Below, in pieces: positions 1 through 64,000 of a stretch of 64,000 bases of DNA. A program made the position numbers and the translations under genes. The DNA is taken from assembly GCA_002005505.1 (NCBI GenBank), contig KV908589.1, positions 124,001-188,000 on the forward strand, written 5' to 3'. The notes below the pieces were generated by a model. The model was not told where the DNA came from. It did not search any database and was given only the letters and a program-made list of their open reading frames with translations. This stretch comes from Botryococcus braunii (Eukaryota; Chlorophyta; Trebouxiophyceae). The first letter of the stretch is position 1; the number at the start of each line of letters is the position of its first letter.

Positions 1-3000
1 ACAGTGAGAACGAAGCCGGTGGTGGAGAAACGGTGGTCTTGATCCCCACCGTAATCAGCATCAACATATCCCTCCAACTCTGTTTCTTTTCCACCAAGGA
101 TCAGAACCAGGTCTCGGGTTCCCTTAAGATATTTCAACACACGGATTGCCTCATTCCAGTGTGCTGTTGTGGGTGACATCCTGTACCTCGACAGAACTCC
201 TACAGCCTGGGATATATCAGGACGAGTGGTGTTAGCTATGTAGAGTAGTGACCCTACTAACTCACAGTATCGATGACCAGGAGGCAGAACACTCCCAGCA
301 CCAATACTATCACTCCCATCCTTAGGTGCAGGCATCTGAGACATTACAAAATCTTTTGTCATTGGGGTATCGGGCCCAACTGACTCAAGATCAAGACCAA
401 ACTTCTCCACAAGTGCATCTATCTTAGGAATGCAACTCAGGGAGATTAACCCCTTCTCTCTATCTCTCATGACTTGACAACCTAAGAAATCCTTCACTTC
501 CCCTAAATCGTGGATAGTGAATTCTTTCTTGAGAAGCTCTTTCACTCTCTCCACCTCTGACATGCTCTTGGATACAATCAAGAGATCATCTACATAAATT
601 AGCACATAGGATTTACCCCCATCTTCAGTGCATCTCACATAAACTCCAGCATCACTCTTGCACACCTCATACCCCATGACTTCAAGTTTGTCATTCAGGG
701 TTTTATGCCAGGCCCGTGGGGCCTGCTTTAGGCCATACAGTGCCTTTTTGAGTCGACACACGGTATTGCGATCACCATTCTCAAATCCAGGAGGTTGCGT
801 TACATACACTTCTTCCTCCAGCTCACCATTGAGAAAAGCTGTCTTAACATCTACCTGGTGAATCTCATAACCTTCCCTAGCAGCCACAGCTAGCAAGGTT
901 CTCCTAGCTCCATAGCTGCTGGTGGGTGCAAAGACCTCCATGACATCTACTCCAGGAATTTGTCGACAACCCTGAGCAACCAATCTTGCCTTGAATCTCA
1001 ACACATTGCCATGTGCATCCATTTTCACTGAGAAAATCCAGTGAACTGGTATTACCTTATGCCCATGAGGTCTGGGAACATATTCCATAACCTCATGGGT
1101 GTCTAATGAATTCTGCTCTTCTTGCATCGCAGCCTTCCAGTATTCCCACTGAGGAGACATCTGAGCTTCTCTTAAATTAGAGGGAACATGGATTTTACCA
1201 AATCTAACCCCAGTGTGCTTCCCCTCCTCTCCCTTGCCCTTGGGAGAATCGTTGGTTGCACCCTCAGAACTTACTACTCTTCCACTGACACTCGCCGCAC
1301 TACAGCTAGCTTTTCTCTCAGTGGTATCAGGGCTTTCTCGCATGTTTCTCTCTCTCTTGGATTCGCACCTCGCACTGCTCAACTTGTTGCCTCGCACGCT
1401 CACATCTTCCTCCCAAACACAGGTACCTCCCGGGAAGCATCCATAGTCTGGAGGTTTCTCACATTGTCTGAGCTTCCGGTTCACCTCCACATCCACACTC
1501 TGACACATCCTCTCAAGCTCAGGCTCTTGAGGGCTCTCACAGGCAGAGGGAGGTAGGCTCTGGTCACCCCTTTTCTTCCCCTTCCTTTCTTGACTTGTAT
1601 GTCTCTGACTTTCACGTTGTGTCACAAGAGTCTGTGACCTCTCATCCCTGACATCCTTCTCCCAGACACAGGTACCTCTCAGGCTGCACTTGTAATTTGG
1701 TGGTACCACACATTGTCCGTGCACCTGATTCACCTCCTCTTCTCGGCTCTCACACAAGTACTGGGATGCTGACCCAGTACTGCTCGCACAGACATTTCTG
1801 GCTGATTCCGAGAGAGTGGAATGTCTCCTCTCAGGACTGTGGCTGTCACCACCTTCCCCTACCAGTTCATGCCACTGATGGGGAGAGCCAGATGTTTCCA
1901 CACAGGTCTCACCACTGACATGACACTCATTCACTGGACAGGACCCACCCGTGCAACTCAGCTCCCTGGGACCATTTGCAGTCATGACTGTGGCTGCCCC
2001 CCTCTCATCACTAACATGAAAATCAGGGCTCTCAGACAGGCACTCATCTATCTCCACTTCCCCTGGTCCCTGTGACTGTGTGTCACTTTCTGTTAGCCCC
2101 ACTCTGTCTCTGCTCTCACCCACCTCCTGTGACAGCAGGAGTTCTCTTGCAAGTGTTCGTTGCTCATGCCTCTGGGCTCTTGTTAGCCCATCAGCAGCCA
2201 AATTGGAGTTCTCCAGGCTTGTTGGTCTGAGAGACTCTTGAGCTCGCATCATTTGTTGCTGTAGTCCCGAGTCCGAATGAATGCCGCGGGCCAGGTCCAG
2301 AGCTGCTTCGATGGTCCTTCGGATCTCCGCGGGAGCAGTGGATCTCTGGGGGTCAGGCTCGGGCTCAGCCTTCCCAGAGGGTCCTGGACATTCTGAGTCT
2401 GTGTCTTCCTGGGAAATGTGTGAATGTACTGTCTCGACTGATGAGTCCTGGATCTCTGCCTCACTGTCGTCTCCACAAGATACCTTAACTGGCTCTGGGT
2501 GCTGTTTGGTAGTGCTGGGTTCAGAGGGAACAGGGGACAGAAATTCCTCAGACTGAGCAGGAGTCACACTGAGACCAACACGAGAGGCCCCTCTGAGATG
2601 CTCCACAAAGATGACATCTCTGCTCTCTCGCCATATACCCCCACCCATGTATATCCGATAGGCTTTGGAGGAGGCTGAATAACCTGTGAGCATTCCTGGC
2701 ACAGTTTTTGGTGCAAAGACTGGCCTCTGGACATCTGGGATATGCACATATGCAAGGCAACCCCATGTGCGCAGGAGTGAGACATCAGGCTTATATCCCC
2801 AGAATAATTCAAAGGGGGTAAGGTCCCTGCCTGTGCTTGGGCCCATGTTAAGCAGGGTGCATGCTGTCTCCAGGGCTTCTTTCCAGAGGGTGGGACTGGC
2901 AGCAGCAAAGCTCAGGATAGTCCGGGTTCTTTCCTTCAGGGTTCGGTTGGCTCGTTCAGCTGCTCCATTCTGCTGTGGGGTGTATGGGGCAGAGGTCTCC

Positions 3001-5009
3001 AGCTTAGTCCCCTGGGAGGCACAGAACTCCTTGAACCGGGCATTAAGAAATTCAGTTCCTCTGTCACATCTGACACACTTCACAGTGGTTTTTCGTTGTG
3101 TCTGCCAGTAAACAAGTAAGTCCCTGACAGCTGCACTGATGGTGTCTTTGGACTTTACTGGAATAACTGCTTTCCACTGTGAGGCTTCATCAAGTACAGT
3201 AACCCAGAAACGTTCACCAGTAATGGCTGCAGGTGTAATAGGACCCACAGTGTCTATGTGTACTCGATCCAGGGGTTCCAAGGCAGGTCTGGTACTGATT
3301 CCGAAGGAGGGTCTGGCAGTCTTTCCTTCAATACACGCTTCACAGTGTACCGGGCAATCAGTGCAGGGAGAGAGAGAGGTGTCAATCCCAGTCACCAGGT
3401 TCTCCTTAGCAAGACGCTGCATCCACGTTTCTCCAGGGTGTCCCATTCTGCTATGCCACAAGTAACGTTTGGCACAGCTGTGTGATAAGATACTGGATTT
3501 TGGCTGTTTGGTTGCACTGGCTGCATGCTTTGAGGTGCTGTTTCCTCTCACTGCAACTACACTATGAATGTAGTACAGTCCCATCTCTGCAGTGACCTGA
3601 GCTCTCCAGTGGTTTGGTCCACTGACATACGAAAAGGCACCCACATTGTCTGTTTGGAATATTGCACCATCCCTAAGGGCAGCAGATACTGACAGGATGT
3701 TGGTGGTAGCTGAAGGGACACACTGCACATGGTGGATCCAGAGGGGAATGCGTTGCGGGCTCAAAATGCAGACTGACCCAGATGCAATAATACACCCAGT
3801 GGCATCAGAGGTGGCCAAGTGCAGGGGAATTGGTTTGGCATGGATGATAGGGTTATGCAGCAATGCCACGTCATTTACTAGGTGGACCGAGGCCCCACTG
3901 TCAACCAGCCAGGAGTGCTGCAGGGGTTTACTGATAGTACTGTCCAGGACATTGTGAGATATTGTGTACAGCATACCTTCAGGAGGAGGTGGAGGTGGAG
4001 CAGGAGGCTGAAACCAAGCAGGGAAGGCATCTGCACCATGATGGGCCAGTTGGGCTACTGGGGGATGGGGTCCACCCATAGATGGCTGGCCCTGAGGCCA
4101 CATGCCTTGCAGCTGTTGGACAGCGGCCACCACGTTCCTCTGTGTCTCCTCATCCCTGCGCCTCTTTCTGCAGTCTCTCCAATAATGGCCCTTTCTATTG
4201 CAGTAGTTGCAAACTCCCTTGGAATCAGACTGTCCGGTTGAGGGCGAAGGACTGGCTCCACTGACTGCTCCAGGGGTGCTGACTCTGTTGCTGCCCTGAG
4301 GAACAGCCAAAACTCGTGGCTGACGTGGGGCAGTCTCATCAAATCCCAGAGCAACGGCTGTGGTCCTCAGCAGGTCTGCCAGCTTGTTGAGTGGGGTCCC
4401 TGCTGCTGTTGACAAGCTGCCTGTCTCCTTGGCTGTTTCAGGTAGACCCTGCACAATTTGGGTAGCTACAAAGCTATCCAGAAGAGGATGATTATTCCTC
4501 TGAAGACATGCCTTCAGATTCAGCATGCGACTCACATATTGGGAAATGGTCTCGTCGTGCTTCATCCCCTGACTCATCTCCAACAGCCAGTCCATGTTGG
4601 CTTGGAGATTATAACCCCCAATGAACTTCCTACAGATATATTCATATGCAACATATGCAGAGGACAAATCAGATAATTCCCCGTGCCACTCTTCGGGTAC
4701 AGATTCATACAGCAACAGCAGTGCTGCAGCATCATGCGTGGTCCCAGGCATGTCCTCAAGTACTGCAGGCAGTGATCCCTTGGCCTCATTTGCTGCAAGG
4801 TACGCATTCTTCCAAATCATAATGTTGTGTCCCTTTTCTTTTAGCTTGATATGTACCTTCACAAGTGTAGGAATCACCTTTGGCAACTCATCACCTTCTC
4901 CCCTGGATGTGCTGGGAGTGCAAGGCTCTCTCACAGGTGTTGAGGTGGTGGTCTCTCTCACAGATGCAGAGGTTCCACTAGATGACTGACTCTTCTTCTT
5001 AGAAGTCAT
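1..5009 (-). CDS. Copia-A gag-pol polyprotein (runs off left edge)
   Basis: The frame is open for 1669 codons from ATG at 5009 and is still open at position 1. In order: gag; a CCHC zinc knuckle (CNYC...H...C, residues ~267-280); aspartic protease with DSGA at residue 370; integrase with an HHCC finger (LWHSRMGHPG ~517, CTDC ~546); integrase catalytic D586, D649 and E685 with D(35)E spacing; a long charged, Cys-containing linker (~860-1215); reverse transcriptase with YVDD near residue 1472; and the start of RNase H (DADYGG, ~1650). This protease-integrase-RT-RNase H order defines Ty1/copia. Gag would form the particle, protease would mature it, RT and RNase H would make cDNA, and integrase would insert it. 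The start is the first ATG 51 bases after the pre-gag ORF stop. All visible catalytic residues are intact. Confidence 0.93.
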   Translation of the reverse strand, partial: MTSKKKSQSSSGTSASVRETTTSTPVREPCTPSTSRGEGDELPKVIPTLVKVHIKLKEKGHNIMIWKNAYLAANEAKGSLPAVLEDMPGTTHDAAALLLLYESVPEEWHGELSDLSSAYVAYEYICRKFIGGYNLQANMDWLLEMSQGMKHDETISQYVSRMLNLKACLQRNNHPLLDSFVATQIVQGLPETAKETGSLSTAAGTPLNKLADLLRTTAVALGFDETAPRQPRVLAVPQGSNRVSTPGAVSGASPSPSTGQSDSKGVCNYCNRKGHYWRDCRKRRRDEETQRNVVAAVQQLQGMWPQGQPSMGGPHPPVAQLAHHGADAFPAWFQPPAPPPPPPEGMLYTISHNVLDSTISKPLQHSWLVDSGASVHLVNDVALLHNPIIHAKPIPLHLATSDATGCIIASGSVCILSPQRIPLWIHHVQCVPSATTNILSVSAALRDGAIFQTDNVGAFSYVSGPNHWRAQVTAEMGLYYIHSVVAVRGNSTSKHAASATKQPKSSILSHSCAKRYLWHSRMGHPGETWMQRLAKENLVTGIDTSLSPCTDCPVHCEACIEGKTARPSFGISTRPALEPLDRVHIDTVGPITPAAITGERFWVTVLDEASQWKAVIPVKSKDTISAAVRDLLVYWQTQRKTTVKCVRCDRGTEFLNARFKEFCASQGTKLETSAPYTPQQNGAAERANRTLKERTRTILSFAAASPTLWKEALETACTLLNMGPSTGRDLTPFELFWGYKPDVSLLRTWGCLAYVHIPDVQRPVFAPKTVPGMLTGYSASSKAYRIYMGGGIWRESRDVIFVEHLRGASRVGLSVTPAQSEEFLSPVPSEPSTTKQHPEPVKVSCGDDSEAEIQDSSVETVHSHISQEDTDSECPGPSGKAEPEPDPQRSTAPAEIRRTIEAALDLARGIHSDSGLQQQMMRAQESLRPTSLENSNLAADGLTRAQRHEQRTLARELLLSQEVGESRDRVGLTESDTQSQGPGEVEIDECLSESPDFHVSDERGAATVMTANGPRELSCTGGSCPVNECHVSGETCVETSGSPHQWHELVGEGGDSHSPERRHSTLSESARNVCASSTGSASQYLCESREEEVNQVHGQCVVPPNYKCSLRGTCVWEKDVRDERSQTLVTQRESQRHTSQERKGKKRGDQSLPPSACESPQEPELERMCQSVDVEVNRKLRQCEKPPDYGCFPGGTCVWEEDVSVRGNKLSSARCESKRERNMRESPDTTERKASCSAASVSGRVVSSEGATNDSPKGKGEEGKHTGVRFGKIHVPSNLREAQMSPQWEYWKAAMQEEQNSLDTHEVMEYVPRPHGHKVIPVHWIFSVKMDAHGNVLRFKARLVAQGCRQIPGVDVMEVFAPTSSYGARRTLLAVAAREGYEIHQVDVKTAFLNGELEEEVYVTQPPGFENGDRNTVCRLKKALYGLKQAPRAWHKTLNDKLEVMGYEVCKSDAGVYVRCTEDGGKSYVLIYVDDLLIVSKSMSEVERVKELLKKEFTIHDLGEVKDFLGCQVMRDREKGLISLSCIPKIDALVEKFGLDLESVGPDTPMTKDFVMSQMPAPKDGSDSIGAGSVLPPGHRYCELVGSLLYIANTTRPDISQAVGVLSRYRMSPTTAHWNEAIRVLKYLKGTRDLVLILGGKETELEGYVDADYGGDQDHRFSTTGFVLT

Positions 5010-5060
5010 AGTGTGCACACAGAATGTCAGTTTCTAGCGTCAGAGGCACACTTAAACCAC

Positions 5061-5558
5061 TTACTCCACAACACCTTCAAGGTCTGAATCAGTTTCCCAC
5101 TCAGACTCGTCACGAATGTTAGGAATCAGCACATCCTGAAAGGTCTTCACTGGAATAGTTGCCAGTGCAGACTCAACCGCCAAATATGCAGTGTGCTCAG
5201 CAAATTCTTGCTCTCTGTTGAGCCACTTCGTTGCACTGCAATACCTCCGAAATTTCTCTTTGGTGATGAAACCTGGTTCCAAATTTACAAATGATTGTTC
5301 CCAAGGAGTGAACTTATACGCTGGATACGTGGAAAATCTTGAACCAAACCACGCTGGCTGGGGGAGAGGTCGTCCAACGTACAGATGAAACACGTAGTCT
5401 TTTACAATGGCAGCCCGTTCGTCAGGAGTCCGATCTCCTTGCTGTCCTCCGTTTCTGATTCTATCGTTGTACGAAGGTGGACCGGTTCTTAGCCGAGCAG
5501 GAACGTCGACGTTGGTAGTCTTGCGAGCAGTCTGCTTTGCTCTGCGGCGCTTGGCCAT
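5061..5558 (-). CDS. Copia-A pre-gag ORF, family I, unknown function
   Basis: This 165-residue ORF lies between the primer site and gag. It starts MAKRRRAKQ, is basic at the N-terminus, then has a conserved core (FSTYPAYKFTPWEQSF, EPGFITKEKFRRYC) and an acidic C-terminus. Related ORFs occupy the same position in Copia-F (15877-16425) and Copia-G (40531-41076), so it is a maintained gene and not a chance frame. I recognise no known domain. The basic start and position suggest an RNA-binding or packaging role, but that is a guess. The frame is open upstream; the ATG at 5558 was chosen because it matches the MARKR/MGRTR starts of the relatives. Confidence 0.75.
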   Translation of the reverse strand: MAKRRRAKQTARKTTNVDVPARLRTGPPSYNDRIRNGGQQGDRTPDERAAIVKDYVFHLYVGRPLPQPAWFGSRFSTYPAYKFTPWEQSFVNLEPGFITKEKFRRYCSATKWLNREQEFAEHTAYLAVESALATIPVKTFQDVLIPNIRDESEWETDSDLEGVVE

Positions 5559-5611
5559 ACAGCTTCTCGTCTCCGATTCTTGAGCCAGCCACACACACTC
5601 AACGGGAGAGT

Positions 5612-5641
5612 GGTGGGCCCATAACCTGTTAGGTTATGGGC
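5612..5641 (-). promoter_or_regulatory. Copia-A half-tRNA primer-binding site and U5/PBS hairpin
   Basis: Read on the minus strand the primer site is GGTTATGGGCCCACC (5626-5612), directly after the LTR. It is complementary to the anticodon arm of initiator Met tRNA, not to a tRNA 3' end, and the match extends toward the D arm. The last bases of the LTR read GCCCATAACC, so GCCCATAACC and GGTTATGGGC form a perfect 10 bp inverted repeat (5617-5626 and 5632-5641) with a 5-base spacer across the LTR/PBS junction. Confidence 0.85.
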
Positions 5642-6318
5642 TTGGCGTATTCCTGTGCAGTGGCGGCACGGAGGGTGTGAGTCAAAGTTCGCTCTACTGT
5701 GTGACGAAGAGTAGAGTCTAGAACATGAACAATCAAGGACTGATTGGGCAACTTTAAGGAAACACCCGGAGTGCTTGTGAAGTCCCAAACAAGTCTATTA
5801 CAATTGCTCACTTGCTCTCTCTTAACAACGGAATTTAAACTATCCTAACTGGTACGTACTCAGAAAGGATCAATCTCATTGTCCGATGATAAGATAGCCA
5901 AGCACATACACATAACATGAAATATTAAGGTCAACAAAGCCTCAAATCTCCCTATCTATTCACCATCACGTTACCTGTGCAGTGGCGGCACGGAGGGTGT
6001 GAGTCAAAGTTCGCTCTACTGTGTGACGAAGAGTAGAGTCTAGAACATGAACAATCAAGGACTGATTGGGCAACTTTAAGGAAACACCCGGAGTGCTTGT
6101 GAAGTCCCAAACAAGTGCCTTGCCTCTCCGTGCTAGCACCACTACCTTCCTGCACTAAACGTGTCTGTAACTTGCGTTATCTTTATCTTCGTTCAAATTG
6201 TTCCTAACCGCTAAGTCTTTGTAGTTTCGCCCATATTAGTCATTTATTATTGTCACTGACGGAATAGCCACTATTACTCCACTGAGGGAAAGGCATAAAT
6301 AACTCATCCAATACAACA
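5627..6318 (-). repeat. Copia-A 5' LTR (692 bp) with duplicated leader
   Basis: The LTR runs TGTTG...TAACA on the minus strand. A 142 bp segment occurs twice, at 5975-6116 (copy 1) and 5653-5794 (copy 2). Copy 1 ends CACAG followed by GTAACG; copy 2 ends CACAG followed by GAATACG. TGTAA (5798-5802) lies 3 bases before copy 2. No convincing TATA box is left upstream of copy 1, unlike in its relatives. The U3 region shares a CCTTTCCCTCAG block with Copia-B, F and G. Confidence 0.88.
5653..5974 (-). other. predicted 322-nt intron in Copia-A LTR leader
   Basis: On the minus strand it starts GTAACG right after leader copy 1 and ends GCACAG at the end of copy 2. Removing it joins copy 1 to GAATACGCC and the primer site, leaving a single leader. 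It contains the TGTAA signal and all of copy 2. The position matches the introns of the other family I LTRs. Confidence 0.65.
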
Positions 6319-6507
6319 GGTGTCCTCAGCTTTACCTATAGGTACTGCAACAAATTTCGGTTTAGACGTTCCATCGGGTGGGGTATTGTCAAAGGGGCCT
6401 CTAGAAAAAGAACAATGCAAAAACTCAGAACAACGTTGCTCGATAGAAGAATGAAAAGATTCCCAAGGAACAAAAGTGTGGAGGTTTCCTTCTCTAACTC
6501 CACTCAT
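6319..6507 (-). pseudogene. Gypsy-A pol, N-terminal fragment cut by Copia-A
   Basis: The pol ORF begins at ATG 6507 inside an ATGA overlap with the gag stop. About 60 codons remain before the Copia-A LTR. The N-terminus (FVPWESFHSS..., DGTSKPKFVAVP) aligns with the pol start of Gypsy-C (PDGTHLPQFVVV). Protease, RT and integrase are not in the window. Confidence 0.8.
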
Positions 6508-7835
6508 GGCCTACCGCGTCCCCTTGCCCGGCCCCGTCCACGGCCCCGTCCTCTGATTCTCCTTCCCCGTCCGGCCCCACCCTGTGCTGTCCACCCTTGC
6601 ATAGGGGCTGCTCCCACACCGAGGGACCTAAAGTTGTTGTGGCCCCCTCCTACCCGTCGCCGCAGCAAATCACCAGCCAGACCTGGAATTGGTGGAGCAG
6701 GCTGGTTTACCTCCTGTCTGGCCTTCACAATGTGTTGCAAGATGTCCCACTGTTGTTGATTAAGATAGGCGTTAGGGTCCTCTCTAAGTTTTTTGAGTGG
6801 GCAAAACCAAGATTCATGGCCAGGGGTATTGCACGCGTAACAGCTTCTGTTGAGGGGAAAGGCAACTCTAGTGTCCCTCCGATACTCGGGAGGTAAACCA
6901 TCCCTGCGGGGATAAGGAGTCGCGCCTTGGATCGCGGCGACCGTGGCGAGCGGCGCAGGGTAACCATGGGCCATATGGATTGGCGCTGCCACCATCGGTG
7001 CAGCTGCCATCATCCCAAATTCATGACTGTAGTAGGGGATTGTCCAGTCCTGTCCGACGCCAGCAACGTGCGGTGCTTGGCCAACGGTGGCGGTTGCAAT
7101 GCTTGAGTTAGGGCCCCCGGGGCCGGTTCTCAGTCTCTTTGCCTGTAAGGGCCCGCCCACCGCGGCATCGTACCGTGTGAGTAAACTTATCAAGGCATCC
7201 AAATCATCAAAACCTTTGCCTGTTGTAGGGTTAATTGCTGAATATTTCTTTAAATCCTCACGTAGGCCTTTACGAAACCTATGGATTTTCTCCCCCATGG
7301 ATAGGTCCCCACTGACTTCTACCTCTGCAAGCAAGGTTGTAAAGCGCTCAACATACTTTTCAACTGATTCGTTGCCTTGATATACGGAATCAAGTTTATC
7401 CCTTGCCTTTGCAACCTTATCAGTGTTATCACAGACAGAAGACAACAGATCCCCAAAGAGAGCTAAATCCACGACAGCACCTGGATTTTGCTTCACGTAA
7501 GCTGCTTTTTTGGTTAACCACACCTTTTTCACGCTCTTTCCTAAGCAGCGCACTGCGTAGTCAACCCTGAGGTTCGCGGGCACACCGGTGAGTTCACAAT
7601 ATGACCTCACATCGTCTAGGAATTGTTCGAGATCGTCCCTGCGTCCCTCGAATTTTTCCGGTAAGTGGGTTCGAACGGTCGGGATTCTTGCCTGTGGGTT
7701 CGCGGGGTTTTGAGCCGCAACTTCAGCGTTTTCTGCCTGTTGTCGTAACTCAGCCAGTTCGGCAGCCATTGCCGCTTCACGCCCCTCGGCCTCTGCCAAA
7801 GCAGCCTGCAGCTCTTCGATTTGTCGTCTAGCCAT
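6504..7835 (-). CDS. Gypsy-A gag
   Basis: This gag has 443 residues from MARRQIEELQ. The N-terminal ~45 residues are heptad-like and should form a coiled coil. Next come the conserved gag core (KFEGRRDDLEQFL, VRCLGKSVKKVW, RFRKGLREDLKK) and a CCHC knuckle (CYACNTPGHESWFC). An RG-rich tail (GRGRGRGRARGRGR) is probably RNA-binding. It would assemble the particle and package the RNA. The frame is open upstream of this ATG, so a longer N-terminus is possible. The stop overlaps the pol start as ATGA. No lesion was seen. Confidence 0.9.
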   Translation of the reverse strand: MARRQIEELQAALAEAEGREAAMAAELAELRQQAENAEVAAQNPANPQARIPTVRTHLPEKFEGRRDDLEQFLDDVRSYCELTGVPANLRVDYAVRCLGKSVKKVWLTKKAAYVKQNPGAVVDLALFGDLLSSVCDNTDKVAKARDKLDSVYQGNESVEKYVERFTTLLAEVEVSGDLSMGEKIHRFRKGLREDLKKYSAINPTTGKGFDDLDALISLLTRYDAAVGGPLQAKRLRTGPGGPNSSIATATVGQAPHVAGVGQDWTIPYYSHEFGMMAAAPMVAAPIHMAHGYPAPLATVAAIQGATPYPRRDGLPPEYRRDTRVAFPLNRSCYACNTPGHESWFCPLKKLREDPNAYLNQQQWDILQHIVKARQEVNQPAPPIPGLAGDLLRRRVGGGHNNFRSLGVGAAPMQGWTAQGGAGRGRRIRGRGRGRGRARGRGRP

Positions 7836-8038
7836 GTCTGAGCTGTCAGTGCTGGCGAGGCTCGGTGACACAGGAAATCGAGAAAGTCCGGGTGGGGGCC
7901 CTAAACTCGGTGACCCGAGTCGTAGGCCCCTAAAAGCGCCACACACACCACAAGTAACCCAATCCGAATCTATAGAATTCTCTGAAAAACTTCTTTGGGA
8001 AATTTTTTCAACGGGAGGAGCTCAAAATTTGGCCCCTC

Positions 8039-8050
8039 TCGCCGATACCA
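8039..8050 (-). promoter_or_regulatory. Gypsy-A primer-binding site
   Basis: Minus-strand TGGTATCGGCGA begins one base after the LTR. The TGG pairs with a tRNA CCA end. Gypsy-B, Gypsy-C, TRIM-1 and TRIM-2 carry the same 12 bases, so all would use the same primer tRNA, with acceptor strand ending CGCCGATACCA. Confidence 0.85.
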
Positions 8051-8051
8051 G

Positions 8052-8348
8052 TGATACAGTAGAAACGGCCAAAGGATGCGGGAACAATGGTTACAACTTG
8101 TTTGGGCTCCACCTCAGTACCCTTCCAGTCCGGCCCGGTCCTTCCTCTGCCAAAGCCTTATTCTATCATGTTCTAAGTGTCCCTGTCTCCATCGCCAATG
8201 CGCCTTGTCAAGTAAGGGGTCACTCCCTTGGCGTGTGAAGCAGCCACTTTTTGGCGTGGAGGACCATAACTCACGAAGGGACCTTTATGGAGGTCCAAAG
8301 CCTCGTGGTCCGGTCATTTTCCTATAACACGCGACTATTCCTGTTACA
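8052..8348 (-). repeat. Gypsy-A 5' LTR (297 bp)
   Basis: On the minus strand it starts TGTAACAG and ends CTGTATCA, an imperfect terminal inverted repeat bounded by the primer site on one side and Copia-B coding sequence on the other. TGTAA occurs about 50 bases before the LTR end. It has no duplicated leader, unlike the copia LTRs. Confidence 0.82.
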
Positions 8349-8366
8349 ATTGGTGCTGGGAGCATT

Positions 8367-9043
8367 TTGCCTCCAGGACACCGATACTGTGAGCTGGTTG
8401 GGTCCCTATTGTATATTGCCAATACCACCAGGCCTGATATAGCTCAAGCTATGGGGGTACTCTCTCGTTATAGGATTAATCCTACCACAGCACACTGGAA
8501 TGAAGCCATCAGGGTGCTGAAATATCTTAAGGGAACGAGAGAGCTGGCTCTGATTCTTGGAAGGAAGGATACAGAATTAGAAGGTTTTGTAGATGCTGAT
8601 TATGGTGGAGATCAAGATCATCGCTTCTCCACTACAGGTTATGTCATCCGCGTGTTTGGAGGGGCTGTAGTTTGGGAAGCAAGAAGCAGTCTGCAGTGGC
8701 CACTTCCACTGTAGAAGCTGAGTTCATGGCAGCAAGTGCAGCTGTCAAGGAGGCTAATTGGGTGAAGGGCTTCCTCGAGGAAATTGGCATTTCCCCGTGG
8801 ACAGTCAAGATTCACTGTGATAATCAGGGATGTATCAATCATCTCAGAAATCCAGTGTTCTCAAAGCACACTAAGCATATTGCATTCAGCTTCCACTTTG
8901 CTCGCGAAGCTATTGCATTGGGTCAGGTTGATGTGAAATACGTTCCCTCAGCCAGGAATGTAGCAGACATCTTCACCAAGCCTTTAACAAGGCAGATATT
9001 TCAAGGACATCGTGAGGCTCTTGGTTTGGCCAAGTTTTTGTGA
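8367..9043 (+). pseudogene. Copia-B pol, RT C-terminus and RNase H, frameshifted
   Basis: The first part reads PPGHRYCELVGSLLYIANTTRPDI and DADYGGDQDHRFSTT. The frame then breaks near 8672, where a G is missing in the VVWGSKK segment (TTTGGGAAGC where relatives have TTTGGGGAAGC). The next frame continues SKKQSAVATSTVEAEFMAAS through NVADIFTKPLTRQ to the normal stop at 9043. All RNase H blocks are present, so the damage seen is one base. Confidence 0.88.
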
Positions 9044-9061
9044 GGAAAAGGCAAGGGGAAG

Positions 9062-9793
9062 TGTTATAATAGTGAAAGAACATTTGGTGCCTTTCCCTCA
9101 GAAGAGTAATAGTGGCCAGATCAGCTCGGATTAACCTGCAGGAACATTCATTAGAATGAGTAATAGGTGGAAGAACCTAGGAGTTCTGCCAGAATCAATC
9201 TAGACCAATTTCGCATAGATTAGAGAGAATGAGGTAATTGGACACGGTTTGCTAGAAAGGACTTACGACGCCGGCGTGCAAGGACGAGGCACTTGATTGG
9301 GACAATAAAGGCACTTCGGGTGCTTATCTCTTAACTGTTGCCTATCAAGTCCTCATTCACATTCGGTCACTGCTTGTTCTCCAACACACAACAAGAGTGC
9401 CGACGAGCTAATCACCCTTCGTGCCCGGGTCATACAGGTAACCTGACGTTGAGTGACAGAAGCCTCATTGACAATTGGTTAGGAAGAGGTCTAGGTAATG
9501 TTATTAGGTTGGTGCTAATGCTTTTGCTCATTGAACACTGGTAATGCAGACTATCGGTAGTTACGTAGATTAAGTAGTTTGAATTACGGAGTGATGAGAG
9601 AAAGCAAGTAGCATTGTAATGACTTGATTGGGACAATAAAGGCACTTCGGGTGCTTATCTCTTAACTGTTGCCTATCAAGTCCTCATTCACATTCGGTCA
9701 CTGCTTGTTCTCCAACACACAACAAGAGTGCCGACGAGCTAATCACCCTTCGTGCCCGGGTCATACAGGAAACACCACGCTCAGAATTGTTCA
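9062..9793 (+). repeat. Copia-B 3' LTR (732 bp) with duplicated leader and intron
   Basis: It starts TGTTATAATAG after the polypurine tract. Leader copy 1 is 9291-9437 and the apparently identical copy 2 is 9622-9768 (147 bp each). Copy 1 is followed by GTAACC and copy 2 by GAAACACC, giving a predicted 331-nt intron at 9438-9768 ending ATACAG. TGTAA (9615-9619) lies 2 bases before copy 2. The TATA position of relatives (29 bp upstream) has decayed to CTTACG. The leader begins ACTTGAT, later pairs with ATCAAGT, and holds a CAC-TTCG-GGTG hairpin. Confidence 0.88.
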
Positions 9794-10489
9794 GTTAAGA
9801 ACAGCGCCAGGCTAGGAGGGACTCAGTAGGGGTCCCCATGCATGACCCTGGCTCAGGCCAGGTACTTGTGAGTGAGCCACCCTTGGTAGGTCTCCCTGAT
9901 TTGCAGAGGCAGGTTAAGACAGGGGAGGCTATGCTTGGAGAAGATGTTAGCGAGGAGAGTAGTGGGCTAAAAGTGCCAGCAGCAGGGGAAGCACGTAGCC
10001 AATTTGAGCTGGAAGCCAATCATGCTCATGGGGTGCAGTCTGACACATTAGGCGCAGCTCAGGAAAGTCAGAGTAGTGTACCTAGGTGTGAGTCCAGGAG
10101 AGAGAGAGAGAGATCTGCTGCTTCCACATGCATTGAGAAAGGTGAGAGATTGTAATGGTGGAGCGCATGAGTCTGGCAGTCCAAGAGAGAGAGAGAGAGA
10201 GTTGGGGAGGGCTCTGGCAGTTCTGGCTGTACTGCAGAATCACAACATAAGGTACAAAATGTACCTTAGTCTGGGAACCAGGATCAGAGGGATATAAAAG
10301 ACAACAGTCCCAGGCGTGCTGACAGTACTGCAGAGTCTCAACATAAGGTACAAAATGTACCTTATGTCAAGCTGGGAAAGGTTCACGTGCCATCTAACCT
10401 GAGGGAAGCCCAATGCTCCCCTCAGTGGGGATTTTGGCAACAAGCAATGAGGGAAGAGATGGATTCCCTTGATACCCATGAGGTTCTAG
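9794..10489 (+). pseudogene. Copia-C1 integrase-RT linker region
   Basis: The frame 9838-10155 encodes a low-complexity linker (MHDPGSGQVLVSEPPLVGLP) matching the same region of Copia-C2, then ends in a stop. Further on, the RT N-terminus NLREAQCSPQWGFWQQAM reads to 10489, where TRIM-1 is inserted after HEVL. Two palindromes and a TATA-like box lie at 10246-10366. Confidence 0.75.
10246..10366 (+). promoter_or_regulatory. Copia-C1 paired palindromes flanking a TATA-like box
   Basis: CATAAGGTACA and TGTACCTTATG, separated by AAA, form a 25 bp palindrome at 10342-10366. A nearly complete copy lies at 10246-10268. GATATAAAAG (10291-10300) lies between them. The same arrangement exists in Copia-C2 at 48316-48436. 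The downstream palindrome also codes in frame for the start of the RT region, so its conservation may be partly coding. Confidence 0.55.
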
Positions 10490-11100
10490 TGTTGTGCCGG
10501 GGGATCGAACCCTCGACCGACTCGACCCAGAGTCGCGGTTCTAACCGATCGGCTAAAAGTACCAAGGTACTTGTACGAATAATCGCCCGCTTATGTATCA
10601 GAGCCGGATCGGGGTGCCCAGGCCTGATCCGCTCCTCTCCGCACTACATCTCCCCCCACCTAGAACCGAGCGTCCTCGCTCGTATTCCACTCTAGGTAAG
10701 GAGGCAGCGGCCCGATTGGCCGCCCGGGAAGGAGATATACCGCACTTACATCCCGCGATTATCGCCACCGATCACCGAATCCCCCCCTTCGCACTGTGCC
10801 TGATCACGTGGCCACTCCCGTGGGGCCTCAAACACGTGCATCAAGCACCTTCGATCGATATGGGCCCATCTCAGACTAGCGCTCATACCCGAGGCGATTT
10901 ACCATGAAAAATGGCCCATCAACCAGATCGCCGATACCAAATGTTGTGCCGGGGGATCGAACCCTCGACCGACTCGACCCAGAGTCGCGGTTCTAACCGA
11001 TCGGCTAAAAGTACCAAGGTAATGGTACGATTAATCGCCCGCTTATGTATCCGAGCCGGATCGGGATGCCCAGGCCCGATCCGCTCCTCTCCGCACTACA
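10490..11100 (-). mobile_element. TRIM-1, 611 bp terminal-repeat retrotransposon with tRNA-like LTRs
   Basis: Two direct 159 bp repeats (10490-10648 and 10942-11100) bound a 293 bp core with no coding potential. TSD TCTAG is at 10485-10489 and 11101-11105. On the minus strand the LTR runs TGTAGTG...CACAACA, the primer site TGGTATCGGCGA is at 10941-10930, and a G-rich polypurine tract adjoins the other LTR (10649-10661). The LTR ends in a tRNA-related segment: A box TAGCCGATCGG (11007-10997) and B box GGTTCGATCCC (10963-10953), with starts 44 bases apart as in tRNA genes. There is no matching acceptor stem. The LTRs differ at about seven sites. It must move using enzymes from other elements. 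Confidence 0.88.
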
Positions 11101-11105
11101 TCTAG

Positions 11106-12566
11106 AGTATGTGGACAGACCACATGGACAGAAAGTTATTCCTGTCCATTGGATCTTCTCCACTAAAAATGATGCACATGGGAATGTTACTCGCTTTAAA
11201 GCGAGGTTGGTTGCCCAAGGGTGTAGACAGATCCCTGGGATAGATGTTGGGGAGGTATTTGCACCCACCAGCAACTATGGAGCAAGGAGGGCTGTGCTGG
11301 CAGTGGCTGCCACACAGAATCTTGAGATCCACCAAGTGGATATCAAGACGGCTTTTCTCAATGGGGAGTTGGAGGAAGAGGTCTATGTGACCCAACCACC
11401 AGGATTTGAGAATGGCAACACGAGGGTTGTGTGCAAGCTCAGGAAGGCACTATACGGTCTAAAACAAGCCCCACGGGCTTGGCACAAGACCTTGAGCGAC
11501 AAGTTGAGCGTGATGGGGTATAGTGTGTGCAAGAGCGATGCGGGCGTATACATCAGGAGGGCCCCTGATGGTGACCTGTCCTTTATTCTTGTTTATGTCG
11601 ATGATCTTCTCATAGTTGCCAGAGTGGTTGCAGAGATTGAGTGGGGGAAAGAGTTGTTGAAGAAGGACTTCACCATCCATGATTGGGGAGAATTGAATGA
11701 TTTCCTGGGGTGTCAGGTCCTACGCAATAGAGTCCAGGGCACTATTTCCATGAGTTGCACTCCCAAGATTGATGCTCTTGTGGAAAAGTTTGGCGTTGCT
11801 GATGATGGGCGTGTGGTTGATACCCCCATGTCCAAGGACTTCGTGGCTAGCAGCAGACCCGAGTCCTCAGATGGTATGTCACATGGGGCAGGTACCCCAC
11901 TGCCACCTGGTCATCGATACTGCGAGTTGATTGGATCGTTGCTATATATTGCCAATACGACCCGGCCTGACATTTTTCAGGCTGTTGGAGTGTTGTCAAG
12001 GTATAGAATGACACCCTCTACCTCACACTGGATTCGAGTGCTGAAGTACTTGAGAGATACCAGAGAATTAGCTCTTACTCTGGGTGGAAAGGGCCTGAGC
12101 TGGAAGGCTATGTTGATGCCGACTATGCTGGGACCTGGACCACAGGTATTCCACCACTGGCTATGTTCTATCAGTCTATGGTAGTGCCGTGGTTTGGGGA
12201 AGCAAGAAGCAGAGCTCAGTTGCTACCTCAACTGTGCAAGCCGAGTTTATGGCAGCCGGTCATATTGTGAAGGAAGCCAACTAGCTTAGGGGCTTCTTGG
12301 AAAAGATCGGGGCTGCACCTTGGAGGGTCAAAATTTTCTGTGACAACCAAGGATGCATTTCCAATTTACGGAACCCCCTTTATTCCAAATTCACAACGCA
12401 TGTTGCAGTAAGCTTCCACTATGCTAGGGAAGCTATGGCACTTGGGCAGGTAGACATCCTCTATGTAGAATTTGCTCGAAATGTGGCTGACATTATGACC
12501 AAGCCACTTGCTAAGCCCGTGTTTGTTTGTCATCAGGATTCACTAGGTTTGAGCAGATACACATAA
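11106..12566 (+). pseudogene. Copia-C1 RT and RNase H, degenerate
   Basis: After TRIM-1 the frame resumes with EYVDRPHGQKVIPVHWIF and stays open through [26 protein letters not shown] and YVDDLLIV to about 12080. There an indel shifts it, so DADYAGDLDH is lost from frame. A later segment (EKIGAAPWRVKIFCDNQGC to NVADIMTKPLAKP) ends at the usual stop at 12566 and is preceded by TAG replacing a Trp codon near 12283. Copia-C2 has the intact equivalent at 46724-48295. It is not functional. Confidence 0.88.
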
Positions 12567-12586
12567 AGCATGCAGGCAAGGGGAAG

Positions 12587-13286
12587 TGTTGAGTTCTGAA
12601 CATTATTATTGAATGCCTTGTGCTTTAAGTGATCTTCAGGTGTGCACTATTAGGATATGGGTCCGTTGAGAACATAAGGTACCTTAAGACACGTCAGGTT
12701 GTGGACGATTTCGAACATAAGGTACAATTTGGTCTAGATTACGCGTTAGTGTGAAAGGACAATTAAAGCTGCGATCACCGCATAGTCGTGCAACTGGTTT
12801 GGAAAGATACTGGGCACATAAGGATGCCAGTCTTGTTCATGCAGTTGCATGTGCCTAAAGAGCAGACAGTCGTCGAGGACTGTAGCTGGAGAGGCACGAA
12901 CTTACGACCTGTCTGCTTGCTTACAGGTGCGGTGACGCAGGGTGTGTATTGGTAATGTGTTCATGGTTGATTGCTTGCTTGTAGGTGAACCATCTTAGTG
13001 TACAATCAAGTCTCCCAAACAGCTAAGGGACGGAGTCTTGATTGAGTATTGGAAGGTACCTGCTTTCAGCCGTCAGGAGCTTATCCGTGTGTAGATGCTC
13101 ATTGACAGATCAACGTGTAACGAAACTGGGTTGGAAAGATACTGGGCACATAAGGATGCCAGTCTTGTTCATGCAATTGCATGTGCCTAAAGAGCAGACA
13201 GTCGTCGAGGACTGTAGCTGGAGAGGCACGAACTTACGACCTGTCTGCTTGCTTACAGGATACGCCACTGCCCATAACCTTTTACA
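12587..13286 (+). repeat. Copia-C1 3' LTR (700 bp) with duplicated leader and intron
   Basis: It starts TGTTGAGTTC and ends CCCATAACCTTTTACA. Leader copy 1 is 12792-12926 and copy 2 is 13124-13258 (135 bp each). Copy 1 is followed by GTGCGG and copy 2 by GATACG, giving a predicted 332-nt intron at 12927-13258 ending TTACAG. TGTAA (13116-13120) lies 3 bases before copy 2, and a TATA-like ATTAAAG lies about 30 bases before copy 1. U3 holds two ACATAAGGTAC sites (12672-12690 and 12715-12725), the motif also found in the internal palindromes. Confidence 0.86.
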
Positions 13287-13937
13287 GATACACTTAAGAG
13301 TGTACTGACATCTTTGTTTATTATCGGCGCTGAGCTCTCTACTTGTTGATTGAGTACAATGGTAGAACTCATAAGTCTAAATTGCATTGCAGTTTGTTGC
13401 ATGATATGCATGTTGTTTGAAGGTACTGGAGTGTACCAGGACATTAAATAATGGTTTAACAATAGAAGTGTTGGTGCGGACTCCTAATTTGTAGTGCCGC
13501 GCTTCTGGTTATTCAAGCTTTGTGAATCGAGGTGACGTTGTGGTGGCTGTGCTCTGGGCATGTCACGTTTGTCGCATGGTACAGCCGAGTATACACCATC
13601 CTAAGTTATGGTTGCAGGTCCTCATGTGTGAATGAACCATACTCTGGTGAGTTTACTGTATCACTCGTCTTGGATTAAGATCTTTCGTTTTTTTAGGTCC
13701 ATAAACTGTGCACAACTGGTCCGTGGTCGATATGACATTAAGGACTCGGGACTCTAAATGTGAATGTAGAGGGAGTATTGAGGTGGTTGGTACTTTGTGG
13801 TAGAGGGTTGGATCTGTTAACAACGTTGGTTCTAGACTAGGAGGTCATGTTAAGAGTGCTCGTGCCTTTCTTGAAGAAGAGGAGGGACATCATGTTGTAC
13901 GTGTTTGTGTTGTGGTCATTGAAGAAATAGTTGAGCT

Positions 13938-14280
13938 TTGGATTCTTGCGTGTGTTTCAATGCCAGGATGAGTACCGGTCGGGGGAAGCAAAGGAACGGG
14001 GAAGCAAGAGTTGGTACGAAGTGTCTTCAGACCTTGGGGGATGTAGTTCCACATAAATCAACCACGGGATATGTGTACATGCTAAGTGAGGAAGAAGTGT
14101 CGTGGGGAAGTATGGTGCAACAGCCGGTTGCTACTTCCACTGTGGAAGCCGAGTATACTGGGGTCAGATCACTCCAGTGTACGTGAACACTGAAGATAAT
14201 GTGGCTGACATCTTTACCAAACTATTTGCCCAGTCCATCTTTCCTGAAGCACAGAGATAGCTTGAGAATCGGTTGAGACT
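13938..14280 (+). pseudogene. Copia-D1 RNase H remnant
   Basis: KSTTGYVYMLSEEEVSWGS and QPVATSTVEAEYTG are the middle RNase H blocks, matching KSTTGFVFMLNGGAVSWGS in Copia-E. About 90 codons are then missing. The tail VYVNTEDNVADIFTK follows at ~14178, matching the end of Copia-E pol. The internal deletion and frame changes make it dead. Confidence 0.82.
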
Positions 14281-14409
14281 TGAGCTTCGAGGCACTAGAG
14301 CTTTAGGGCTTCAGGGTTTCAGGGTGCAATCCGGAAGAGTTGTGATAAACGGAAATATTCAACTCAAAACAGTTGAACTTGGTCATAAATGTTTCTAAAA
14401 GGGGAAGAT

Positions 14410-15117
14410 TGTTGTGTAAACTGATAAGGACGTATAGTTACGTGATGGCAAACGTACATAAATGCAAGGTCAAATGTTCAAGGACTCAAACAGTTTACTA
14501 AGCAGTTTTAGAAACATTGTATGACTTGAACTTCTCCACGTGTGTAGTACAAGGCAGTAGATACGCCTGCTTACGTGTCTAGGAAAGAGTGTGTTGATCA
14601 CTAGGGATGATCATATAGCTACCTCTACGCAGTACAGGTCTTGGACAAGTGACAACTTGGTCACTAGTTAGAGACTCTATTGAGAGTGTACACGTGTATT
14701 TGATTAGAGCATCTGGTGTAGCAATAGAGTTACACGTTGGCATTAGAGCCAAGTCAGGATCACTTTATGTGACCATGCGGTACGGTACGGCATCTCGAGA
14801 GCTGCGTACCGTTACTGACGGTTACGATCGAGGGGTATAGAAACGCTAGATCGTGAGCAGGCTTGGCAGTCGCATAGATGTGGAAGACATCGGAACTGCG
14901 CTCCAAGCTTGTCAGTGAATGCTCAGTATTCTTGTGGATTCAGAGTTAATGCCACTTTGCACACAAAATTCTGGTGAGTTCACGATCTACCGTATGGTAA
15001 CGGTCGCAGCCGGGTGGCTGCGATCGCACGGTTTAGACGTTTATTTGTTGAGAGCATCATTGATCTTGTAGTGATGAATGTGTTTAATGAACAGGAGTCG
15101 TGAAGCTTGTTTGTTAC
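14410..15117 (+). repeat. Copia-D1 3' LTR, first part (U3, exon 1, intron 1, start of exon 2)
   Basis: It starts TGTTGTGTAAACTG. TATAGAAA is at 14836-14843, 32 bases before the inferred transcript start at 14868. Exon 1 is 14868-14973. Intron 1 is 14974-15094 (GTGAGT...AACAG). Exon 2 starts at 15095 and is cut by Copia-F at 15117 within a TTACTGTT/AACAGTAA hairpin. The rest is at 57969-58776. Confidence 0.85.
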
Positions 15118-15834
15118 TGTTATATTTTGGAAGATTGACATGTGCCTTTCCCTCAGGAGAGGAATAGTGGCCAGACCAGCTCTGATCGAAAGGCGGGAAC
15201 AATCCCAGAATGAGTAATAGGTGGCAGAACCTAGAAGTTCTGCCAGGACCAATTTAGACCGATTTCAGTTAGATTAGAGAGAATGAGGTAATCTGACACG
15301 GTTTGCTAGAAAGGATATATGTCGCCGGCTCGAAGGGACAAGGCACTTGATTGGGACTACGCACTTCAGGTGTTTGTCTGAACAGTTGCCAATCAAGTCA
15401 TCTCACACAGTCGCCACTGCTTGTTTCTCGACACACAACAAGAGTGCCGCCGGACTAAACACCCTCGTGCCGGGTCATACAGGTAAACTGATGTTGCAAC
15501 ACTGAATCCACAGGAACAATGGATTAGGAAGAGGTCTAGATAATGTGCATTAAGAGAGTGCTAATGTTTTAGCTCATCGGACACTGGTAATACAGACTAT
15601 CGATAGTTACGTAGATGCAGTAGCTTGAATTACTGAGTGATGAGAGAGAACAGTAAGCATTGTAATAGACTTGATTGGGACTACAAAAGCACTTCGGGTG
15701 TTTGTCTGAACAGTTGCCAGTCAAGTCATCTCACACAGTCGCCACTGCTTGTTCTCGACACACAACAAGAGTGCCGCCGGACTAAACACCTTCGTGCCGG
15801 GTCATACAGGAAACGCCAAGCTCATAAGTTTACA
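15118..15834 (+). repeat. Copia-F 5' LTR (717 bp) with TATA, duplicated leader and intron
   Basis: TATATG (15317-15322) lies 29 bases before leader copy 1 (15346-15482). Copy 1 is followed by GTAAAC. Copy 2 (15669-15809) is followed by GAAACG. The predicted intron is 15483-15809 (327 nt, ends ATACAG). TGTAA (15661-15665) lies 3 bases before copy 2. The leader begins ACTTGATTGGGAC, pairs later with AGTCAAGT, and includes a CAC-TTC(A/G)-GGTG hairpin. U3 carries an inverted repeat GGCAGAAC/GTTCTGCC. Confidence 0.9.
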
Positions 15835-15849
15835 GGTTATGGGCCCACC
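15835..15849 (+). promoter_or_regulatory. Copia-F half-tRNA-iMet primer-binding site
   Basis: GGTTATGGGCCCACC follows the LTR directly. It is complementary to the anticodon stem-loop of initiator Met tRNA, the type of priming known from Drosophila copia, where a cleaved 5' tRNA half is used. Confidence 0.85.
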
Positions 15850-15876
15850 AACTCTTGTGCTGGGCATTTAAGATGT

Positions 15877-16425
15877 ATGACTCGAGAGGCATACTCTACG
15901 ATGGGACGAACAAGACACACTGGACAAATGGGCACTGGCGCGCCTATACCCATCAGACTACCACCCCCTCCCCCTCCATTCTATAACGAGCGAAGAAAGG
16001 CTGGAGGAGAGAGAGGACCACGGACAATTGAAGAGCGAGCGTTCATCGTGAAAGACTTCTTCTACGAGAAAAACGGCCAAGGCGCACTCACACCCCCGAG
16101 GTGGTTCCAGGAGCGATTTCCAATTTATCCAACCTACAAAGTCACAGCGTGGGAGCTATCAATCATCAACGGAGAGCCAGGGTTTATAACCAGAGCCAAA
16201 TTCGAAAGGTGTTTGCAACTGACGGGCGGCCCTACCCAGGAAGCCTACTGGACGGAGAAAGCTGCCTACGCAGCAGTGGAGTCTGCTCTGGCCTGCATAG
16301 AGGGCGACTTCCTCGAGTATCTGACAACCAACAGCGATTATCACTGCGAAGAAGAGTGGCTCACGGAGACAGACAGTGAGGACGAAGACGGAGACTCCCG
16401 ACTGTCAGAGAGGAGCGACGACTAA
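15877..16425 (+). CDS. Copia-F pre-gag ORF, family I
   Basis: This 182-residue ORF starts at ATG 15877, has a proline-rich segment (RLPPPPPPFYNERRKAGG), then the family core (RWFQERFPIYPTYKVT, EPGFITRAKFERC) and an acidic tail (DSEDEDGDSRLSERSDD). The copy in Copia-G has the same layout. It ends 13 bases before gag, which suggests two cistrons on one RNA, with gag reached by reinitiation or leaky scanning. The domain is unknown to me. The frame is intact in an otherwise decayed element. Confidence 0.8.
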   Translation: MTREAYSTMGRTRHTGQMGTGAPIPIRLPPPPPPFYNERRKAGGERGPRTIEERAFIVKDFFYEKNGQGALTPPRWFQERFPIYPTYKVTAWELSIINGEPGFITRAKFERCLQLTGGPTQEAYWTEKAAYAAVESALACIEGDFLEYLTTNSDYHCEEEWLTETDSEDEDGDSRLSERSDD

Positions 16426-16438
16426 CAATCCCGTCAGA

Positions 16439-17977
16439 ATGAAGAAGAAGGGTTCAAGTACCTCTGAAGCATCGAAGTCAGTCAGCGAACAGTCTACATC
16501 TACGCCTACCAGAGAACCCTGTACCCCTAGCACATCCAGAGGAGAAGGAGACAGCCTGCCCAAGGCCATTGCCACCCAGGTTAAGGTTCACGTGAAAGTA
16601 CAGGCTAAAGGTCAGAACTTCCAAGTGTGGAATAATGCTTTCATTGCAGCTAGTGATTCAAAAGGCTCATTGCCTGCTGCTCAGGAAGCCATGCCTGGTA
16701 CTACCCATAATGCTGCTGCCTTGCTCTTGCTGTACGAATCAGTCCCGGAAGACTGGCTGGGAGAAGTGTCTAGCAAACCCTCTGCGTATGATGCATATGT
16801 CCATATTTGCAAGAAATTCACGGGAGGAGGCAATGTTCAGGCCAATGCAGATTGGTTAAAGGAGATGTCTAGAGGCATGAGACAGGGGGAAACAATATCT
16901 CAGTATGTGAACCGGATGATCAATCTCAAGAGTTGTCTGAAAAACAATGGCCATGATTTGCTGGATGGACATGTGGCAACTCAGATTGTGCAAGGACTGC
17001 CTGCTGCTGCAAACACGCCAGGACTGCTGCCCACGGCTGTCGCCCATCCTTTGGACCAACTGGCAGATCTCATCTCCACCACAGCAGAGGCAATGGGTTA
17101 CAACGATGATGGAGAACAGTTAGCAGTGGTCATGATGGCACAGCCAGCTCCAGTTGCCGCAGTCCCCGCCCCTGCTGCATGTGTGGTAACCCAGCCCAGC
17201 CAGCCTAGTGATACAGAGTCCAAGGGGGAGACACGTGGTACCTGCAACTACTGCCATAAGAAGGGACACTTCTGGCGAGACTGCCGCAAGCGACAGAGGG
17301 ACGCTGAGACACAGAGGAACGTGGTAGCAGCAGTACAGCAACTGGCGGGTATGTGGCCTCAAGGGCAGCTCCCTGGAGGACTTCAACCTCCTCCAGCAGT
17401 CCAGCATGCATTCCCTGGAGCGGGAGCTTTCCCACTGCTGCATCCACCTCCAGGCCCACCTTCTCCACCAGAAGGTATGTCATACGTGGTGTCCTACAAT
17501 GTACTGGACTCTAGTACAGGGAGAAAGTCCAAACAGTCTTGGCTAGTAGACAGTGGAGCGTCTGTACATCTTGTCAACAACCTGTCATTACTGCATGCTC
17601 CCACAGTACATGCTACACCCATCCCTTTGCAGCTGGCTCCCTCAGATGCTACAGGAGGAATTATTGCCACAGGATCAGTATGTCTATTGACCCAACAGTG
17701 CATCCCACTGCGGCCGCATCATGTTCAGTGTGTTCCATCTTCCACGACCAACATCCTGTCTGTGTCTGCTGCTCTCCGTGATGGTGCCTGCTTTACCACA
17801 GACACTGTGGGCGCATGTACAGAAGTCTCTGGCCCTAATGGATGGAGAATGCCTGTCAGATCAGAAAATGGGCGCTACTACATCCATGACTGTCTCCCTG
17901 TTGCCTCAGTTAGAAGCCCCCCCCCCCCCACTGACAGCTGCAGTGAAGAACAAATGCAAGAAAAACCCAAAGCATGA
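16439..17977 (+). pseudogene. Copia-F gag and protease, frameshifted near its end
   Basis: From MKKKGSSTSEASK the frame covers gag (YESVPEDWLGEV, SQYVNRMINLKSC), the CCHC knuckle (CNYCHKKGHFWRDC) and protease (SWLVDSGASVHLV). A run of 13 C at 17917-17929 shifts the frame, giving a stop at 17977. The next frame contains KKNPKHDCARRFL followed by TGA where relatives have TGG (LWHSRMGHPG). Both lesions separate gag-protease from integrase. Confidence 0.88.
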
Positions 17978-18008
17978 CTGTGCCAGACGTTTTCTGTGAC
18001 ATAGCAGA

Positions 18009-18816
18009 ATGGGACATCCGGGAGAATCATGGATGCTGCGCCTGAGCAATGAACAGCTGGTCACTGGCATCGACACATCCCTGTCACCCTGTGAAAATTG
18101 CCCGAAATATTGTGAAGCCTGTATAGAGGGGAAGCATACTCGCCCTCCCTTCGGAGAAAGTTCCAGACCTGCAGTAAACCCTTTGGACAGAATTCATATT
18201 GACACTGTGGGTCCCATCTCCCGAGCTGCAATCACTGGAGAACGTTTTTGGGTGACTGTGGCTGACGAGGCATCTGGATGGAAAGCGGTCTTGCCAGTCA
18301 AAACAAAGGATGTCATTCGAGCAGTTGTCAGAGACCTTATACTGTTCTGGCAGACTGAAAGAGGGGTCACAGTAAAGTGTGCTCGCTGCAATCGTGGAAC
18401 TGAATTTGTCAACGCCAGATTCAAGGAGTTTTGTGCTTCTCAGGGCACTAAATTGGAGATGTCTGCCCCATATACACCGCAGCAGAATGGGATAGCAAAG
18501 CGAGCCAACAGGACCTTGAAGGAGCGAACCAGAAACCTCCTTAATTTTGCTGCTGCGAGCCCTGTGATGTGGAAAGAAGCCCTTGAAACGGCATCCCTCC
18601 TGAACATGGGACCCAGCACATGCAGGCCTCTTACCCCCTTTGAAACATTTATGGGCTACAAACCAGATGCCTCCCTCTTACGCACGTGGGAATGTTTGGC
18701 CTTTGTGCATGTCCCAGACCATCAGAGGGGGGTTTTCTCACCTAAGGCAGTGCCTGGCATGTTTATTGGATACTCTCCAGTGTCCAAGGCTTTTCGTATC
18801 TACCTGGGAGGGGGAC
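18009..18816 (+). pseudogene. Copia-F integrase with two catalytic substitutions, cut by Copia-E
   Basis: It reads MGHPGESWMLRLSNEQL, the CENC/CEAC finger and HIDTVGPISRAAITG (first Asp kept). The second motif reads CARCNRGTEF where relatives have CDRGTEF (Asp to Asn). The third reads NGIAKRANR where relatives have NGIAERANR (Glu to Lys). Integrase needs all three acidic residues to bind metal, so the enzyme is dead whatever the reading frame. Copia-E is inserted after IYLGGG at 18816; the sequence resumes at 54414 with WRESRDVEFVEH. Confidence 0.9.
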
Positions 18817-19370
18817 TGTTGTATAAACTGATAGGTACGTATAGATACGTGATGGCAACCGCACTTAGATACAAGGGCGCTATCAGTTTATCAAGTGGTT
18901 TTAGGAAACATTGTATAAGTTGAACTTCTCCACGTGTGGAGTACAAGTAAGAGGATGCGCCTGATTGCGTGTCTAAGGGTAATGTATTATGTTCAGTTAG
19001 GTTGATCATATAGTGACCTCCATGCAGTACAGGTCTTGTACTAGTGACGGTAAGGTCACAAGGTAAAGACTCCCTTGAGTGTGTACACGTGTATAAGTTT
19101 AGGATCCCTGGTGCAGCTGTAGAGCTACACGTTGGCATAGGGCCAAGTCAGGGTTGTTTATGTGGCCATGCAGTACGGTACGGCTTCTCAAACGAGACTG
19201 TACCGTTACCGCCGGTTACGATCAAGAGGTATAGAAACGCCAGATCGCGAGCGAGCTTGGTAGTCGATGGGGTGTGGAATGCATCTAGGCTTCGAGCTTC
19301 AAGCTGAATAGTGTTTGCTCTGTATTGAATGACTGCTTGATAAACTGCTGTCACACTCATTCCAATACAG

Positions 19371-19493
19371 GTAAGCGAGCGATCGTTGGCAAGGGTAACG
19401 GTCGCAGTCGAGTGGCTGCGATCGCAGGTTTTAAGCGCATGCATACTGATGTTTCTGCTGATAATGAAACATTACATGTGTCTTGTGTTGCAG
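19371..19493 (+). other. LTR intron 1 of Copia-E (123 nt)
   Basis: It starts GTAAGC and ends TTGCAG. It is absent from the fused copy at the 20038/20039 joint, and its size agrees with 53457-53579 in the 3' LTR. It contains a hairpin built on GGTCGCAG/CTGCGATC. Confidence 0.88.
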
Positions 19494-19573
19494 GAGCTGC
19501 ATTGCTTGTGTGTTACTGTTGTGCGAACAGTAAGGCTATTTGTGTGTGACGAGTTACACACTGGTTAATAGCG

Positions 19574-19659
19574 GTGAGTACAGATACGTATAACAAGCTT
19601 GCTCCTGCTGGTTAAATAACTGTTTTGTTATGATCTCTGATGATCCACATATTGTGCAG
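19574..19659 (+). other. LTR intron 2 of Copia-E (86 nt)
   Basis: It starts GTGAGT and ends TGTGCAG. It is absent from the fused copy at the 20118/20119 joint. The 3' LTR has the same intron at 53660-53745. Confidence 0.88.
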
Positions 19660-19731
19660 ATTGGTTGGGAGTAGCCATTAAACTCATGGGACTGCTAAAG
19701 GGCCAAGGGTGTCCTGATCGGAGAGCAGTCG

Positions 19732-19835
19732 GTACGTGCACATATGTGGATAGGTTGCGTGTGTGTTTGCTATGGTTTAGATATATTTTAAGGACACTGA
19801 TGAACCCACAAGTAAATCGCAACGCTCGGGTGCAG
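19732..19835 (+). other. LTR intron 3 of Copia-E (104 nt)
   Basis: It starts GTACGT and ends GGTGCAG. It is absent from the fused copy at the 20190/20191 joint. The 3' LTR has it at 53818-53921. Confidence 0.88.
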
Positions 19836-19902
19836 GCAGATATAGACGGCTTTGCGAGCCCTGGTCTATATAGACATTGAGAGTACTTGGTGGTGTTCAC
19901 AG

Positions 19903-20257
19903 GTAAATATACGTAAACCATTTGTAACGAGTCGATGGGGTGTGGAATGCATCTGGGCTTCGAGCTCCAAGCTGAATAGTGTTTGCTCTGTATTGAATGA
20001 CTGCTTGATATACTGCTGTCACACTCATTCCAATACAGGAGCTGCATTGCTTGTGTGTTACTGTTGTGCGAACAGTAAAGCTATTTGTGTGTGACGAGTT
20101 ACACACTGGTTAATAGCGATTGGTTGGGAGTAGCCATTAAACTCCTGGGACTGCTGAAGGGCCAAGGGTGTCCTGATCGGAGAGCAGTCGGCAGATATAG
20201 ACGGCAGTGCGAGCACTGGTCTATATAGACATTGAGAGTACTTGGTGGTGTTCACAG
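19903..20257 (+). other. predicted LTR intron 4 of Copia-E, containing the spliced copy (355 nt)
   Basis: It starts GTAAAT after exon 4 and ends TTCACAG at the end of the fused copy. If used, it deletes the TGTAA signal and the whole second leader, leaving exons 1-4 joined to GAAGTGACC and the primer site. This is the family III equivalent of the single intron in families I and II. Confidence 0.7.
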
Positions 20258-20322
20258 GAAGTGACCCTCTGACGGCATACGTACCGCTGACAGTTACGGC
20301 ATCCTCCAACTAATACAAAAAA

Positions 20323-20339
20323 AAGGTGCTGGGCCCACC
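20323..20339 (+). promoter_or_regulatory. Copia-E primer-binding site, variant half-tRNA type
   Basis: The bases after the LTR include TGGGCCCACC followed by GCTT, matching the complement of the initiator-Met anticodon arm. The first bases (GGTGC) differ from the GGTTA of families I and II. Confidence 0.65.
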
Positions 20340-20348
20340 GCTTGCTGC

Positions 20349-20905
20349 ATGCCAGAGGAGGAGGTCATAGTGATCGAAGATACACCAGAACCAGAAGAGC
20401 AACGGACACCGAGACCCTTCCCATCAACGAGAGGAAGAGGACTGCGACCTGCACTACGTCAACAGCATCCAAGAAGACCAGAATACTCAGAGTATCCCAT
20501 TCCTTTTGTCAGGGCTCACTTTGAAGTTTCTGACTATTTTGGAGACCCGGGCCTGTATATTCATATTGAGAGGCCTGGTGTTCCAAAGGGTCAATTTCAA
20601 AGGCCAATTGTGCATCACAAAGACATTGTGCTGAACAATCTTCCTGATCCTGTTGAACGAGCAAACTACATATTTGTTAAGACTTGTGAAAGTGAAGAAG
20701 GGTCTGTCCTGTGTGGAGGAATTATATCAACGGCATTTTTGGCTGGTCTGGCACAGCCACAAGAGGAGCCCATTTTGGTCAAGTGGGAGGAATTGATTGT
20801 GTTCAGTGATCCCCTTGCTGATAGCCTGGTGCATGAGGTAGCAGAGCTATACGGGAAGAGCCTTCCAAAAGAAGACTGGGAGGTGCACTATTTTCTGAAA
20901 GTGTG
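20349..20905 (+). CDS. Copia-E pre-gag ORF, family III, interrupted by Copia-G at its end
   Basis: It has 185 codons from MPEEEVIVIEDTPEPEE to HYFLKV. With the Copia-G insertion ignored, the next in-frame triplet is a stop (TAA at 41852-41854), so the insertion costs almost nothing. The N-terminus has a hydrophobic core VIVI followed by acids, which fits a SUMO-interacting motif. A basic segment (RGRGLRPALRQQHPRR) follows. The rest is a globular-looking domain with no family I similarity that I can see. The function is unknown. Its position just after the primer site parallels the family I pre-gag ORF. Confidence 0.7.
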
Positions 20906-21635
20906 TGTAATCTTCTGAGTTCGGCGTTTCCTGTATGACCCGGCACGAGGGTGTTTAGCCCGGTGACACTCTTGTTGTATGTCGGTTAACAAGCAGTGGC
21001 GACTGTGAGTGAGGTGACTTGACTGGCAACAGTTAAACGACAAACACCCGAAGTGCTTTTGATGTCCCAATCAAGTCTTACAATGCTTGTTGCTCTCTCT
21101 CATCACTCAGCAATTCAAACTACTCTATCTACGAAGTTACTGATAGTCTGCATTACCGATGTCCGATGAGCTAAAACATTAGCACCTTTCTAATACACAT
21201 TATCTAGACCCTTTCCTAATCCATTGTTCTTGTGCCCGTAATGTCCTGACAACAGTTTACCTGTATGACCCGGCACGAGGGTGTTTAACCCGGCGACACT
21301 CTTGTTGTATGTCGGTTAACAAGCAGTGGCGACTGTGAGTGAGGTGACTTGACTGGCAACAGTTAAACGACAAACACCCGAAGTGCTTTTGATGTTCCAA
21401 TCAAGTGCCTCATTCCTTCGAGCCAGGAGCATATAGCCTTTCGAGCAAACCGTGTCTGATTACCTCATCCTCCCTCATCAACGTAAAATTGGTCTAGATT
21501 GGTTCTGGCAGAACTCCTAGGTTCTGCCACCTATTACTCATTCTAATGAATGTTCTCACTGATAATTGGAGCTGATCTGGCCACTATTACTCTTCTGAGG
21601 GAAAGGCACCAAAATGTTCTTTCACTATTATAACA
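20906..21635 (-). repeat. Copia-G 3' LTR (730 bp) with duplicated leader and intron
   Basis: On the minus strand copy 1 is 21406-21261 and copy 2 is 21076-20931 (146 bp each). Copy 1 is followed by GTAAAC and copy 2 by GAAACG, so the predicted intron is 20931-21260 (330 nt). TGTAA (21078-21082) lies one base before copy 2. Polypurine tract AAAAGGCAAGGGGAAG adjoins at 21636-21651. Confidence 0.9.
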
Positions 21636-21653
21636 CTTCCCCTTGCCTTTTCC

Positions 21654-22126
21654 TCACAAAAACTTGGCCAAACCCAGAGCCTCACGATGTCCTTGAAATA
21701 CTTGCCTTGTTAAAGGCTTCGTGAATATATTCGCCACATTCCTTGCAGAAGGAACGTATTTCACATCAACTTGACCCAGTGCAATAGCCTCCCGCGTAAA
21801 GTGGAAGCTGATAGCAATATGCTTAGTGTGCTTAGAGAACCCTGGATTTCTAAGATGATTGATGCATCCCTGATTATCACAGTGAATCTTGACAATCCAT
21901 GGGGAAATCCCTATTTCTTCAAGGAATCCCTTCATCCAATTGGCCTCTTTGACAGCTGCACTTGCCGCCATGAACTCAGCTTCTACAGTGGATGTGGCAA
22001 CTGCAGACTGCTTCTTGCTCCCCCAAACTACAGCTCCACCAAACACTCGGATGACATACCCTGTAGTGGAAAACCGATGATCTTGGTCCCTTCCGTAATC
22101 TGCATCAACAAAATCCTCAAGCTCTG
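21654..22126 (-). pseudogene. Copia-G RNase H end, separated from RT by Gypsy-B
   Basis: Minus-strand frame with VDADYG, DQDHRFSTTGYVIR, SKKQSAVATSTVEAEFMAAS, KIHCDNQGCINHL and NVANIFTKPLTRQ, ending at the usual stop at 21654. NVAN replaces the NVAD of relatives. Gypsy-B is inserted upstream of the first Asp, with TSD CTCTG at 22122-22126. Confidence 0.88.
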
Positions 22127-22577
22127 TTTAACGAAGTGAGACGTGTAACTAAGATTTATAACAAGCTAAGCAAGGGTTTCAGGCAAGGGTGACACCGAAG
22201 GTAGAAATCGAAGTTCCAATCCGTTACAAGTTCGCAGCCCTCCTCACGCAGGTCGTCCGAGTCTCCAAAGAACAATATATAATGAACAATGTAGAGAATG
22301 CTAGATGTCTCACTCGTAGCAGCAAAACCCAAAGACAATGATCGCCACCCGAGTTCCTAGTCCACCTATGCGCGGATCCGGCTACGTCGTCCCTCTACGA
22401 GATGCTCTCGCGAGCATAACGATATGGATGACGAGAGGAGACCCACTAGGATATTACAGTCATTTTCCTACACACAAGGACAACGAGATCTACTCGTATC
22501 CCAAAGGGCACGAAGAAACATGAACTACGCGCACATCCTACGTGAGACGCGTCGCGCTGACGCGGCACCTCACTACA
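22127..22577 (-). repeat. Gypsy-B 3' LTR (451 bp)
   Basis: On the minus strand it starts TGTAGTGAGG and ends CTTCGTTAAA, so the 3' terminus is AA and not the usual CA. The TSD fixes both ends. TGTAA occurs inside it (TTGTAACGG). There is no duplicated leader. Confidence 0.88.
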
Positions 22578-23135
22578 TACTCCCCCCCTTATTCCTGTGC
22601 GTCCCCGCGCAGAAGGCAGAGCGCAACAACAAACAGACAAGGCAAACAAAGGAACAGAAAGACCTTCCAACATGCGGAGACTCAGACTTAGACCTACGGG
22701 CAACCCGCCTCCCGTGTTGCCAGACCCCAGCCGAATGCTGCGTATCGGGGTCCCCACCATAATGCAATAACAACAAGGATCAGGCATGACTAACAGAACA
22801 AAAGACAAAACACTGAAAGAAAAACGAAAGTCCACATGATGAACAGCCAAAATGAGACACAAGGGCAGAGCTAAAAGTCCAGATGTCCAAAAGTCCAGAG
22901 TCCAAGGGGAGTCCAATTTCCACATATAGTCCAGTATTACGCCAGTATTGCACCATATTGATCAGGTGTGGTAGTGAAGTGAAAAGGCCATACACCTAAT
23001 GTGCACAAAAATCTATCCAGGTAAGGGACCCATGGTCAACCCTACCGGGTAAGGCAGCCTTACCCTAGCCTATCCAAAGTCCATATGGCCATACAGAGAG
23101 ACCCCTCCAAGGAGGGCCAACCGGTCGACGGGACC
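22578..23135 (-). other. Gypsy-B 3' untranslated region and polypurine tract
   Basis: A 558 bp stretch between the pol stop and the 3' LTR. The end next to the LTR is purine-rich on the minus strand (GGGGGGAGTA) and serves as the plus-strand primer tract. I see no further gene in it. Confidence 0.7.
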
Positions 23136-26100
23136 CTAAGGGTGGACCCTAGGAGTCGTGCCCTTGGGAGGCAATGGCGGGAGCCCGTGACTCTCTCTGT
23201 ATTCTTCCACTTTCTTGTGGCAACGCGTGAAATGGTTGAGTGGCTCCCAACTGTCCTCGCTGGGATCGTGGCCCTTCCAGCGGACGAGATATTGCAGATG
23301 AGGGGACCCGTCCGGGTCGTACAGAGCACGGCCGCGGTCATCGGTGCGCGGCTTGTGATCCAGAATGGTCTCAACCTCATACTCAATGTGATTGTTGACG
23401 AGGTGCGGGGGTGGCGGCGGCGTGCGCACGCGGGCGCCCTCTGCAGTGCGGTAGAGGGTGAGGAAATTCACATTGACTACGGGGTGGTAGTGGTCGTAGC
23501 CGTCGGGGAAGTCCAGACGGTAAGCATTGGGACCGGGAGAGTCAAGGACCTTGAAGGGCCCCACGCGGCGAGGCGCAAACTTGTGTGGAAGTTTGCGGTG
23601 CACTGCAAAGAAGTCCCGGTCCACCAGCACGAAGTCACCGGTGGCGAAGGTGACATTGCTACGGCGCCTATTCGCATAGGCGGCCTGACGGTCTTGGGCT
23701 GCAGCCAAAAACTTTTGTGCCCGTCGGATGTCTGAGCCCATCTTCCGCACAAAGTCATCCGCATTCCCAATTCCAGTTTTGCCCAAGTGGCCATTCGCAA
23801 ACGGCACGTTTGGATCTTGGCCATACGTGAGCCGAAAGGGTGTGGTGTTTATTGAGGTTTGCCATGCGTTGTTATATGCGAATTCTGCTTCAGGCAAGTA
23901 ACTATCCCAGTCCTTCCCATGATCCGCCACATAGTGTTTCAGATAATCTCCCAAGATGCGGTTTGTCCTTTCGGTTTGACCATCCGTTTGAGGATGGAAA
24001 GCAGTTGAAAGGGCAGGTCGACATCCCGTAAGTTCATGTAATGCCTTCATAAACTTACTCACAAAGCGGGGATCCCGATCAGAAACAATTTCCTCCGGAT
24101 ACCCATGATACATCCACACCCGTGTCCTTAGCAATTGTGCTACAGTATAAGCATCAGCATTCATGGTTGTAGCAGCAAAATGAGCACACTTGCTAAGCCT
24201 ATCCACAACAACCCAAATCGCATCATGTCCACTTGGGGTCTTTGGGAGGTTAGTAATAAAGTCCATAGACACACTTTGCCACTTCCTTGCTGGTATTTGT
24301 AAGGGGTGAAGAAGACCAGCAGGCAAAGTATTCCGAGCCTTGACTCGTTGACAAGAGTCACAATGAGCAACATAGGCTTTGACATCCTCATACATTCCCG
24401 GCCAGTACCATTCCCTTGTTACAAGCTCGTACATGCGAGTTACTCCAGGGTGACCAACATGAGGTGGATCATGTAAAGCTTCCAAAATTCCACGTCGTAG
24501 GTTCTCCACGACAAGTTCCCCATCTTTCCTTTCCTCAAACAATGCAGGAACATATTTCCGTCCATTCCTCTCCCAAAAGCCTCCCTTTAGACTAACCTTC
24601 CTTCTATTCGCACGCGCTGCCAACCACGGATCGTATGTGTAAGCCTTCTCAAGTTTGCCAAGTAGGGATTCGTACCCATCGGTCTCGCGGGTAAGCTCAC
24701 TCGGGCTGGCCAACCCGATTTGCTCCATCGTGCCGAGGGAGCTTGGGGTCTCGTGAGCGGGCCCCGGGAGCGTGACCTTGGGGACCTTGCGGGCCCGAGC
24801 TGTGAGGGTACCCTCGACATCCCGGCTGGAGGGGGTGAGGGAGTCCGGACTGGTGCGCCGACGCTTGCGCCGGAGGGCAGCCCCGGCCACAGCAGCCCCA
24901 TTGTCCCTCCCCCCAGGTCCAGGGTGTTGAGTGAAGTGACACCTGGAGAGCGGATCCGCAATGTTGGTCTTGCCCGGTTCCCATACCCATTCAATCTCAA
25001 ACTCCTGCAGGCGCTCGGCCCACCGAGCCCTCCGAGGACTAAGCCCCACCTGTTGACCCAAGAAGGTGTTGCACTTGTGATCCGTCACCACCGTTACTGG
25101 CTTACCTAACAAATAACATCTCCATTCCGTGAGAGCATACACTACAGCCAATAACTCCCGTTCCGTGGCACTGTAGTTCCTCTCGCTTGCTCCCAACTTT
25201 TTACTGAAATACGCACAAACCTTCCCATCTTGAAATAGCACAGCTCCCACGCCGTAATCGCATGCATCGCACACTACCTTAAATGGCCGACGTACGTCCG
25301 GGAGTGTTAAGATAGGGGCACTTACCAAAGCTTCCTTTATGTTGTCAAATGCTTCCTGTTGTTCCTGTCCCCACTTCCAAGGTGCTTTTGCCCCAGAGAG
25401 AGCTGTCAATGGGGTTGCCAGGATACTGTAGTTCTGAATAAACTTTCGAAAGTAATTAGACAACCCAAGAAACCTCCTAACTTCCGTTACGTTTGTGGGC
25501 GTAGGCCACTCCTGCACCACCTTGACTTTATCCATATCCACTTCCAACCCATTTTCCCCAATGATGTGTCCCAAGTATTTCAATTGTTTCTCAAAGAAAG
25601 AGCATTTGACAAGTTTTGCCAGGAGTTGATGTTCGCGTAGACGGGTGAAAACTCTGTCCAACTGCAGAAGGTGTTCCTCTTCCGTTTTGCTATAAATGAG
25701 CACATCATCCAAGTATACAACCACAAAGCCTTCCCTTATAAAGTCGTGAAAAACCTCATTCATAAGCCGTTGAAATGTCGCGGGCGCGTTGGTCAAACCA
25801 AAGGGAAGTACAAGAAATTCGTACAAGCCAAAAGGGGTCCTGAAGGCAGTTTTAGGCACATCCTCCTTGCGAAGTCGCACTTGATGGTACCCAGACAACA
25901 AGTCCAAGCTCGAAAACACCTTGGCTCCCTTAAGCCTATCCAACAGATCGTCAATTCTGGGGAGAGGGTACCTATCCGAGATGGTAATTTTATTCAGGGG
26001 ACGGTAGTCTATTACCATACGCAAACTTCCATCCTTCTTTCTAACAAACAAAACAGGTGATGCAAATGGTGAGCAACTTGGCCTGATCAATCCCAATTTT

Positions 26101-27323
26101 AACAACTCATCAACCGTTTTTTCGCATTCCGCAAGCTCACTTGGAGCAAGACGGTACGCGGGCCTATTGGGGGGCCGATGTCCTTCTTCCAAATTTATTG
26201 TGTGAAACACTTCCCGCTCCGGGGGTAACCCCGGGAGTTGTTTTGCAAACAAGTCCTCATTTGCAAGTAACAAGTCTTTCAGGGCCTGTGGCTTGCCTTC
26301 CAACATGTCATTTATTTGATGAGTGAAAGTCATACCGGTACTACTGGGGGGTTTTGTGACGACGGGGGTGTCGTCCATAGATTTGTCGGTGTCCGCCAAG
26401 TCGGCCTCACTTGAGGCGTCCTCCCCGGTGATGTCCACCAGTTCAGCCTGCTCATTCACAAGCACAGTATACAAACAAACCTTCCAAACATCTTGTCCCT
26501 TCCATCCTTTTCCATTCCTATCCTTCCTTCCTTCCTTCCTCTCTTGTGCTTGTAAACCCCAAACAAGTTTTGGCCCCACTGGCAACGATGAATTTGCGTG
26601 TTTTAGGGTGACCCACTTCCCATTATGTCTAAATTGAGCAGCCTTTACACAAAAATCAATTGAGACTCCTCTTTCTTCCATCCAGTCCTGCCCCAAAATC
26701 ATGTCTACCCCATCAATCATGGCAGGGCTTACAATGAAGTTGTGACGGGAAGTTATACCAGGCTTGAGTGTAAACGACACATCTACCGTTCCTTTCGTAT
26801 CGGACACACTTCCATCAGCAAGAGTCACGGATATGCATGCGGGTTTGTATCGCACCCCTAGCCCTTGCAAAGTATCACTTTTAATAAACGAATGAGATGC
26901 CCCACTATCAAACAACACTGAAAGGATTTTCCCCTTAACATTCGCCGGAAAGGTCATAGCTAGCGGAGAGTCAGTAGTAACACTTCCCATGGTGAGTGTG
27001 GGTCTTGGGGGAACCACACAACATACAAAAGAGAATGGGCATACACTAGTTTGACCATTCATGTCCACCGCCTGTCCCTTCCTTCCTGAACACACTTCCA
27101 CAATCCTTCCTTGCATACGGTGAGCATAGAGACTCTTACTTTTCCAAGTTTTCCTTCCCACAATGAAACAACAAGTGAGGGACGGGTTGCACCTTTGTTC
27201 CCATAAAAACTTGGAAATCTCAGATTCAGCCTTCCTAACATTTGGCACCACAAGGTTCACCCCTTCCTTTCCCAAATTGGAGGCCACAAGAGAGTGCAAA
27301 ACATGCAAGCAAGTGGCATCCAT
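23136..27323 (-). CDS. Gypsy-B pol: protease, RT, RNase H, integrase, chromodomain
   Basis: An intact ORF of 1395 residues from ATG 27323, which has a good context (CCATGG). Protease DSGA is at residue 139. RT motifs VRKKDGSLRMVIDYRPLNK and YLDD (residue 537) follow, then RNase H (ATERELLAVVYAL, VVTDH). Integrase has an HHCC finger (~950-990) and catalytic D1021, D1082 and E1118 with D(35)E spacing. A C-terminal chromodomain (EYEVETILDH...YLVRWKGHDPSEDSWEP, ~1310-1365) defines chromoviruses and typically directs integration to marked chromatin. RT-RNase H before integrase is the Ty3/gypsy order. It starts 11 bases after the gag stop in another frame. Confidence 0.95.
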   Translation of the reverse strand: MDATCLHVLHSLVASNLGKEGVNLVVPNVRKAESEISKFLWEQRCNPSLTCCFIVGRKTWKSKSLYAHRMQGRIVEVCSGRKGQAVDMNGQTSVCPFSFVCCVVPPRPTLTMGSVTTDSPLAMTFPANVKGKILSVLFDSGASHSFIKSDTLQGLGVRYKPACISVTLADGSVSDTKGTVDVSFTLKPGITSRHNFIVSPAMIDGVDMILGQDWMEERGVSIDFCVKAAQFRHNGKWVTLKHANSSLPVGPKLVWGLQAQERKEGRKDRNGKGWKGQDVWKVCLYTVLVNEQAELVDITGEDASSEADLADTDKSMDDTPVVTKPPSSTGMTFTHQINDMLEGKPQALKDLLLANEDLFAKQLPGLPPEREVFHTINLEEGHRPPNRPAYRLAPSELAECEKTVDELLKLGLIRPSCSPFASPVLFVRKKDGSLRMVIDYRPLNKITISDRYPLPRIDDLLDRLKGAKVFSSLDLLSGYHQVRLRKEDVPKTAFRTPFGLYEFLVLPFGLTNAPATFQRLMNEVFHDFIREGFVVVYLDDVLIYSKTEEEHLLQLDRVFTRLREHQLLAKLVKCSFFEKQLKYLGHIIGENGLEVDMDKVKVVQEWPTPTNVTEVRRFLGLSNYFRKFIQNYSILATPLTALSGAKAPWKWGQEQQEAFDNIKEALVSAPILTLPDVRRPFKVVCDACDYGVGAVLFQDGKVCAYFSKKLGASERNYSATERELLAVVYALTEWRCYLLGKPVTVVTDHKCNTFLGQQVGLSPRRARWAERLQEFEIEWVWEPGKTNIADPLSRCHFTQHPGPGGRDNGAAVAGAALRRKRRRTSPDSLTPSSRDVEGTLTARARKVPKVTLPGPAHETPSSLGTMEQIGLASPSELTRETDGYESLLGKLEKAYTYDPWLAARANRRKVSLKGGFWERNGRKYVPALFEERKDGELVVENLRRGILEALHDPPHVGHPGVTRMYELVTREWYWPGMYEDVKAYVAHCDSCQRVKARNTLPAGLLHPLQIPARKWQSVSMDFITNLPKTPSGHDAIWVVVDRLSKCAHFAATTMNADAYTVAQLLRTRVWMYHGYPEEIVSDRDPRFVSKFMKALHELTGCRPALSTAFHPQTDGQTERTNRILGDYLKHYVADHGKDWDSYLPEAEFAYNNAWQTSINTTPFRLTYGQDPNVPFANGHLGKTGIGNADDFVRKMGSDIRRAQKFLAAAQDRQAAYANRRRSNVTFATGDFVLVDRDFFAVHRKLPHKFAPRRVGPFKVLDSPGPNAYRLDFPDGYDHYHPVVNVNFLTLYRTAEGARVRTPPPPPHLVNNHIEYEVETILDHKPRTDDRGRALYDPDGSPHLQYLVRWKGHDPSEDSWEPLNHFTRCHKKVEEYRESHGLPPLPPKGTTPRVHP

Positions 27324-27334
27324 GGCTTCAGAAT

Positions 27335-28543
27335 TTACTTTTGAGGATTATGCCCCGGCCCTTTTCCCTTCCAATGTGCTCCCCGGCCACCACGGCCCTT
27401 CCACTGCCCACCTCGAGCTTGATTAGAGGGGAAAGGAGGAGGTGGGGGCAATTGACTGTCGCGCCTGCTCTTCCTTTGCAAGTAGTCCCGCTTGGCCTGA
27501 CATTGCCATTGCTCGTGACCAAAGTTTTTGCAGAAATAACACTGGCGCTCGGAGGGGACGCTTGTCCGAGAATCTAACTTCCCACCAACGGTGTGTCCGA
27601 CGGCTCCAAGCACAGGCCCCTGGGTGAATCCCGGAAAGTATGCCGGCGTGCTTGTTGGAGTCCTCTTCACAACGTTGAGAACCTTCCTTCCTTCCTGTCC
27701 CCTCAGCATCCCCCCTGATTTTAAGTTGCTTTCATATTGCACCACATAAGTGCACAATGAGTCGAGGCTTGTGAACCTGACACCAGTTTGAGGGTTAACT
27801 GTGCAAGCAACTCTAATAGGAGCATTCAGGCCTTTGAGGAACATATATATTTTATCATTTTCGCAGATGTCATATTCGGTTTCTACATCACTCAACAAGG
27901 AAATAAACCTTTCTATGTATCTTTCAACGCTTTCTTGCCCTTGATAAACATGGTCTAATTTTTGCCGGGCAGCCATAACCAAATCTGTAGAGTCGTATCG
28001 ATTTCCCATAAAATTTTTAAAGTCTTCCCATGTTGGCTCTGTTTGACCTCCTTCCCTTTCCTTCCTTTTGAGGTATGTCCCCCAAACCTTTGTAGGTCGC
28101 TCCTCCATACATTGCAGCGCGACTGCCACCCACTTGTCCCTTGACACATTTGAAATGTTCACATATGATTCCACCTTACTAGCAAAGAATTGGAAGCTTC
28201 CTCTTTTTCCTGTAAACATGGCTGGTGTAGGCACACGCACGACGTTAGTGGTGGATGACGTCCGCTTGGATGCTCGTTCTCCCTCCAAGGCCTCAATCCG
28301 CTTCAATAACCGTAGAATTAGGGATTTAGTCTTATTTTTCTTCAAGGGTGTCTTCAAAGGAGTGGGTTTGGGTTTCGTTTTGGGTGTGGTCGGTTTGGGC
28401 GATGGGGCCAGATGCAATTCCGTTTCGGACTCTTCCAAAAGATCATCGACTTCAATACCTTCCTTTTCCAAACCTTCCAAAATTTCTTTCTCTTTAAGGG
28501 GGAGACCGGAGTACTTGTTTCCTTTCCGTTTAACCGCCATCAT
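27335..28543 (-). CDS. Gypsy-B gag
   Basis: It has 402 residues from MMAVKRKGNKYSG. The N-terminus has a charged helical stretch and a Pro/Lys-rich segment (TTPKTKPKPTPLKTPLKK). The core (KLDHVYQGQESVERYIERF) aligns with Gypsy-A and Gypsy-C. The CCHC knuckle is CYFCKNFGHEQWQC, and the tail is RG/K-rich (GQWKGRGGRGAHWKGKG). It forms the particle and binds RNA. No lesion was seen. Confidence 0.92.
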   Translation of the reverse strand: MMAVKRKGNKYSGLPLKEKEILEGLEKEGIEVDDLLEESETELHLAPSPKPTTPKTKPKPTPLKTPLKKNKTKSLILRLLKRIEALEGERASKRTSSTTNVVRVPTPAMFTGKRGSFQFFASKVESYVNISNVSRDKWVAVALQCMEERPTKVWGTYLKRKEREGGQTEPTWEDFKNFMGNRYDSTDLVMAARQKLDHVYQGQESVERYIERFISLLSDVETEYDICENDKIYMFLKGLNAPIRVACTVNPQTGVRFTSLDSLCTYVVQYESNLKSGGMLRGQEGRKVLNVVKRTPTSTPAYFPGFTQGPVLGAVGHTVGGKLDSRTSVPSERQCYFCKNFGHEQWQCQAKRDYLQRKSRRDSQLPPPPPFPSNQARGGQWKGRGGRGAHWKGKGPGHNPQK

Positions 28544-28609
28544 GTTGCAATGGAACAATGCAATTACAACCTTCCCTACGTCTCCCTTCGGTTCGAGGCT
28601 CTAACCGCC

Positions 28610-28621
28610 TCGCCGATACCA
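28610..28621 (-). promoter_or_regulatory. Gypsy-B primer-binding site
   Basis: Minus-strand TGGTATCGGCGA lies one base after the 5' LTR, identical to the sites of Gypsy-A, Gypsy-C and both TRIMs. Confidence 0.88.
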
Positions 28622-28622
28622 A

Positions 28623-29073
28623 TTTAACGAAGTGAGACGTGTAACTAAGATTTATAACAAGCTAAGCAAGGGTTTCAGGCAAGGGTGACACCGAAGGTAG
28701 AAATCGAAGTTCCAATCCGTTACAAGTTCGCAGCCCTCCTCACGCAGGTCGTCCGAGTCTCCAAAGAACAATATATAATGAACAATGTAGAGAATGCTAG
28801 ATGTCTCACTCGTAGCAGCAAAACCCAAAGACAATGATCGCCACCCGAGTTCCTAGTCCACCTATGCGCGGATCCGGCTACGTCGTCCCTCTACGAGATG
28901 CTCTCGCGAGCATAACGATATGGATGACGAGAGGAGACCCACTAGGATATTACAGTCATTTTCCTACACACAAGGACAACGAGATCTACTCGTATCCCAA
29001 AGGGCACGAAGAAACATGAACTACGCGCACATCCTACGTGAGACGCGTCGCGCTGACGCGGCACCTCACTACA
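28623..29073 (-). repeat. Gypsy-B 5' LTR (451 bp)
   Basis: It has the same length and apparently the same sequence as 22127-22577, including the non-canonical AA terminus next to the primer site. Confidence 0.9.
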
Positions 29074-29078
29074 CTCTG

Positions 29079-29694
29079 TGTCCTTCCCTCCAAGGACCAA
29101 AACGAGATCTCTGGTTGCCTTAAGATATTTCAGCACTCTGATGGCTTCATTCCAGTGAGCAGTAGTAGGGGTAATCCTGTACCTGGAAAGCACTCCCACA
29201 GCCTGTGAAATATCAGGCCTAGTGGTATTTGCAATGTACAACAGTGACCCAACCAGTTCAAAGTACCTGTGCCCTGGTGGCAGAGGGCTCCCAGCACCAA
29301 TGCTGTCACTGTTGTCCTTGGACATAGGCCTCTGTGTGGCTACAAAATCTTTAGTCATAGGGGTGTCACGCCCCACAGACTCCAGATCCAGCCCAAATTT
29401 CTCAACCAGTGCATCAATCTTAGGGATGCAGCTCAACGAAATTAGCCCTTTATCCCTATCTCTCATCACTTGACAGCCCAGAAAATCTTTTACCTCTCCT
29501 AAATCATGAATGGTGAACTCTTGCTTGAGTAAACCCTTCACTCTCTCAATCTCTCCCATGCCTTTGGACACTATCAGCAGATCATCTACATAAATCAACA
29601 CAAATGACTTTCCTCCATCTACTGAACACTTCACATAGACACCAGCATCACTCTTGCACACTTCATAGCCCATGGTATGCAGCTTCTCATTAAG
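29079..29694 (-). pseudogene. Copia-G RT, C-terminal segment between TRIM-2 and Gypsy-B
   Basis: The minus-strand frame is open across the whole segment: EKLHTMGYEVCKSDAGVYVK, VLIYVDDLLIVSKG, EFTIHDLGEVKDFLGCQV, PPGHRYFELVGSLLYIANTT, ending at the Gypsy-B LTR. The catalytic YVDD is intact. It is separated from its N-terminal part only by the TRIM-2 insertion. Confidence 0.88.
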
Positions 29695-30278
29695 TGTAAC
29701 GTGCGAGCGGATCGGGCCTGGCGACCCCGGTCCGGCTCGGGTACATAAGCCGCTTAGAATTCCATCGAAGACCTGGATCGTACCTCTTTTCAAGATGTTA
29801 CGATGTCCCCCTAGCGACTGGGCAGTCGCGGGTTCGATTCTCGTTACACTTGGTATCGGCGACGAGGGCTGATTTTTCCCCGTCGCGCGAGACTCGGGAA
29901 AACGGACTTGCCCGTAAGGGGGGATGAGATTCCAGGGTCCGTATGATCCGGAGTTGGTGGAGTTATCCGAGGGATGCTTCACGTGATCGCCATGGCGCGT
30001 GGTATGGGACGCGCGTCCTGACCGGTCGGCCGGGTTGCCTTGGCTCGTGGTATGGGACGCGAGTCTAGGCTGATCCGACGGGAAGAGCACAATCGAGGAC
30101 GATTGTGGTCTAAGCGGGGGAGAGTGTAACGTGCGAGCGGATCGGGCCTGGCGACCCCGGTCCGGCTCGGGTACATAAACCGCTTAGAATTCCATCGAAG
30201 ACCTGGATCGTACCTCTTTTCAAGATGTTACGATGTCCCCCTAGCGACTGGGCAGTCGCGGGTTCGATTCTCGTTACA
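29695..30278 (+). mobile_element. TRIM-2, 584 bp terminal-repeat retrotransposon
   Basis: LTRs of 154 bp (29695-29848 and 30125-30278) run TGTAACG...CGTTACA and differ at one site. TSD TTAAG is at 29690-29694 and 30279-30283. The primer site TGGTATCGGCGA starts at 29851, and a polypurine tract (GCGGGGGAGAG) precedes the second LTR. The core is non-coding. The LTR ends in a tRNA-like segment with a B-box match GGTTCGATTCT, preceded by a GCGACT/AGTCGC hairpin; its A box is unclear. The first half of the LTR resembles TRIM-1 (GAGCGGATCGGGCCTGG, TACATAAGC), so the two are related. Confidence 0.9.
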
Positions 30279-30881
30279 TTAAGGGTGTTATGCCATGCCC
30301 TTGGAGCTTGCTTCAGGCCATACAATGCCTTCTTCAAGCGACACACTGTGTTACCATCCCCATTTTCAAACCCAGGAGTTTGTGTGACATAAACCTCCTC
30401 CTCTAATTCTCCATTCAGGAAAGCAGTCTTGACATCCACCTTGTGCATGGATTTCAAGACCCTCTTGTGCAGCCACTGACAGTAAGGCTCTCCTGGATCC
30501 ATAACTGCTAGTTGGAGCAAAGACTTCCATGACATCTACTCCAGGAATTTGCCTGCATCCTTGAGCTACCAGCCTAGCCTTGAACCTCAGCACATTACCA
30601 TGGGCATCCATTTTCACTGAAAAGATCCAATGAATTGGAATTACTTTATGGCCACGAGGTCTAGGGACATGCTCCATGACCTCGTGGGCATCCAAAGAAT
30701 TCTGCTCCTCTTGCATAGGAGCCTTCCAATATTCCCACTGAGGGGACTTCTGTGCCTCCTTCAAACTGGAAGGCACACTAATTTTCCCAAACCGCACCCC
30801 TGTGTGCTTCCCCTGATCTGGCTTGCTCTCACTCTCTCTTTCACCCACTACTCTTTCGCTGAATGTCGCCGCACTGCACAT
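30279..30881 (-). pseudogene. Copia-G RT, N-terminal segment with one frameshift
   Basis: It begins in the linker (KHTGVRFGKISVPSSLKEA), then HKVIPIHWIFSVKMDAHGN and [18 protein letters not shown]. Near 30450 a small insertion in the EIHQVDVKTAF region shifts the frame. The second frame then gives [19 protein letters not shown] and [15 protein letters not shown] up to the TRIM-2 site. Otherwise well preserved. Confidence 0.86.
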
Positions 30882-32176
30882 GGGTGCAGCTTGCGAGGAT
30901 TCTGACTTTCCTCGCTGCTCTCTCTCTCTCTCTGAGACTCACAGTTTGCCCTTTCGAGCTTACTGCTTCGCACTCTCACATCATCCTCCCAGACACAGGT
31001 ATCTCGGAAAGCTCTTGTAATTGGGCAAATTCTCACACTGTCCAAGCTTCCGATTCACCTCCTCATCCACACTCTTACATGACTGACGTGCTTCAGCCTC
31101 GTCAGAGCTCTCACAAGCAATTGACCCACTCTGCACAGCTTGGACACTTGGTCTGTCTTGGTGTTGTGCCCATGTCTCTCTCTCTCTCTGTCTGCTCCCC
31201 ACCAAACATGAGCGCTGGGGCGCAGGCCCAGCAGCACGCTCACTAGCATAGCCCACACTTGTGTGGCTGGCACCACATTGTCTTTGGGCATCACAGATAG
31301 AACTCACATCTCTAACAGTTCCCTCAGGCACTGAACAGGTCCCACCCATGCATCTCAGCTCACTTGGACCATTTTCAGTCTGATCAGAGACTGTCCCCCT
31401 CTCTTCACTCACAATTGAAACAGGTCTCTCTTGCACCTGACTCAAATCCTGCACTTCCCCTGGTCCCTGTGACTTAGTGTCACCATCAGTCAGCCCCTCT
31501 CTCTCTCACAACTCTCTCCCCTATCCTGTGCCAGCAGGATTTCCCGAGCAGCAGCTCGTTGCTCACAGCGTTGAGCTCGAGACAGTCCATCCAGAGGAGG
31601 ATTTGCAGTAGCGGGAGGAGTATTCCGGCGTGACTGCTGTGCTCGCTCCAAGGTCCGTTGATGCTGCCCACTGTCAGAGCTTCCTCGCGCAAGTTGCTGA
31701 AGTGTATCCAGTACCCCGGACTGGTTCAGATCCAGCTGGAGTGGTTCCTCACTTGGTCCAGGAACAATTTCTGGGGTGTCCTCCTCTTGGGAAGGCTTCC
31801 CTTGACAAGCAGGCTCGGTTGCAGCCTGATCAGGGGGTCCTGGGAGGGTGCTGTCAGGTCTGCTGCTGGGGCAGGGAGCGCTGACAGCCTGATTCCGAGT
31901 GCTGCACTGAGGTGAGGAAGCTGCCGGGTTGCCGAGGTGCTGTTGGGCTGGCAAACCTTCCGGATATGAGAACTGCAGTGGCTGGTCCAGGAGAGTGGAC
32001 ATTCCCACCCGAGAGGCTCCTCGGATGTGTTCCACAAATTGGACATCTCTGCTCTCTCTCCAGACTCCCCCTCCCAGATAAATACGATATGCCTTGGACA
32101 CTGGGGAATAACCAGTGAACATGCCAGGCACAGCCTTTGGTGTAAATACCCCCCTCTGCTGATCAGGCACATGCAC
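30882..32176 (-). pseudogene. Copia-G integrase C-terminus and integrase-RT linker, frameshifted
   Basis: The frame 32176-31490 starts just past the stop at 32192 and covers DQQRGVFTPKAVPGMFTGYS, GGGVWRESRDVQFVEHIRG and a Ser/Gln-rich linker. It fails in a GA-repeat (CERERG), where two extra bases are present compared with Copia-F. A second frame, 31454-30981, contains the Cys module (KLGQCENLPNYKSFPRYLC). Frameshifts lie in simple repeats, as expected for slippage decay. Confidence 0.82.
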
Positions 32177-32191
32177 AAATGCCAGGCATCC

Positions 32192-34091
32192 CTAAGTACG
32201 AAGAAGTGATACATCTGGCTTGTATCCCATGAATAATTCACAAGGAGTGAGAGGCCTGCCTGTACTGGGTCCCATGGTCAGGAGGATGCAGGCTGTTTCT
32301 AGGGCCTCTTTCCACATAACTGGACTGGCACCTGCAAAATTGAGGAGGGTTTTGGTTCGCTCCTTCAAGGTCCTGTTGGCTCGCTCTGCTATCCCGTTCT
32401 GCTGGGGAGTGTAGGGTGCAGACATCTCCAGCTTAGTGCCCTGAGACGCACAGAACTCCTTGAATCTGGATTTAATAAATTCTGTGCCTCTGTCACACCG
32501 AATGCACTTGACAGTGGTCCCTCTTTTTGTCTGCCAAAATAGAATCAGGTCCCGGACAACTGAGGAAATTACATCCTTTGACTTTACTGGTAGGACAGCT
32601 TTCCATCCAGACGCCTCATCAGCTACAGTCACCCAAAAGCGTTCCCCAGAGATTGCTGCTGGTGAAATGGGGCCCACAGTGTCAATATGGATTCTGTCAA
32701 GGGGATTTATTGCAGGCCTGGAACTTTCACCAAAGGGAGGACGGGTGTGCTTCCCCTCAATACACGCTTCACAATACTTTGGACAGTTCTCACATGTTGA
32801 CAGGGAAGTATCAATGCCTGTGACCAGCTGTTCGTTGCTCTGGCGCTGCATCCATGGTTCACCCGGATGACCCATTCTGCTGTGCCACAGAAATCGTTTC
32901 GCACAGTCATGCTGCAGGTTTTTCTTGGATTTGTTCTTCATTGCAGCTGCCACTGGTAACAAACGTTGCACTGGGGGAACAGATAGGCAGTCATGTACAT
33001 AATAAAGGCCTTTTTCTGCTCTGATGGGCATCTTCCAGCCATTCGGGCCAGAGACTGTGGTAAATGCACCCATGCTGTCTGTGGCAAAGCAGGCTCCATC
33101 ACGAAGGGCAGCAGAAACAGACAAGGTGTTCATCGTTGCAGAGGGAACACACTGAACATGATGCAGCCACAGCGGGATAGATTGCTGGTTCAATAGACAG
33201 ATTGATCCAGTGGCAGTAATTCCTCCTGTTGCATCAGACGTGGCCAGCTGCAGAGGGATGGGAGCAGCATGCACTGTGGGAGCATGCAGTAGTGACAGAT
33301 CATTGACAAGATGGACTGACGCTCCACTGTCTACCAACCAGGACTGTTTGGATATTCTCCCCTTGCATGGTTTGAGAACATTATAGGATACCACGTGTGG
33401 CATACCTTCTGGCGGAGGAGAAGGTGGACCGGGTGGTGGATGCAGCAGTGGGAACGCTCCCGCTGCAGGGAAGACATGCTGGACTGTTGGTGGGGGCTGG
33501 GGTCCTCCTGGGAACTGACCTTGGGGCCACATGCCTGCCAGTTGCTGCACTGCTGCTACCACATTCCTCTGTGTTTCTGCGTCCCTCTGTCTCTTGCGGC
33601 AGTCTCTCAAGAAGTGCCCCTTTTTGTGGCAGTAGTTGCACGTACCACGTACCTCCACCTTGGCCTCTGTGTCTACAGGCTGTCTGGTCTGAGTCACAGC
33701 ACATGCAGTAGGGGCAGGGACTGCTGCAGCCAGCATTGGCTGTGCTGTCATGACCGCTGCAGGCAGATCTGGGTCATCATTATAGCCCGTTGCTTCTGCT
33801 GTGGTGGAGATGAGGTCTGCCAGCTGGTTCAGGGGATAAGCCACGGCTGTAGGCAGTAGTCCAGGGGAGTTGGCAGCTGCAGGCAGGCCCTGCACAATCT
33901 GTGTGGCCACGTGCCCATCCAGGAGATCATGACCATTTCTCTTCAAGCAACCTTTCATATTGATCATTCTATTGACGTACTGGGAAATTGTTTCACCTTG
34001 TTTCATGCCACGGGACATCTCCTTTAGCCAGTCAGCATTAGCCTGAGGATTGTAGCCTCCCACAAACTTCCTACAAATATGCACATATGCA
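32192..34091 (-). pseudogene. Copia-G gag, protease and integrase with a single Trp-to-stop change
   Basis: About 630 codons run from the Gypsy-C insertion point: YVHICRKFVGGYNPQANADW, CCHC knuckle CNYCHKKGHFLRDC, protease SWLVDSGASVHLVND, integrase finger (LWHSRMGHPG, CENC, CEAC) and catalytic HIDTVGP, CDRGTEF and NGIAERANR, all intact. TAG at 32192-32194 replaces the Trp codon of the TWGCLAF motif. Without that change the frame would continue into 32176-31490. Confidence 0.9.
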
Positions 34092-34096
34092 TCATA

Positions 34097-34337
34097 TGTA
34101 ACAGGGGTTCAACGATCGGGTGAACCTCGTGACGCATAACGGCGTTACACGTGCAGTAGCGCACCGGTGGTGCTGCTGTGCGGGCAGAGATTGGACAAGA
34201 TAGAGAGGTGTTAGGATAGTCTAGGCACCTAAAGGCTTGGGTTTAGAGTTATAGAGACCTTGGGCGAGAGGTGGAGCCCCATTATGTAAGGTTCGTGGCA
34301 GTCGGGGTTTGGGACCTTTGCCGATCGGTCCGTGACA
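34097..34337 (+). repeat. Gypsy-C 5' LTR (241 bp)
   Basis: It starts TGTAACAGGGG and ends CCGTGACA. GGTTCA/TGAACC near the start can form a hairpin. TGTAA (TATGTAAGG) lies about 55 bases before the end. There is no duplicated leader. Confidence 0.9.
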
Positions 34338-34538
34338 GTGGTATCGGCGAGAGGGGCTTAGGCCCCTTTCGTGAGCCGACTGAGTCTAGAAAGGTATATT
34401 TATTTATGTAATTTAATAGAAGAGGAATTTGCCGCTTGGGAGTTAGATTTAGCGAGGAGACGTCGTGAAGTCTCACAGGGCCCCCAACTCGACGATCCCT
34501 CTCGTTCCGTACAATCTGATGCCTCAATAACTTCAGAA

Positions 34539-35793
34539 ATGGCGCGGAGAGAACTTGATGATTTACGTGCGCAGCTGGATGAGTCCCGAGAGCGGGAAGA
34601 CGCGCTCCAAACTCAGATCGACGAACTCCGTGCGGAACAAGAGGCACGACCCACTCCCGTAATTCGTACGCATATGCCTGACAAATTTGAGGGCCGAAAG
34701 GATGATTTGGAGCAATTTTTAGAGGATGTGCGTTCGTATTGTGTGCTTACTAATCTCCCACTTGACAAGCGAGTGGATTACGCGGTGCGGTGCCTGGGGA
34801 AGTCCGTGAAAAAGGTATGGCTGGCTAAGAAAGCCAATTACCTTAGAACAAACCCAGGTACAGCCCTGACTCTTGAAATCTTTGGACAACTTCTGGGCAG
34901 TGTCTATGACAATAGTGATAAAATCACCAAGGCAAGGGACAAGTTGGATAAGGTTTTTCAGGGTTCTGATACCCTAGAACGTTATGTCGAAAGGTTCACA
35001 ACACTGCTTTCAGAGGTGGAAGTGGGGGGAGAGCTGTCTGGGGGGGAGAAAATTCATCGCTTTAGAAAGGGGTTGCGCGACGACTTAAAAAAAGGTGGCT
35101 GTCCTTGACCCCACCACTGGGGCTCCTTACCAAGACATAGATGCATTGATCAGTGCACTAACAAAGTATGATGCTGCCGTGGGAGGCACGGCGCAGGGGA
35201 AAAGACAACGTCTTGGGGGCCCTAGTGTGGCAGCCACCACTGCCGTCGAATATGCCTACCCCACAGCCACCCCGGACGGGACATGGACAGGATACAACTA
35301 TGGCTATGGTTATCAACAAGCCTCAACGTATGCTGCGGCTCCCATGGCCATGGCCCCAGTCTACCCTCAAGCAGGTCCATTAGCCTCCATGGCAGGTGGG
35401 CCTTCCCTGTATCCCCGTAGGGATGGGGTACCACCCTCAATGCGGGTAGATCGCCGCACTGGGTTCAACCCCGAGAGGCAGTGTTTCTCGTGTCAGAGCA
35501 TGGGTCATGAGGCGTGGGTGTGCCCTTTCAAACAAATGGCTGAACACCCTGAGATCCCCCTCACTGCTTTTCAGTTGCACATTGCTCAACAGATTGTGAG
35601 GGACCGGCGGGCTCGGGGAGTTCCACTTCCTGTCATCCCTGCACAGTTTGCAGAGATGGTGAATAGGGGCCAAGCATATGGTGGGGTGGGAACGGGCGGG
35701 ACTGGACCAGCTGGTAGGACTGGGCGCGGGCGCGGACGAGGCCGGGGACGAGGACGGGGCTACGGAAGAGGGCGGGGACGGGCTAGAACATGA
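34539..35793 (+). pseudogene. Gypsy-C gag, one frameshift
   Basis: From MARRELDDLRAQLDE, a coiled-coil N-terminus is followed by HMPDKFEGRKDDLEQFL, VRCLGKSVKKVWL and RFRKGLRDDLKK. An A run at 35087-35093 then shifts the frame by one. The second frame continues VAVLDPTTGAPYQDIDALI, the CCHC knuckle CFSCQSMGHEAWVC and a long RG tail (GRGRGRGRGRGYGRG) to the stop at 35793. The frame is also open upstream of this ATG to about 34371. The stop overlaps the pol start as ATGA. Confidence 0.88.
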
Positions 35794-38330
35794 ACATGGA
35801 ACAATACCTCACCACATTTTCTCCTTATCCTAATTTTTATTCTTCTTTAAAACAGCAAGCGGGACAGCTTTTAGATTGTTTATTTTCTTGTAGCACTTCT
35901 TTGGAAGTTCAGCCCGATGGTACACACTTACCACAGTTTGTTGTTGTTAAACGGGGGGAAGTTGAACAAACATTATCACGCTTTCGGCAAGACCAACTTG
36001 GGACACCTCAAATGCATGCTTGCTTTGTCTTAGGGGCAAAAGTTGCCAAAAGTGCGACCATTTTTCCCTTTTTGAAGGGCATGCGTGTGCTCCTGCAAGG
36101 GAAAAAAGATAGGAATATTCCCTATTCCTATGTCGTTTACTATGCACCTCCCCAACATTGCATATCATTTTGTCAGGCCCTAGCACATCCAGACCTTGCC
36201 TTCATCTTCAATATCAGGTGTGGGGGGGTCAGTGGAGTCGCTCTGATAGATACCGGGGCAACCCACACATTTGTGCGCAGGTCTTTTGTGAACACCTTAG
36301 GCCTTCGGCCGGTGAACACTCCGGTGTCTGTCCAATTGGCAGATGGCCAAACAATGACCTCTGCCGGCACTGTTTCTTTAAGGTTGCATTTGTCAAGAAC
36401 TTACGTTGAACAAAGGAAATTCATAGTCTGTGACAGGCTCTTGGATGGTATAGATGTCATTTTAGGAAATGATTTCTTGAAAGACCGGGGCGCATTCATA
36501 GACTACGCGCAAAATGCCTTGCATTTGAAGCCGGCACACTTCCCTCACTACATAACTCTCCGAAATAATGCGATTGTGCCCGAGACAAGCCTAATAAATC
36601 ATACTAAGATTATTTCAGCAATAAGTGCAAACAGGGCTTTACGGAAGGGTGCTCAAATGTTTTGGGGAGTCGTGCGAGAGGAGACAAAGGAGGGGACAAT
36701 GGGGAATGGAAGGGACCAGTCATGGGAGGAGATTGTATTGGGGAAAGTGGCCTCGGCTACCATGAAAGAAGAACCTCCCCCATGGGATACAGATGAAGCC
36801 ACCGACCTTAACCTAAACTCTCGGGATGCAATTGGTAGTATGACTGGCAAACCAAAGGAGCTGCGAGAACTTCTGTTGCAGTTTCTAGATGTTTTCCCAG
36901 ATAAGCTGCCAGAGTTGCCACCAGATAGGGGGGTAGCTCACACTATACCAATGGAACCAGGCCATGTACCCCCGTGCCGACCCACCTATAGGCTTGCTGA
37001 ACCTGAAGTCAAAGAATGTAGGCGGCGCGTCGAAGAACTCTTAACCCAAGGGTTCATTAGGCCTAGTTCCTCTCCTTATGGCAGCCCAATTCTGTTTGTT
37101 AGAAAAAAGGATGGTTCTTTCCGTATGGTCATCGACTATCGAGCGGTCAATAATCTCACAAGGAAAGACAAATATCCATTACCAAGAATTGACGATTTGC
37201 TAGATAAACTACAAGGCTCACGATATTTCAGTTCGTTTGACCTGTTGTCGGGTTACCACCAAGTACGACTGCATGAGGCGGATGTACCCAAAACAGCATT
37301 TAGGACACCTTTTGGGTCCTATGAGTTTTTGGTTATGCCCTTTGGGCTTACGAATGCTCCGTCAACTTTTCAAAGGTTGATGAATTCAATATTTCACGAC
37401 TTTATTCGTGAAGGCTTCGTCGTTATTTATCTAGATGACTTGTTAATCCACAGTCAATCCTTAGAGGATCATTACCAACATTTGGCACGTGTGCTCGAGC
37501 GGCTCCGGGAACAGAAACTGTATGCTAAGTTATCCAAATGTGACTTCCTAACGTCAGAGTTGTGTTACTTGGGACATGTTGTTGGACGGGACGGGCTGAA
37601 AGTGGATCCGGCTAAAGTTAAAGCTATCAAGGACTGGCCAACTCCCACTACGGCGACGCACGTACGGCAATTTCTGGGGCTAGCCAACTACTTCCGCAAG
37701 TTTGTCAAAAACTATAGTACGATAGCTGCCCCACTTACCCATCTAACTGGCAAGACTCCATGGATTTGGGGCAACACCGAGCAACATTCTTTTGATAGTC
37801 TCAAAAATGCCTTAGTCAATGCTCCCACCTTGGTATTGCCAAATCCACAAAAGCCGTACCGTGTCGTTACCGATGCTAGTGACATAGGAGTTGGTGCAGT
37901 TTTATTACAAGACCAAAAGCCGGTCGCTTATTTCAGTAAAAAATTCAATTCAGCTGAGACGCGATATAGCACAACTGAAAAAGAACTTTTAGGAGTCTTA
38001 TATGCTTTGAAAGAGTGGCGCTGCTATGTCCTAGGCACCTCATTTGTTGTTGTCACTGACCATAAGGCTAACAGCTTTTTACAAACCCAATCTCTCCTTT
38101 CACCCAGAAGGGCGCGGTGGGCCGAATATCTGCAACAATTTGACATTAAGTGGGAATGGTCACCTGGGGTTGGCAACCCAGCAGACCCACTTTCAAGATG
38201 TCCTAACCTGGCCGTGGCCAACGTGTCGGGTGAACATCTGGGGGAGCACTCTCTCCTTGTCGAAGCGGATATGATGGGGGCAGGGGAGGCTGCAGACTCT
38301 CACTCCCTCCCTCGCAACTGGAAGGAATGG
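35790..38330 (+). CDS. Gypsy-C pol: protease, RT and RNase H
   Basis: It starts MNMEQYLTTF in the ATGA overlap with gag. Protease DTGA is at residue 154. RT motifs VRKKDGSFRMVIDYRAVNN and YLDD (residue 547) and RNase H (TTEKELLGVLYALKEW, VVTDH, ARWAEYLQQF) all appear intact. The natural frame is left near 38330, where the integrase deletion lies; the frame then runs to a chance stop at 38456. RT and RNase H could still be made. Confidence 0.9.
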
Positions 38331-39421
38331 AAGCATGGGTGCGTTTTGCCCATTTTGCCCATTTTGCGCCTTTGTCACAGGAGGCCGACGCCGCTGACAT
38401 TGCCCAACTATTGCGCACGCGTGTCTTCACTTTACATGGCTTTCCCCGTGAGATAGTTTCAGATAGAGACCCACGTTGGGTGGGCAAGTTCTGTCAAGAG
38501 TTGTTTAGGCTCACGGGGTGCCGGTCCGCCTTGTCTACTGCTTTCCACCCCCAGAGCGACGGCCAGACTGAACGCATCAACAGAATCTTGGAAGATTACC
38601 TTCGGCACTATGTGGGGGGGAGACAGACTGATTGGGATAAGCATTTGTGTGAGGCCGAGTTTGCATATAATAACACTTACAATCAATCTATCAATACTAC
38701 TCCGTTTCGCTTAACTTTTGGGCAGGACCCTGTGATCCCTTTTCAAGAAATCTATGATGCACCTGTTCTTGGTCGTGGTATCGAGCAAGAATATGTTCCA
38801 GCTGCGGCTGAGTTTGTCAGACGTATGCGGTGGGACTTAGAACGGGCCAGGACTTGCCTTAAGGCAGCCCAAGAAAGACAGAAGGCGTACGCCGATAAAA
38901 GGCGGCGGGACCTACCAGGCTTTGAAGTAGGTCAACAAGTCCTGCTTTCGTCAAAGAATATTAAGTTCAAACATTCCCGGACTAAGAAATTGTTGCCAAG
39001 GTACATTGGCCCCTTTCCGGTCACCCGGGTTATTTCCCCGGTAGCATACAAGTTGCTGCTACCTACGCATATGCGCATGCACGACGTATTCCATGTTTCC
39101 CTTCTCAAACCGTATAAAACTGACGGAAGCGTGCAACCCCCACCTCCTCCTGAAATCATAGATGGTGAGCTAGAATATGAGGTGGAGGCAGTGCTTGCAC
39201 ATAGAGAGCGGAAACTTAGGGGCAAGAAAGTAGTGCGCGAGTATCTTATTAAGTGGTCCGGCTATGAGAGCATCCATAATACCTGGGAACCTGAGGAAAA
39301 CTTAGTGCATTCTCGAGAGGCGGTACAGCAGTACTGGAGTCTAACCACGGGGCGTGGGTCGGAAGCTAAACGGACAGGAACGGAAGCTACATCTCAACGC
39401 AAGCGTGCTAGGCGTGCTTGA
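38331..39421 (+). pseudogene. Gypsy-C integrase remnant and chromodomain
   Basis: In a different frame from RT, it resumes at FAHFAHFAPLSQEADAADIA, aligning with the Gypsy-B integrase only from well after its first catalytic Asp. About 170 residues are missing, including the HHCC finger and the first Asp. VSDRDPRW (second Asp), GQTERINR (Glu) and the C-terminal chromodomain (ELEYEVEAVLAH, EYLIKWSGYESIHNTWEP) remain. The break lies in the repeat TTTTGCCCATTTTGCCC, which suggests a slippage or microhomology deletion. Confidence 0.88.
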
Positions 39422-39921
39422 CGCCCTGGCAGGTCGGGTCGGCCCCTTGGTGCTCCTTTTGTGGGAAGCTCTGGACGTGGCAACCAGAGTGCACCTTGGG
39501 GGTACTCCAGTATGGGTAGACCTTAGGAGTGGAACGGACATGGGAACGGACGAGAGTGAGGCGCGTGGCCCCTCTCGGGTGCGTGCGGTGCTAACCGCTC
39601 ACCCTGGACAGGACACATGTGTAGAGTGTCGCGACTTGTGTTTACCCTGATGTATCGTGATGTGGAAAGGACCAGTGGAAAGGACCGGACTAGTTGTCGT
39701 ATCGGTTCCCGGGTTCGCGTAAAGGACAGGACTGGACATGTAGGAACATACACGGACTGGACTGGATATGTAAGGAATGGACAGGACAAGGGGTCCGGCT
39801 GGGGCTGGGAACGCCGGACTAGCGACTCTCGGTCTCTAAAGCTCCAAAACCTAAAGCCTTGGGTGGTTAGGTTAGTCTCCTTACCTACTTGGCCGGGACG
39901 TCCAAGATAGGAGGGGGAGGA
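39422..39921 (+). other. Gypsy-C 3' untranslated region and polypurine tract
   Basis: A 500 bp non-coding stretch rich in GGAC repeats (GGACAGGACTGGACATG-like units). It ends in the purine tract that precedes the 3' LTR. No gene was seen. Confidence 0.65.
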
Positions 39922-40162
39922 TGTAACAGGGGTTCAACGATCGGGTGAACCTCGTGACGCATAACGGCGTTACACGTGCAGTAGCGCACCGGTGGTGCTG
40001 CTGTGCGGGCAGAGATTGGACAAGATAGAGAGGTGTTAGGATAGTCTAGGCACCTCAAGGCTTGGGTTTAGAGTTATAGAGACCTTGGGCGAGAGGTGGA
40101 GCCCCATTATGTAAGGTTCGTGGCAGTCGGGGTTTGGGACCTTTGCCGATCGGTCCGTGACA
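39922..40162 (+). repeat. Gypsy-C 3' LTR (241 bp)
   Basis: Matches 34097-34337 except one A/C difference (CACCTAAAGG versus CACCTCAAGG). Followed by TSD TCATA. Confidence 0.92.
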
Positions 40163-40167
40163 TCATA

Positions 40168-40515
40168 TGAAGATGGTTTACTTGACAGCTCCCCCAACCA
40201 GTCTTCAGGAACTGATTCATACAGTAACAACAATGCTGCAGCATTATGAGTAGTCGCAGGCATAGCTTCTTGGATGGCAGGCAAAGAACCCTTTGCATCA
40301 TTGGCTGCTGTGAACGCGTTGTCCCACACCACAAAGTTCTGGCCTTTACGCTGCAGTTTTATATGGACTTTGACCTGTGTGGCAATGACCTTGGGAAGGG
40401 TGTCTCCTTCCCCCTTTGAGGTACTGGGAGTGCATGGTTCCCTGGTAGGAGTTGATGTAGACTCCTCACCAGCTGTCTTGGATTCAGAGCTGGTGCTGGT
40501 ACCCTTCTTCTTCAT
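40168..40515 (-). pseudogene. Copia-G gag N-terminus, cut by Gypsy-C
   Basis: From MKKKGTSTSSESKTAG the frame reads KVHIKLQRKGQNFVVWDNAF and YESVPEDWLGELSSKPSSYD up to the Gypsy-C TSD. It resumes at 34091 with AYVHICRKF. The start matches Copia-F gag. It lies 15 bases after the pre-gag stop. Confidence 0.88.
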
Positions 40516-40530
40516 GCTGTTTGGTCCTGG

Positions 40531-41076
40531 TCAGTCGCTCCTGTCTGACAGTCTGGAGTCTCCGTCCTCGTCCTCACTGTCGTCCTCTGTGACCCACTCG
40601 TCCACGTGGAACTCGCCCTCGCCGTAGAGAATTAGTCTGTCAATGAAATCGTCTCCCAGACTGCTCAAAGCTAGCTCAATGGCTGCGTAGGCTGCCTTCT
40701 CTGTCCAATAAGATTCGTGTGACGGTCCTCCCGTTTGCTGTAGGCACCTCTCAAAGATTGCACGTGTTAGATATCCAGGCTCTCCGTTGATGAATGAGAC
40801 TTCCCACAGAGTGAATTTATAGGCTGGATATATCGGGAAGCGTTCTTGGAACCACCGAGGAGGCGTGAGTGCTCCCCGTCCGTGAGCTTCGTTGACAAAG
40901 TCCTTTACCAGGAATGCTCGTTCTTCGATCGTTCGTGGTCCTTTCTCTCCTCCTGCCTTTCTTCGCTCGTTGTATGTTGGAGGAGGAGGTGGAGGCGGAG
41001 GAGGTCTACGTCCGCCCGTGCTCATGCGTCCGGTTGGTCTCTTTCGCGCCATAGCAGAATACTTTGCCCGAGTCAT
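40531..41076 (-). CDS. Copia-G pre-gag ORF, family I
   Basis: It has 181 residues from MTRAKYSAMARKRPTG, then a poly-Pro tract (RRPPPPPPPPPTYNERRK), the core RWFQERFPIYPAYKFT, EPGYLTRAIFERC, and an acidic tail (DDSEDEDGDSRLSDRSD). Intact, and clearly homologous to the Copia-F ORF and more distantly to Copia-A. The function is unknown. Confidence 0.82.
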   Translation of the reverse strand: MTRAKYSAMARKRPTGRMSTGGRRPPPPPPPPPTYNERRKAGGEKGPRTIEERAFLVKDFVNEAHGRGALTPPRWFQERFPIYPAYKFTLWEVSFINGEPGYLTRAIFERCLQQTGGPSHESYWTEKAAYAAIELALSSLGDDFIDRLILYGEGEFHVDEWVTEDDSEDEDGDSRLSDRSD

Positions 41077-41103
41077 ACATTTTACATGCCCCCACAGAAG
41101 AGT

Positions 41104-41118
41104 CGTGGGCCCATAACC
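41104..41118 (-). promoter_or_regulatory. Copia-G half-tRNA-iMet primer-binding site
   Basis: Minus-strand GGTTATGGGCCCACG directly follows the 5' LTR, complementary to the initiator-Met anticodon arm. Confidence 0.85.
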
Positions 41119-41848
41119 TGTAAACTTCTGAGTTCGGCGTTTCCTGTATGACCCGGCACGAGGGTGTTTAGCCCGGCGACACTCTTGTTGTATGTCGGTT
41201 AACAAGCAGTGGCGACTGTGAGTGAGGTGACTTGACTGGCAACAGTTAAACGACAAACACCCGAAGTGCTTTTGATGTCCCAATCAAGTCTTACAATGCT
41301 TGTTGCTCTCTCTCATCACTCAGCAATTCAAACTACTCTATCTACGAAGTTACTGATAGTCTGCATTACCGATGTCCGATGAGCTAAAACATTAGCACCT
41401 TTCTAATACACATTATCTAGACCCTTTCCTAATCCATTGTTCTTGTGCCCGTAATGTCCTGGCAACAGTTTACCTGTATGACCCGGCACGAGGGTGTTTA
41501 GCCCGGCGACACTCTTGTTGTATGTCGGTTAACAGGCAGTGGCGACTGTGAGTGAGGTGACTTGACTGGCAACAGTTAAACGACAAACACCCGAATTGCT
41601 TTTGATGTCCCAATCAAGTGCCTCATTCCTTCGAGCCAGGAGCATATAGCCTTTCGAGCAAACCGTGTCTGATTACCTCATCCTCCCTCATCAACGTAAA
41701 ATTGGTCTAGATTGGTTCTGGCAGAACTCCTAGGTTCTGCCACCTATTACTCATTCCAATGAATGTTCTCACTGATAATTGGAGCTGATCTGGCCACTAT
41801 TACTCTTCTGAGGGAAAGGCACCAAAATGTTCTTTCACTATTATAACA
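41119..41848 (-). repeat. Copia-G 5' LTR (730 bp) with TATA, duplicated leader and intron
   Basis: On the minus strand TATATG (41648-41643) lies 29 bases before leader copy 1 (41619-41474). Copy 1 is followed by GTAAAC. Copy 2 (41289-41144) is followed by GAAACG. The predicted intron is 41144-41473 (330 nt). TGTAA (41291-41295) lies one base before copy 2. U3 contains a GGCAGAAC/GTTCTGCC inverted repeat at 41720-41741. Confidence 0.91.
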
Positions 41849-42064
41849 GTGTAAACCGTTTGCAGGAATTATTTAAGTTAACTGCAGACGGGCCACGGGA
41901 GGTTTTCCTTCGTTCTTTCTCAACAGAGCTATTGTTGAGGGAAGAGAGGGAACAGGACAGGTACTCAGGTGGTACAGAGAATACCACGTGTGAAACGAGC
42001 TGGTACAGTTCCAGTTCCGTTTACACCAAGGGCAGAGTAAGGCAGTATTTGACCGACTGCCATC

Positions 42065-43543
42065 ATGGAGGGAGGTGGAGGAGCTGGGACTCAATCCGTT
42101 GCGGCTCCATCCGGATTACTTCCAGACCTACGAGGGGATCTCACGGGGGTGGCTGGAACCAGCGATGGGGTTACAGCGACTGACATGGGAAGAGATTCAG
42201 GAATTGGAACAGCAGTGGCTAGGGGATCTGAACCGGCCAGTACATCTGGCCGGGAAGATCCGACGAGTCCAGTGAACTCCAGTCTGCAGGTCACCACCTC
42301 CTTAGATAGACTGGGTTTTTCGTTGGACATCTGGAAGCAGAATGTGTTCCACTGTGCCGTGAGCAGAAATGTGCTGGAATGCCTAAAAACGTCCATGCCA
42401 GGGACTAAAGGGGATGCAGTGGCACTACATTTGCTGCTGCAAAAGGTTCCAGAAGTGTGGGCTCAGAAGGTGGCATTCGCTGAATCTGCAGCAGTGGCAT
42501 TTAAATGGATTATGGGCCAGTTCCAAGGGGGAGCAAACTTGGAAATCAATGACCAATGGCTGGAGCTGTTGGACAGTGAGATGAAGGGGAGTGAGGGCAC
42601 GTTGGAAGAATATGTGGCTAGGAAGGAGTTGCTGGCAAAAAGACTGAACGACAACAATATGCCAGTGACGCAAACAAAACTCAAAAAATCAATTCTGAAG
42701 TGCCTTCCGTGGCAATTTGATGCTCATAAGCCCAGTTTATCTTCCTCCACTGCAACATGCAATATTAATCAAACTTTGGTTGCCATAAGGGTGGTTGCAG
42801 AAACCATAGGTTTCAATGATCAGCAACCAAGGGCTCCAAGGGCGGCTGTCGTCCGCAAGCCGGGTCCGGCTGTCAGGCACGATAATCGGACGTGCTATGA
42901 GTGTGGTGAGAGGGGGCACATTAGAATGAACTGCCCGAGACTTGTGCACCCTCCTAACCGAGGTAACCCACCCACTGGAGAAGAGGTAAATCCAAGGGCA
43001 GGGATGGCATCTTCAAAGTTGCAAAATACTGGGGAAGGGCAGTGGATAGTAGACACGGGTGCTACTAATCACATATGCAATGATTTGCATTTGATGTCCA
43101 ATGTTGTTGTTTATGATGAAGCTAAACCACTGGGCCTGGCAGCGAGTGATGGTCAGGGATTGAGAAAGGCACAAGGAAATTTGTGTCTATCTGTGCAAGG
43201 TGGGGGAAGTGTGTTGCTTACGCATGTAGAATATGTACCGACAGCAACTGATAACCTCTTGTCCGTGTCAGCGCGCGTCAAGGACGGATGTACATTTGCA
43301 GTAAATGAAAAGGGGGAATATGTAGCTGTCATGTGCCAGGCAAATGAGTTCATGTGTGATATTGAACCAAAAGGGAGCTTGTATTTCCTGTCACACAAAA
43401 ATGGGCTCTGTGCATGGGGAGAAGCGGCTGCACTTTTAGTTACTACACGAGAAGAGACAGAGTTGTGGCATAAACGGTTGGGACATCCGGGAGTTGTGTG
43501 CATGACAAGGATGATAAGAGAGCAGATTGTGAATGATGTATAA
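42065..43543 (+). pseudogene. Copia-E gag, protease and integrase finger start, nonsense at end
   Basis: From MEGGGGAGTQSVAAPSG, gag contains WKQNVFHCAVSRNVLEC and YVARKELLAKRLND, the CCHC knuckle CYECGERGHIRMNC, protease WIVDTGATNHICND and the integrase start LWHKRLGHPG. TAA at 43541-43543 interrupts the integrase finger; the same frame continues with HCDGCIRGKQTRTP, so this is a single nonsense change. The stretch 41854-42064 upstream is leader after the pre-gag stop. Confidence 0.88.
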
Positions 43544-43580
43544 GGAAGTGTGGGTGAAGTTGAAAGACTTGTGACTCACT

Positions 43581-45227
43581 GTGACGGGTGTATACGGGGG
43601 AAGCAGACTAGGACTCCCACGCCTTCCTCCACTGCGGCTGAGTCTACTGAGAGACTTCAGGACGGACAGAGGTACTGAACTTGACTTTAGGACGGACAGA
43701 GGTACTGAATTTGTAAACCGCGAGCTGGCAGATTTCTTTGCCAAAAGGGGGATCACACATCAGACCTCTGCACCGTACACGCCTCAACAAAATGGCAAGG
43801 TAGAGCGTGTAAACAGGGTAATCAAGGAACGAGTGAGGGCCCTCCTCTTTACCGCAGAGGCAGGGCCTGAACTCTGGGCTGAGGCAGCACACACTGTGAT
43901 ACGGCTGCTAAATGTGAGTGCCGTCAGTGGCAAAGAGTCTTGTCCGTATCAGGCATTCTATGGCAAGAAACCCTCAGTTGCTCACCTGAAGGTTTGGGGT
44001 TGTCTGGCTTATGTGAAGCTGCCTGATAGGCAGCTGTCAGCACTTGGTCCTCGCTCAGTTGCAGGCATGTTTGTGGGATACGAAACAGGATCCAAGGCGT
44101 ATCGGATCCTGGTGCAAGGCAAAGTAATGGTGAGTAAAGATGTGAGATTTATTGAAGATGAGTTGGGCTATCCGGTTGTAACTCCACCTGCACTACAACC
44201 TGAGATGAGGGTTGAAGAGTTGTTTCATGATGAAGAGGAGGCCTCTGAGGTTTCCCTGGAGGAGGCGATTGACGCCCCGCGTGAAATTGCGATAAACCCG
44301 GAATTACGAGCGGACGATATGCACGAAGTCATGAGGCGTGCACGGGAGGTGCTGCAGCAGCTTCCTGCAGAACTGCCAGCCGGGGAAGTGACTGATGAGG
44401 GAAATGGAGATGGTGAGAGTCAAGGGCAGGCAAGTGAGAGAGACGAAGAACAGCATGATAACGAGGAAAATGAAGAGAAGGGAAGAGGTGGTGGGCGTTA
44501 CGAATTGAGAGAGAGAGTCGGCCCGCCAGATAAGTATGTTCCTGGGGCATATCACACGCAAGTAAAAGCCCATGCAGTAGTGGTTGAGGAAGCAAAATTG
44601 AAAGCATCAGAGTTGTCCATTCCAAAACACATTGGAGAAGCGCTTGCCAGTCCTCAAAAGGAGTACTGGAAGCAAGCTATGCAAGAGGAGCTGGATGCTA
44701 TTGAAGAGTGTGATACTTATGAGGTGGTGAGGAGACCAGAGGGAGCGAAAGTGATTCCTCTGGTTTGGGTGTTTGCCTTAAAGAGAGATGAATATGGCGA
44801 TGTCATCCGGTTTAAGGCAAGGCCCGTAGCACAAGGTTGCAGGCAGGTAGAAGGTGTAGATTGTGATCAAACCTTTGCACATGTCAGCACTCATGCATGT
44901 AGGAGAGTGTTGCTGAATATTGCAGCAACAGAAAATCTTGAAATCCACCAAGTGGATATGAAGACGGCATTTCTCAATGGAGAATTAGAGGAGGAGGTGT
45001 ATGTAACGCAGCCTCCTGGTTTCTCTAATGGTGATAAAAAGGAGGTGTTTCGCTTGAAGAAGGCTCTGTATGGTCTCAAGCAGGGACCTCGGGCATGGCA
45101 CAAGAGGCTCTCCAAGGATCTTGGAGAGATGGGTTTCAAGGCAGGTAGGAGCGACCCGGCCTTATTCTTGGACTCCGGAAGGGGTGAAGACCGGGCGTTC
45201 ATCGTCACTATGTGGATGATTTGGTGA
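43581..45227 (+). pseudogene. Copia-E integrase (core deleted) and RT N-terminal half
   Basis: The region with the first catalytic Asp is missing: sequence jumps from TAAESTERL to the second motif RTDRGTEF, which is present twice in a perfect-length 30 bp tandem duplication (43653-43682, 43683-43712). NGKVERVNR (Glu) follows. An acidic linker (EEDEEQHDNEENEEKGRGGG-like) leads to RT ([33 protein letters not shown]). One base is missing just before YVDD, giving a stop at 45227. It lacks the Cys module of family I. Confidence 0.86.
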
Positions 45228-45997
45228 TCATCTGCAAGAGTGGTGAGAGAGTGTCAGAGATAAAGGGTGAGTTGAAAGCAAGATTTAAAGTTCACGACTT
45301 GGGGGAAGTAAAGAATTTCCTCGGAAGTGACGTCAGGCGCGATCGCGATGGGGGAGTGATAGTGATTTCCAACGCTCAGAAGATCAAGGATCTTGCGGAG
45401 TCATTTGGAGTGAGTGAGAGTGACAAGGGAGTTAGCACACCCATGTGTAAAAGCTTTGTGCAGACAGAGCTTCCACAAGGGAAGGTGGGGGATGAGAGTG
45501 CGGGTTTAGGGTCTCCACTGCCGGACGGACACCGGTACCTGGAACTCGTAGGGTCACTGCAGTATCTGGCCAATACCACTCGTCCTGATATTTCACAGGC
45601 AGTTAGCCTGCTGGCACGTTATCGTGCTGCCCCAACCACTGCACACATGCGTGCAGGGTTGAGGATTGTTAGATATCTGTTAGGCACCAAGGAGATGGGC
45701 TTGGTTTATGGGGGAAAGGGGAAGCAAAGTCTGGCTGGCTTTGTAGATTCAGATTTTGCGGGAGATGTTGATACACGAAAATCAACAACTGGTTTCGTGT
45801 TCATGCTGAATGGGGGAGCAGTGTCGTGGGGAAGTAAGAAGCAACAGTCAGTTGCTACTTCCACTGTTGAGGCAAAGTTTATTGCGGCCATGCAATAAAG
45901 GAAGGAGTGTGGCTTGGGAGCTTGTTGGAGGAGCTCGGTCAGCCAGTGTCTGGTGTAGAATTAAGAATGGACAACATGGGTTGTATTGCAAATCTGC
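45212..45997 (+). pseudogene. Copia-E RT palm and RNase H, cut by Copia-C2
   Basis: After the frameshift the frame has VDDLVIICK, FKVHDLGEVKNFLGSDV, PDGHRYLELVGSLQYLANTT and SDFAGDVDTRKSTTGFVF. A second small indel near 45885 gives a stop. The following frame (EGVWLGSLLEELGQ, MDNMGCIANLQN) reaches the Copia-C2 LTR. RNase H resumes at 52583. Confidence 0.86.
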
Positions 45998-46002
45998 AAA
46001 AC

Positions 46003-46703
46003 TGTAAAAGGTTATGGGCAGTGGCGTATCCTGTAAGCAAGCAGACAGGTCGTAAGTTCGTGCCTCTCCAGCTACAGTCCTTGACGACTGTCTGCTCTTT
46101 AGACACATGCAACTGCATGAACAAGACTGGCATCCTTATGTGCCCAGTATCTTTCCCAACCAGTTCCGTTACATGTTGATCTGTCAATGAGCATCTACAC
46201 ACGGATAAGCTCCTGACGGCTGAAAGCAAGTACCTTCCTATACTCAATCAAGACTCCGTCCCTTAGCTGTTTGGGAGACTTGATTGTCCACTAAGATGGT
46301 TCACTTACAAACAAGCAATCAAACATGAACACATTACCAATACACACTCTGCGTCACCGCACCTGTAAGCAAGCAGACAGGTCGTAAGTTCGTGCCTCTC
46401 CAGCTACAGTCCTTGACGACTGTCTGCTCTTTAGACACATGCAACTGCATGAACAAGACTGGCATCCTTATGTGCCCAGTATCTTTCCAAACCAGTTGCT
46501 CGACTATGCGGTGATCGCAGCTTTAATAGTCCTTTCACATTAACGCGTAATCTAAATCAGATTGTACCTTTTGTTCGAAATAGACCTCATCCGAACGTGT
46601 CTTGAGGTACCTTATGTGGATAGTGGACCCGTATCCTAATAATGTACATTTGAAGATCACCTAAAGCACAAGGCATTCTATAATGTATGTTCACAACTCA
46701 ACA
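46003..46703 (-). repeat. Copia-C2 3' LTR (701 bp) with duplicated leader and intron
   Basis: On the minus strand TATTAAAG lies about 31 bases before copy 1 (46497-46363). Copy 1 is followed by GTGCGG. Copy 2 (46165-46031) is followed by GATACG. The predicted intron is 46031-46362 (332 nt). TGTAA (46169-46173) lies 3 bases before copy 2. The LTR end reads CCCATAACCTTTTACA. Confidence 0.9.
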
Positions 46704-46723
46704 CTTCCCCTTGCCTGCATGCT

Positions 46724-48295
46724 TTATGTGTATCTTCTCAAACCTAGTGAATCATGATGACCAACAAACACGGGCTTAGCAAGTGGCTTGGTCATAATGT
46801 CAGCCACATTTCGAGCAGATTCTACATAGAGGATATCTACCTGCCCAAGTGCCATAGCTTCCCTAGCATAGTGGAAGCTTACTGCAACATGCTTTGTGAA
46901 TTTGGAATAAAGGGGGTTCCGTAAATTGGAAATGCATCCTTGGTTGTCACAGAAAATTTTGACTCTCCAAGGTGCAGCTCCAATCTCTTCCAAGAAGCCC
47001 CTAAGCCAGTTGGCTTCCTTCACAATATGGCCGGCTGCCATAAACTCGGCTTGCACAGTTGAGGTAGCAACTGAGCTCTGCTTCTTGCTTCCCCAAACCA
47101 CGGCACTACCATAGACTGATAGAACATAGCCAGTGGTGGAATACCTGTGGTCCAGGTCCCCAGCATAGTCGGCATCAACATAGCCTTCTAGCTCAGGCCC
47201 CTTTCCACCCAGAGTAAGAGCTAATTCTCTCGTATCTCTCAAGTACTTCAGCACTCGAATGGCCTCATTCCAGTGTGAGGTAGTGGGTGTCATTCTATAC
47301 CTTGACAACACTCCAACAGCCTGAGAAATGTCAGGCCGGGTCGTATTGGCAATATATAGCAACGATCCAATCAACTCACAGTACCGATGACCAGGTGGCA
47401 GTGGGGTACCTGCCCCATGTGACAAACCATCTGAGGACTCGGGTCTGCTAGCCACGAAGTCCTTGGACATGGGGGTATCAACCACACGCCCATCATCAGC
47501 AACACCAAACTTTTCCATAAGAGCATCAATCTTGGGAGTGCAACTCATGGAAATGGTGCTCTGAACTCTATTGCGTCGGACCTGACACCCCAGGAAATCA
47601 TTCACCTCTCCCAAATCATGGATGGTGAAGTCCTTCTTCAACAACTCTTTCCCCCACTCAATCTCTGCAACCAATCTGGCAACTATGAGAAGATCATCAA
47701 CATAAACAAGAATAAAGGACAGGTTGCCATCAGGGGCCCTCCTGATGTATACACCCGCATCACTCTTGCACACACTATACCCCATCACGCTCAACTTGTC
47801 GGTCAAGGTCTTGTGCCAAGCCCGTGGGGCTTGTTTTAGACCGTATAGTGCCTTCCTGAGCTTGCACACAACCCTCGTGTTGCCATTCTCAAATCCTGGT
47901 GGTTGGGTCACATAGACCTCTTCCTCCAACTCTCCATTGAGAAAAGCCGTCTTGATATCCACATGGTGGATCTCAAGATTCTGTGTGGCAGCCACTGCCA
48001 GCATAGCCCTCCTTGCCCCAGAGCTGCTGGTGGGTGCAAATACCTCCCCAACATCTATCCCAGGGATCTGTCTACACCCTTGGGCAACTAACCTCGCTTT
48101 AAAGCGAGTAACATTCCCATGTGCATCAATTTTAGTGGAGAATATCCAATGGACAGGAATAACTTTTTGTCCATGTGGTCTGTCCACATACTGTAGAACC
48201 TCATGGGTATCAAGGGAATCCATCTCTTCCCTCATTGCTTGTTGCCAAAAATCCCACTGAGGGGAGCATGGGGCTTCCCTCAGGTTAGATGGCAC
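46724..48295 (-). CDS. Copia-C2 RT and RNase H
   Basis: An open frame of 523 codons (continuing a little upstream): [105 protein letters not shown], then RNase H DADYAGDLDHRYSTTGYVL, STVQAEFMAAG, FCDNQGCISNL and NVADIMTKPLAKP to the stop at 46724. RT palm and RNase H acids are present. It is the C-terminal half of a polyprotein whose linker is frameshifted upstream. Confidence 0.92.
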   Translation of the reverse strand: MPSNLREAPCSPQWDFWQQAMREEMDSLDTHEVLQYVDRPHGQKVIPVHWIFSTKIDAHGNVTRFKARLVAQGCRQIPGIDVGEVFAPTSSSGARRAMLAVAATQNLEIHHVDIKTAFLNGELEEEVYVTQPPGFENGNTRVVCKLRKALYGLKQAPRAWHKTLTDKLSVMGYSVCKSDAGVYIRRAPDGNLSFILVYVDDLLIVARLVAEIEWGKELLKKDFTIHDLGEVNDFLGCQVRRNRVQSTISMSCTPKIDALMEKFGVADDGRVVDTPMSKDFVASRPESSDGLSHGAGTPLPPGHRYCELIGSLLYIANTTRPDISQAVGVLSRYRMTPTTSHWNEAIRVLKYLRDTRELALTLGGKGPELEGYVDADYAGDLDHRYSTTGYVLSVYGSAVVWGSKKQSSVATSTVQAEFMAAGHIVKEANWLRGFLEEIGAAPWRVKIFCDNQGCISNLRNPLYSKFTKHVAVSFHYAREAMALGQVDILYVESARNVADIMTKPLAKPVFVGHHDSLGLRRYT

Positions 48296-48315
48296 GTGAA
48301 CCTTTCCCAGCTTGA

Positions 48316-48436
48316 CATAAGGTACATTTTGTACCTTATGCTGAGACTCTGCAGTACTGTCAGCACTCCTGGGACTGTTGTCTTTTATATCCCTCTAATC
48401 TTGGTTCCCAGAATAAGGTACATTTTGTACCTTATG
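48316..48436 (-). promoter_or_regulatory. Copia-C2 paired palindromes flanking a TATA-like box
   Basis: Two palindromes with arms CATAAGGTACA/TGTACCTTATG (48316-48340, and a nearly complete one at 48412-48436) flank minus-strand GATATAAAAGA (48391-48381), upstream of the RT-RNase H frame. Same arrangement as in Copia-C1 (10246-10366). Related CATAAGGTAC sites occur in the family U3. Confidence 0.55.
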
Positions 48437-48618
48437 TTGAGATCCTGCAGTACAGCCAGAACTGCCAGAGCCCTCCCCAACTCTATCTCTTGAACTGTCA
48501 GACTCATGCGCTCCACCATTACAATCTCTCACCTTTCTCAATGCAGGTGGAAGCAGCAGCTCTCTCTCTCTCCTAGACTCACACCTAGGTACACTACTCT
48601 GACTTTCCTGAGTTGCGC

Positions 48619-50302
48619 CTACTGTGTGTCAGGCTGCACCCCATAAGCATGACTGGTTCCCAGCTCAACTTGGCTACGTGCTTCCCCTGCTGCTGGCACT
48701 TCTAGCCCACTACTCTTCTCGCTAACATCTTCTCCAAGCATAGCCTCCCCTGTCTCAACCTGCCTCTGCAAATCAGGGAGACCTACCAAGGGTGGCTCAC
48801 TCACAAGTACCTGGCCTGAGCCAGGGTCATGCATGGGGACCCCTACTGAGTCCCTCCTAGCCTGGCGCTGTTCATAACGCTGATCCCTTGTGAGGGTGGT
48901 TCCTGGGGGAAGTCTATGTTGAGACTTCCCCTGGAACCTGACCCCCTCCTGCATCTTCTGCAGTTAGTCCAGCTGCGAGTGCGCTTCAGCACCCCCCCCG
49001 AGCTAAATTTTGAAGATGGCCCAGCACTGACCATGACTGCTGTGAGGTCTCTGAAGTGGCAGGGGAACCATCCTAGCTGCTGGGGGCTCCAGCCACAGGT
49101 CCGACTGAGCTCCTCAGCCTGCTGTGATCCTCTGGAGAGCTGGCAGTGGTAGCAGGAGATCCAGTGGGCTTGCACTCCACCACTGGGTCATCCTCTGCTT
49201 CCCAAAAATTCACGGGAATCCCTGTTGGTGAGCTGGGGACATTGGAATTGCCTCCCCTGCCCTGCGAGGACGCTCCTGAGAGCCATTGAGAGGATCCAGG
49301 TTGCACCTTAGACATACCCACTCTCTCCCCTCCTCTCAAATGCTCAAGGAATGTAACATCCCTGCTCTCTTTCCATACACCATTGCCTACGTACACTCTA
49401 TAGGCCTTGGACTGTGGGCAATACCCAGTGAACATGCCTGGAATGGTCTTTGGTCCAAATACAGACCGCTGACGTGGGGGAATGTGAACATGTGCCACAC
49501 AGCCCCATGTGCGCAAGGAAGCAACATCAGGCTTTACCCCATAGAACATCTCAGTAGGGGTCAGAGGCCTGCCTGTGGTGGGGCCCACGTTGTACAGCAG
49601 GGTGGCAGACTCCAGTGCCTCCTTCCACAAGGAAGGGTCTGCTGCAGCGTGCACCAACAGGGTCCTTGTGCGCTCCTTCAGAGTCCGATTCATGCGCTCA
49701 GCAAGTCCATTTTGCTGAGGCGTGGATGGAGCTGAGGTCTCCATTTTAGTGCCCTGCTGAGCACAAAATTCTTTGAACTGCTGATTCAGAAATTCTGTCC
49801 CTCTATCAGATCTCACACACTTCACCACTTTCTCATGAAATGTCTGCCAGTACTTCAAGAGCTCAATGAGGGCCTTGGGAATGGCTTCTTTCGACTTCAC
49901 TGCCAATGAGGCTATCAGGTGGGATTTTTCATCCACCACAGTAACCCAAAAACGCTCTCCCGTGATTGCAGCTGGTGAAATGGGACCCACAGTGTCCACA
50001 TGCACTCTATCTAACACACTCTCTGCAGGCCTAGAGGAAGCTGGAAAGGGGGGGCGAGAATGTTTCCCTTGTATACATGACTCACACTGGGGAGAACACT
50101 CTGAGCATGGAGCAAGGGACACATTGATCCCAGTGACCAGGTCTTCGTTGTCCAACCTTGTCATACTCTTAACCCCAGGATGCCCCAACCTTGCATGCCA
50201 CAGTAGTCGATCTGTACACACGTGCCCTTTCCTGGCATGATACGAGGCAACATGAGGACTGGACTGTGGCTGCGCATCATGCTGGCTCTTGACGGGACAC
50301 AC
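48619..50302 (-). CDS. Copia-C2 integrase and start of integrase-RT linker
   Basis: The frame 50302-49073 is open: LWHARLGHPGVKSMTRL, CSECSPQCESC, VHVDTVGPISPAAITG (Asp), VRSDRGTEFLN (Asp), NGLAERMNRTLKERTR (Glu), then GNGVWKESRDVTFLEHLRGG. All HHCC and DDE residues are present. A stop at 49073 is followed by another linker frame (48954-48619, RDSVGVPMHDPGSGQ) matching Copia-C1. The linker is low-complexity and tolerates shifts. Confidence 0.88.
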
Positions 50303-50334
50303 CCATTCTAGAAAAAACAGCCCTCGCTCTCTGG

Positions 50335-51788
50335 CTATCTTACCAGACCAGACCCAGTTGCAACTATCCCTCCTTTGGCGTCAGAAGTGGCCAAATGAAG
50401 AGGGAGGGGTTGGGCATGCTTGACTGGGTTGTGTAGTAAAGACAGATCATTTACAAGGTGCACCGATGCACCACTATCTATCAGCCACGAGGTACTGCAA
50501 GCCCCATGAGACGTAGGGGTAAGCACATTCAACGAAACGAACATAGGCTCACCAGCACCTGGAGGAGGTGGTGGTGGGAGATGCCAGCCTGGGAAGAAGG
50601 GGAAGATAGTGGACACAGATCCAGGAGCATGTGAGGGTGACACGGGAGGGCCTCCTCTGGACTGGCCAGCATCCCACCAGCTGGCTTGTTGCTGAGGAGC
50701 TCCAGTGCCCCACCACGCAGCTGGGCCCGCACTTGCAGCTTGCATTGTGCCACGTAGAGCTTGCATCCTCTTCAGTTCCAGGCACTCCCTCCAGAAATGT
50801 CCCGTCCCGTTGCAGAAGCGACACGCCAGTTCCTCCTTTGGCCTCCTGCCACGTCCAGACCCCCGCCCCCTGCCTCCAGCGTTGTGAGCAAAAGGGCCAT
50901 AGGGGGCCTGACCATCAGCAGGTACTCCAGCTCCCACTCCTGGTGCTGCTCCAGCGCCCGGTGCAGCTCCAGCGCCTTGGGGAGGCCCAGGGATTCCACC
51001 CTGAGCTGGCACGGCTGCTGCTGCTGCTGCCATAACTGCTGCAGCTGATGCTGTGACTTGCACTGACTCTGCCAGCGGGATATCCTGGTACTCCAAGTTC
51101 TCAATGGCAGTGAGGATCGTCTCCAGCATGTTGTAGGGGTCTGACTTGGCGGAGGTAATTGCCCAAGCGTCGTTTTGCAAGACTGCAGGTAGTCCCTTAT
51201 ACATATATACATGCAGATCTGGCGGTCGCTCAGCTGATGGTTATTGGCCTCCAGGGAGGCGGCAATACTGATGACTCGGTGGCACCATTCTTGCACTGTC
51301 TCTCCCTTTACCATGCCTTGTTTGAGCCCCTTGATCCACTTCTCGTTGATTTCCCTGTCCTTCCCTCCAGTGCAGCGGTCTGCCATCCACTGAATGAAGT
51401 CAAAAGCGCTCCCCCGCTGTTTGACTTCGTCTTGCCACATGGACGGGACAGACTGCAAAATGAAATGTTTTACTGCTGCGTTCTATGCGGTCTTAGGCAT
51501 AGCTGTCTCCAACGCTCCCATTGCTCCTTTTTGCATTGCGCAGGACTCCAGCTCTTCACGCCAGGCCCTGAAATTAGTGCGATCAGCCTTCAGCTACGTA
51601 GACATCTTGGGATTGGAGGAGTTCATCGTGTATGCATACGAGCTGGCTGCAGTGCCTCCAGTGGTCTGTCCTGACTGTCCAGCTCCTGAGGAGGCCGTGC
51701 TGCCTCCTGCTGGTGTTGCCATAGTCTCTGTACTGCTGGGATTACTTTCAGAAACCTTGCTTTGGGAACGAGTTTGAGGTCTGGTCAT
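50335..51788 (-). pseudogene. Copia-C2 gag and protease, broken
   Basis: Starts MTRPQTRSQSKVSESN (ATG 51788). TAG near 51597 interrupts it, after which the frame reads LKADRTNFRAWREELE and continues through WMADRCTGGKDREINEKWI. A frameshift near 51185 moves to the frame with YKGLPAVLQNDAWAITS, an Ala/Gly-rich segment, the knuckle CRFCNGTGHFWREC and protease SWLIDSGASVHLVND. It then fails near 50335 through a small deletion. Catalytic and knuckle residues remain. Confidence 0.86.
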
Positions 51789-52176
51789 ACACTTCACTTG
51801 CTCTCACAGCGTTCAGCCTGACACAGCTGGTTTAAGTATACCCTTCCGGCGTACACCACAGCACTTTCAAGTATTCCACCCTTCCACCCTTTCGAGGTCT
51901 AGCATGTACCCTTAATATGCAAGATATGCAAAATATTCTTCAGCAATTCAATTGCCTGACCACCCGGACCTACTGACGGTCTCACGACAACGACGACGGG
52001 TGATAATCTCAGGTCACTTCACGGAAATAAACTTCCCAAGATATTGAAGACTCTGTCGGTAGGCCTTCTGAGTGAATATCCAGTTGTTCCTTTTTTACTT
52101 CTTCTTGCCGTCAGGCGAGTCCGTGGAAAACCCAGTACAGATGCATCCGATGATGCCATGCACTCCTGTCTGCCCT

Positions 52177-52208
52177 TGGCTCAGCTGGAAGGGCGTGGGC
52201 CCATAACC
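52177..52208 (-). promoter_or_regulatory. Copia-C2 extended half-tRNA primer site
   Basis: On the plus strand TGGCTCAGCTGG (an A-box-like D-arm sequence, 52177-52188) is followed by an anticodon arm GTGGGCCCATAACC ending at the LTR. This resembles the 5' half of an initiator Met tRNA over about 32 bases, so the minus-strand RNA is complementary to it well beyond the anticodon loop. Confidence 0.75.
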
Positions 52209-52577
52209 TTTAAAAGGTTATGGGCAGTGGCGTATCCTGTAAGCAAGCAGACAGGTCGTAAGTTCGTGCCTCTCCAGCTACAGTCCTTGACGACTGTCTG
52301 CTCTTTAGACACATGCAACTGCATGAACAAGACTGGCATCCTTATGTGCCCAGTATCTTTCCAAACCAGTTGCTCGACTATGCGGTGATCGCAGCTTTAA
52401 TAGTCCTTTCACACTAACGCGTAATCTAAATCAGATTGTACCTTATGTTCGAAATAGACCTCATCCGAACGTGTCTTGAGGTACCTTATGTGGATAGTGG
52501 ACCCGTATCCTAATAATGTACATTTGAAGATCACCTAAAGCACAAGGCATTCTATAATGTATGTTCACAACTCAACA
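52209..52577 (-). repeat. Copia-C2 5' LTR (369 bp), single leader copy, intron-less form
   Basis: Flanks match the 3' LTR exactly (28 bp before and 206 bp after the leader), but there is only one 135 bp leader (52237-52371), joined directly to GATACGCC and with the TATA-side context. The TGTAA next to copy 2 is lost. Its terminal TG has mutated to TT. Confidence 0.92.
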
Positions 52578-52582
52578 AAAAC

Positions 52583-52765
52583 CATGTATTGTCCAAACAC
52601 ACCAAGCATATTAGCGTGTGCTATCATCAAGCGAGGGAAAAGGTTGCGTGGGGGCAGATCACGCCGGTGTACGTCAACACTGAGGACAATGTGGCTGACA
52701 TTTTTACAAAGCCGTTGGCAAGTCCAGCATTTCTCAAGCACCGTGACAGCTTGAGAATGGGTTAA
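52583..52765 (+). pseudogene. Copia-E RNase H C-terminus
   Basis: SKHTKHISVCYHQAREKVAW, VYVNTEDNVADIFTKPLA and FLKHRDSLRMG end at TAA 52763-52765. It continues the RNase H cut at 45997 once Copia-C2 and one TSD copy are ignored. Non-coding sequence and polypurine tract AAAAGGGGAAGAT follow to the LTR. Confidence 0.88.
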
Positions 52766-52901
52766 GCCTAGAGTGTTGAAGTTCTAGGGCTTTAGGGCTT
52801 CACAGATTCTAAGTTTGGCTCGGAAGAGCAGTGCGTTAATGGCAACAATTGAACTCAACATTAATGAACGACGTTATAAATGTTTTCTAAAAGGGGAAGA
52901 T

Positions 52902-54408
52902 TGTTGTATAAACTGATAGGTACGTATAGATACGTGATGGCAAACGTACTTATATACAAGGGCGCTAACAGTTTAGCAAGTGGTTTTAGGAAACATTGTA
53001 TAACTTGAACTTCTCCACGTGTGGAGTACACGTAAGAGGATGCGCCTGATTGCGTGTCTATGGGTAATGTATTATGTTCAGTTCGGTTGATCATATAGTG
53101 ACCTCCGTGCAGTACAGGTCTTGTACTAGTGACGGTAAGGTCACAAAGGTAAAAACTCCATTGAGTGTGTACACGTGTATAAGTTTAGGATCCCTGGTGC
53201 AGCTGTAGAGCTACACGTTGGCATAGGGCCAAGTCAGGGTTGTTTATGTGGCCATGCAGTACGGTACGGCTTCTCAATTGAGACTGTACCGTTACCGCCG
53301 GTTACGATCAAGAGGTATAGAAACGCCAGATCGCGAGCGAGCTTGGCAGTCGATGGGGTGTGGAATGCATCTGGGCTTCGAGCTCCAAGCTGAATAGTGT
53401 TTGCTCTGTATTGAATGACTGCTTGATATACTGCTGTCACACTCATTCCAATACAGGTAAGCGAGCGATCGTTGGCAAGGGTAACGGTCGCAGTCGAGTG
53501 GCTGCGATCGCAGGTTTTAAGTGCATGCATACTGATGTTTCTGCTGATAATGAAACATTACATGTGTCTTGTGTTGCAGGAGCTGCATTGCTTGTGTGTT
53601 ACTGTTGTGCGAACAGTAAGGCTATTTGTGTGTGACGAGTTACACACTGGTTAATAGCGGTGAGTACGGATACGTATAACAAGCTTGCTCCTGCTGGTTA
53701 AATAACTGTTTTGTTATGATCTCTGATGATCCACATATTGTGCAGATTGGTTGGGAGTAGCCATTAAACTCCTGGGACTGCTGAAGGGCCAAGGGTGTCC
53801 TGATCGGAGAGCAGTCGGTACGTGCACATATGTGGATAGGTTGCGTGTGTGTTTGCTATGGTTTAGATATATTTTAAGGACACTGATGAACCCACAAGTA
53901 AATCGTAACGCTTGGGTGCAGGCAGATATAGACGGCAGTGCGAGCACTGGTCTATATAGCCATTGAGAGTACTTGGTGGTGTTCACAGGTAAATATACGT
54001 AAACCATTTGTAACGAGTCGATGGGGTGTGGAATGCATCTGGGCTTCGAGCTCCAAGCTGAATAGTGTTTGCTCTGTATTGAATGACTGCTTGATATACT
54101 GCTGTCACACTCATTCCAATACAGGAGCTGCATTGCTTGTGTGTTACTGTTGTGCGAACAGTAAAGCTATTTGTGTGTGACGAGTTACACACTGGTTAAT
54201 AGCGATTGGTTGGGAGTAGCCATTAAACTCCTGGGACTGCTGAAGGGCCAAGGGTGTCCTGATCGGAGAGCAGTCGGCAGATATAGACGGCAGTGCGAGC
54301 ACTGGTCTATATAGACATTGAGAGTACTTGGTGGTGTTCACTGGAAGGTACCCTCTGACGGCATACGTACCGCTGACAGTTACGGCATCCTCCAACTAAT
54401 ACAAAACA
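52902..54408 (+). repeat. Copia-E 3' LTR: four-exon leader plus spliced copy
   Basis: The same architecture as the 5' LTR. Exons are 53348-53456, 53580-53659, 53746-53817 and 53922-53988 (109, 80, 72, 67 bp). Introns are 123, 86 and 104 nt. TGTAA is at 54009-54013 and the fused copy at 54016-54343 (328 bp). The final acceptor has changed from CAG to CTG. The LTR ends ACAAAACA, then TSD GGGAG. Confidence 0.93.
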
Positions 54409-54413
54409 GGGAG

Positions 54414-55346
54414 TCTGGAGAGAAAGCAGAGACGTGGAATTTGTAGAACACATTCGAGGAGCCTCTCGAGTGGGAGTAAACACTATCCCTGGGCAAGCAC
54501 AGAAGTTTTCGTACCCAGAAGACCTCCAGTTCCAGCTGCAGATCAGTGAGCCTCTCACAGACACCCTCCGGGCCAGCATTAGGAAGGAGACGGTCAGCAC
54601 ACCCAGCTCCAGCAACAGACCTGACAGCGCCTTCCCGGAAACCCCCTCCGGAGAGTTGCAACCACTGAACCTGGACCAGTCCGGGATGATGGAGACACTC
54701 CGCAATATGGCTAGAGGGAGCCAGGACTGTAGACAGCATCGGCCCGTGTTGGAGCGAGCACAGCAGTCCTTCCGAGACGCACCACCTGACGGCGCAGACC
54801 AGACGCCGGCTGGACAGACTCGATCACAACGATACGAGCAACAAGCTGCTGCACATGAAATCCTGTTGGCACGGGAAAAGGGGGAGAGCTGTGAGCGAGA
54901 GGGGCTGACTGAACGTGACAGCATGTCACAGGGACCAGGGGAAGTGCAGGACATGTGTCAGGATCACGAGAGACGTGCAATTCATGTGAGTGATGAGAGG
55001 GGGACAGTCTCTGAACAGACTGACACTGGTCCAAGCGACCTGAGTTGCCCGGGTGGGACCTGTTCTGTGCCTGAGAGCAATGTTAGCAATGTGAGCTGTG
55101 CGCAGAGTGTGAATTGCCCATCTCAGACCCTAAACAGGGAACAATGTGGTGCCAGCCATACGTCAGAGGGCTGTGTTTGTGAGGGTGAGTCTGGGCCAGC
55201 GCCCCAGCGCTCATGTTTGGTGGGAGGACGAAGAAGAGAGAGAGAGAATCCGGCACGTCTGCAACAGGGGAGTGCACACACACACAAGTGCCAGCCATGT
55301 CTGTGAGAGATCTGGTGAGGCTGATGCTCATTAGACATGTCAGGGT
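54414..55346 (+). pseudogene. Copia-F integrase C-terminus and integrase-RT linker
   Basis: Resumes with WRESRDVEFVEHIRGASRVG and runs through a Ser/Glu/Gln-rich linker (RYEQQAAAHEILLAREKGES) to a stop near 55306. The linker contains scattered Cys motifs (CPGGTCSVPE) aligned with Copia-A and G. An indel shifts the frame before the Cys module at about 55370. Confidence 0.82.
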
Positions 55347-56581
55347 GTGACAGAGGAGGTGAATTGGAAGCTTGGACACTGTGCAGAGACTCCAGATTAT
55401 AAGAGCTTTCCAAGAGGTACCTGTGTCTGGGAGGATGATGTAAGTGTGCGAAGCAGCAAGCTTGAAAAAGCACGCTGCGAGTCGAAGAGAGAGAGAGATC
55501 AGAGAGGAAATCCAGAGACAGCCCAGCCTGTACCAGTCTGTACTGCGGCGAATGTCAGTGGAAGAGTAGTGAGTCCTGAAGAGAATGAAAGTGGCTCTGA
55601 TGAGAAGCAGGGAGAAAAGGGGAAACACACTGGGGTACGTTTTAGCAAGATTAGTGTGCCCTCTAGTTTGAGAGAAGCACAGCAGTCCCCACAGTGGGAA
55701 TACTGGAAGGCAGCCATGCAGGAGGAGCAGGATTCATTGGATGCTCATGAGGTAATGGAATATGTCCCCAGACCTCGTGGACATAAGGTGATTCCAATTC
55801 ACTGGATATTTTCAGTGAAGATGGATGCTCATGGGAATGTAATCAGATTCAAGGCCAGGCTGGTTGCTCAGGGATGTAGGCAAATCCCAGGAGTGGATGT
55901 TATGGAAGTATTTGCTCCAACCAGCAGTTACGGATCGAGAAGGGCACTACTTGCAATGGCTGCCAAGGAAGGTTATGAGATCCATCCAGTGGATGTCAAG
56001 ACAGCCTTTCTAAATGGGGAGTTAGAAGAAGAGGTGTGTGTCACACAAGCTCCTGGTTTTGAGAATGGAGATGGCAATATTGTCTGTCGCTTGAAGAAGG
56101 CCTTGTATGGTCTGAAGCAAGCACCTAGAGCCTGGCATAAGACTCTTAATGAGAAGCTTCATACTATGGGGTATGAGGTTTGCAAGAGTGATGCAGGTGT
56201 CTATGTGAAGTGCTCTGTAGATGGAGGGAAGTCATTTGTGTTAATTTATGTAGATGATTTGCTGATTGTGTCTAAGGGCATGGAAGAGATTGAGAGAGGA
56301 AAAGGGCTGCTCAAGAATTCACCATCCATGATTTGGGAGAGGTGAAAGATTTCTTGGGCTGCCAAGTGGTGAGAGATAGGGATAAAGGGCTTATTTCCTT
56401 GAGCTGCATCCCTAAGATTGATGCACTGGTAGAGAAGTTTGGGCTAGATCTAGAGTCCTTGGGTCCTGACACCCCAATGACTAAAGATTTTGTGGCCACT
56501 CAGAGGCCTATGTGTAAGGACAACAGTGACAGCTTGGTGCTGGTAGCCTGTTGCCTCCAGGTCACAGGTACTGTGAGGTAG
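55347..56581 (+). pseudogene. Copia-F linker Cys module and RT, two frameshifts
   Basis: EVNWKLGHCAETPDYKSFPR and GTCVWEDDVSVRSSKLEKA form the Cys module. RT follows: [54 protein letters not shown] and VLIYVDDLLIVSKG. A base is lost near 56318; the next frame has GEVKDFLGCQVV and DTPMTKDFVATQRP, then shifts again near 56540. YVDD is intact. Confidence 0.87.
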
Positions 56582-57228
56582 TGGGGTCACTGTTGTACAT
56601 AGCTAATACCACCAGGCCTGATATAGCACAGGCAGTGGGGTTACTCTCTCGCTATAGGATTAATCCCACTACAGCACACTGGAATGAAGCCATTCGGGTG
56701 CTGAAGTATTTAAAGGGAACGAGAGATCTGGTTCTGGTCCTAGGAGGGAAGGACACTGACTTAGAAGGATTTGTAGATGCAGATTATGGAGGAGATCAGG
56801 ATCATCGGTTCTCTACTACATGTTATGTCATCAGGGTGTTTGGCGGTGCTGTAGTTTGGGGAAGCAAGAGGCAGTCAGCTGTGGCCACTTCCACTCTAGA
56901 AGCTGAGTTCATGGCAGCCAGTGCAGCTGTCAAAGAGGCAAATTGGGTGAAAGGCTTCCTGGAGGAAATTGGAGTTTCTCCGTGGATTGTGAAGATTCAC
57001 TGTGATAATCAGGGGTGGATTAATCACCTCAGGAATCCAGTGTTTTCTAAACACACCAAGCACATTGCAATTAGCTTTCATTTTGCCCCGGAAGCTGTTG
57101 CACTGGGGCAAGTTGATGTGAGATATGTCCCATCTGCCAGAAATGTGGCAGACATCTTTACTAAGCCTCTGACTAGACAAGTGTTTCAAGGACATCGTGA
57201 TTCTCTAGGTCTGGCCAAGTTTCTGTGA
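56551..57228 (+). pseudogene. Copia-F RT C-terminus and RNase H
   Basis: PPGHRYCEVVGSLLYIANTT, DADYGGDQDHRFSTT, STLEAEFMAASAAVKEANW, KIHCDNQGWINHL and NVADIFTKPLTRQVFQ end at the usual stop at 57228. NQGW replaces the NQGC of relatives. The segment is open but is detached from upstream RT by the frameshift. Confidence 0.87.
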
Positions 57229-57246
57229 GGAAAAGGCAAGGGGAAG

Positions 57247-57968
57247 TGTTATATTTTGGAAGATTGACATGTGCCTTTCCCTCAGGAGAGTAATAGTGGC
57301 CAGACCAGCTCTGATCGAAAGGCGGGAACAATCCCAGAATGAGTAATAGGTGGCAGAACCTAGAAGTTCTGCCAGGACCAATTTAGACCGATTTCACTTA
57401 TATTAGAGAGAATGAGGTAATCTGACACGGTTTGCTAGAAAGGATATATGTCGCCGGCTCGAAGGGACAAGGCACTTGATTGGGACTACAAAAGCACTTC
57501 GGGTGTTGGTCTGAACAGTTGCCAGTCAAGTCATCTCACACAGTCGCCACTGCTTGTTTCTCGACACACAACAAGAGTGCCGCCGGACTAAACACCCTCG
57601 TGCCGGGTCATACAGGTAAACTGATGTTGCAACACTGAATCCACAGGAACAATGGATTAGGAAGAGGTCTAGATAATGTGCATTAAGAGAGTGCTAATGT
57701 TTTAGCTCATCGGACACTGGTAATACAGACTATCGATACTTACGTAGATGCAGTAGTTTGAATTACTGATTGATGAGAGAGAACAGTAAGCATTGTAATA
57801 GACATAATTGGGACTACAAAAGCACTTCGGGTGTTTGTCTGAACAGTTGCCAGTCAAGTCATCTTACACAGTCGCCACTGCTTGTTTCTCGACACACAAC
57901 AAGAATGCCGCCGGACTAAACACCCTCGTGCCGGGTCATACAGGAAACGCCAAGCTCATAAGTTTACA
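57247..57968 (+). repeat. Copia-F 3' LTR (722 bp) with duplicated leader and intron
   Basis: Leader copy 1 is 57474-57615, followed by GTAAAC. Copy 2 is 57802-57943, followed by GAAACG. The predicted intron is 57616-57943 (328 nt). TGTAA (57794-57798) lies 3 bases before copy 2, and TATATG precedes copy 1 by 29 bases. The second copy carries a small change at its start (ACATAATTGG). TSD GTTAC follows. Confidence 0.9.
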
Positions 57969-58776
57969 GTTACTGTTGAGAATAGTAAGTGCTACTGTGT
58001 ACTAAGGGGTACACCGGAGAAGGTAGCGGTGAGTGCTGTCACGCATTACGAACAAGCGTCTACTGTTCAGAACAGTTGTTGTTGTTAAGATATCTGATGG
58101 ATTCACATGTGTGTCCAGAACGTTGAGGAGTGTCCGTGCTATTAAAACTCCTGGGACTGCTGTGGGCTAAGGGCGCCCCGTGAGAGAGCAGTCGGTACGT
58201 ACATACATGTTAATCATCAGTGGGTTGTTTGAATATTGAATAGATATATTTAATGCACGTTGACGAACACTCAGAGGACGTAACAGCCGGGTTGCAGGCA
58301 GATCAAGATGACAGTGCGAGTGCTGATCTAGATAGTTATTGACGTTAAGGGTGTGCGTTGACAGGTAAATATATCTACCCAATGTAAGAGTCGCATAGAT
58401 GTGGAAGACATCGGAACCGCGCTCCAAGCTTGTCAGTGAATGCTCAGTATTGTTGTGGATTCAGAGTAAATGCCACTTTGCACACAAAACACTGGAGTTG
58501 TGAAGCTTGTTTGTTACTGTTGAGAACAGTAAGTGCTACTGTGTACTAAGGGGTACACCGGAGAAGGTAGCGAACGTTGAGGAGTGTCCGTGCTATTAAA
58601 ACTCCTGGGACTGCTGTGGGCTGAGCCCGTGCGAGAGCAGTCGGCAGATCTAGATGACAGTGCGAGTGCTGATCTAGATAGTTATTCACGTTAAGGGTGT
58701 GCGTTGACACGGGATACGTCTCTCTTCATGCACATGGACGAGCTGACCGATACGTCTGCCACCTTCATATACTACA
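57969..58776 (+). repeat. Copia-D1 3' LTR, second part: exons 2-4, introns and spliced copy
   Basis: Exon 2 continues to 58028. Intron 2 is 58029-58118 (GTGAGT...TCCAG), exon 3 58119-58194, intron 3 58195-58297 (GTACGT...TGCAG) and exon 4 58298-58364, followed by GTAAAT. TGTAA is at 58383-58387. The fused copy 58389-58710 has joints at 58494/58495, 58572/58573 and 58643/58644 with segment sizes 106, 78, 71 and 67. Its last acceptor is CAC. The LTR probably ends ACTACA at 58776; the partner TSD is outside the window. Confidence 0.88.
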
Positions 58777-59340
58777 GGGCCTCTCCTTCATCCCAGAAGT
58801 TGGGTGGAACACCTGATGGCTGCACTGGGATAGTGGCCTGTCTCCCACTGCCACGTATAGATGCTCCAAGGGGACATTGGATAAAGCCAGGCTGAATGAT
58901 CGTCAAACGACACCCATTTCAGCCTGAAGACATGATGTTTGAAGGGGAGAAGTTGGGAGCAGCTAGTAATCAGTTTTCTTGTCGCTTCAGCTGATTGAGC
59001 TACACTTGGATCATATTAGATGCTCAGAAGCTGTAGCTTGTCGAACAACACTACAAGATAATGTCTTCAAACTAAAAGACCACCAAGCTGAACTGATGAG
59101 TCATGTTGATGCTCTGAGTAAAGGTCAAAGAAAGATTAAGTGTCATTCACGACTGGCGGATTTACTTGAAATAGCCAGATGATGGATTGCAGAGAGAGAC
59201 CAAATGGCTACGGCTGTGGAAAGCTGCTGTTTGTAATTGGCACGAGGGTGCCCTCATCAAAATTAATGATGATGATTTCTGCGTCTCTTACTACTTCAGT
59301 GTAACATCTTTTATTACTTCTACACATTTCTATCACTCAA
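58777..59340 (+). other. non-LTR flank with a short possible exon
   Basis: No LTR-element sequence was recognised. An AG acceptor-like CTTCAG at ~58989 precedes a 64-codon open stretch (LIELHLDHIRCSEAVACRTT ... KCHSRLADLLEIAR, stop at 59182) that looks helical and could be the last exon of a host gene. There is no family match and no clear partner exon, so this is tentative. Confidence 0.3.
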
Positions 59341-59346
59341 GCCCCG

Positions 59347-59386
59347 GTGTGTGTGTGTGTGTGTTGGGGGGGGGGGGGGGGGGGGG
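59347..59386 (+). repeat. GT microsatellite and 21-G run
   Basis: About nine GT units (59347-59364) are followed by an uninterrupted run of 21 G (59366-59386). The run can form G-quadruplexes and is prone to length errors in replication and sequencing. Confidence 0.9.
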
Positions 59387-60700
59387 AGGGTGTGTGTAAG
59401 AGAAAGAGGGGGAGAGGGGTCAGTATGTGATTAAATCTGGGGGAGGCTATCTGCCTTTAAGCAAAACATTGTGGAAGTGGCATATGCTTCTGAAGTGCGA
59501 GGTGATGTAGAGATTTGTTGGGATTGTTGTTGTATTGTTAATATCTCATCGTGTAAATGGAAATATAGTTGATACAGTATTAATCCCACAGCTGCTGCGA
59601 AAAATCTTTTAGGCGTATTTCGAAAACACTTTGGTGGGTGTTGTGTGTGTGCGTGCACATGCACTAATGCACACATGGCTTTCAACAAACATGTGGCAAA
59701 TTTTTATGCTGAGTTGCTCCAGCTCAACAGACGTGCAGATACTTGACTAACTAGGGACGTACTCATAACAATTGCATGTCCGTCATATCACAATTCTGAA
59801 GGGGACTCGAATTTGCCACAAACCCTTGCCAATTTGATAAACCTCCTTCGGCACCACAAGAGCAATGCTTTGATGTAATTCTTCTTCTTGTCCGTCGTAT
59901 CACAAATCCTGTTTGCGACTCGAATTTCTTACAAACTCCTGCAGCTGCACATTTGATAGTCCCTGTTCGCAACCACAAGAGCAAGCCTTGACCACTCTGA
60001 AGCACCCAAGCAGCATATGAGGCAGGACTTATATATTATATATTTTGAGGCTGTCATTAATAATGTCTTCCTGTGTAGTTGAAGATACCACAACATTTAG
60101 AGTCTATGCACAACACATAAAATTTAGCAGTGTTTTGACACATTTAATCGCTTCACAATTGTATAAATTTCTTAAGCGCCAATTGATATTGTCACTCCAG
60201 CATAAAGCATCCCACTTTTTTTTTGCTTTGTCAAAAAAAAGTAGGCATACAGAGATCTAAGACACCTCCGGAGTGCTGACTCTTTGTACTTCATAATGGG
60301 TCGGAAACCAACCATGATAGGCATTCAGTGCCAGCAGCGAAGTCCCTTTACCCATGATAACCTTTCTATAAAGTTACAGTTGTCAACAACTCAAGCGGCA
60401 TGGCGTTTGCCATCCCCAGGGTATTAACTATAGCGAGGGAACGGCCTTGGGTGCCTAATTTATTAGACTGGACCCAGGTAGGGTAATGCTGGACCCAAAA
60501 ACCAAACCACAACATCCTTACCCAACCACAGCCATCTACTTAGCTTGTCTCATAGACATGAACTCAACAACCATATCCGCACTACAATTTCTCCATCCGA
60601 GTCTCAACCCATGCACAGACGTTAGAGCAAGTACTCGTAGAAAGATATCTCATATATCACTCCAGCCCCTTGTACATAGTCACCCCACACCTAGGACAAG
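59387..60700. other. apparently non-coding flank
   Basis: Apart from the tandem repeat at 59777-59986, I see only short chance frames, A-rich and T-rich tracts (for example around 60220) and no transposon ends. Confidence 0.5.
59777..59986 (+). repeat. diverged tandem duplication (~112 bp period)
   Basis: Copies at 59777-59867 and 59889-59986 both begin TGTCCGTC(A/G)TATCACAA, share GACTCGAATTT and ATTTGATA, and end CACAAGAGCAA. Loop regions differ by several bases, so the duplication is old. No function was seen. Confidence 0.7.
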
Positions 60701-62208
60701 ATAAGAAACAAGAAGAAAATTAGGGAGGAAGTGGGAGAGAGGCACCATCTGCTGTTAAACAGCGGACGAAAGGCCCCACCCTCTGAGGGCACCACCAACT
60801 TCTCTCAACTGCTGTACATCAAAGGAACATACAAAGTACGTGCAGGAGTTGTGCATGCTGTTCGCGGCAGGGCTCCAAACTGGAATTGAGATTTAACAAA
60901 GCCCAGTTGCGACCGTGGAAAAGCTTGCAGAGCCAAAAGCGTGATTGTGGGTGTACTATAACCCCACTTTTGTGCCCTGCAGAAAAGAGACTTCAATTTC
61001 CTTTATGAAGCTGACACCCATCACTGATGTGACCATTCATTGACAAGCATTGAACTCCTTCACTAGAGAGCAGTCGTCCTCCTGTCTCCCACTAACAACC
61101 CCGTTGCAAACATCAATCAGCTTAACCAACAATGCATTACAACTAACCTTCGCGGTTCCTAGTACAGCACAATTTGAAAGTACCACAATTTTGTCACACC
61201 CTTGCATGTTGCACATGCATCGACCCACCGTTGCCAGGCTGATACAAGATGGGCTGAAAAACATGTGCTACGCAGAGCACTAAAATTCTGCATATGCTAA
61301 TTTACGATATAATGTGTCAGGGATACACACAATATCACCGAAGATGATCGCATGACAGTCCAAACCCCATCGCTTTGGCTCAGCCACTATTCAAGCACAT
61401 TCCGCACACATGACTGTTTACGTATCAAAATAGCAAGACTTTCAAGCTGGAGAAGCCTCGCAAGGCAATTGTACCTTTAAGGAGCACATTTTCACAGTCT
61501 AAACCTCACAGGTTTTCGCGCAACTAAAACCTAGTCCATCTAAACAATTACTTCTACTCCTTGCAAACCCAGAACTCCACACCTCAGGAATCTCTACTTG
61601 GGACTCAGTACACTCGCCACATTGCGTGCTACCAAAAAGAAATTATTCCAACTCTTGTCTTGCAAGGGCAACAAATCCACATCTCATAAGGCCATGTTTG
61701 AAATGATTTGACCCACCACATTGCTCATACCCGATTTGAACTTTTGCAAGGTATCTCCTGTTATGTGAGGTAAGTGGATGCATTGTTGCTCAAGGATAAA
61801 CAGGACATAGCTGGTTTTCCATGATCAACCAACCGGGAAAAAGTCAAAACACCAGTCACATATGGTTGCTTTCCCCATCCCACTTCTAGGACCTCCGAAG
61901 AAGGGTAAGTACAGCGGTCAACCCACCAGGACTGCATCCACGCTGGAGGACGGATCACGTAGATGCAAATGACGGCTTCCGGGTAGTCTTTGTAAAGCCG
62001 CTCCAGGATGCATGCAGTCATCTGCATATGCAGGGGCGCTTGCGCATGTGAGCCTGTTGGCTGTACTGATGCCTCCTCAGACCTCACCAATTTCTCGAAG
62101 ACTCGCTCCTTGTTACATCGGGTATAGGAGTGCATATGTCGCACATCAACTTCACTGAACTTGTGAGTGAATGATCCCAGTAGAAGGTTCAGCTCTCCAA
62201 AACAGGCC
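60701..62208 (-). other. possible exons of a divergent host gene
   Basis: A minus-strand frame opens right after a strong acceptor (TTGTATGCAG, exon start at 62208). It reads CFGELNLLLGSFTHKFSEVD, then CILERLYKDYPEAVICIYVI and KQPYVTGVLTFSRLVDHG up to ~61761. The pattern ERL..DYP ... QPY...LT..RL loosely recalls the tubulin fold (LLERL..RYP, VQPYNSLLTLKRL), but the GGGTGSG loop is not present, so I treat this as a weak hint. A further open stretch at 61264-61037 (KIVVLSNCAVLGTAKVSCNA) could be another exon. Exon ends are not established. Confidence 0.3.
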
Positions 62209-62617
62209 CTGCATACAATTGTGATGCAGATGCAAAATCAGTGTCGCCACTCCCAAAGAAGTACCATGTAGTTCTGCACAGAACTCCCATCGTAGATCAA
62301 AGCTCAGGCTCAACAATCATAAACGTAGCTGTACATTGCCAACATGCAAGTACCAAAGCCTAACAGAGGATGATAGTGCCTTGTTTGCCCTACCAACAAT
62401 TGTCCACCAACAGCAGAAGAAGTGCAGACTACTGGATCCCACTCTGCTGCTATTTACAAATTAACAGAAACCGGACACCTCAAAATAATTAAAGTGTCCC
62501 GCAAGACCTTGCAGGTTGGCAAGCTGATACAGCTGATCAAGGATATGTTGAAAGCATGTATACAGCTATACGTGAAGGGTCTGTACCAAGCCTGGTCAGA
62601 CACGCTCCGCAGGTAAC

Positions 62618-62816
62618 CAGTAAATGCTGGTAAGATCTCCTCAACTTTCGGCTGCTGACGGCTCTCCCACATACCGAGGTCTCGGAAAAACTGCTGCAAG
62701 ACCCCCGGGTGACTGTGCAAACCACCGTCGCAACTCTTCTTCCATTGTGCCGTGGGAATAAACACTTCTTTGCGCTCAACCGAAAAATCTTCACTTTTCC
62801 GTTTGTAGCTTGCCAT
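62618..62816 (-). CDS. possible first coding exon of the minus-strand host gene
   Basis: ATG at 62816 has a favourable context (A at -3, G at +4). The frame reads MASYKRKSEDFSVERKEVFI, AQWKKSCDGGLHSHPGVLQQ, FFRDLGMWESRQQPKVEEIL and reaches a GTTACC donor-like site near 62618. The composition is protein-like, but I recognise no family. Its phase does not fit directly to the exon at 62208, so an intermediate exon or another donor would be needed. Confidence 0.35.
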
Positions 62817-63084
62817 TTCTTGCCTAGCCCTGGAAGTTAGGGGAATGCTAATGCCCAACCGTCCCTCTCTCCGAAACAGCCGACGCGAACAGACCAAAAA
62901 ACTCGGTCCCGCCGCCCCGATCCTTGTCTGCACAGAAGAAGTGAAAATGTTTGTCTCAGGAGGAAACACTAGCTTTTCATGTGAATATATGTCTGGCAAG
63001 ACGATGCAAATCTAGCGGGGATTTGCGTACCGTGTTGGTCGAGTCACGTGGCCGAGGCTTCACAGGGGCTTCGGGCCTCCTCTG

Positions 63085-63728
63085 CAGGGCTGTGTCCGAA
63101 ACCCGTTTGGCCTTGTGCGAAACCCGAAACTCGGGCGAAACTCCTTGCGAAACTCATAACTCCGCCGTTGCGTCGACTTTTTCGACAGGGGTCTCGAAGA
63201 TGCCTTTAAATAGATCTACTCTTCCATTCGACAATAGTTTACATAGAATGGAAATATTGCGAATTAGTTATGAGGAAAATTCATGGAATTTGGGCTCTTT
63301 CGAAAATTGCGATACTCATCATTTGGAATCATTTGTAAAGCGAAACTGTAAAACGTCCTCTATTCATAAAGACAAACAAAAAGCCGGCTTCGGCGCTGAA
63401 AGTAATGAAAGTCGGTTTTTGGGCCTGCTCTGCCGTCGTGGGTGTTTCCGGGTCGTCCTGCGGACTCAGCAGTACAACTTTATTAGGAGAAGTACATACA
63501 CGTGACTCCCAGACTGGTACTGCCAGTGTCTGCAGTACTTGAGCAGTACACTGAGAAGCGATGCGAAAACCCAGTTTCGCCGCGGATATCCCTTTCGCAG
63601 AGTGAGCGGGAGTTTCGCGAGTTTCGCAGGCGATACCCCCTTTCGCAAAAAAGAGGTTTCGGACACTTTTTTCGAAGCCTGCCGAAACCGTTTCTCAGCG
63701 AAACCGTTTCGTTTCGGACACAGCCCTG
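63085..63728. mobile_element. non-autonomous hAT-type DNA transposon (644 bp)
   Basis: Terminal inverted repeats CAGGGCTGTGTCCGAAAC (63085-63102) and its exact complement at the right end (63711-63728) are flanked by an 8 bp TSD CTCCTCTG (63077-63084 and 63729-63736). An 8 bp TSD with CAGGG ends is typical of hAT. Both ends carry many CGAAAC/GTTTCG repeats, which could be transposase-binding sites. There is no transposase ORF, so it depends on a relative elsewhere. Confidence 0.88.
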
Positions 63729-63736
63729 CTCCTCTG

Positions 63737-64000
63737 CCTCGTCGCCGTTGAAAAGGAAACGAGTATTGCTGGCGAAAAGGGCCAGCTTCAGCCCCGGCCT
63801 TTGGCGGTACGCGAAGGTGGCGTGAGTCGCAATTGGGCATTAATGGTGGTGGTGGACTGCCTGGTTTGATGGCGCAACGATGAGGCCTCCCGCAACGCGA
63901 TGGGCCCGCCGCTTTTATGAGGGGAGGGGGGCGTTAGCAAGGCCCCAGGGAGGCACCAGCCAGCAGGAGGGAGGCTCTTGCTTTGGCGTTCTGATCAAGA
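63737..64000. other. flank right of the hAT element
   Basis: GC-rich sequence with short frames on both strands. With the hAT element and one TSD removed, a plus-strand frame runs through the junction (GFTGASGLLC into LVAVEKETS), which could be coincidence. Nothing is firmly supported. Confidence 0.3.

Follow-up and report, generated by a model that had tools for sequence, protein, structure and literature searches.

Copia LTRs of Botryococcus braunii carry an intron-bearing leader beside its exactly spliced copy and are probably rebuilt from RNA that is spliced in its 5' leader but not at its 3' end

Results

A nest of Copia elements

The window analysed here, a 64,000-nucleotide stretch of a Botryococcus braunii contig (KV908589.1, positions 124,001 to 188,000), contains a nest of retrotransposons, designated according to our own grouping of repeat families (F1-F12). 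An F3 element (14410...58776) encloses an F2 element (15118...57968), which encloses an F1 element, which in turn encloses F4 and F5. The F1 5' LTR lies on the forward strand at 18817-20322, begins with TG and ends with CA, its end having been set by comparison with other copies. The 3' LTR of the same element (52902-54408, forward strand) is 97.7% identical to it over 1515 nt, and the two mates are 34 kb apart owing to the nested insertions between them. Within the interrupted F1 interior, Pfam domains of gag/pre-integrase type were located at 42053-43543, followed by rve and then RVT_2 at 43575-45227. The integrase/RT reading frame also contains two 30-bp tandem units (43653-43713).

Assignment to Copia is based on near-identical LTR pairs, an integrase located upstream of RVT_2 and 5-bp target duplications, all of which were found; the duplications are GTTAC/GTTAC for F2, GTTTT/GTTTT for F5 and, with four of five positions matching, GGGAC/GGGAG for F1. 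When the F1 integrase-RT protein was used as a query, the best three among the 120 matches listed of at least 602 (from up to 8000 candidates) were metagenome proteins (71, 64 and 78% identity). The first named organisms among the matches listed were Pleodorina starrii and Apatococcus lobatus, both at 42% identity over 28 and 35% of the query, respectively, and in the same list plants come next after the green algae. LHC genes are present in the genome and, together with these matches, fit a green alga. A scan of viral contigs with this protein gave no relative. The window additionally contains two Gypsy elements (22127-29073 and 34096-40162), one with a chromodomain, whose LTRs are short and nearly identical; neither of these two LTR pairs contains a duplicated leader. 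An Rfam search of the window gave no match.

A leader and its spliced copy in one LTR

The F1 5' LTR opens with U3 proper, the promoter part (18817-19261). This is followed by exon 1 (19262-19370, 109 bp), intron 1 (19371-19493, GTAAGC...TTGCAG), exon 2 (19494-19573, 80 bp), intron 2 (19574-19659, GTGAGT...GTGCAG), exon 3 (19660-19731, 72 bp), intron 3 (19732-19835, GTACGT...GTGCAG) and exon 4 (19836-19902, 67 bp), with a donor, GTAAAT, directly 3' of the last exon. These exons, delimited by repeat search and alignment, are here termed copy 1. Behind a spacer (19903-19929) containing a TGTAA (19923-19927) that is a putative poly(A) signal lies a fused block, copy 2 (19930-20257), which consists of exons 1-4 exactly spliced, so that intron 1, for example, is missing from it. 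The exon lengths (109 + 80 + 72 + 67) sum to the 328 bp of the block. The preliminary description had reported four exons and a fused block with GT-AG borders in this LTR, and both the sequence and the repeat search agree with that account. Its claim that the second block ends exactly at those borders is borne out by an alignment of copies 1 and 2 over 328 positions, with nine mismatches and no gaps. The 3' LTR has the same double layout. Among 25 intron-bearing F1 units, the GT and AG of all three introns are intact in 24, the exception being L053, in which one acceptor is changed.

U5 (20258-20322) starts with the G of a predicted exon 5. A fourth intron is predicted from the donor GTAAAT to the acceptor TTCACAG|G (19903-20257), and would hold the spacer together with the entire fused block; it is backed by elements in which a foreign U5 is joined at this acceptor and by a triple LTR (L049), both described below. 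The 3' end of the LTR adjoins a putative primer-binding site, AAGGTGCTGGGCCCACC (20323-20339), which may match a tRNA. The primer-binding site of copia matches one half of the initiator tRNA-Met. At the corresponding position behind the LTRs, GGTTATGGGCCCAC is found in F2 and F5, and GGTGCTGGGCCCAC in F1.

The layout recurs in other families and across the genome

The same arrangement, a leader of one to four exons with its spliced copy, is present in seven families of the window. Both F2 LTRs have the one-exon form (15118-15834 and 57247-57968, forward strand; copies 1 and 2 of the latter at 57474-57619 and 57802-57947). The F3 LTR, on the same strand, is split by F2 into a first part (14410-15117) and a second part (57969-58776) with its own fused block at 58389-58710. 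On the reverse strand, the layout is seen in an F4 LTR (20906-21635, mate at 41119-41848) and in the F5 3' LTR (46003-46703), the mate of which (approximately 52209-52577) is single and intron-less. A second F5-type LTR (12587-13286) and an F6 LTR (9062-9793, copies 0.7% apart), both on the forward strand, are double, and F8 has a duplicated leader at 5652-6116 on the reverse strand. The U5 end of F5, GCCCATAACC, is the reverse complement of the GGTTATGGGC that follows it (around 52195-52225, minus strand), and a hairpin at the border between LTR and primer-binding site is possible from these sequences.

With fetched loci included, the layout was found in about a dozen repeat families, with four exons in F1 and F3 and one exon in F2, F4, F5, F6, F7, F8, F9 and others; among these, F4, F6 and F9 are related to F2. 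F10-F12 are candidate LTRs with the same donor/TGTAA signature. The rule describing the layout is that copy 1 ends at a donor and copy 2 begins 0-4 nt behind TGTAA. When 187 direct-repeat pairs were judged in both orientations (374 judgements), 60 satisfied the donor rule as well as the TGTAA rule, one of these (L022, plus orientation) being spurious because it is on the wrong strand and L049 being counted twice, and six passed the TGTAA rule alone. Many of the non-passing pairs are later F1 exons, which are unable to satisfy the TGTAA rule, and F6, F10, L032 and others fail one strict rule although the layout is visible nonetheless. In six LTRs checked for TGTAA in sense orientation, the motif is single and at the joint between the copies in F1 (the window 5' LTR), F2, F4, F6 and one F5; the other F5 LTR has a second sense TGTAA. 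At F2-type joints (loci L029-L048), TGTAA is intact in 21 of 23, the remaining two being the one-base variants TGTTA and TGTGA.

Repeat pairs with a similar donor/TGTAA signature were also noted in L040 (50-321, minus strand), L048 (7078-7748) and L030 (563-1777), at spacings of 155, 528 and 1083 nt, respectively, and are perhaps further families. The window also has a 156-nt direct repeat (29693-29848 and 30123-30278; 99% identity, 430 nt apart), the first copy of which does not end at a donor.

The 176-Mb genome was then searched with exact patterns for F1-type exon 1 and its flanks. Exon 1 located directly behind U3 is continued by intron 1 at 72 sites and by exon 2 at a single site; where TGTAACN precedes it, exon 2 follows at 57 sites and intron 1 at none (Fisher p 1.6e-36 for position versus splice state, among copies that are related and often occur two per element). 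Eleven more fused copies stand behind TGTAATN. The fused block pointed out in the window is therefore present in further LTRs of the genome, and these counts are lower bounds, since exact patterns miss mutated copies, and also copy 1 of the window F1 element itself (CTTGGT before the start). An exact fused partner was located 655-685 nt downstream for 46 of the 72 intron-bearing matches, and the 72 include 16 mate pairs spaced 6.15-7.04 kb apart. Of 32 F1 units considered in detail, 20 are double (one without U3), one is triple, one is single and spliced, two are single and unspliced (one without U3), and eight are incomplete.

Copy 2 follows copy 1

In the F2 superfamily (26 LTRs), the two copies within an LTR are on average 2.3% apart, compared with 8.3% between LTRs for copy 1 and 8.2% for copy 2, and none of 10,000 shuffles gave a value as low. 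This set omits L030, L040, the second LTR of L041 and the first LTR of L048, which lack the TGTAA flag or are incomplete, and, like the joint test below, it includes both LTRs of some elements; repeated with one LTR per element (22 LTRs), the test gave 2.1% within LTRs versus 7.3% and 7.4% between them (0 of 10,000 shuffles). The F1 family behaves likewise, with 1.0% within and 1.9% between (21 LTRs) or, with one LTR per element (16 LTRs), 1.1% within versus 2.2% and 2.0% between, again with 0 of 10,000 shuffles as low in either case. In F6 and F9, the copies within the LTR are 0.7% apart and the closest other block sampled is 15.9% and 13.3% away, respectively. F1 subfamily and lineage variants are common to both copies of one LTR. 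A duplication inherited unchanged from a common ancestor predicts the opposite pattern.

This tracking of copy 1 by copy 2 from lineage to lineage supports repeated making or renewal of copy 2 from copy 1. With the mate LTR set aside, the copy 1 nearest to a given copy 2 is strictly its own in nine of 26 F2-type LTRs (one tie) and in one of 21 F1 LTRs (seven ties). Four related F2 elements have identical copies 2, and one variant restricted to copy 2 is common to L012 and the window F1 element. Among close relatives, the own copy 1 is thus usually not the nearest. Rewriting may, but need not, take place in each cycle rather than now and then; elements that are siblings of one parent, or cycles that were skipped, would equally give a non-nearest own copy 1.

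The joint between the copies is variable

At F2-type joints, the sequence from TGTAA to the first base of copy 2 (+1) is G, AG, AAG, TAG, TAC, TGC, C or TG, and the flanks barely change. Among 42 LTR pairs of less than 5% divergence, the joint window differs in 59.5%; other windows in the same 42 pairs differ in a mean of 9.9% and a maximum of 50%, and none of 342 matches the joint. The lead of the joint shrinks as more distant pairs are admitted, with two of 342 windows reaching it at less than 8% divergence and nine of 342 over all pairs. Four of the 26 LTRs are omitted from this test. On sequence grounds, the joint looks like a transfer scar.

In 68 exact F1 joints, +1 is preceded by G 55 times and by C 13 times, the search patterns having permitted any base. 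G or C in this position is also seen at F2-type joints, and T is present in L050 (F3) and L017 (F8). Most F1 U3 ends have C immediately before the start site. The G of the joint could derive from the cap and the C from the base before the start site. A mismatch count anchored at the joint displayed no clear dip in the first 15 nt, which is compatible with the presence or the absence of a short R.

Putative start site and poly(A) signal

A TATA-like motif, TATAGAAA, is located at 19230 in the F1 U3, and similar motifs occur approximately 31 nt before copy 1 in F2-F5; in F6 and F8, no clear TATA was found upstream of copy 1. The TATA spacing, together with the point at which the repeat starts, suggests that A19262 is the transcription start. 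The TGTAA at 19923-19927 is the sole sense TGTAA of the F1 5' LTR. UGUAA is reported as the poly(A) signal in most of the chlorophytes studied, with a peak approximately 17 nt upstream of cleavage (PMC1868727), and a signal at -10 to -20 is given for Chlamydomonas (PMC4701671). With approximately 17 nt between signal and cleavage, the RNA would extend over the first 10-15 nt or so of the fused block before its 3' end. By analogy, TGTAA probably acts as the poly(A) signal in F1-type LTRs. TGTAA displayed no enrichment near the eight long A-runs examined. The predicted signal lies inside the predicted last leader intron, such that splicing would remove it at the 5' LTR.

Recombinant LTRs break at or near the predicted joints

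Three kinds of recombinant LTR were found, each as a single case or a single lineage. In both LTRs of L012, copy 1 comes from one F1 subfamily, and copy 2 and U5 come from another, the break lying somewhere from the last copy-1 marker to about base 69 of copy 2. This pattern fits, and resembles, a swap of strong-stop DNA. In L011, copy 2 matches F1 at 320 of 327 positions and F3 at 231 of 304, and U5 matches F3 at 63 of 67 positions and F1 at 44 of 63, which places the break within approximately 6 nt of the splice border CACAG|G. A foreign U5 behind an F1 leader is also present in L014, L016 and L024, as judged by U5 and the primer-binding-site region, and L010 carries F1 copies 1 and 2 with yet another U5. 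L014 and L016 are apparently copies of one duplicated region. The L011 type could have arisen in two steps, in which a swap of strong-stop DNA would be followed by splicing of the new copy 1 to the foreign U5, one further cycle then overwriting copy 2. Of the splice junctions proposed in the preliminary description, 19902/20258 thereby gains backing from the genome sequence itself, the F1 leader being joined to foreign U5 at that border in the L011-type elements. The third kind is the triple LTR L049, with the order copy 1, spacer, copy 2, spacer, copy 2. It reads as the product of an RNA in which introns 1-3 were spliced and the last intron was retained, a by-product that the model set out below predicts.

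Interiors were compared among L009-L012 and L020. The bodies of L010 and L011 match those of L009, L012 and L020 in the last 850 nt, with approximately 90 nt also matching at the start in the comparisons with L009, and otherwise do not match. The same LTR leader is thus found with two body types that are alike mainly in the last ~850 nt before the 3' LTR, and by sequence this set is one of mosaic elements.

Single intron-less LTRs are rarely seen (L015, L062 and the F5 5' LTR). In L020 (1175-2257 versus 7571-9008) and F5 (~52209-52577 versus 46003-46703), the 5' LTR is without exactly the last donor-to-acceptor stretch, which the 3' LTR has; recombination between the copies or a step of reverse transcription could account for this loss.

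Discussion

A model for the rebuilding of the LTR

Introns are normally lost in retrotransposition, and the two LTRs of an element have the same poly(A) signal, which must be passed over in one LTR and used in the other. The Copia elements described here appear to solve both problems by one device. The exact splice copies, the likeness of copies within an LTR, the breakpoints at or near the predicted joints, the variable joint and the position of TGTAA are all observed in the DNA, and we consider it probable that these LTRs are rebuilt from RNA in which the 5' leader is spliced but the 3' end is not. The preliminary description had already proposed reverse transcription of a spliced RNA into the LTR, with the intron-bearing version kept alongside; this is the best-fitting reading, and the genome-wide pattern, the co-evolution of the copies and the breakpoints support it.

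Splicing, the start and poly(A) sites and a short R enter the model as predicted components. Transcription would begin at copy 1 (A19262). At the 5' end of the RNA, introns 1-3 would be removed together with the last intron, from the donor at 19902/19903 to the acceptor at 20257/20258, giving a leader that reads exon1-2-3-4|U5, while the fused block would leave with the last intron. Such a spliced RNA would still be copyable because every donor, and the acceptor, precedes the primer-binding site. The copy of this sequence at the 3' end would escape splicing and be cut behind TGTAA, no more than about 15 nt into the fused block, and the bases of the block up to the cut, matching the RNA 5' end, would constitute a very short R. 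Strong-stop DNA, the complement of the spliced leader and U5, would be transferred to this unspliced 3' end, and its extension would take in the spacer, the intron-bearing copy and U3, again yielding the order U3, unspliced leader, TGTAA, spliced leader, U5. Copy 2 would thereby be rewritten from copy 1 of the 5' LTR, and the introns, having the unspliced 3' end as their template, would survive. The likely benefit is that the poly(A) signal, being intronic, would be lost with its intron at the 5' LTR but persist at the 3' LTR; its absence from the 5' end would prevent early polyadenylation.

The model requires that the same introns be spliced at the 5' end and kept at the 3' end. Pairing of strong-stop DNA with the longer exon 1 of copy 1 could delete the introns. 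Intron-less LTRs exist yet are rarely seen, and therefore something must favour pairing at the RNA end. An LTR that loses its introns by exon 1 pairing (L015, L062) is left without TGTAA as well and could prove to be a dead end. A broader proposition, for which we regard the chances as evenly balanced, is that the spliced RNA is the obligate genome, such that each cycle rewrites the LTR from a spliced 5' and an unspliced 3' end, splicing gates both 5' polyadenylation and terminal redundancy, the cap site leaves a footprint in the DNA, and leaders swap between bodies by splicing.

Alternative explanations

The same rewriting might proceed by end-to-end transfer, in which cleavage immediately after TGTAA(N0-3) leaves an RNA end to which strong-stop DNA ending at the cap is joined, the two sharing no sequence. 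A joint that varies in both length and sequence is what such imprecise joining would give. However, cleavage in green algae mostly takes place 10-30 nt downstream of UGUAA, a distance at which the RNA would end within the fused block; moreover, no A-tract remains at the joint, and a cap-derived G, or a start 1-2 bases upstream, combined with a short R would also produce a variable joint. We regard this route as unlikely, though worth keeping in view. Quite improbable is a spliced copy that originated from RNA on one or a few occasions, its likeness to copy 1 then being maintained by gene conversion or recombination in DNA. Close direct repeats can convert or recombine, and single-copy LTRs do exist; in addition, a copy 2 often differs no more from the copies 2 of its close relatives than from its own copy 1, and L012 and the window element have their copy-2-only variant in common. 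Conversion would nevertheless have to act on each of as many as four short exons independently, without ever bringing intron 1 along into copy 2 (0 versus 57 places), and it predicts neither a break at the splice border nor a variable joint.

Transcription might instead start at the fused block (19930), which would then be an ordinary R-U5, the intron-bearing copy being a relic with no splicing at present. In F1, TAAATATA is indeed located ~26 nt upstream of the fused block, and F3 has a similar TAAATATAT. F2, F4 and F5 have no such motif there, their TATA-like sequence standing ~31 nt before copy 1 instead, and a relic would lose its splice sites, which are kept in 24 of 25 F1 units, and would not stay near copy 2 in sequence; a start at 19930 is thus very unlikely. 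An assembly artefact or a chance repeat is harder still to credit, to the point of being practically negligible, given the recurrence of the layout in dozens of places, in LTR mates and in several families, with 5-bp target duplications in F2 and F5.

If rebuilding from RNA spliced at one end only is correct, each LTR would be a DNA record of how the leader of its parent was spliced and where the RNA started, and RNA processing and strand transfer would become readable from genome sequence.

Comparison with known systems

A literature search, covering titles and the beginnings of abstracts and mostly without subscription papers, did not find an LTR with an unspliced leader beside its spliced copy. 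The order of the predicted sites in the LTRs described here (start, exon, donor, poly(A) signal) resembles that of the foamy virus LTR. The leader of foamy genome RNA is unspliced, and the foamy LTR is not known to contain a spliced copy. Unlike such a single-leader LTR, the LTRs described here, as known from their DNA, carry an exact spliced copy beside the unspliced one. In foamy viruses, the major splice donor of the LTR, upstream of the poly(A) signal, is linked to silencing of the 5' poly(A) site (PMC3694450), which is comparable to the removal of the signal proposed here.

Penelope-like elements keep introns through copying, and the available part of the source discusses this retention in terms of antisense or unspliced templates, not of a split between RNA ends (PMC3846280). 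They also belong to another enzyme class (Penelope RT and GIY-YIG), whereas the Copia frames of the window carry RVT_2 and rve by Pfam. The plant LTR elements Ogre and EVADE have functional introns that give subgenomic RNAs, and the part of the source available describes no LTR leader with a spliced copy for them (PMC12786077). With Ty1/Copia, the elements of the window share LTRs of the form TG...CA, gag, an integrase before RVT_2 and 5-bp target duplications; unlike Ty1/Copia, their LTR holds an intron-bearing leader together with its spliced copy, and the RNA from which it is rebuilt would itself be spliced.
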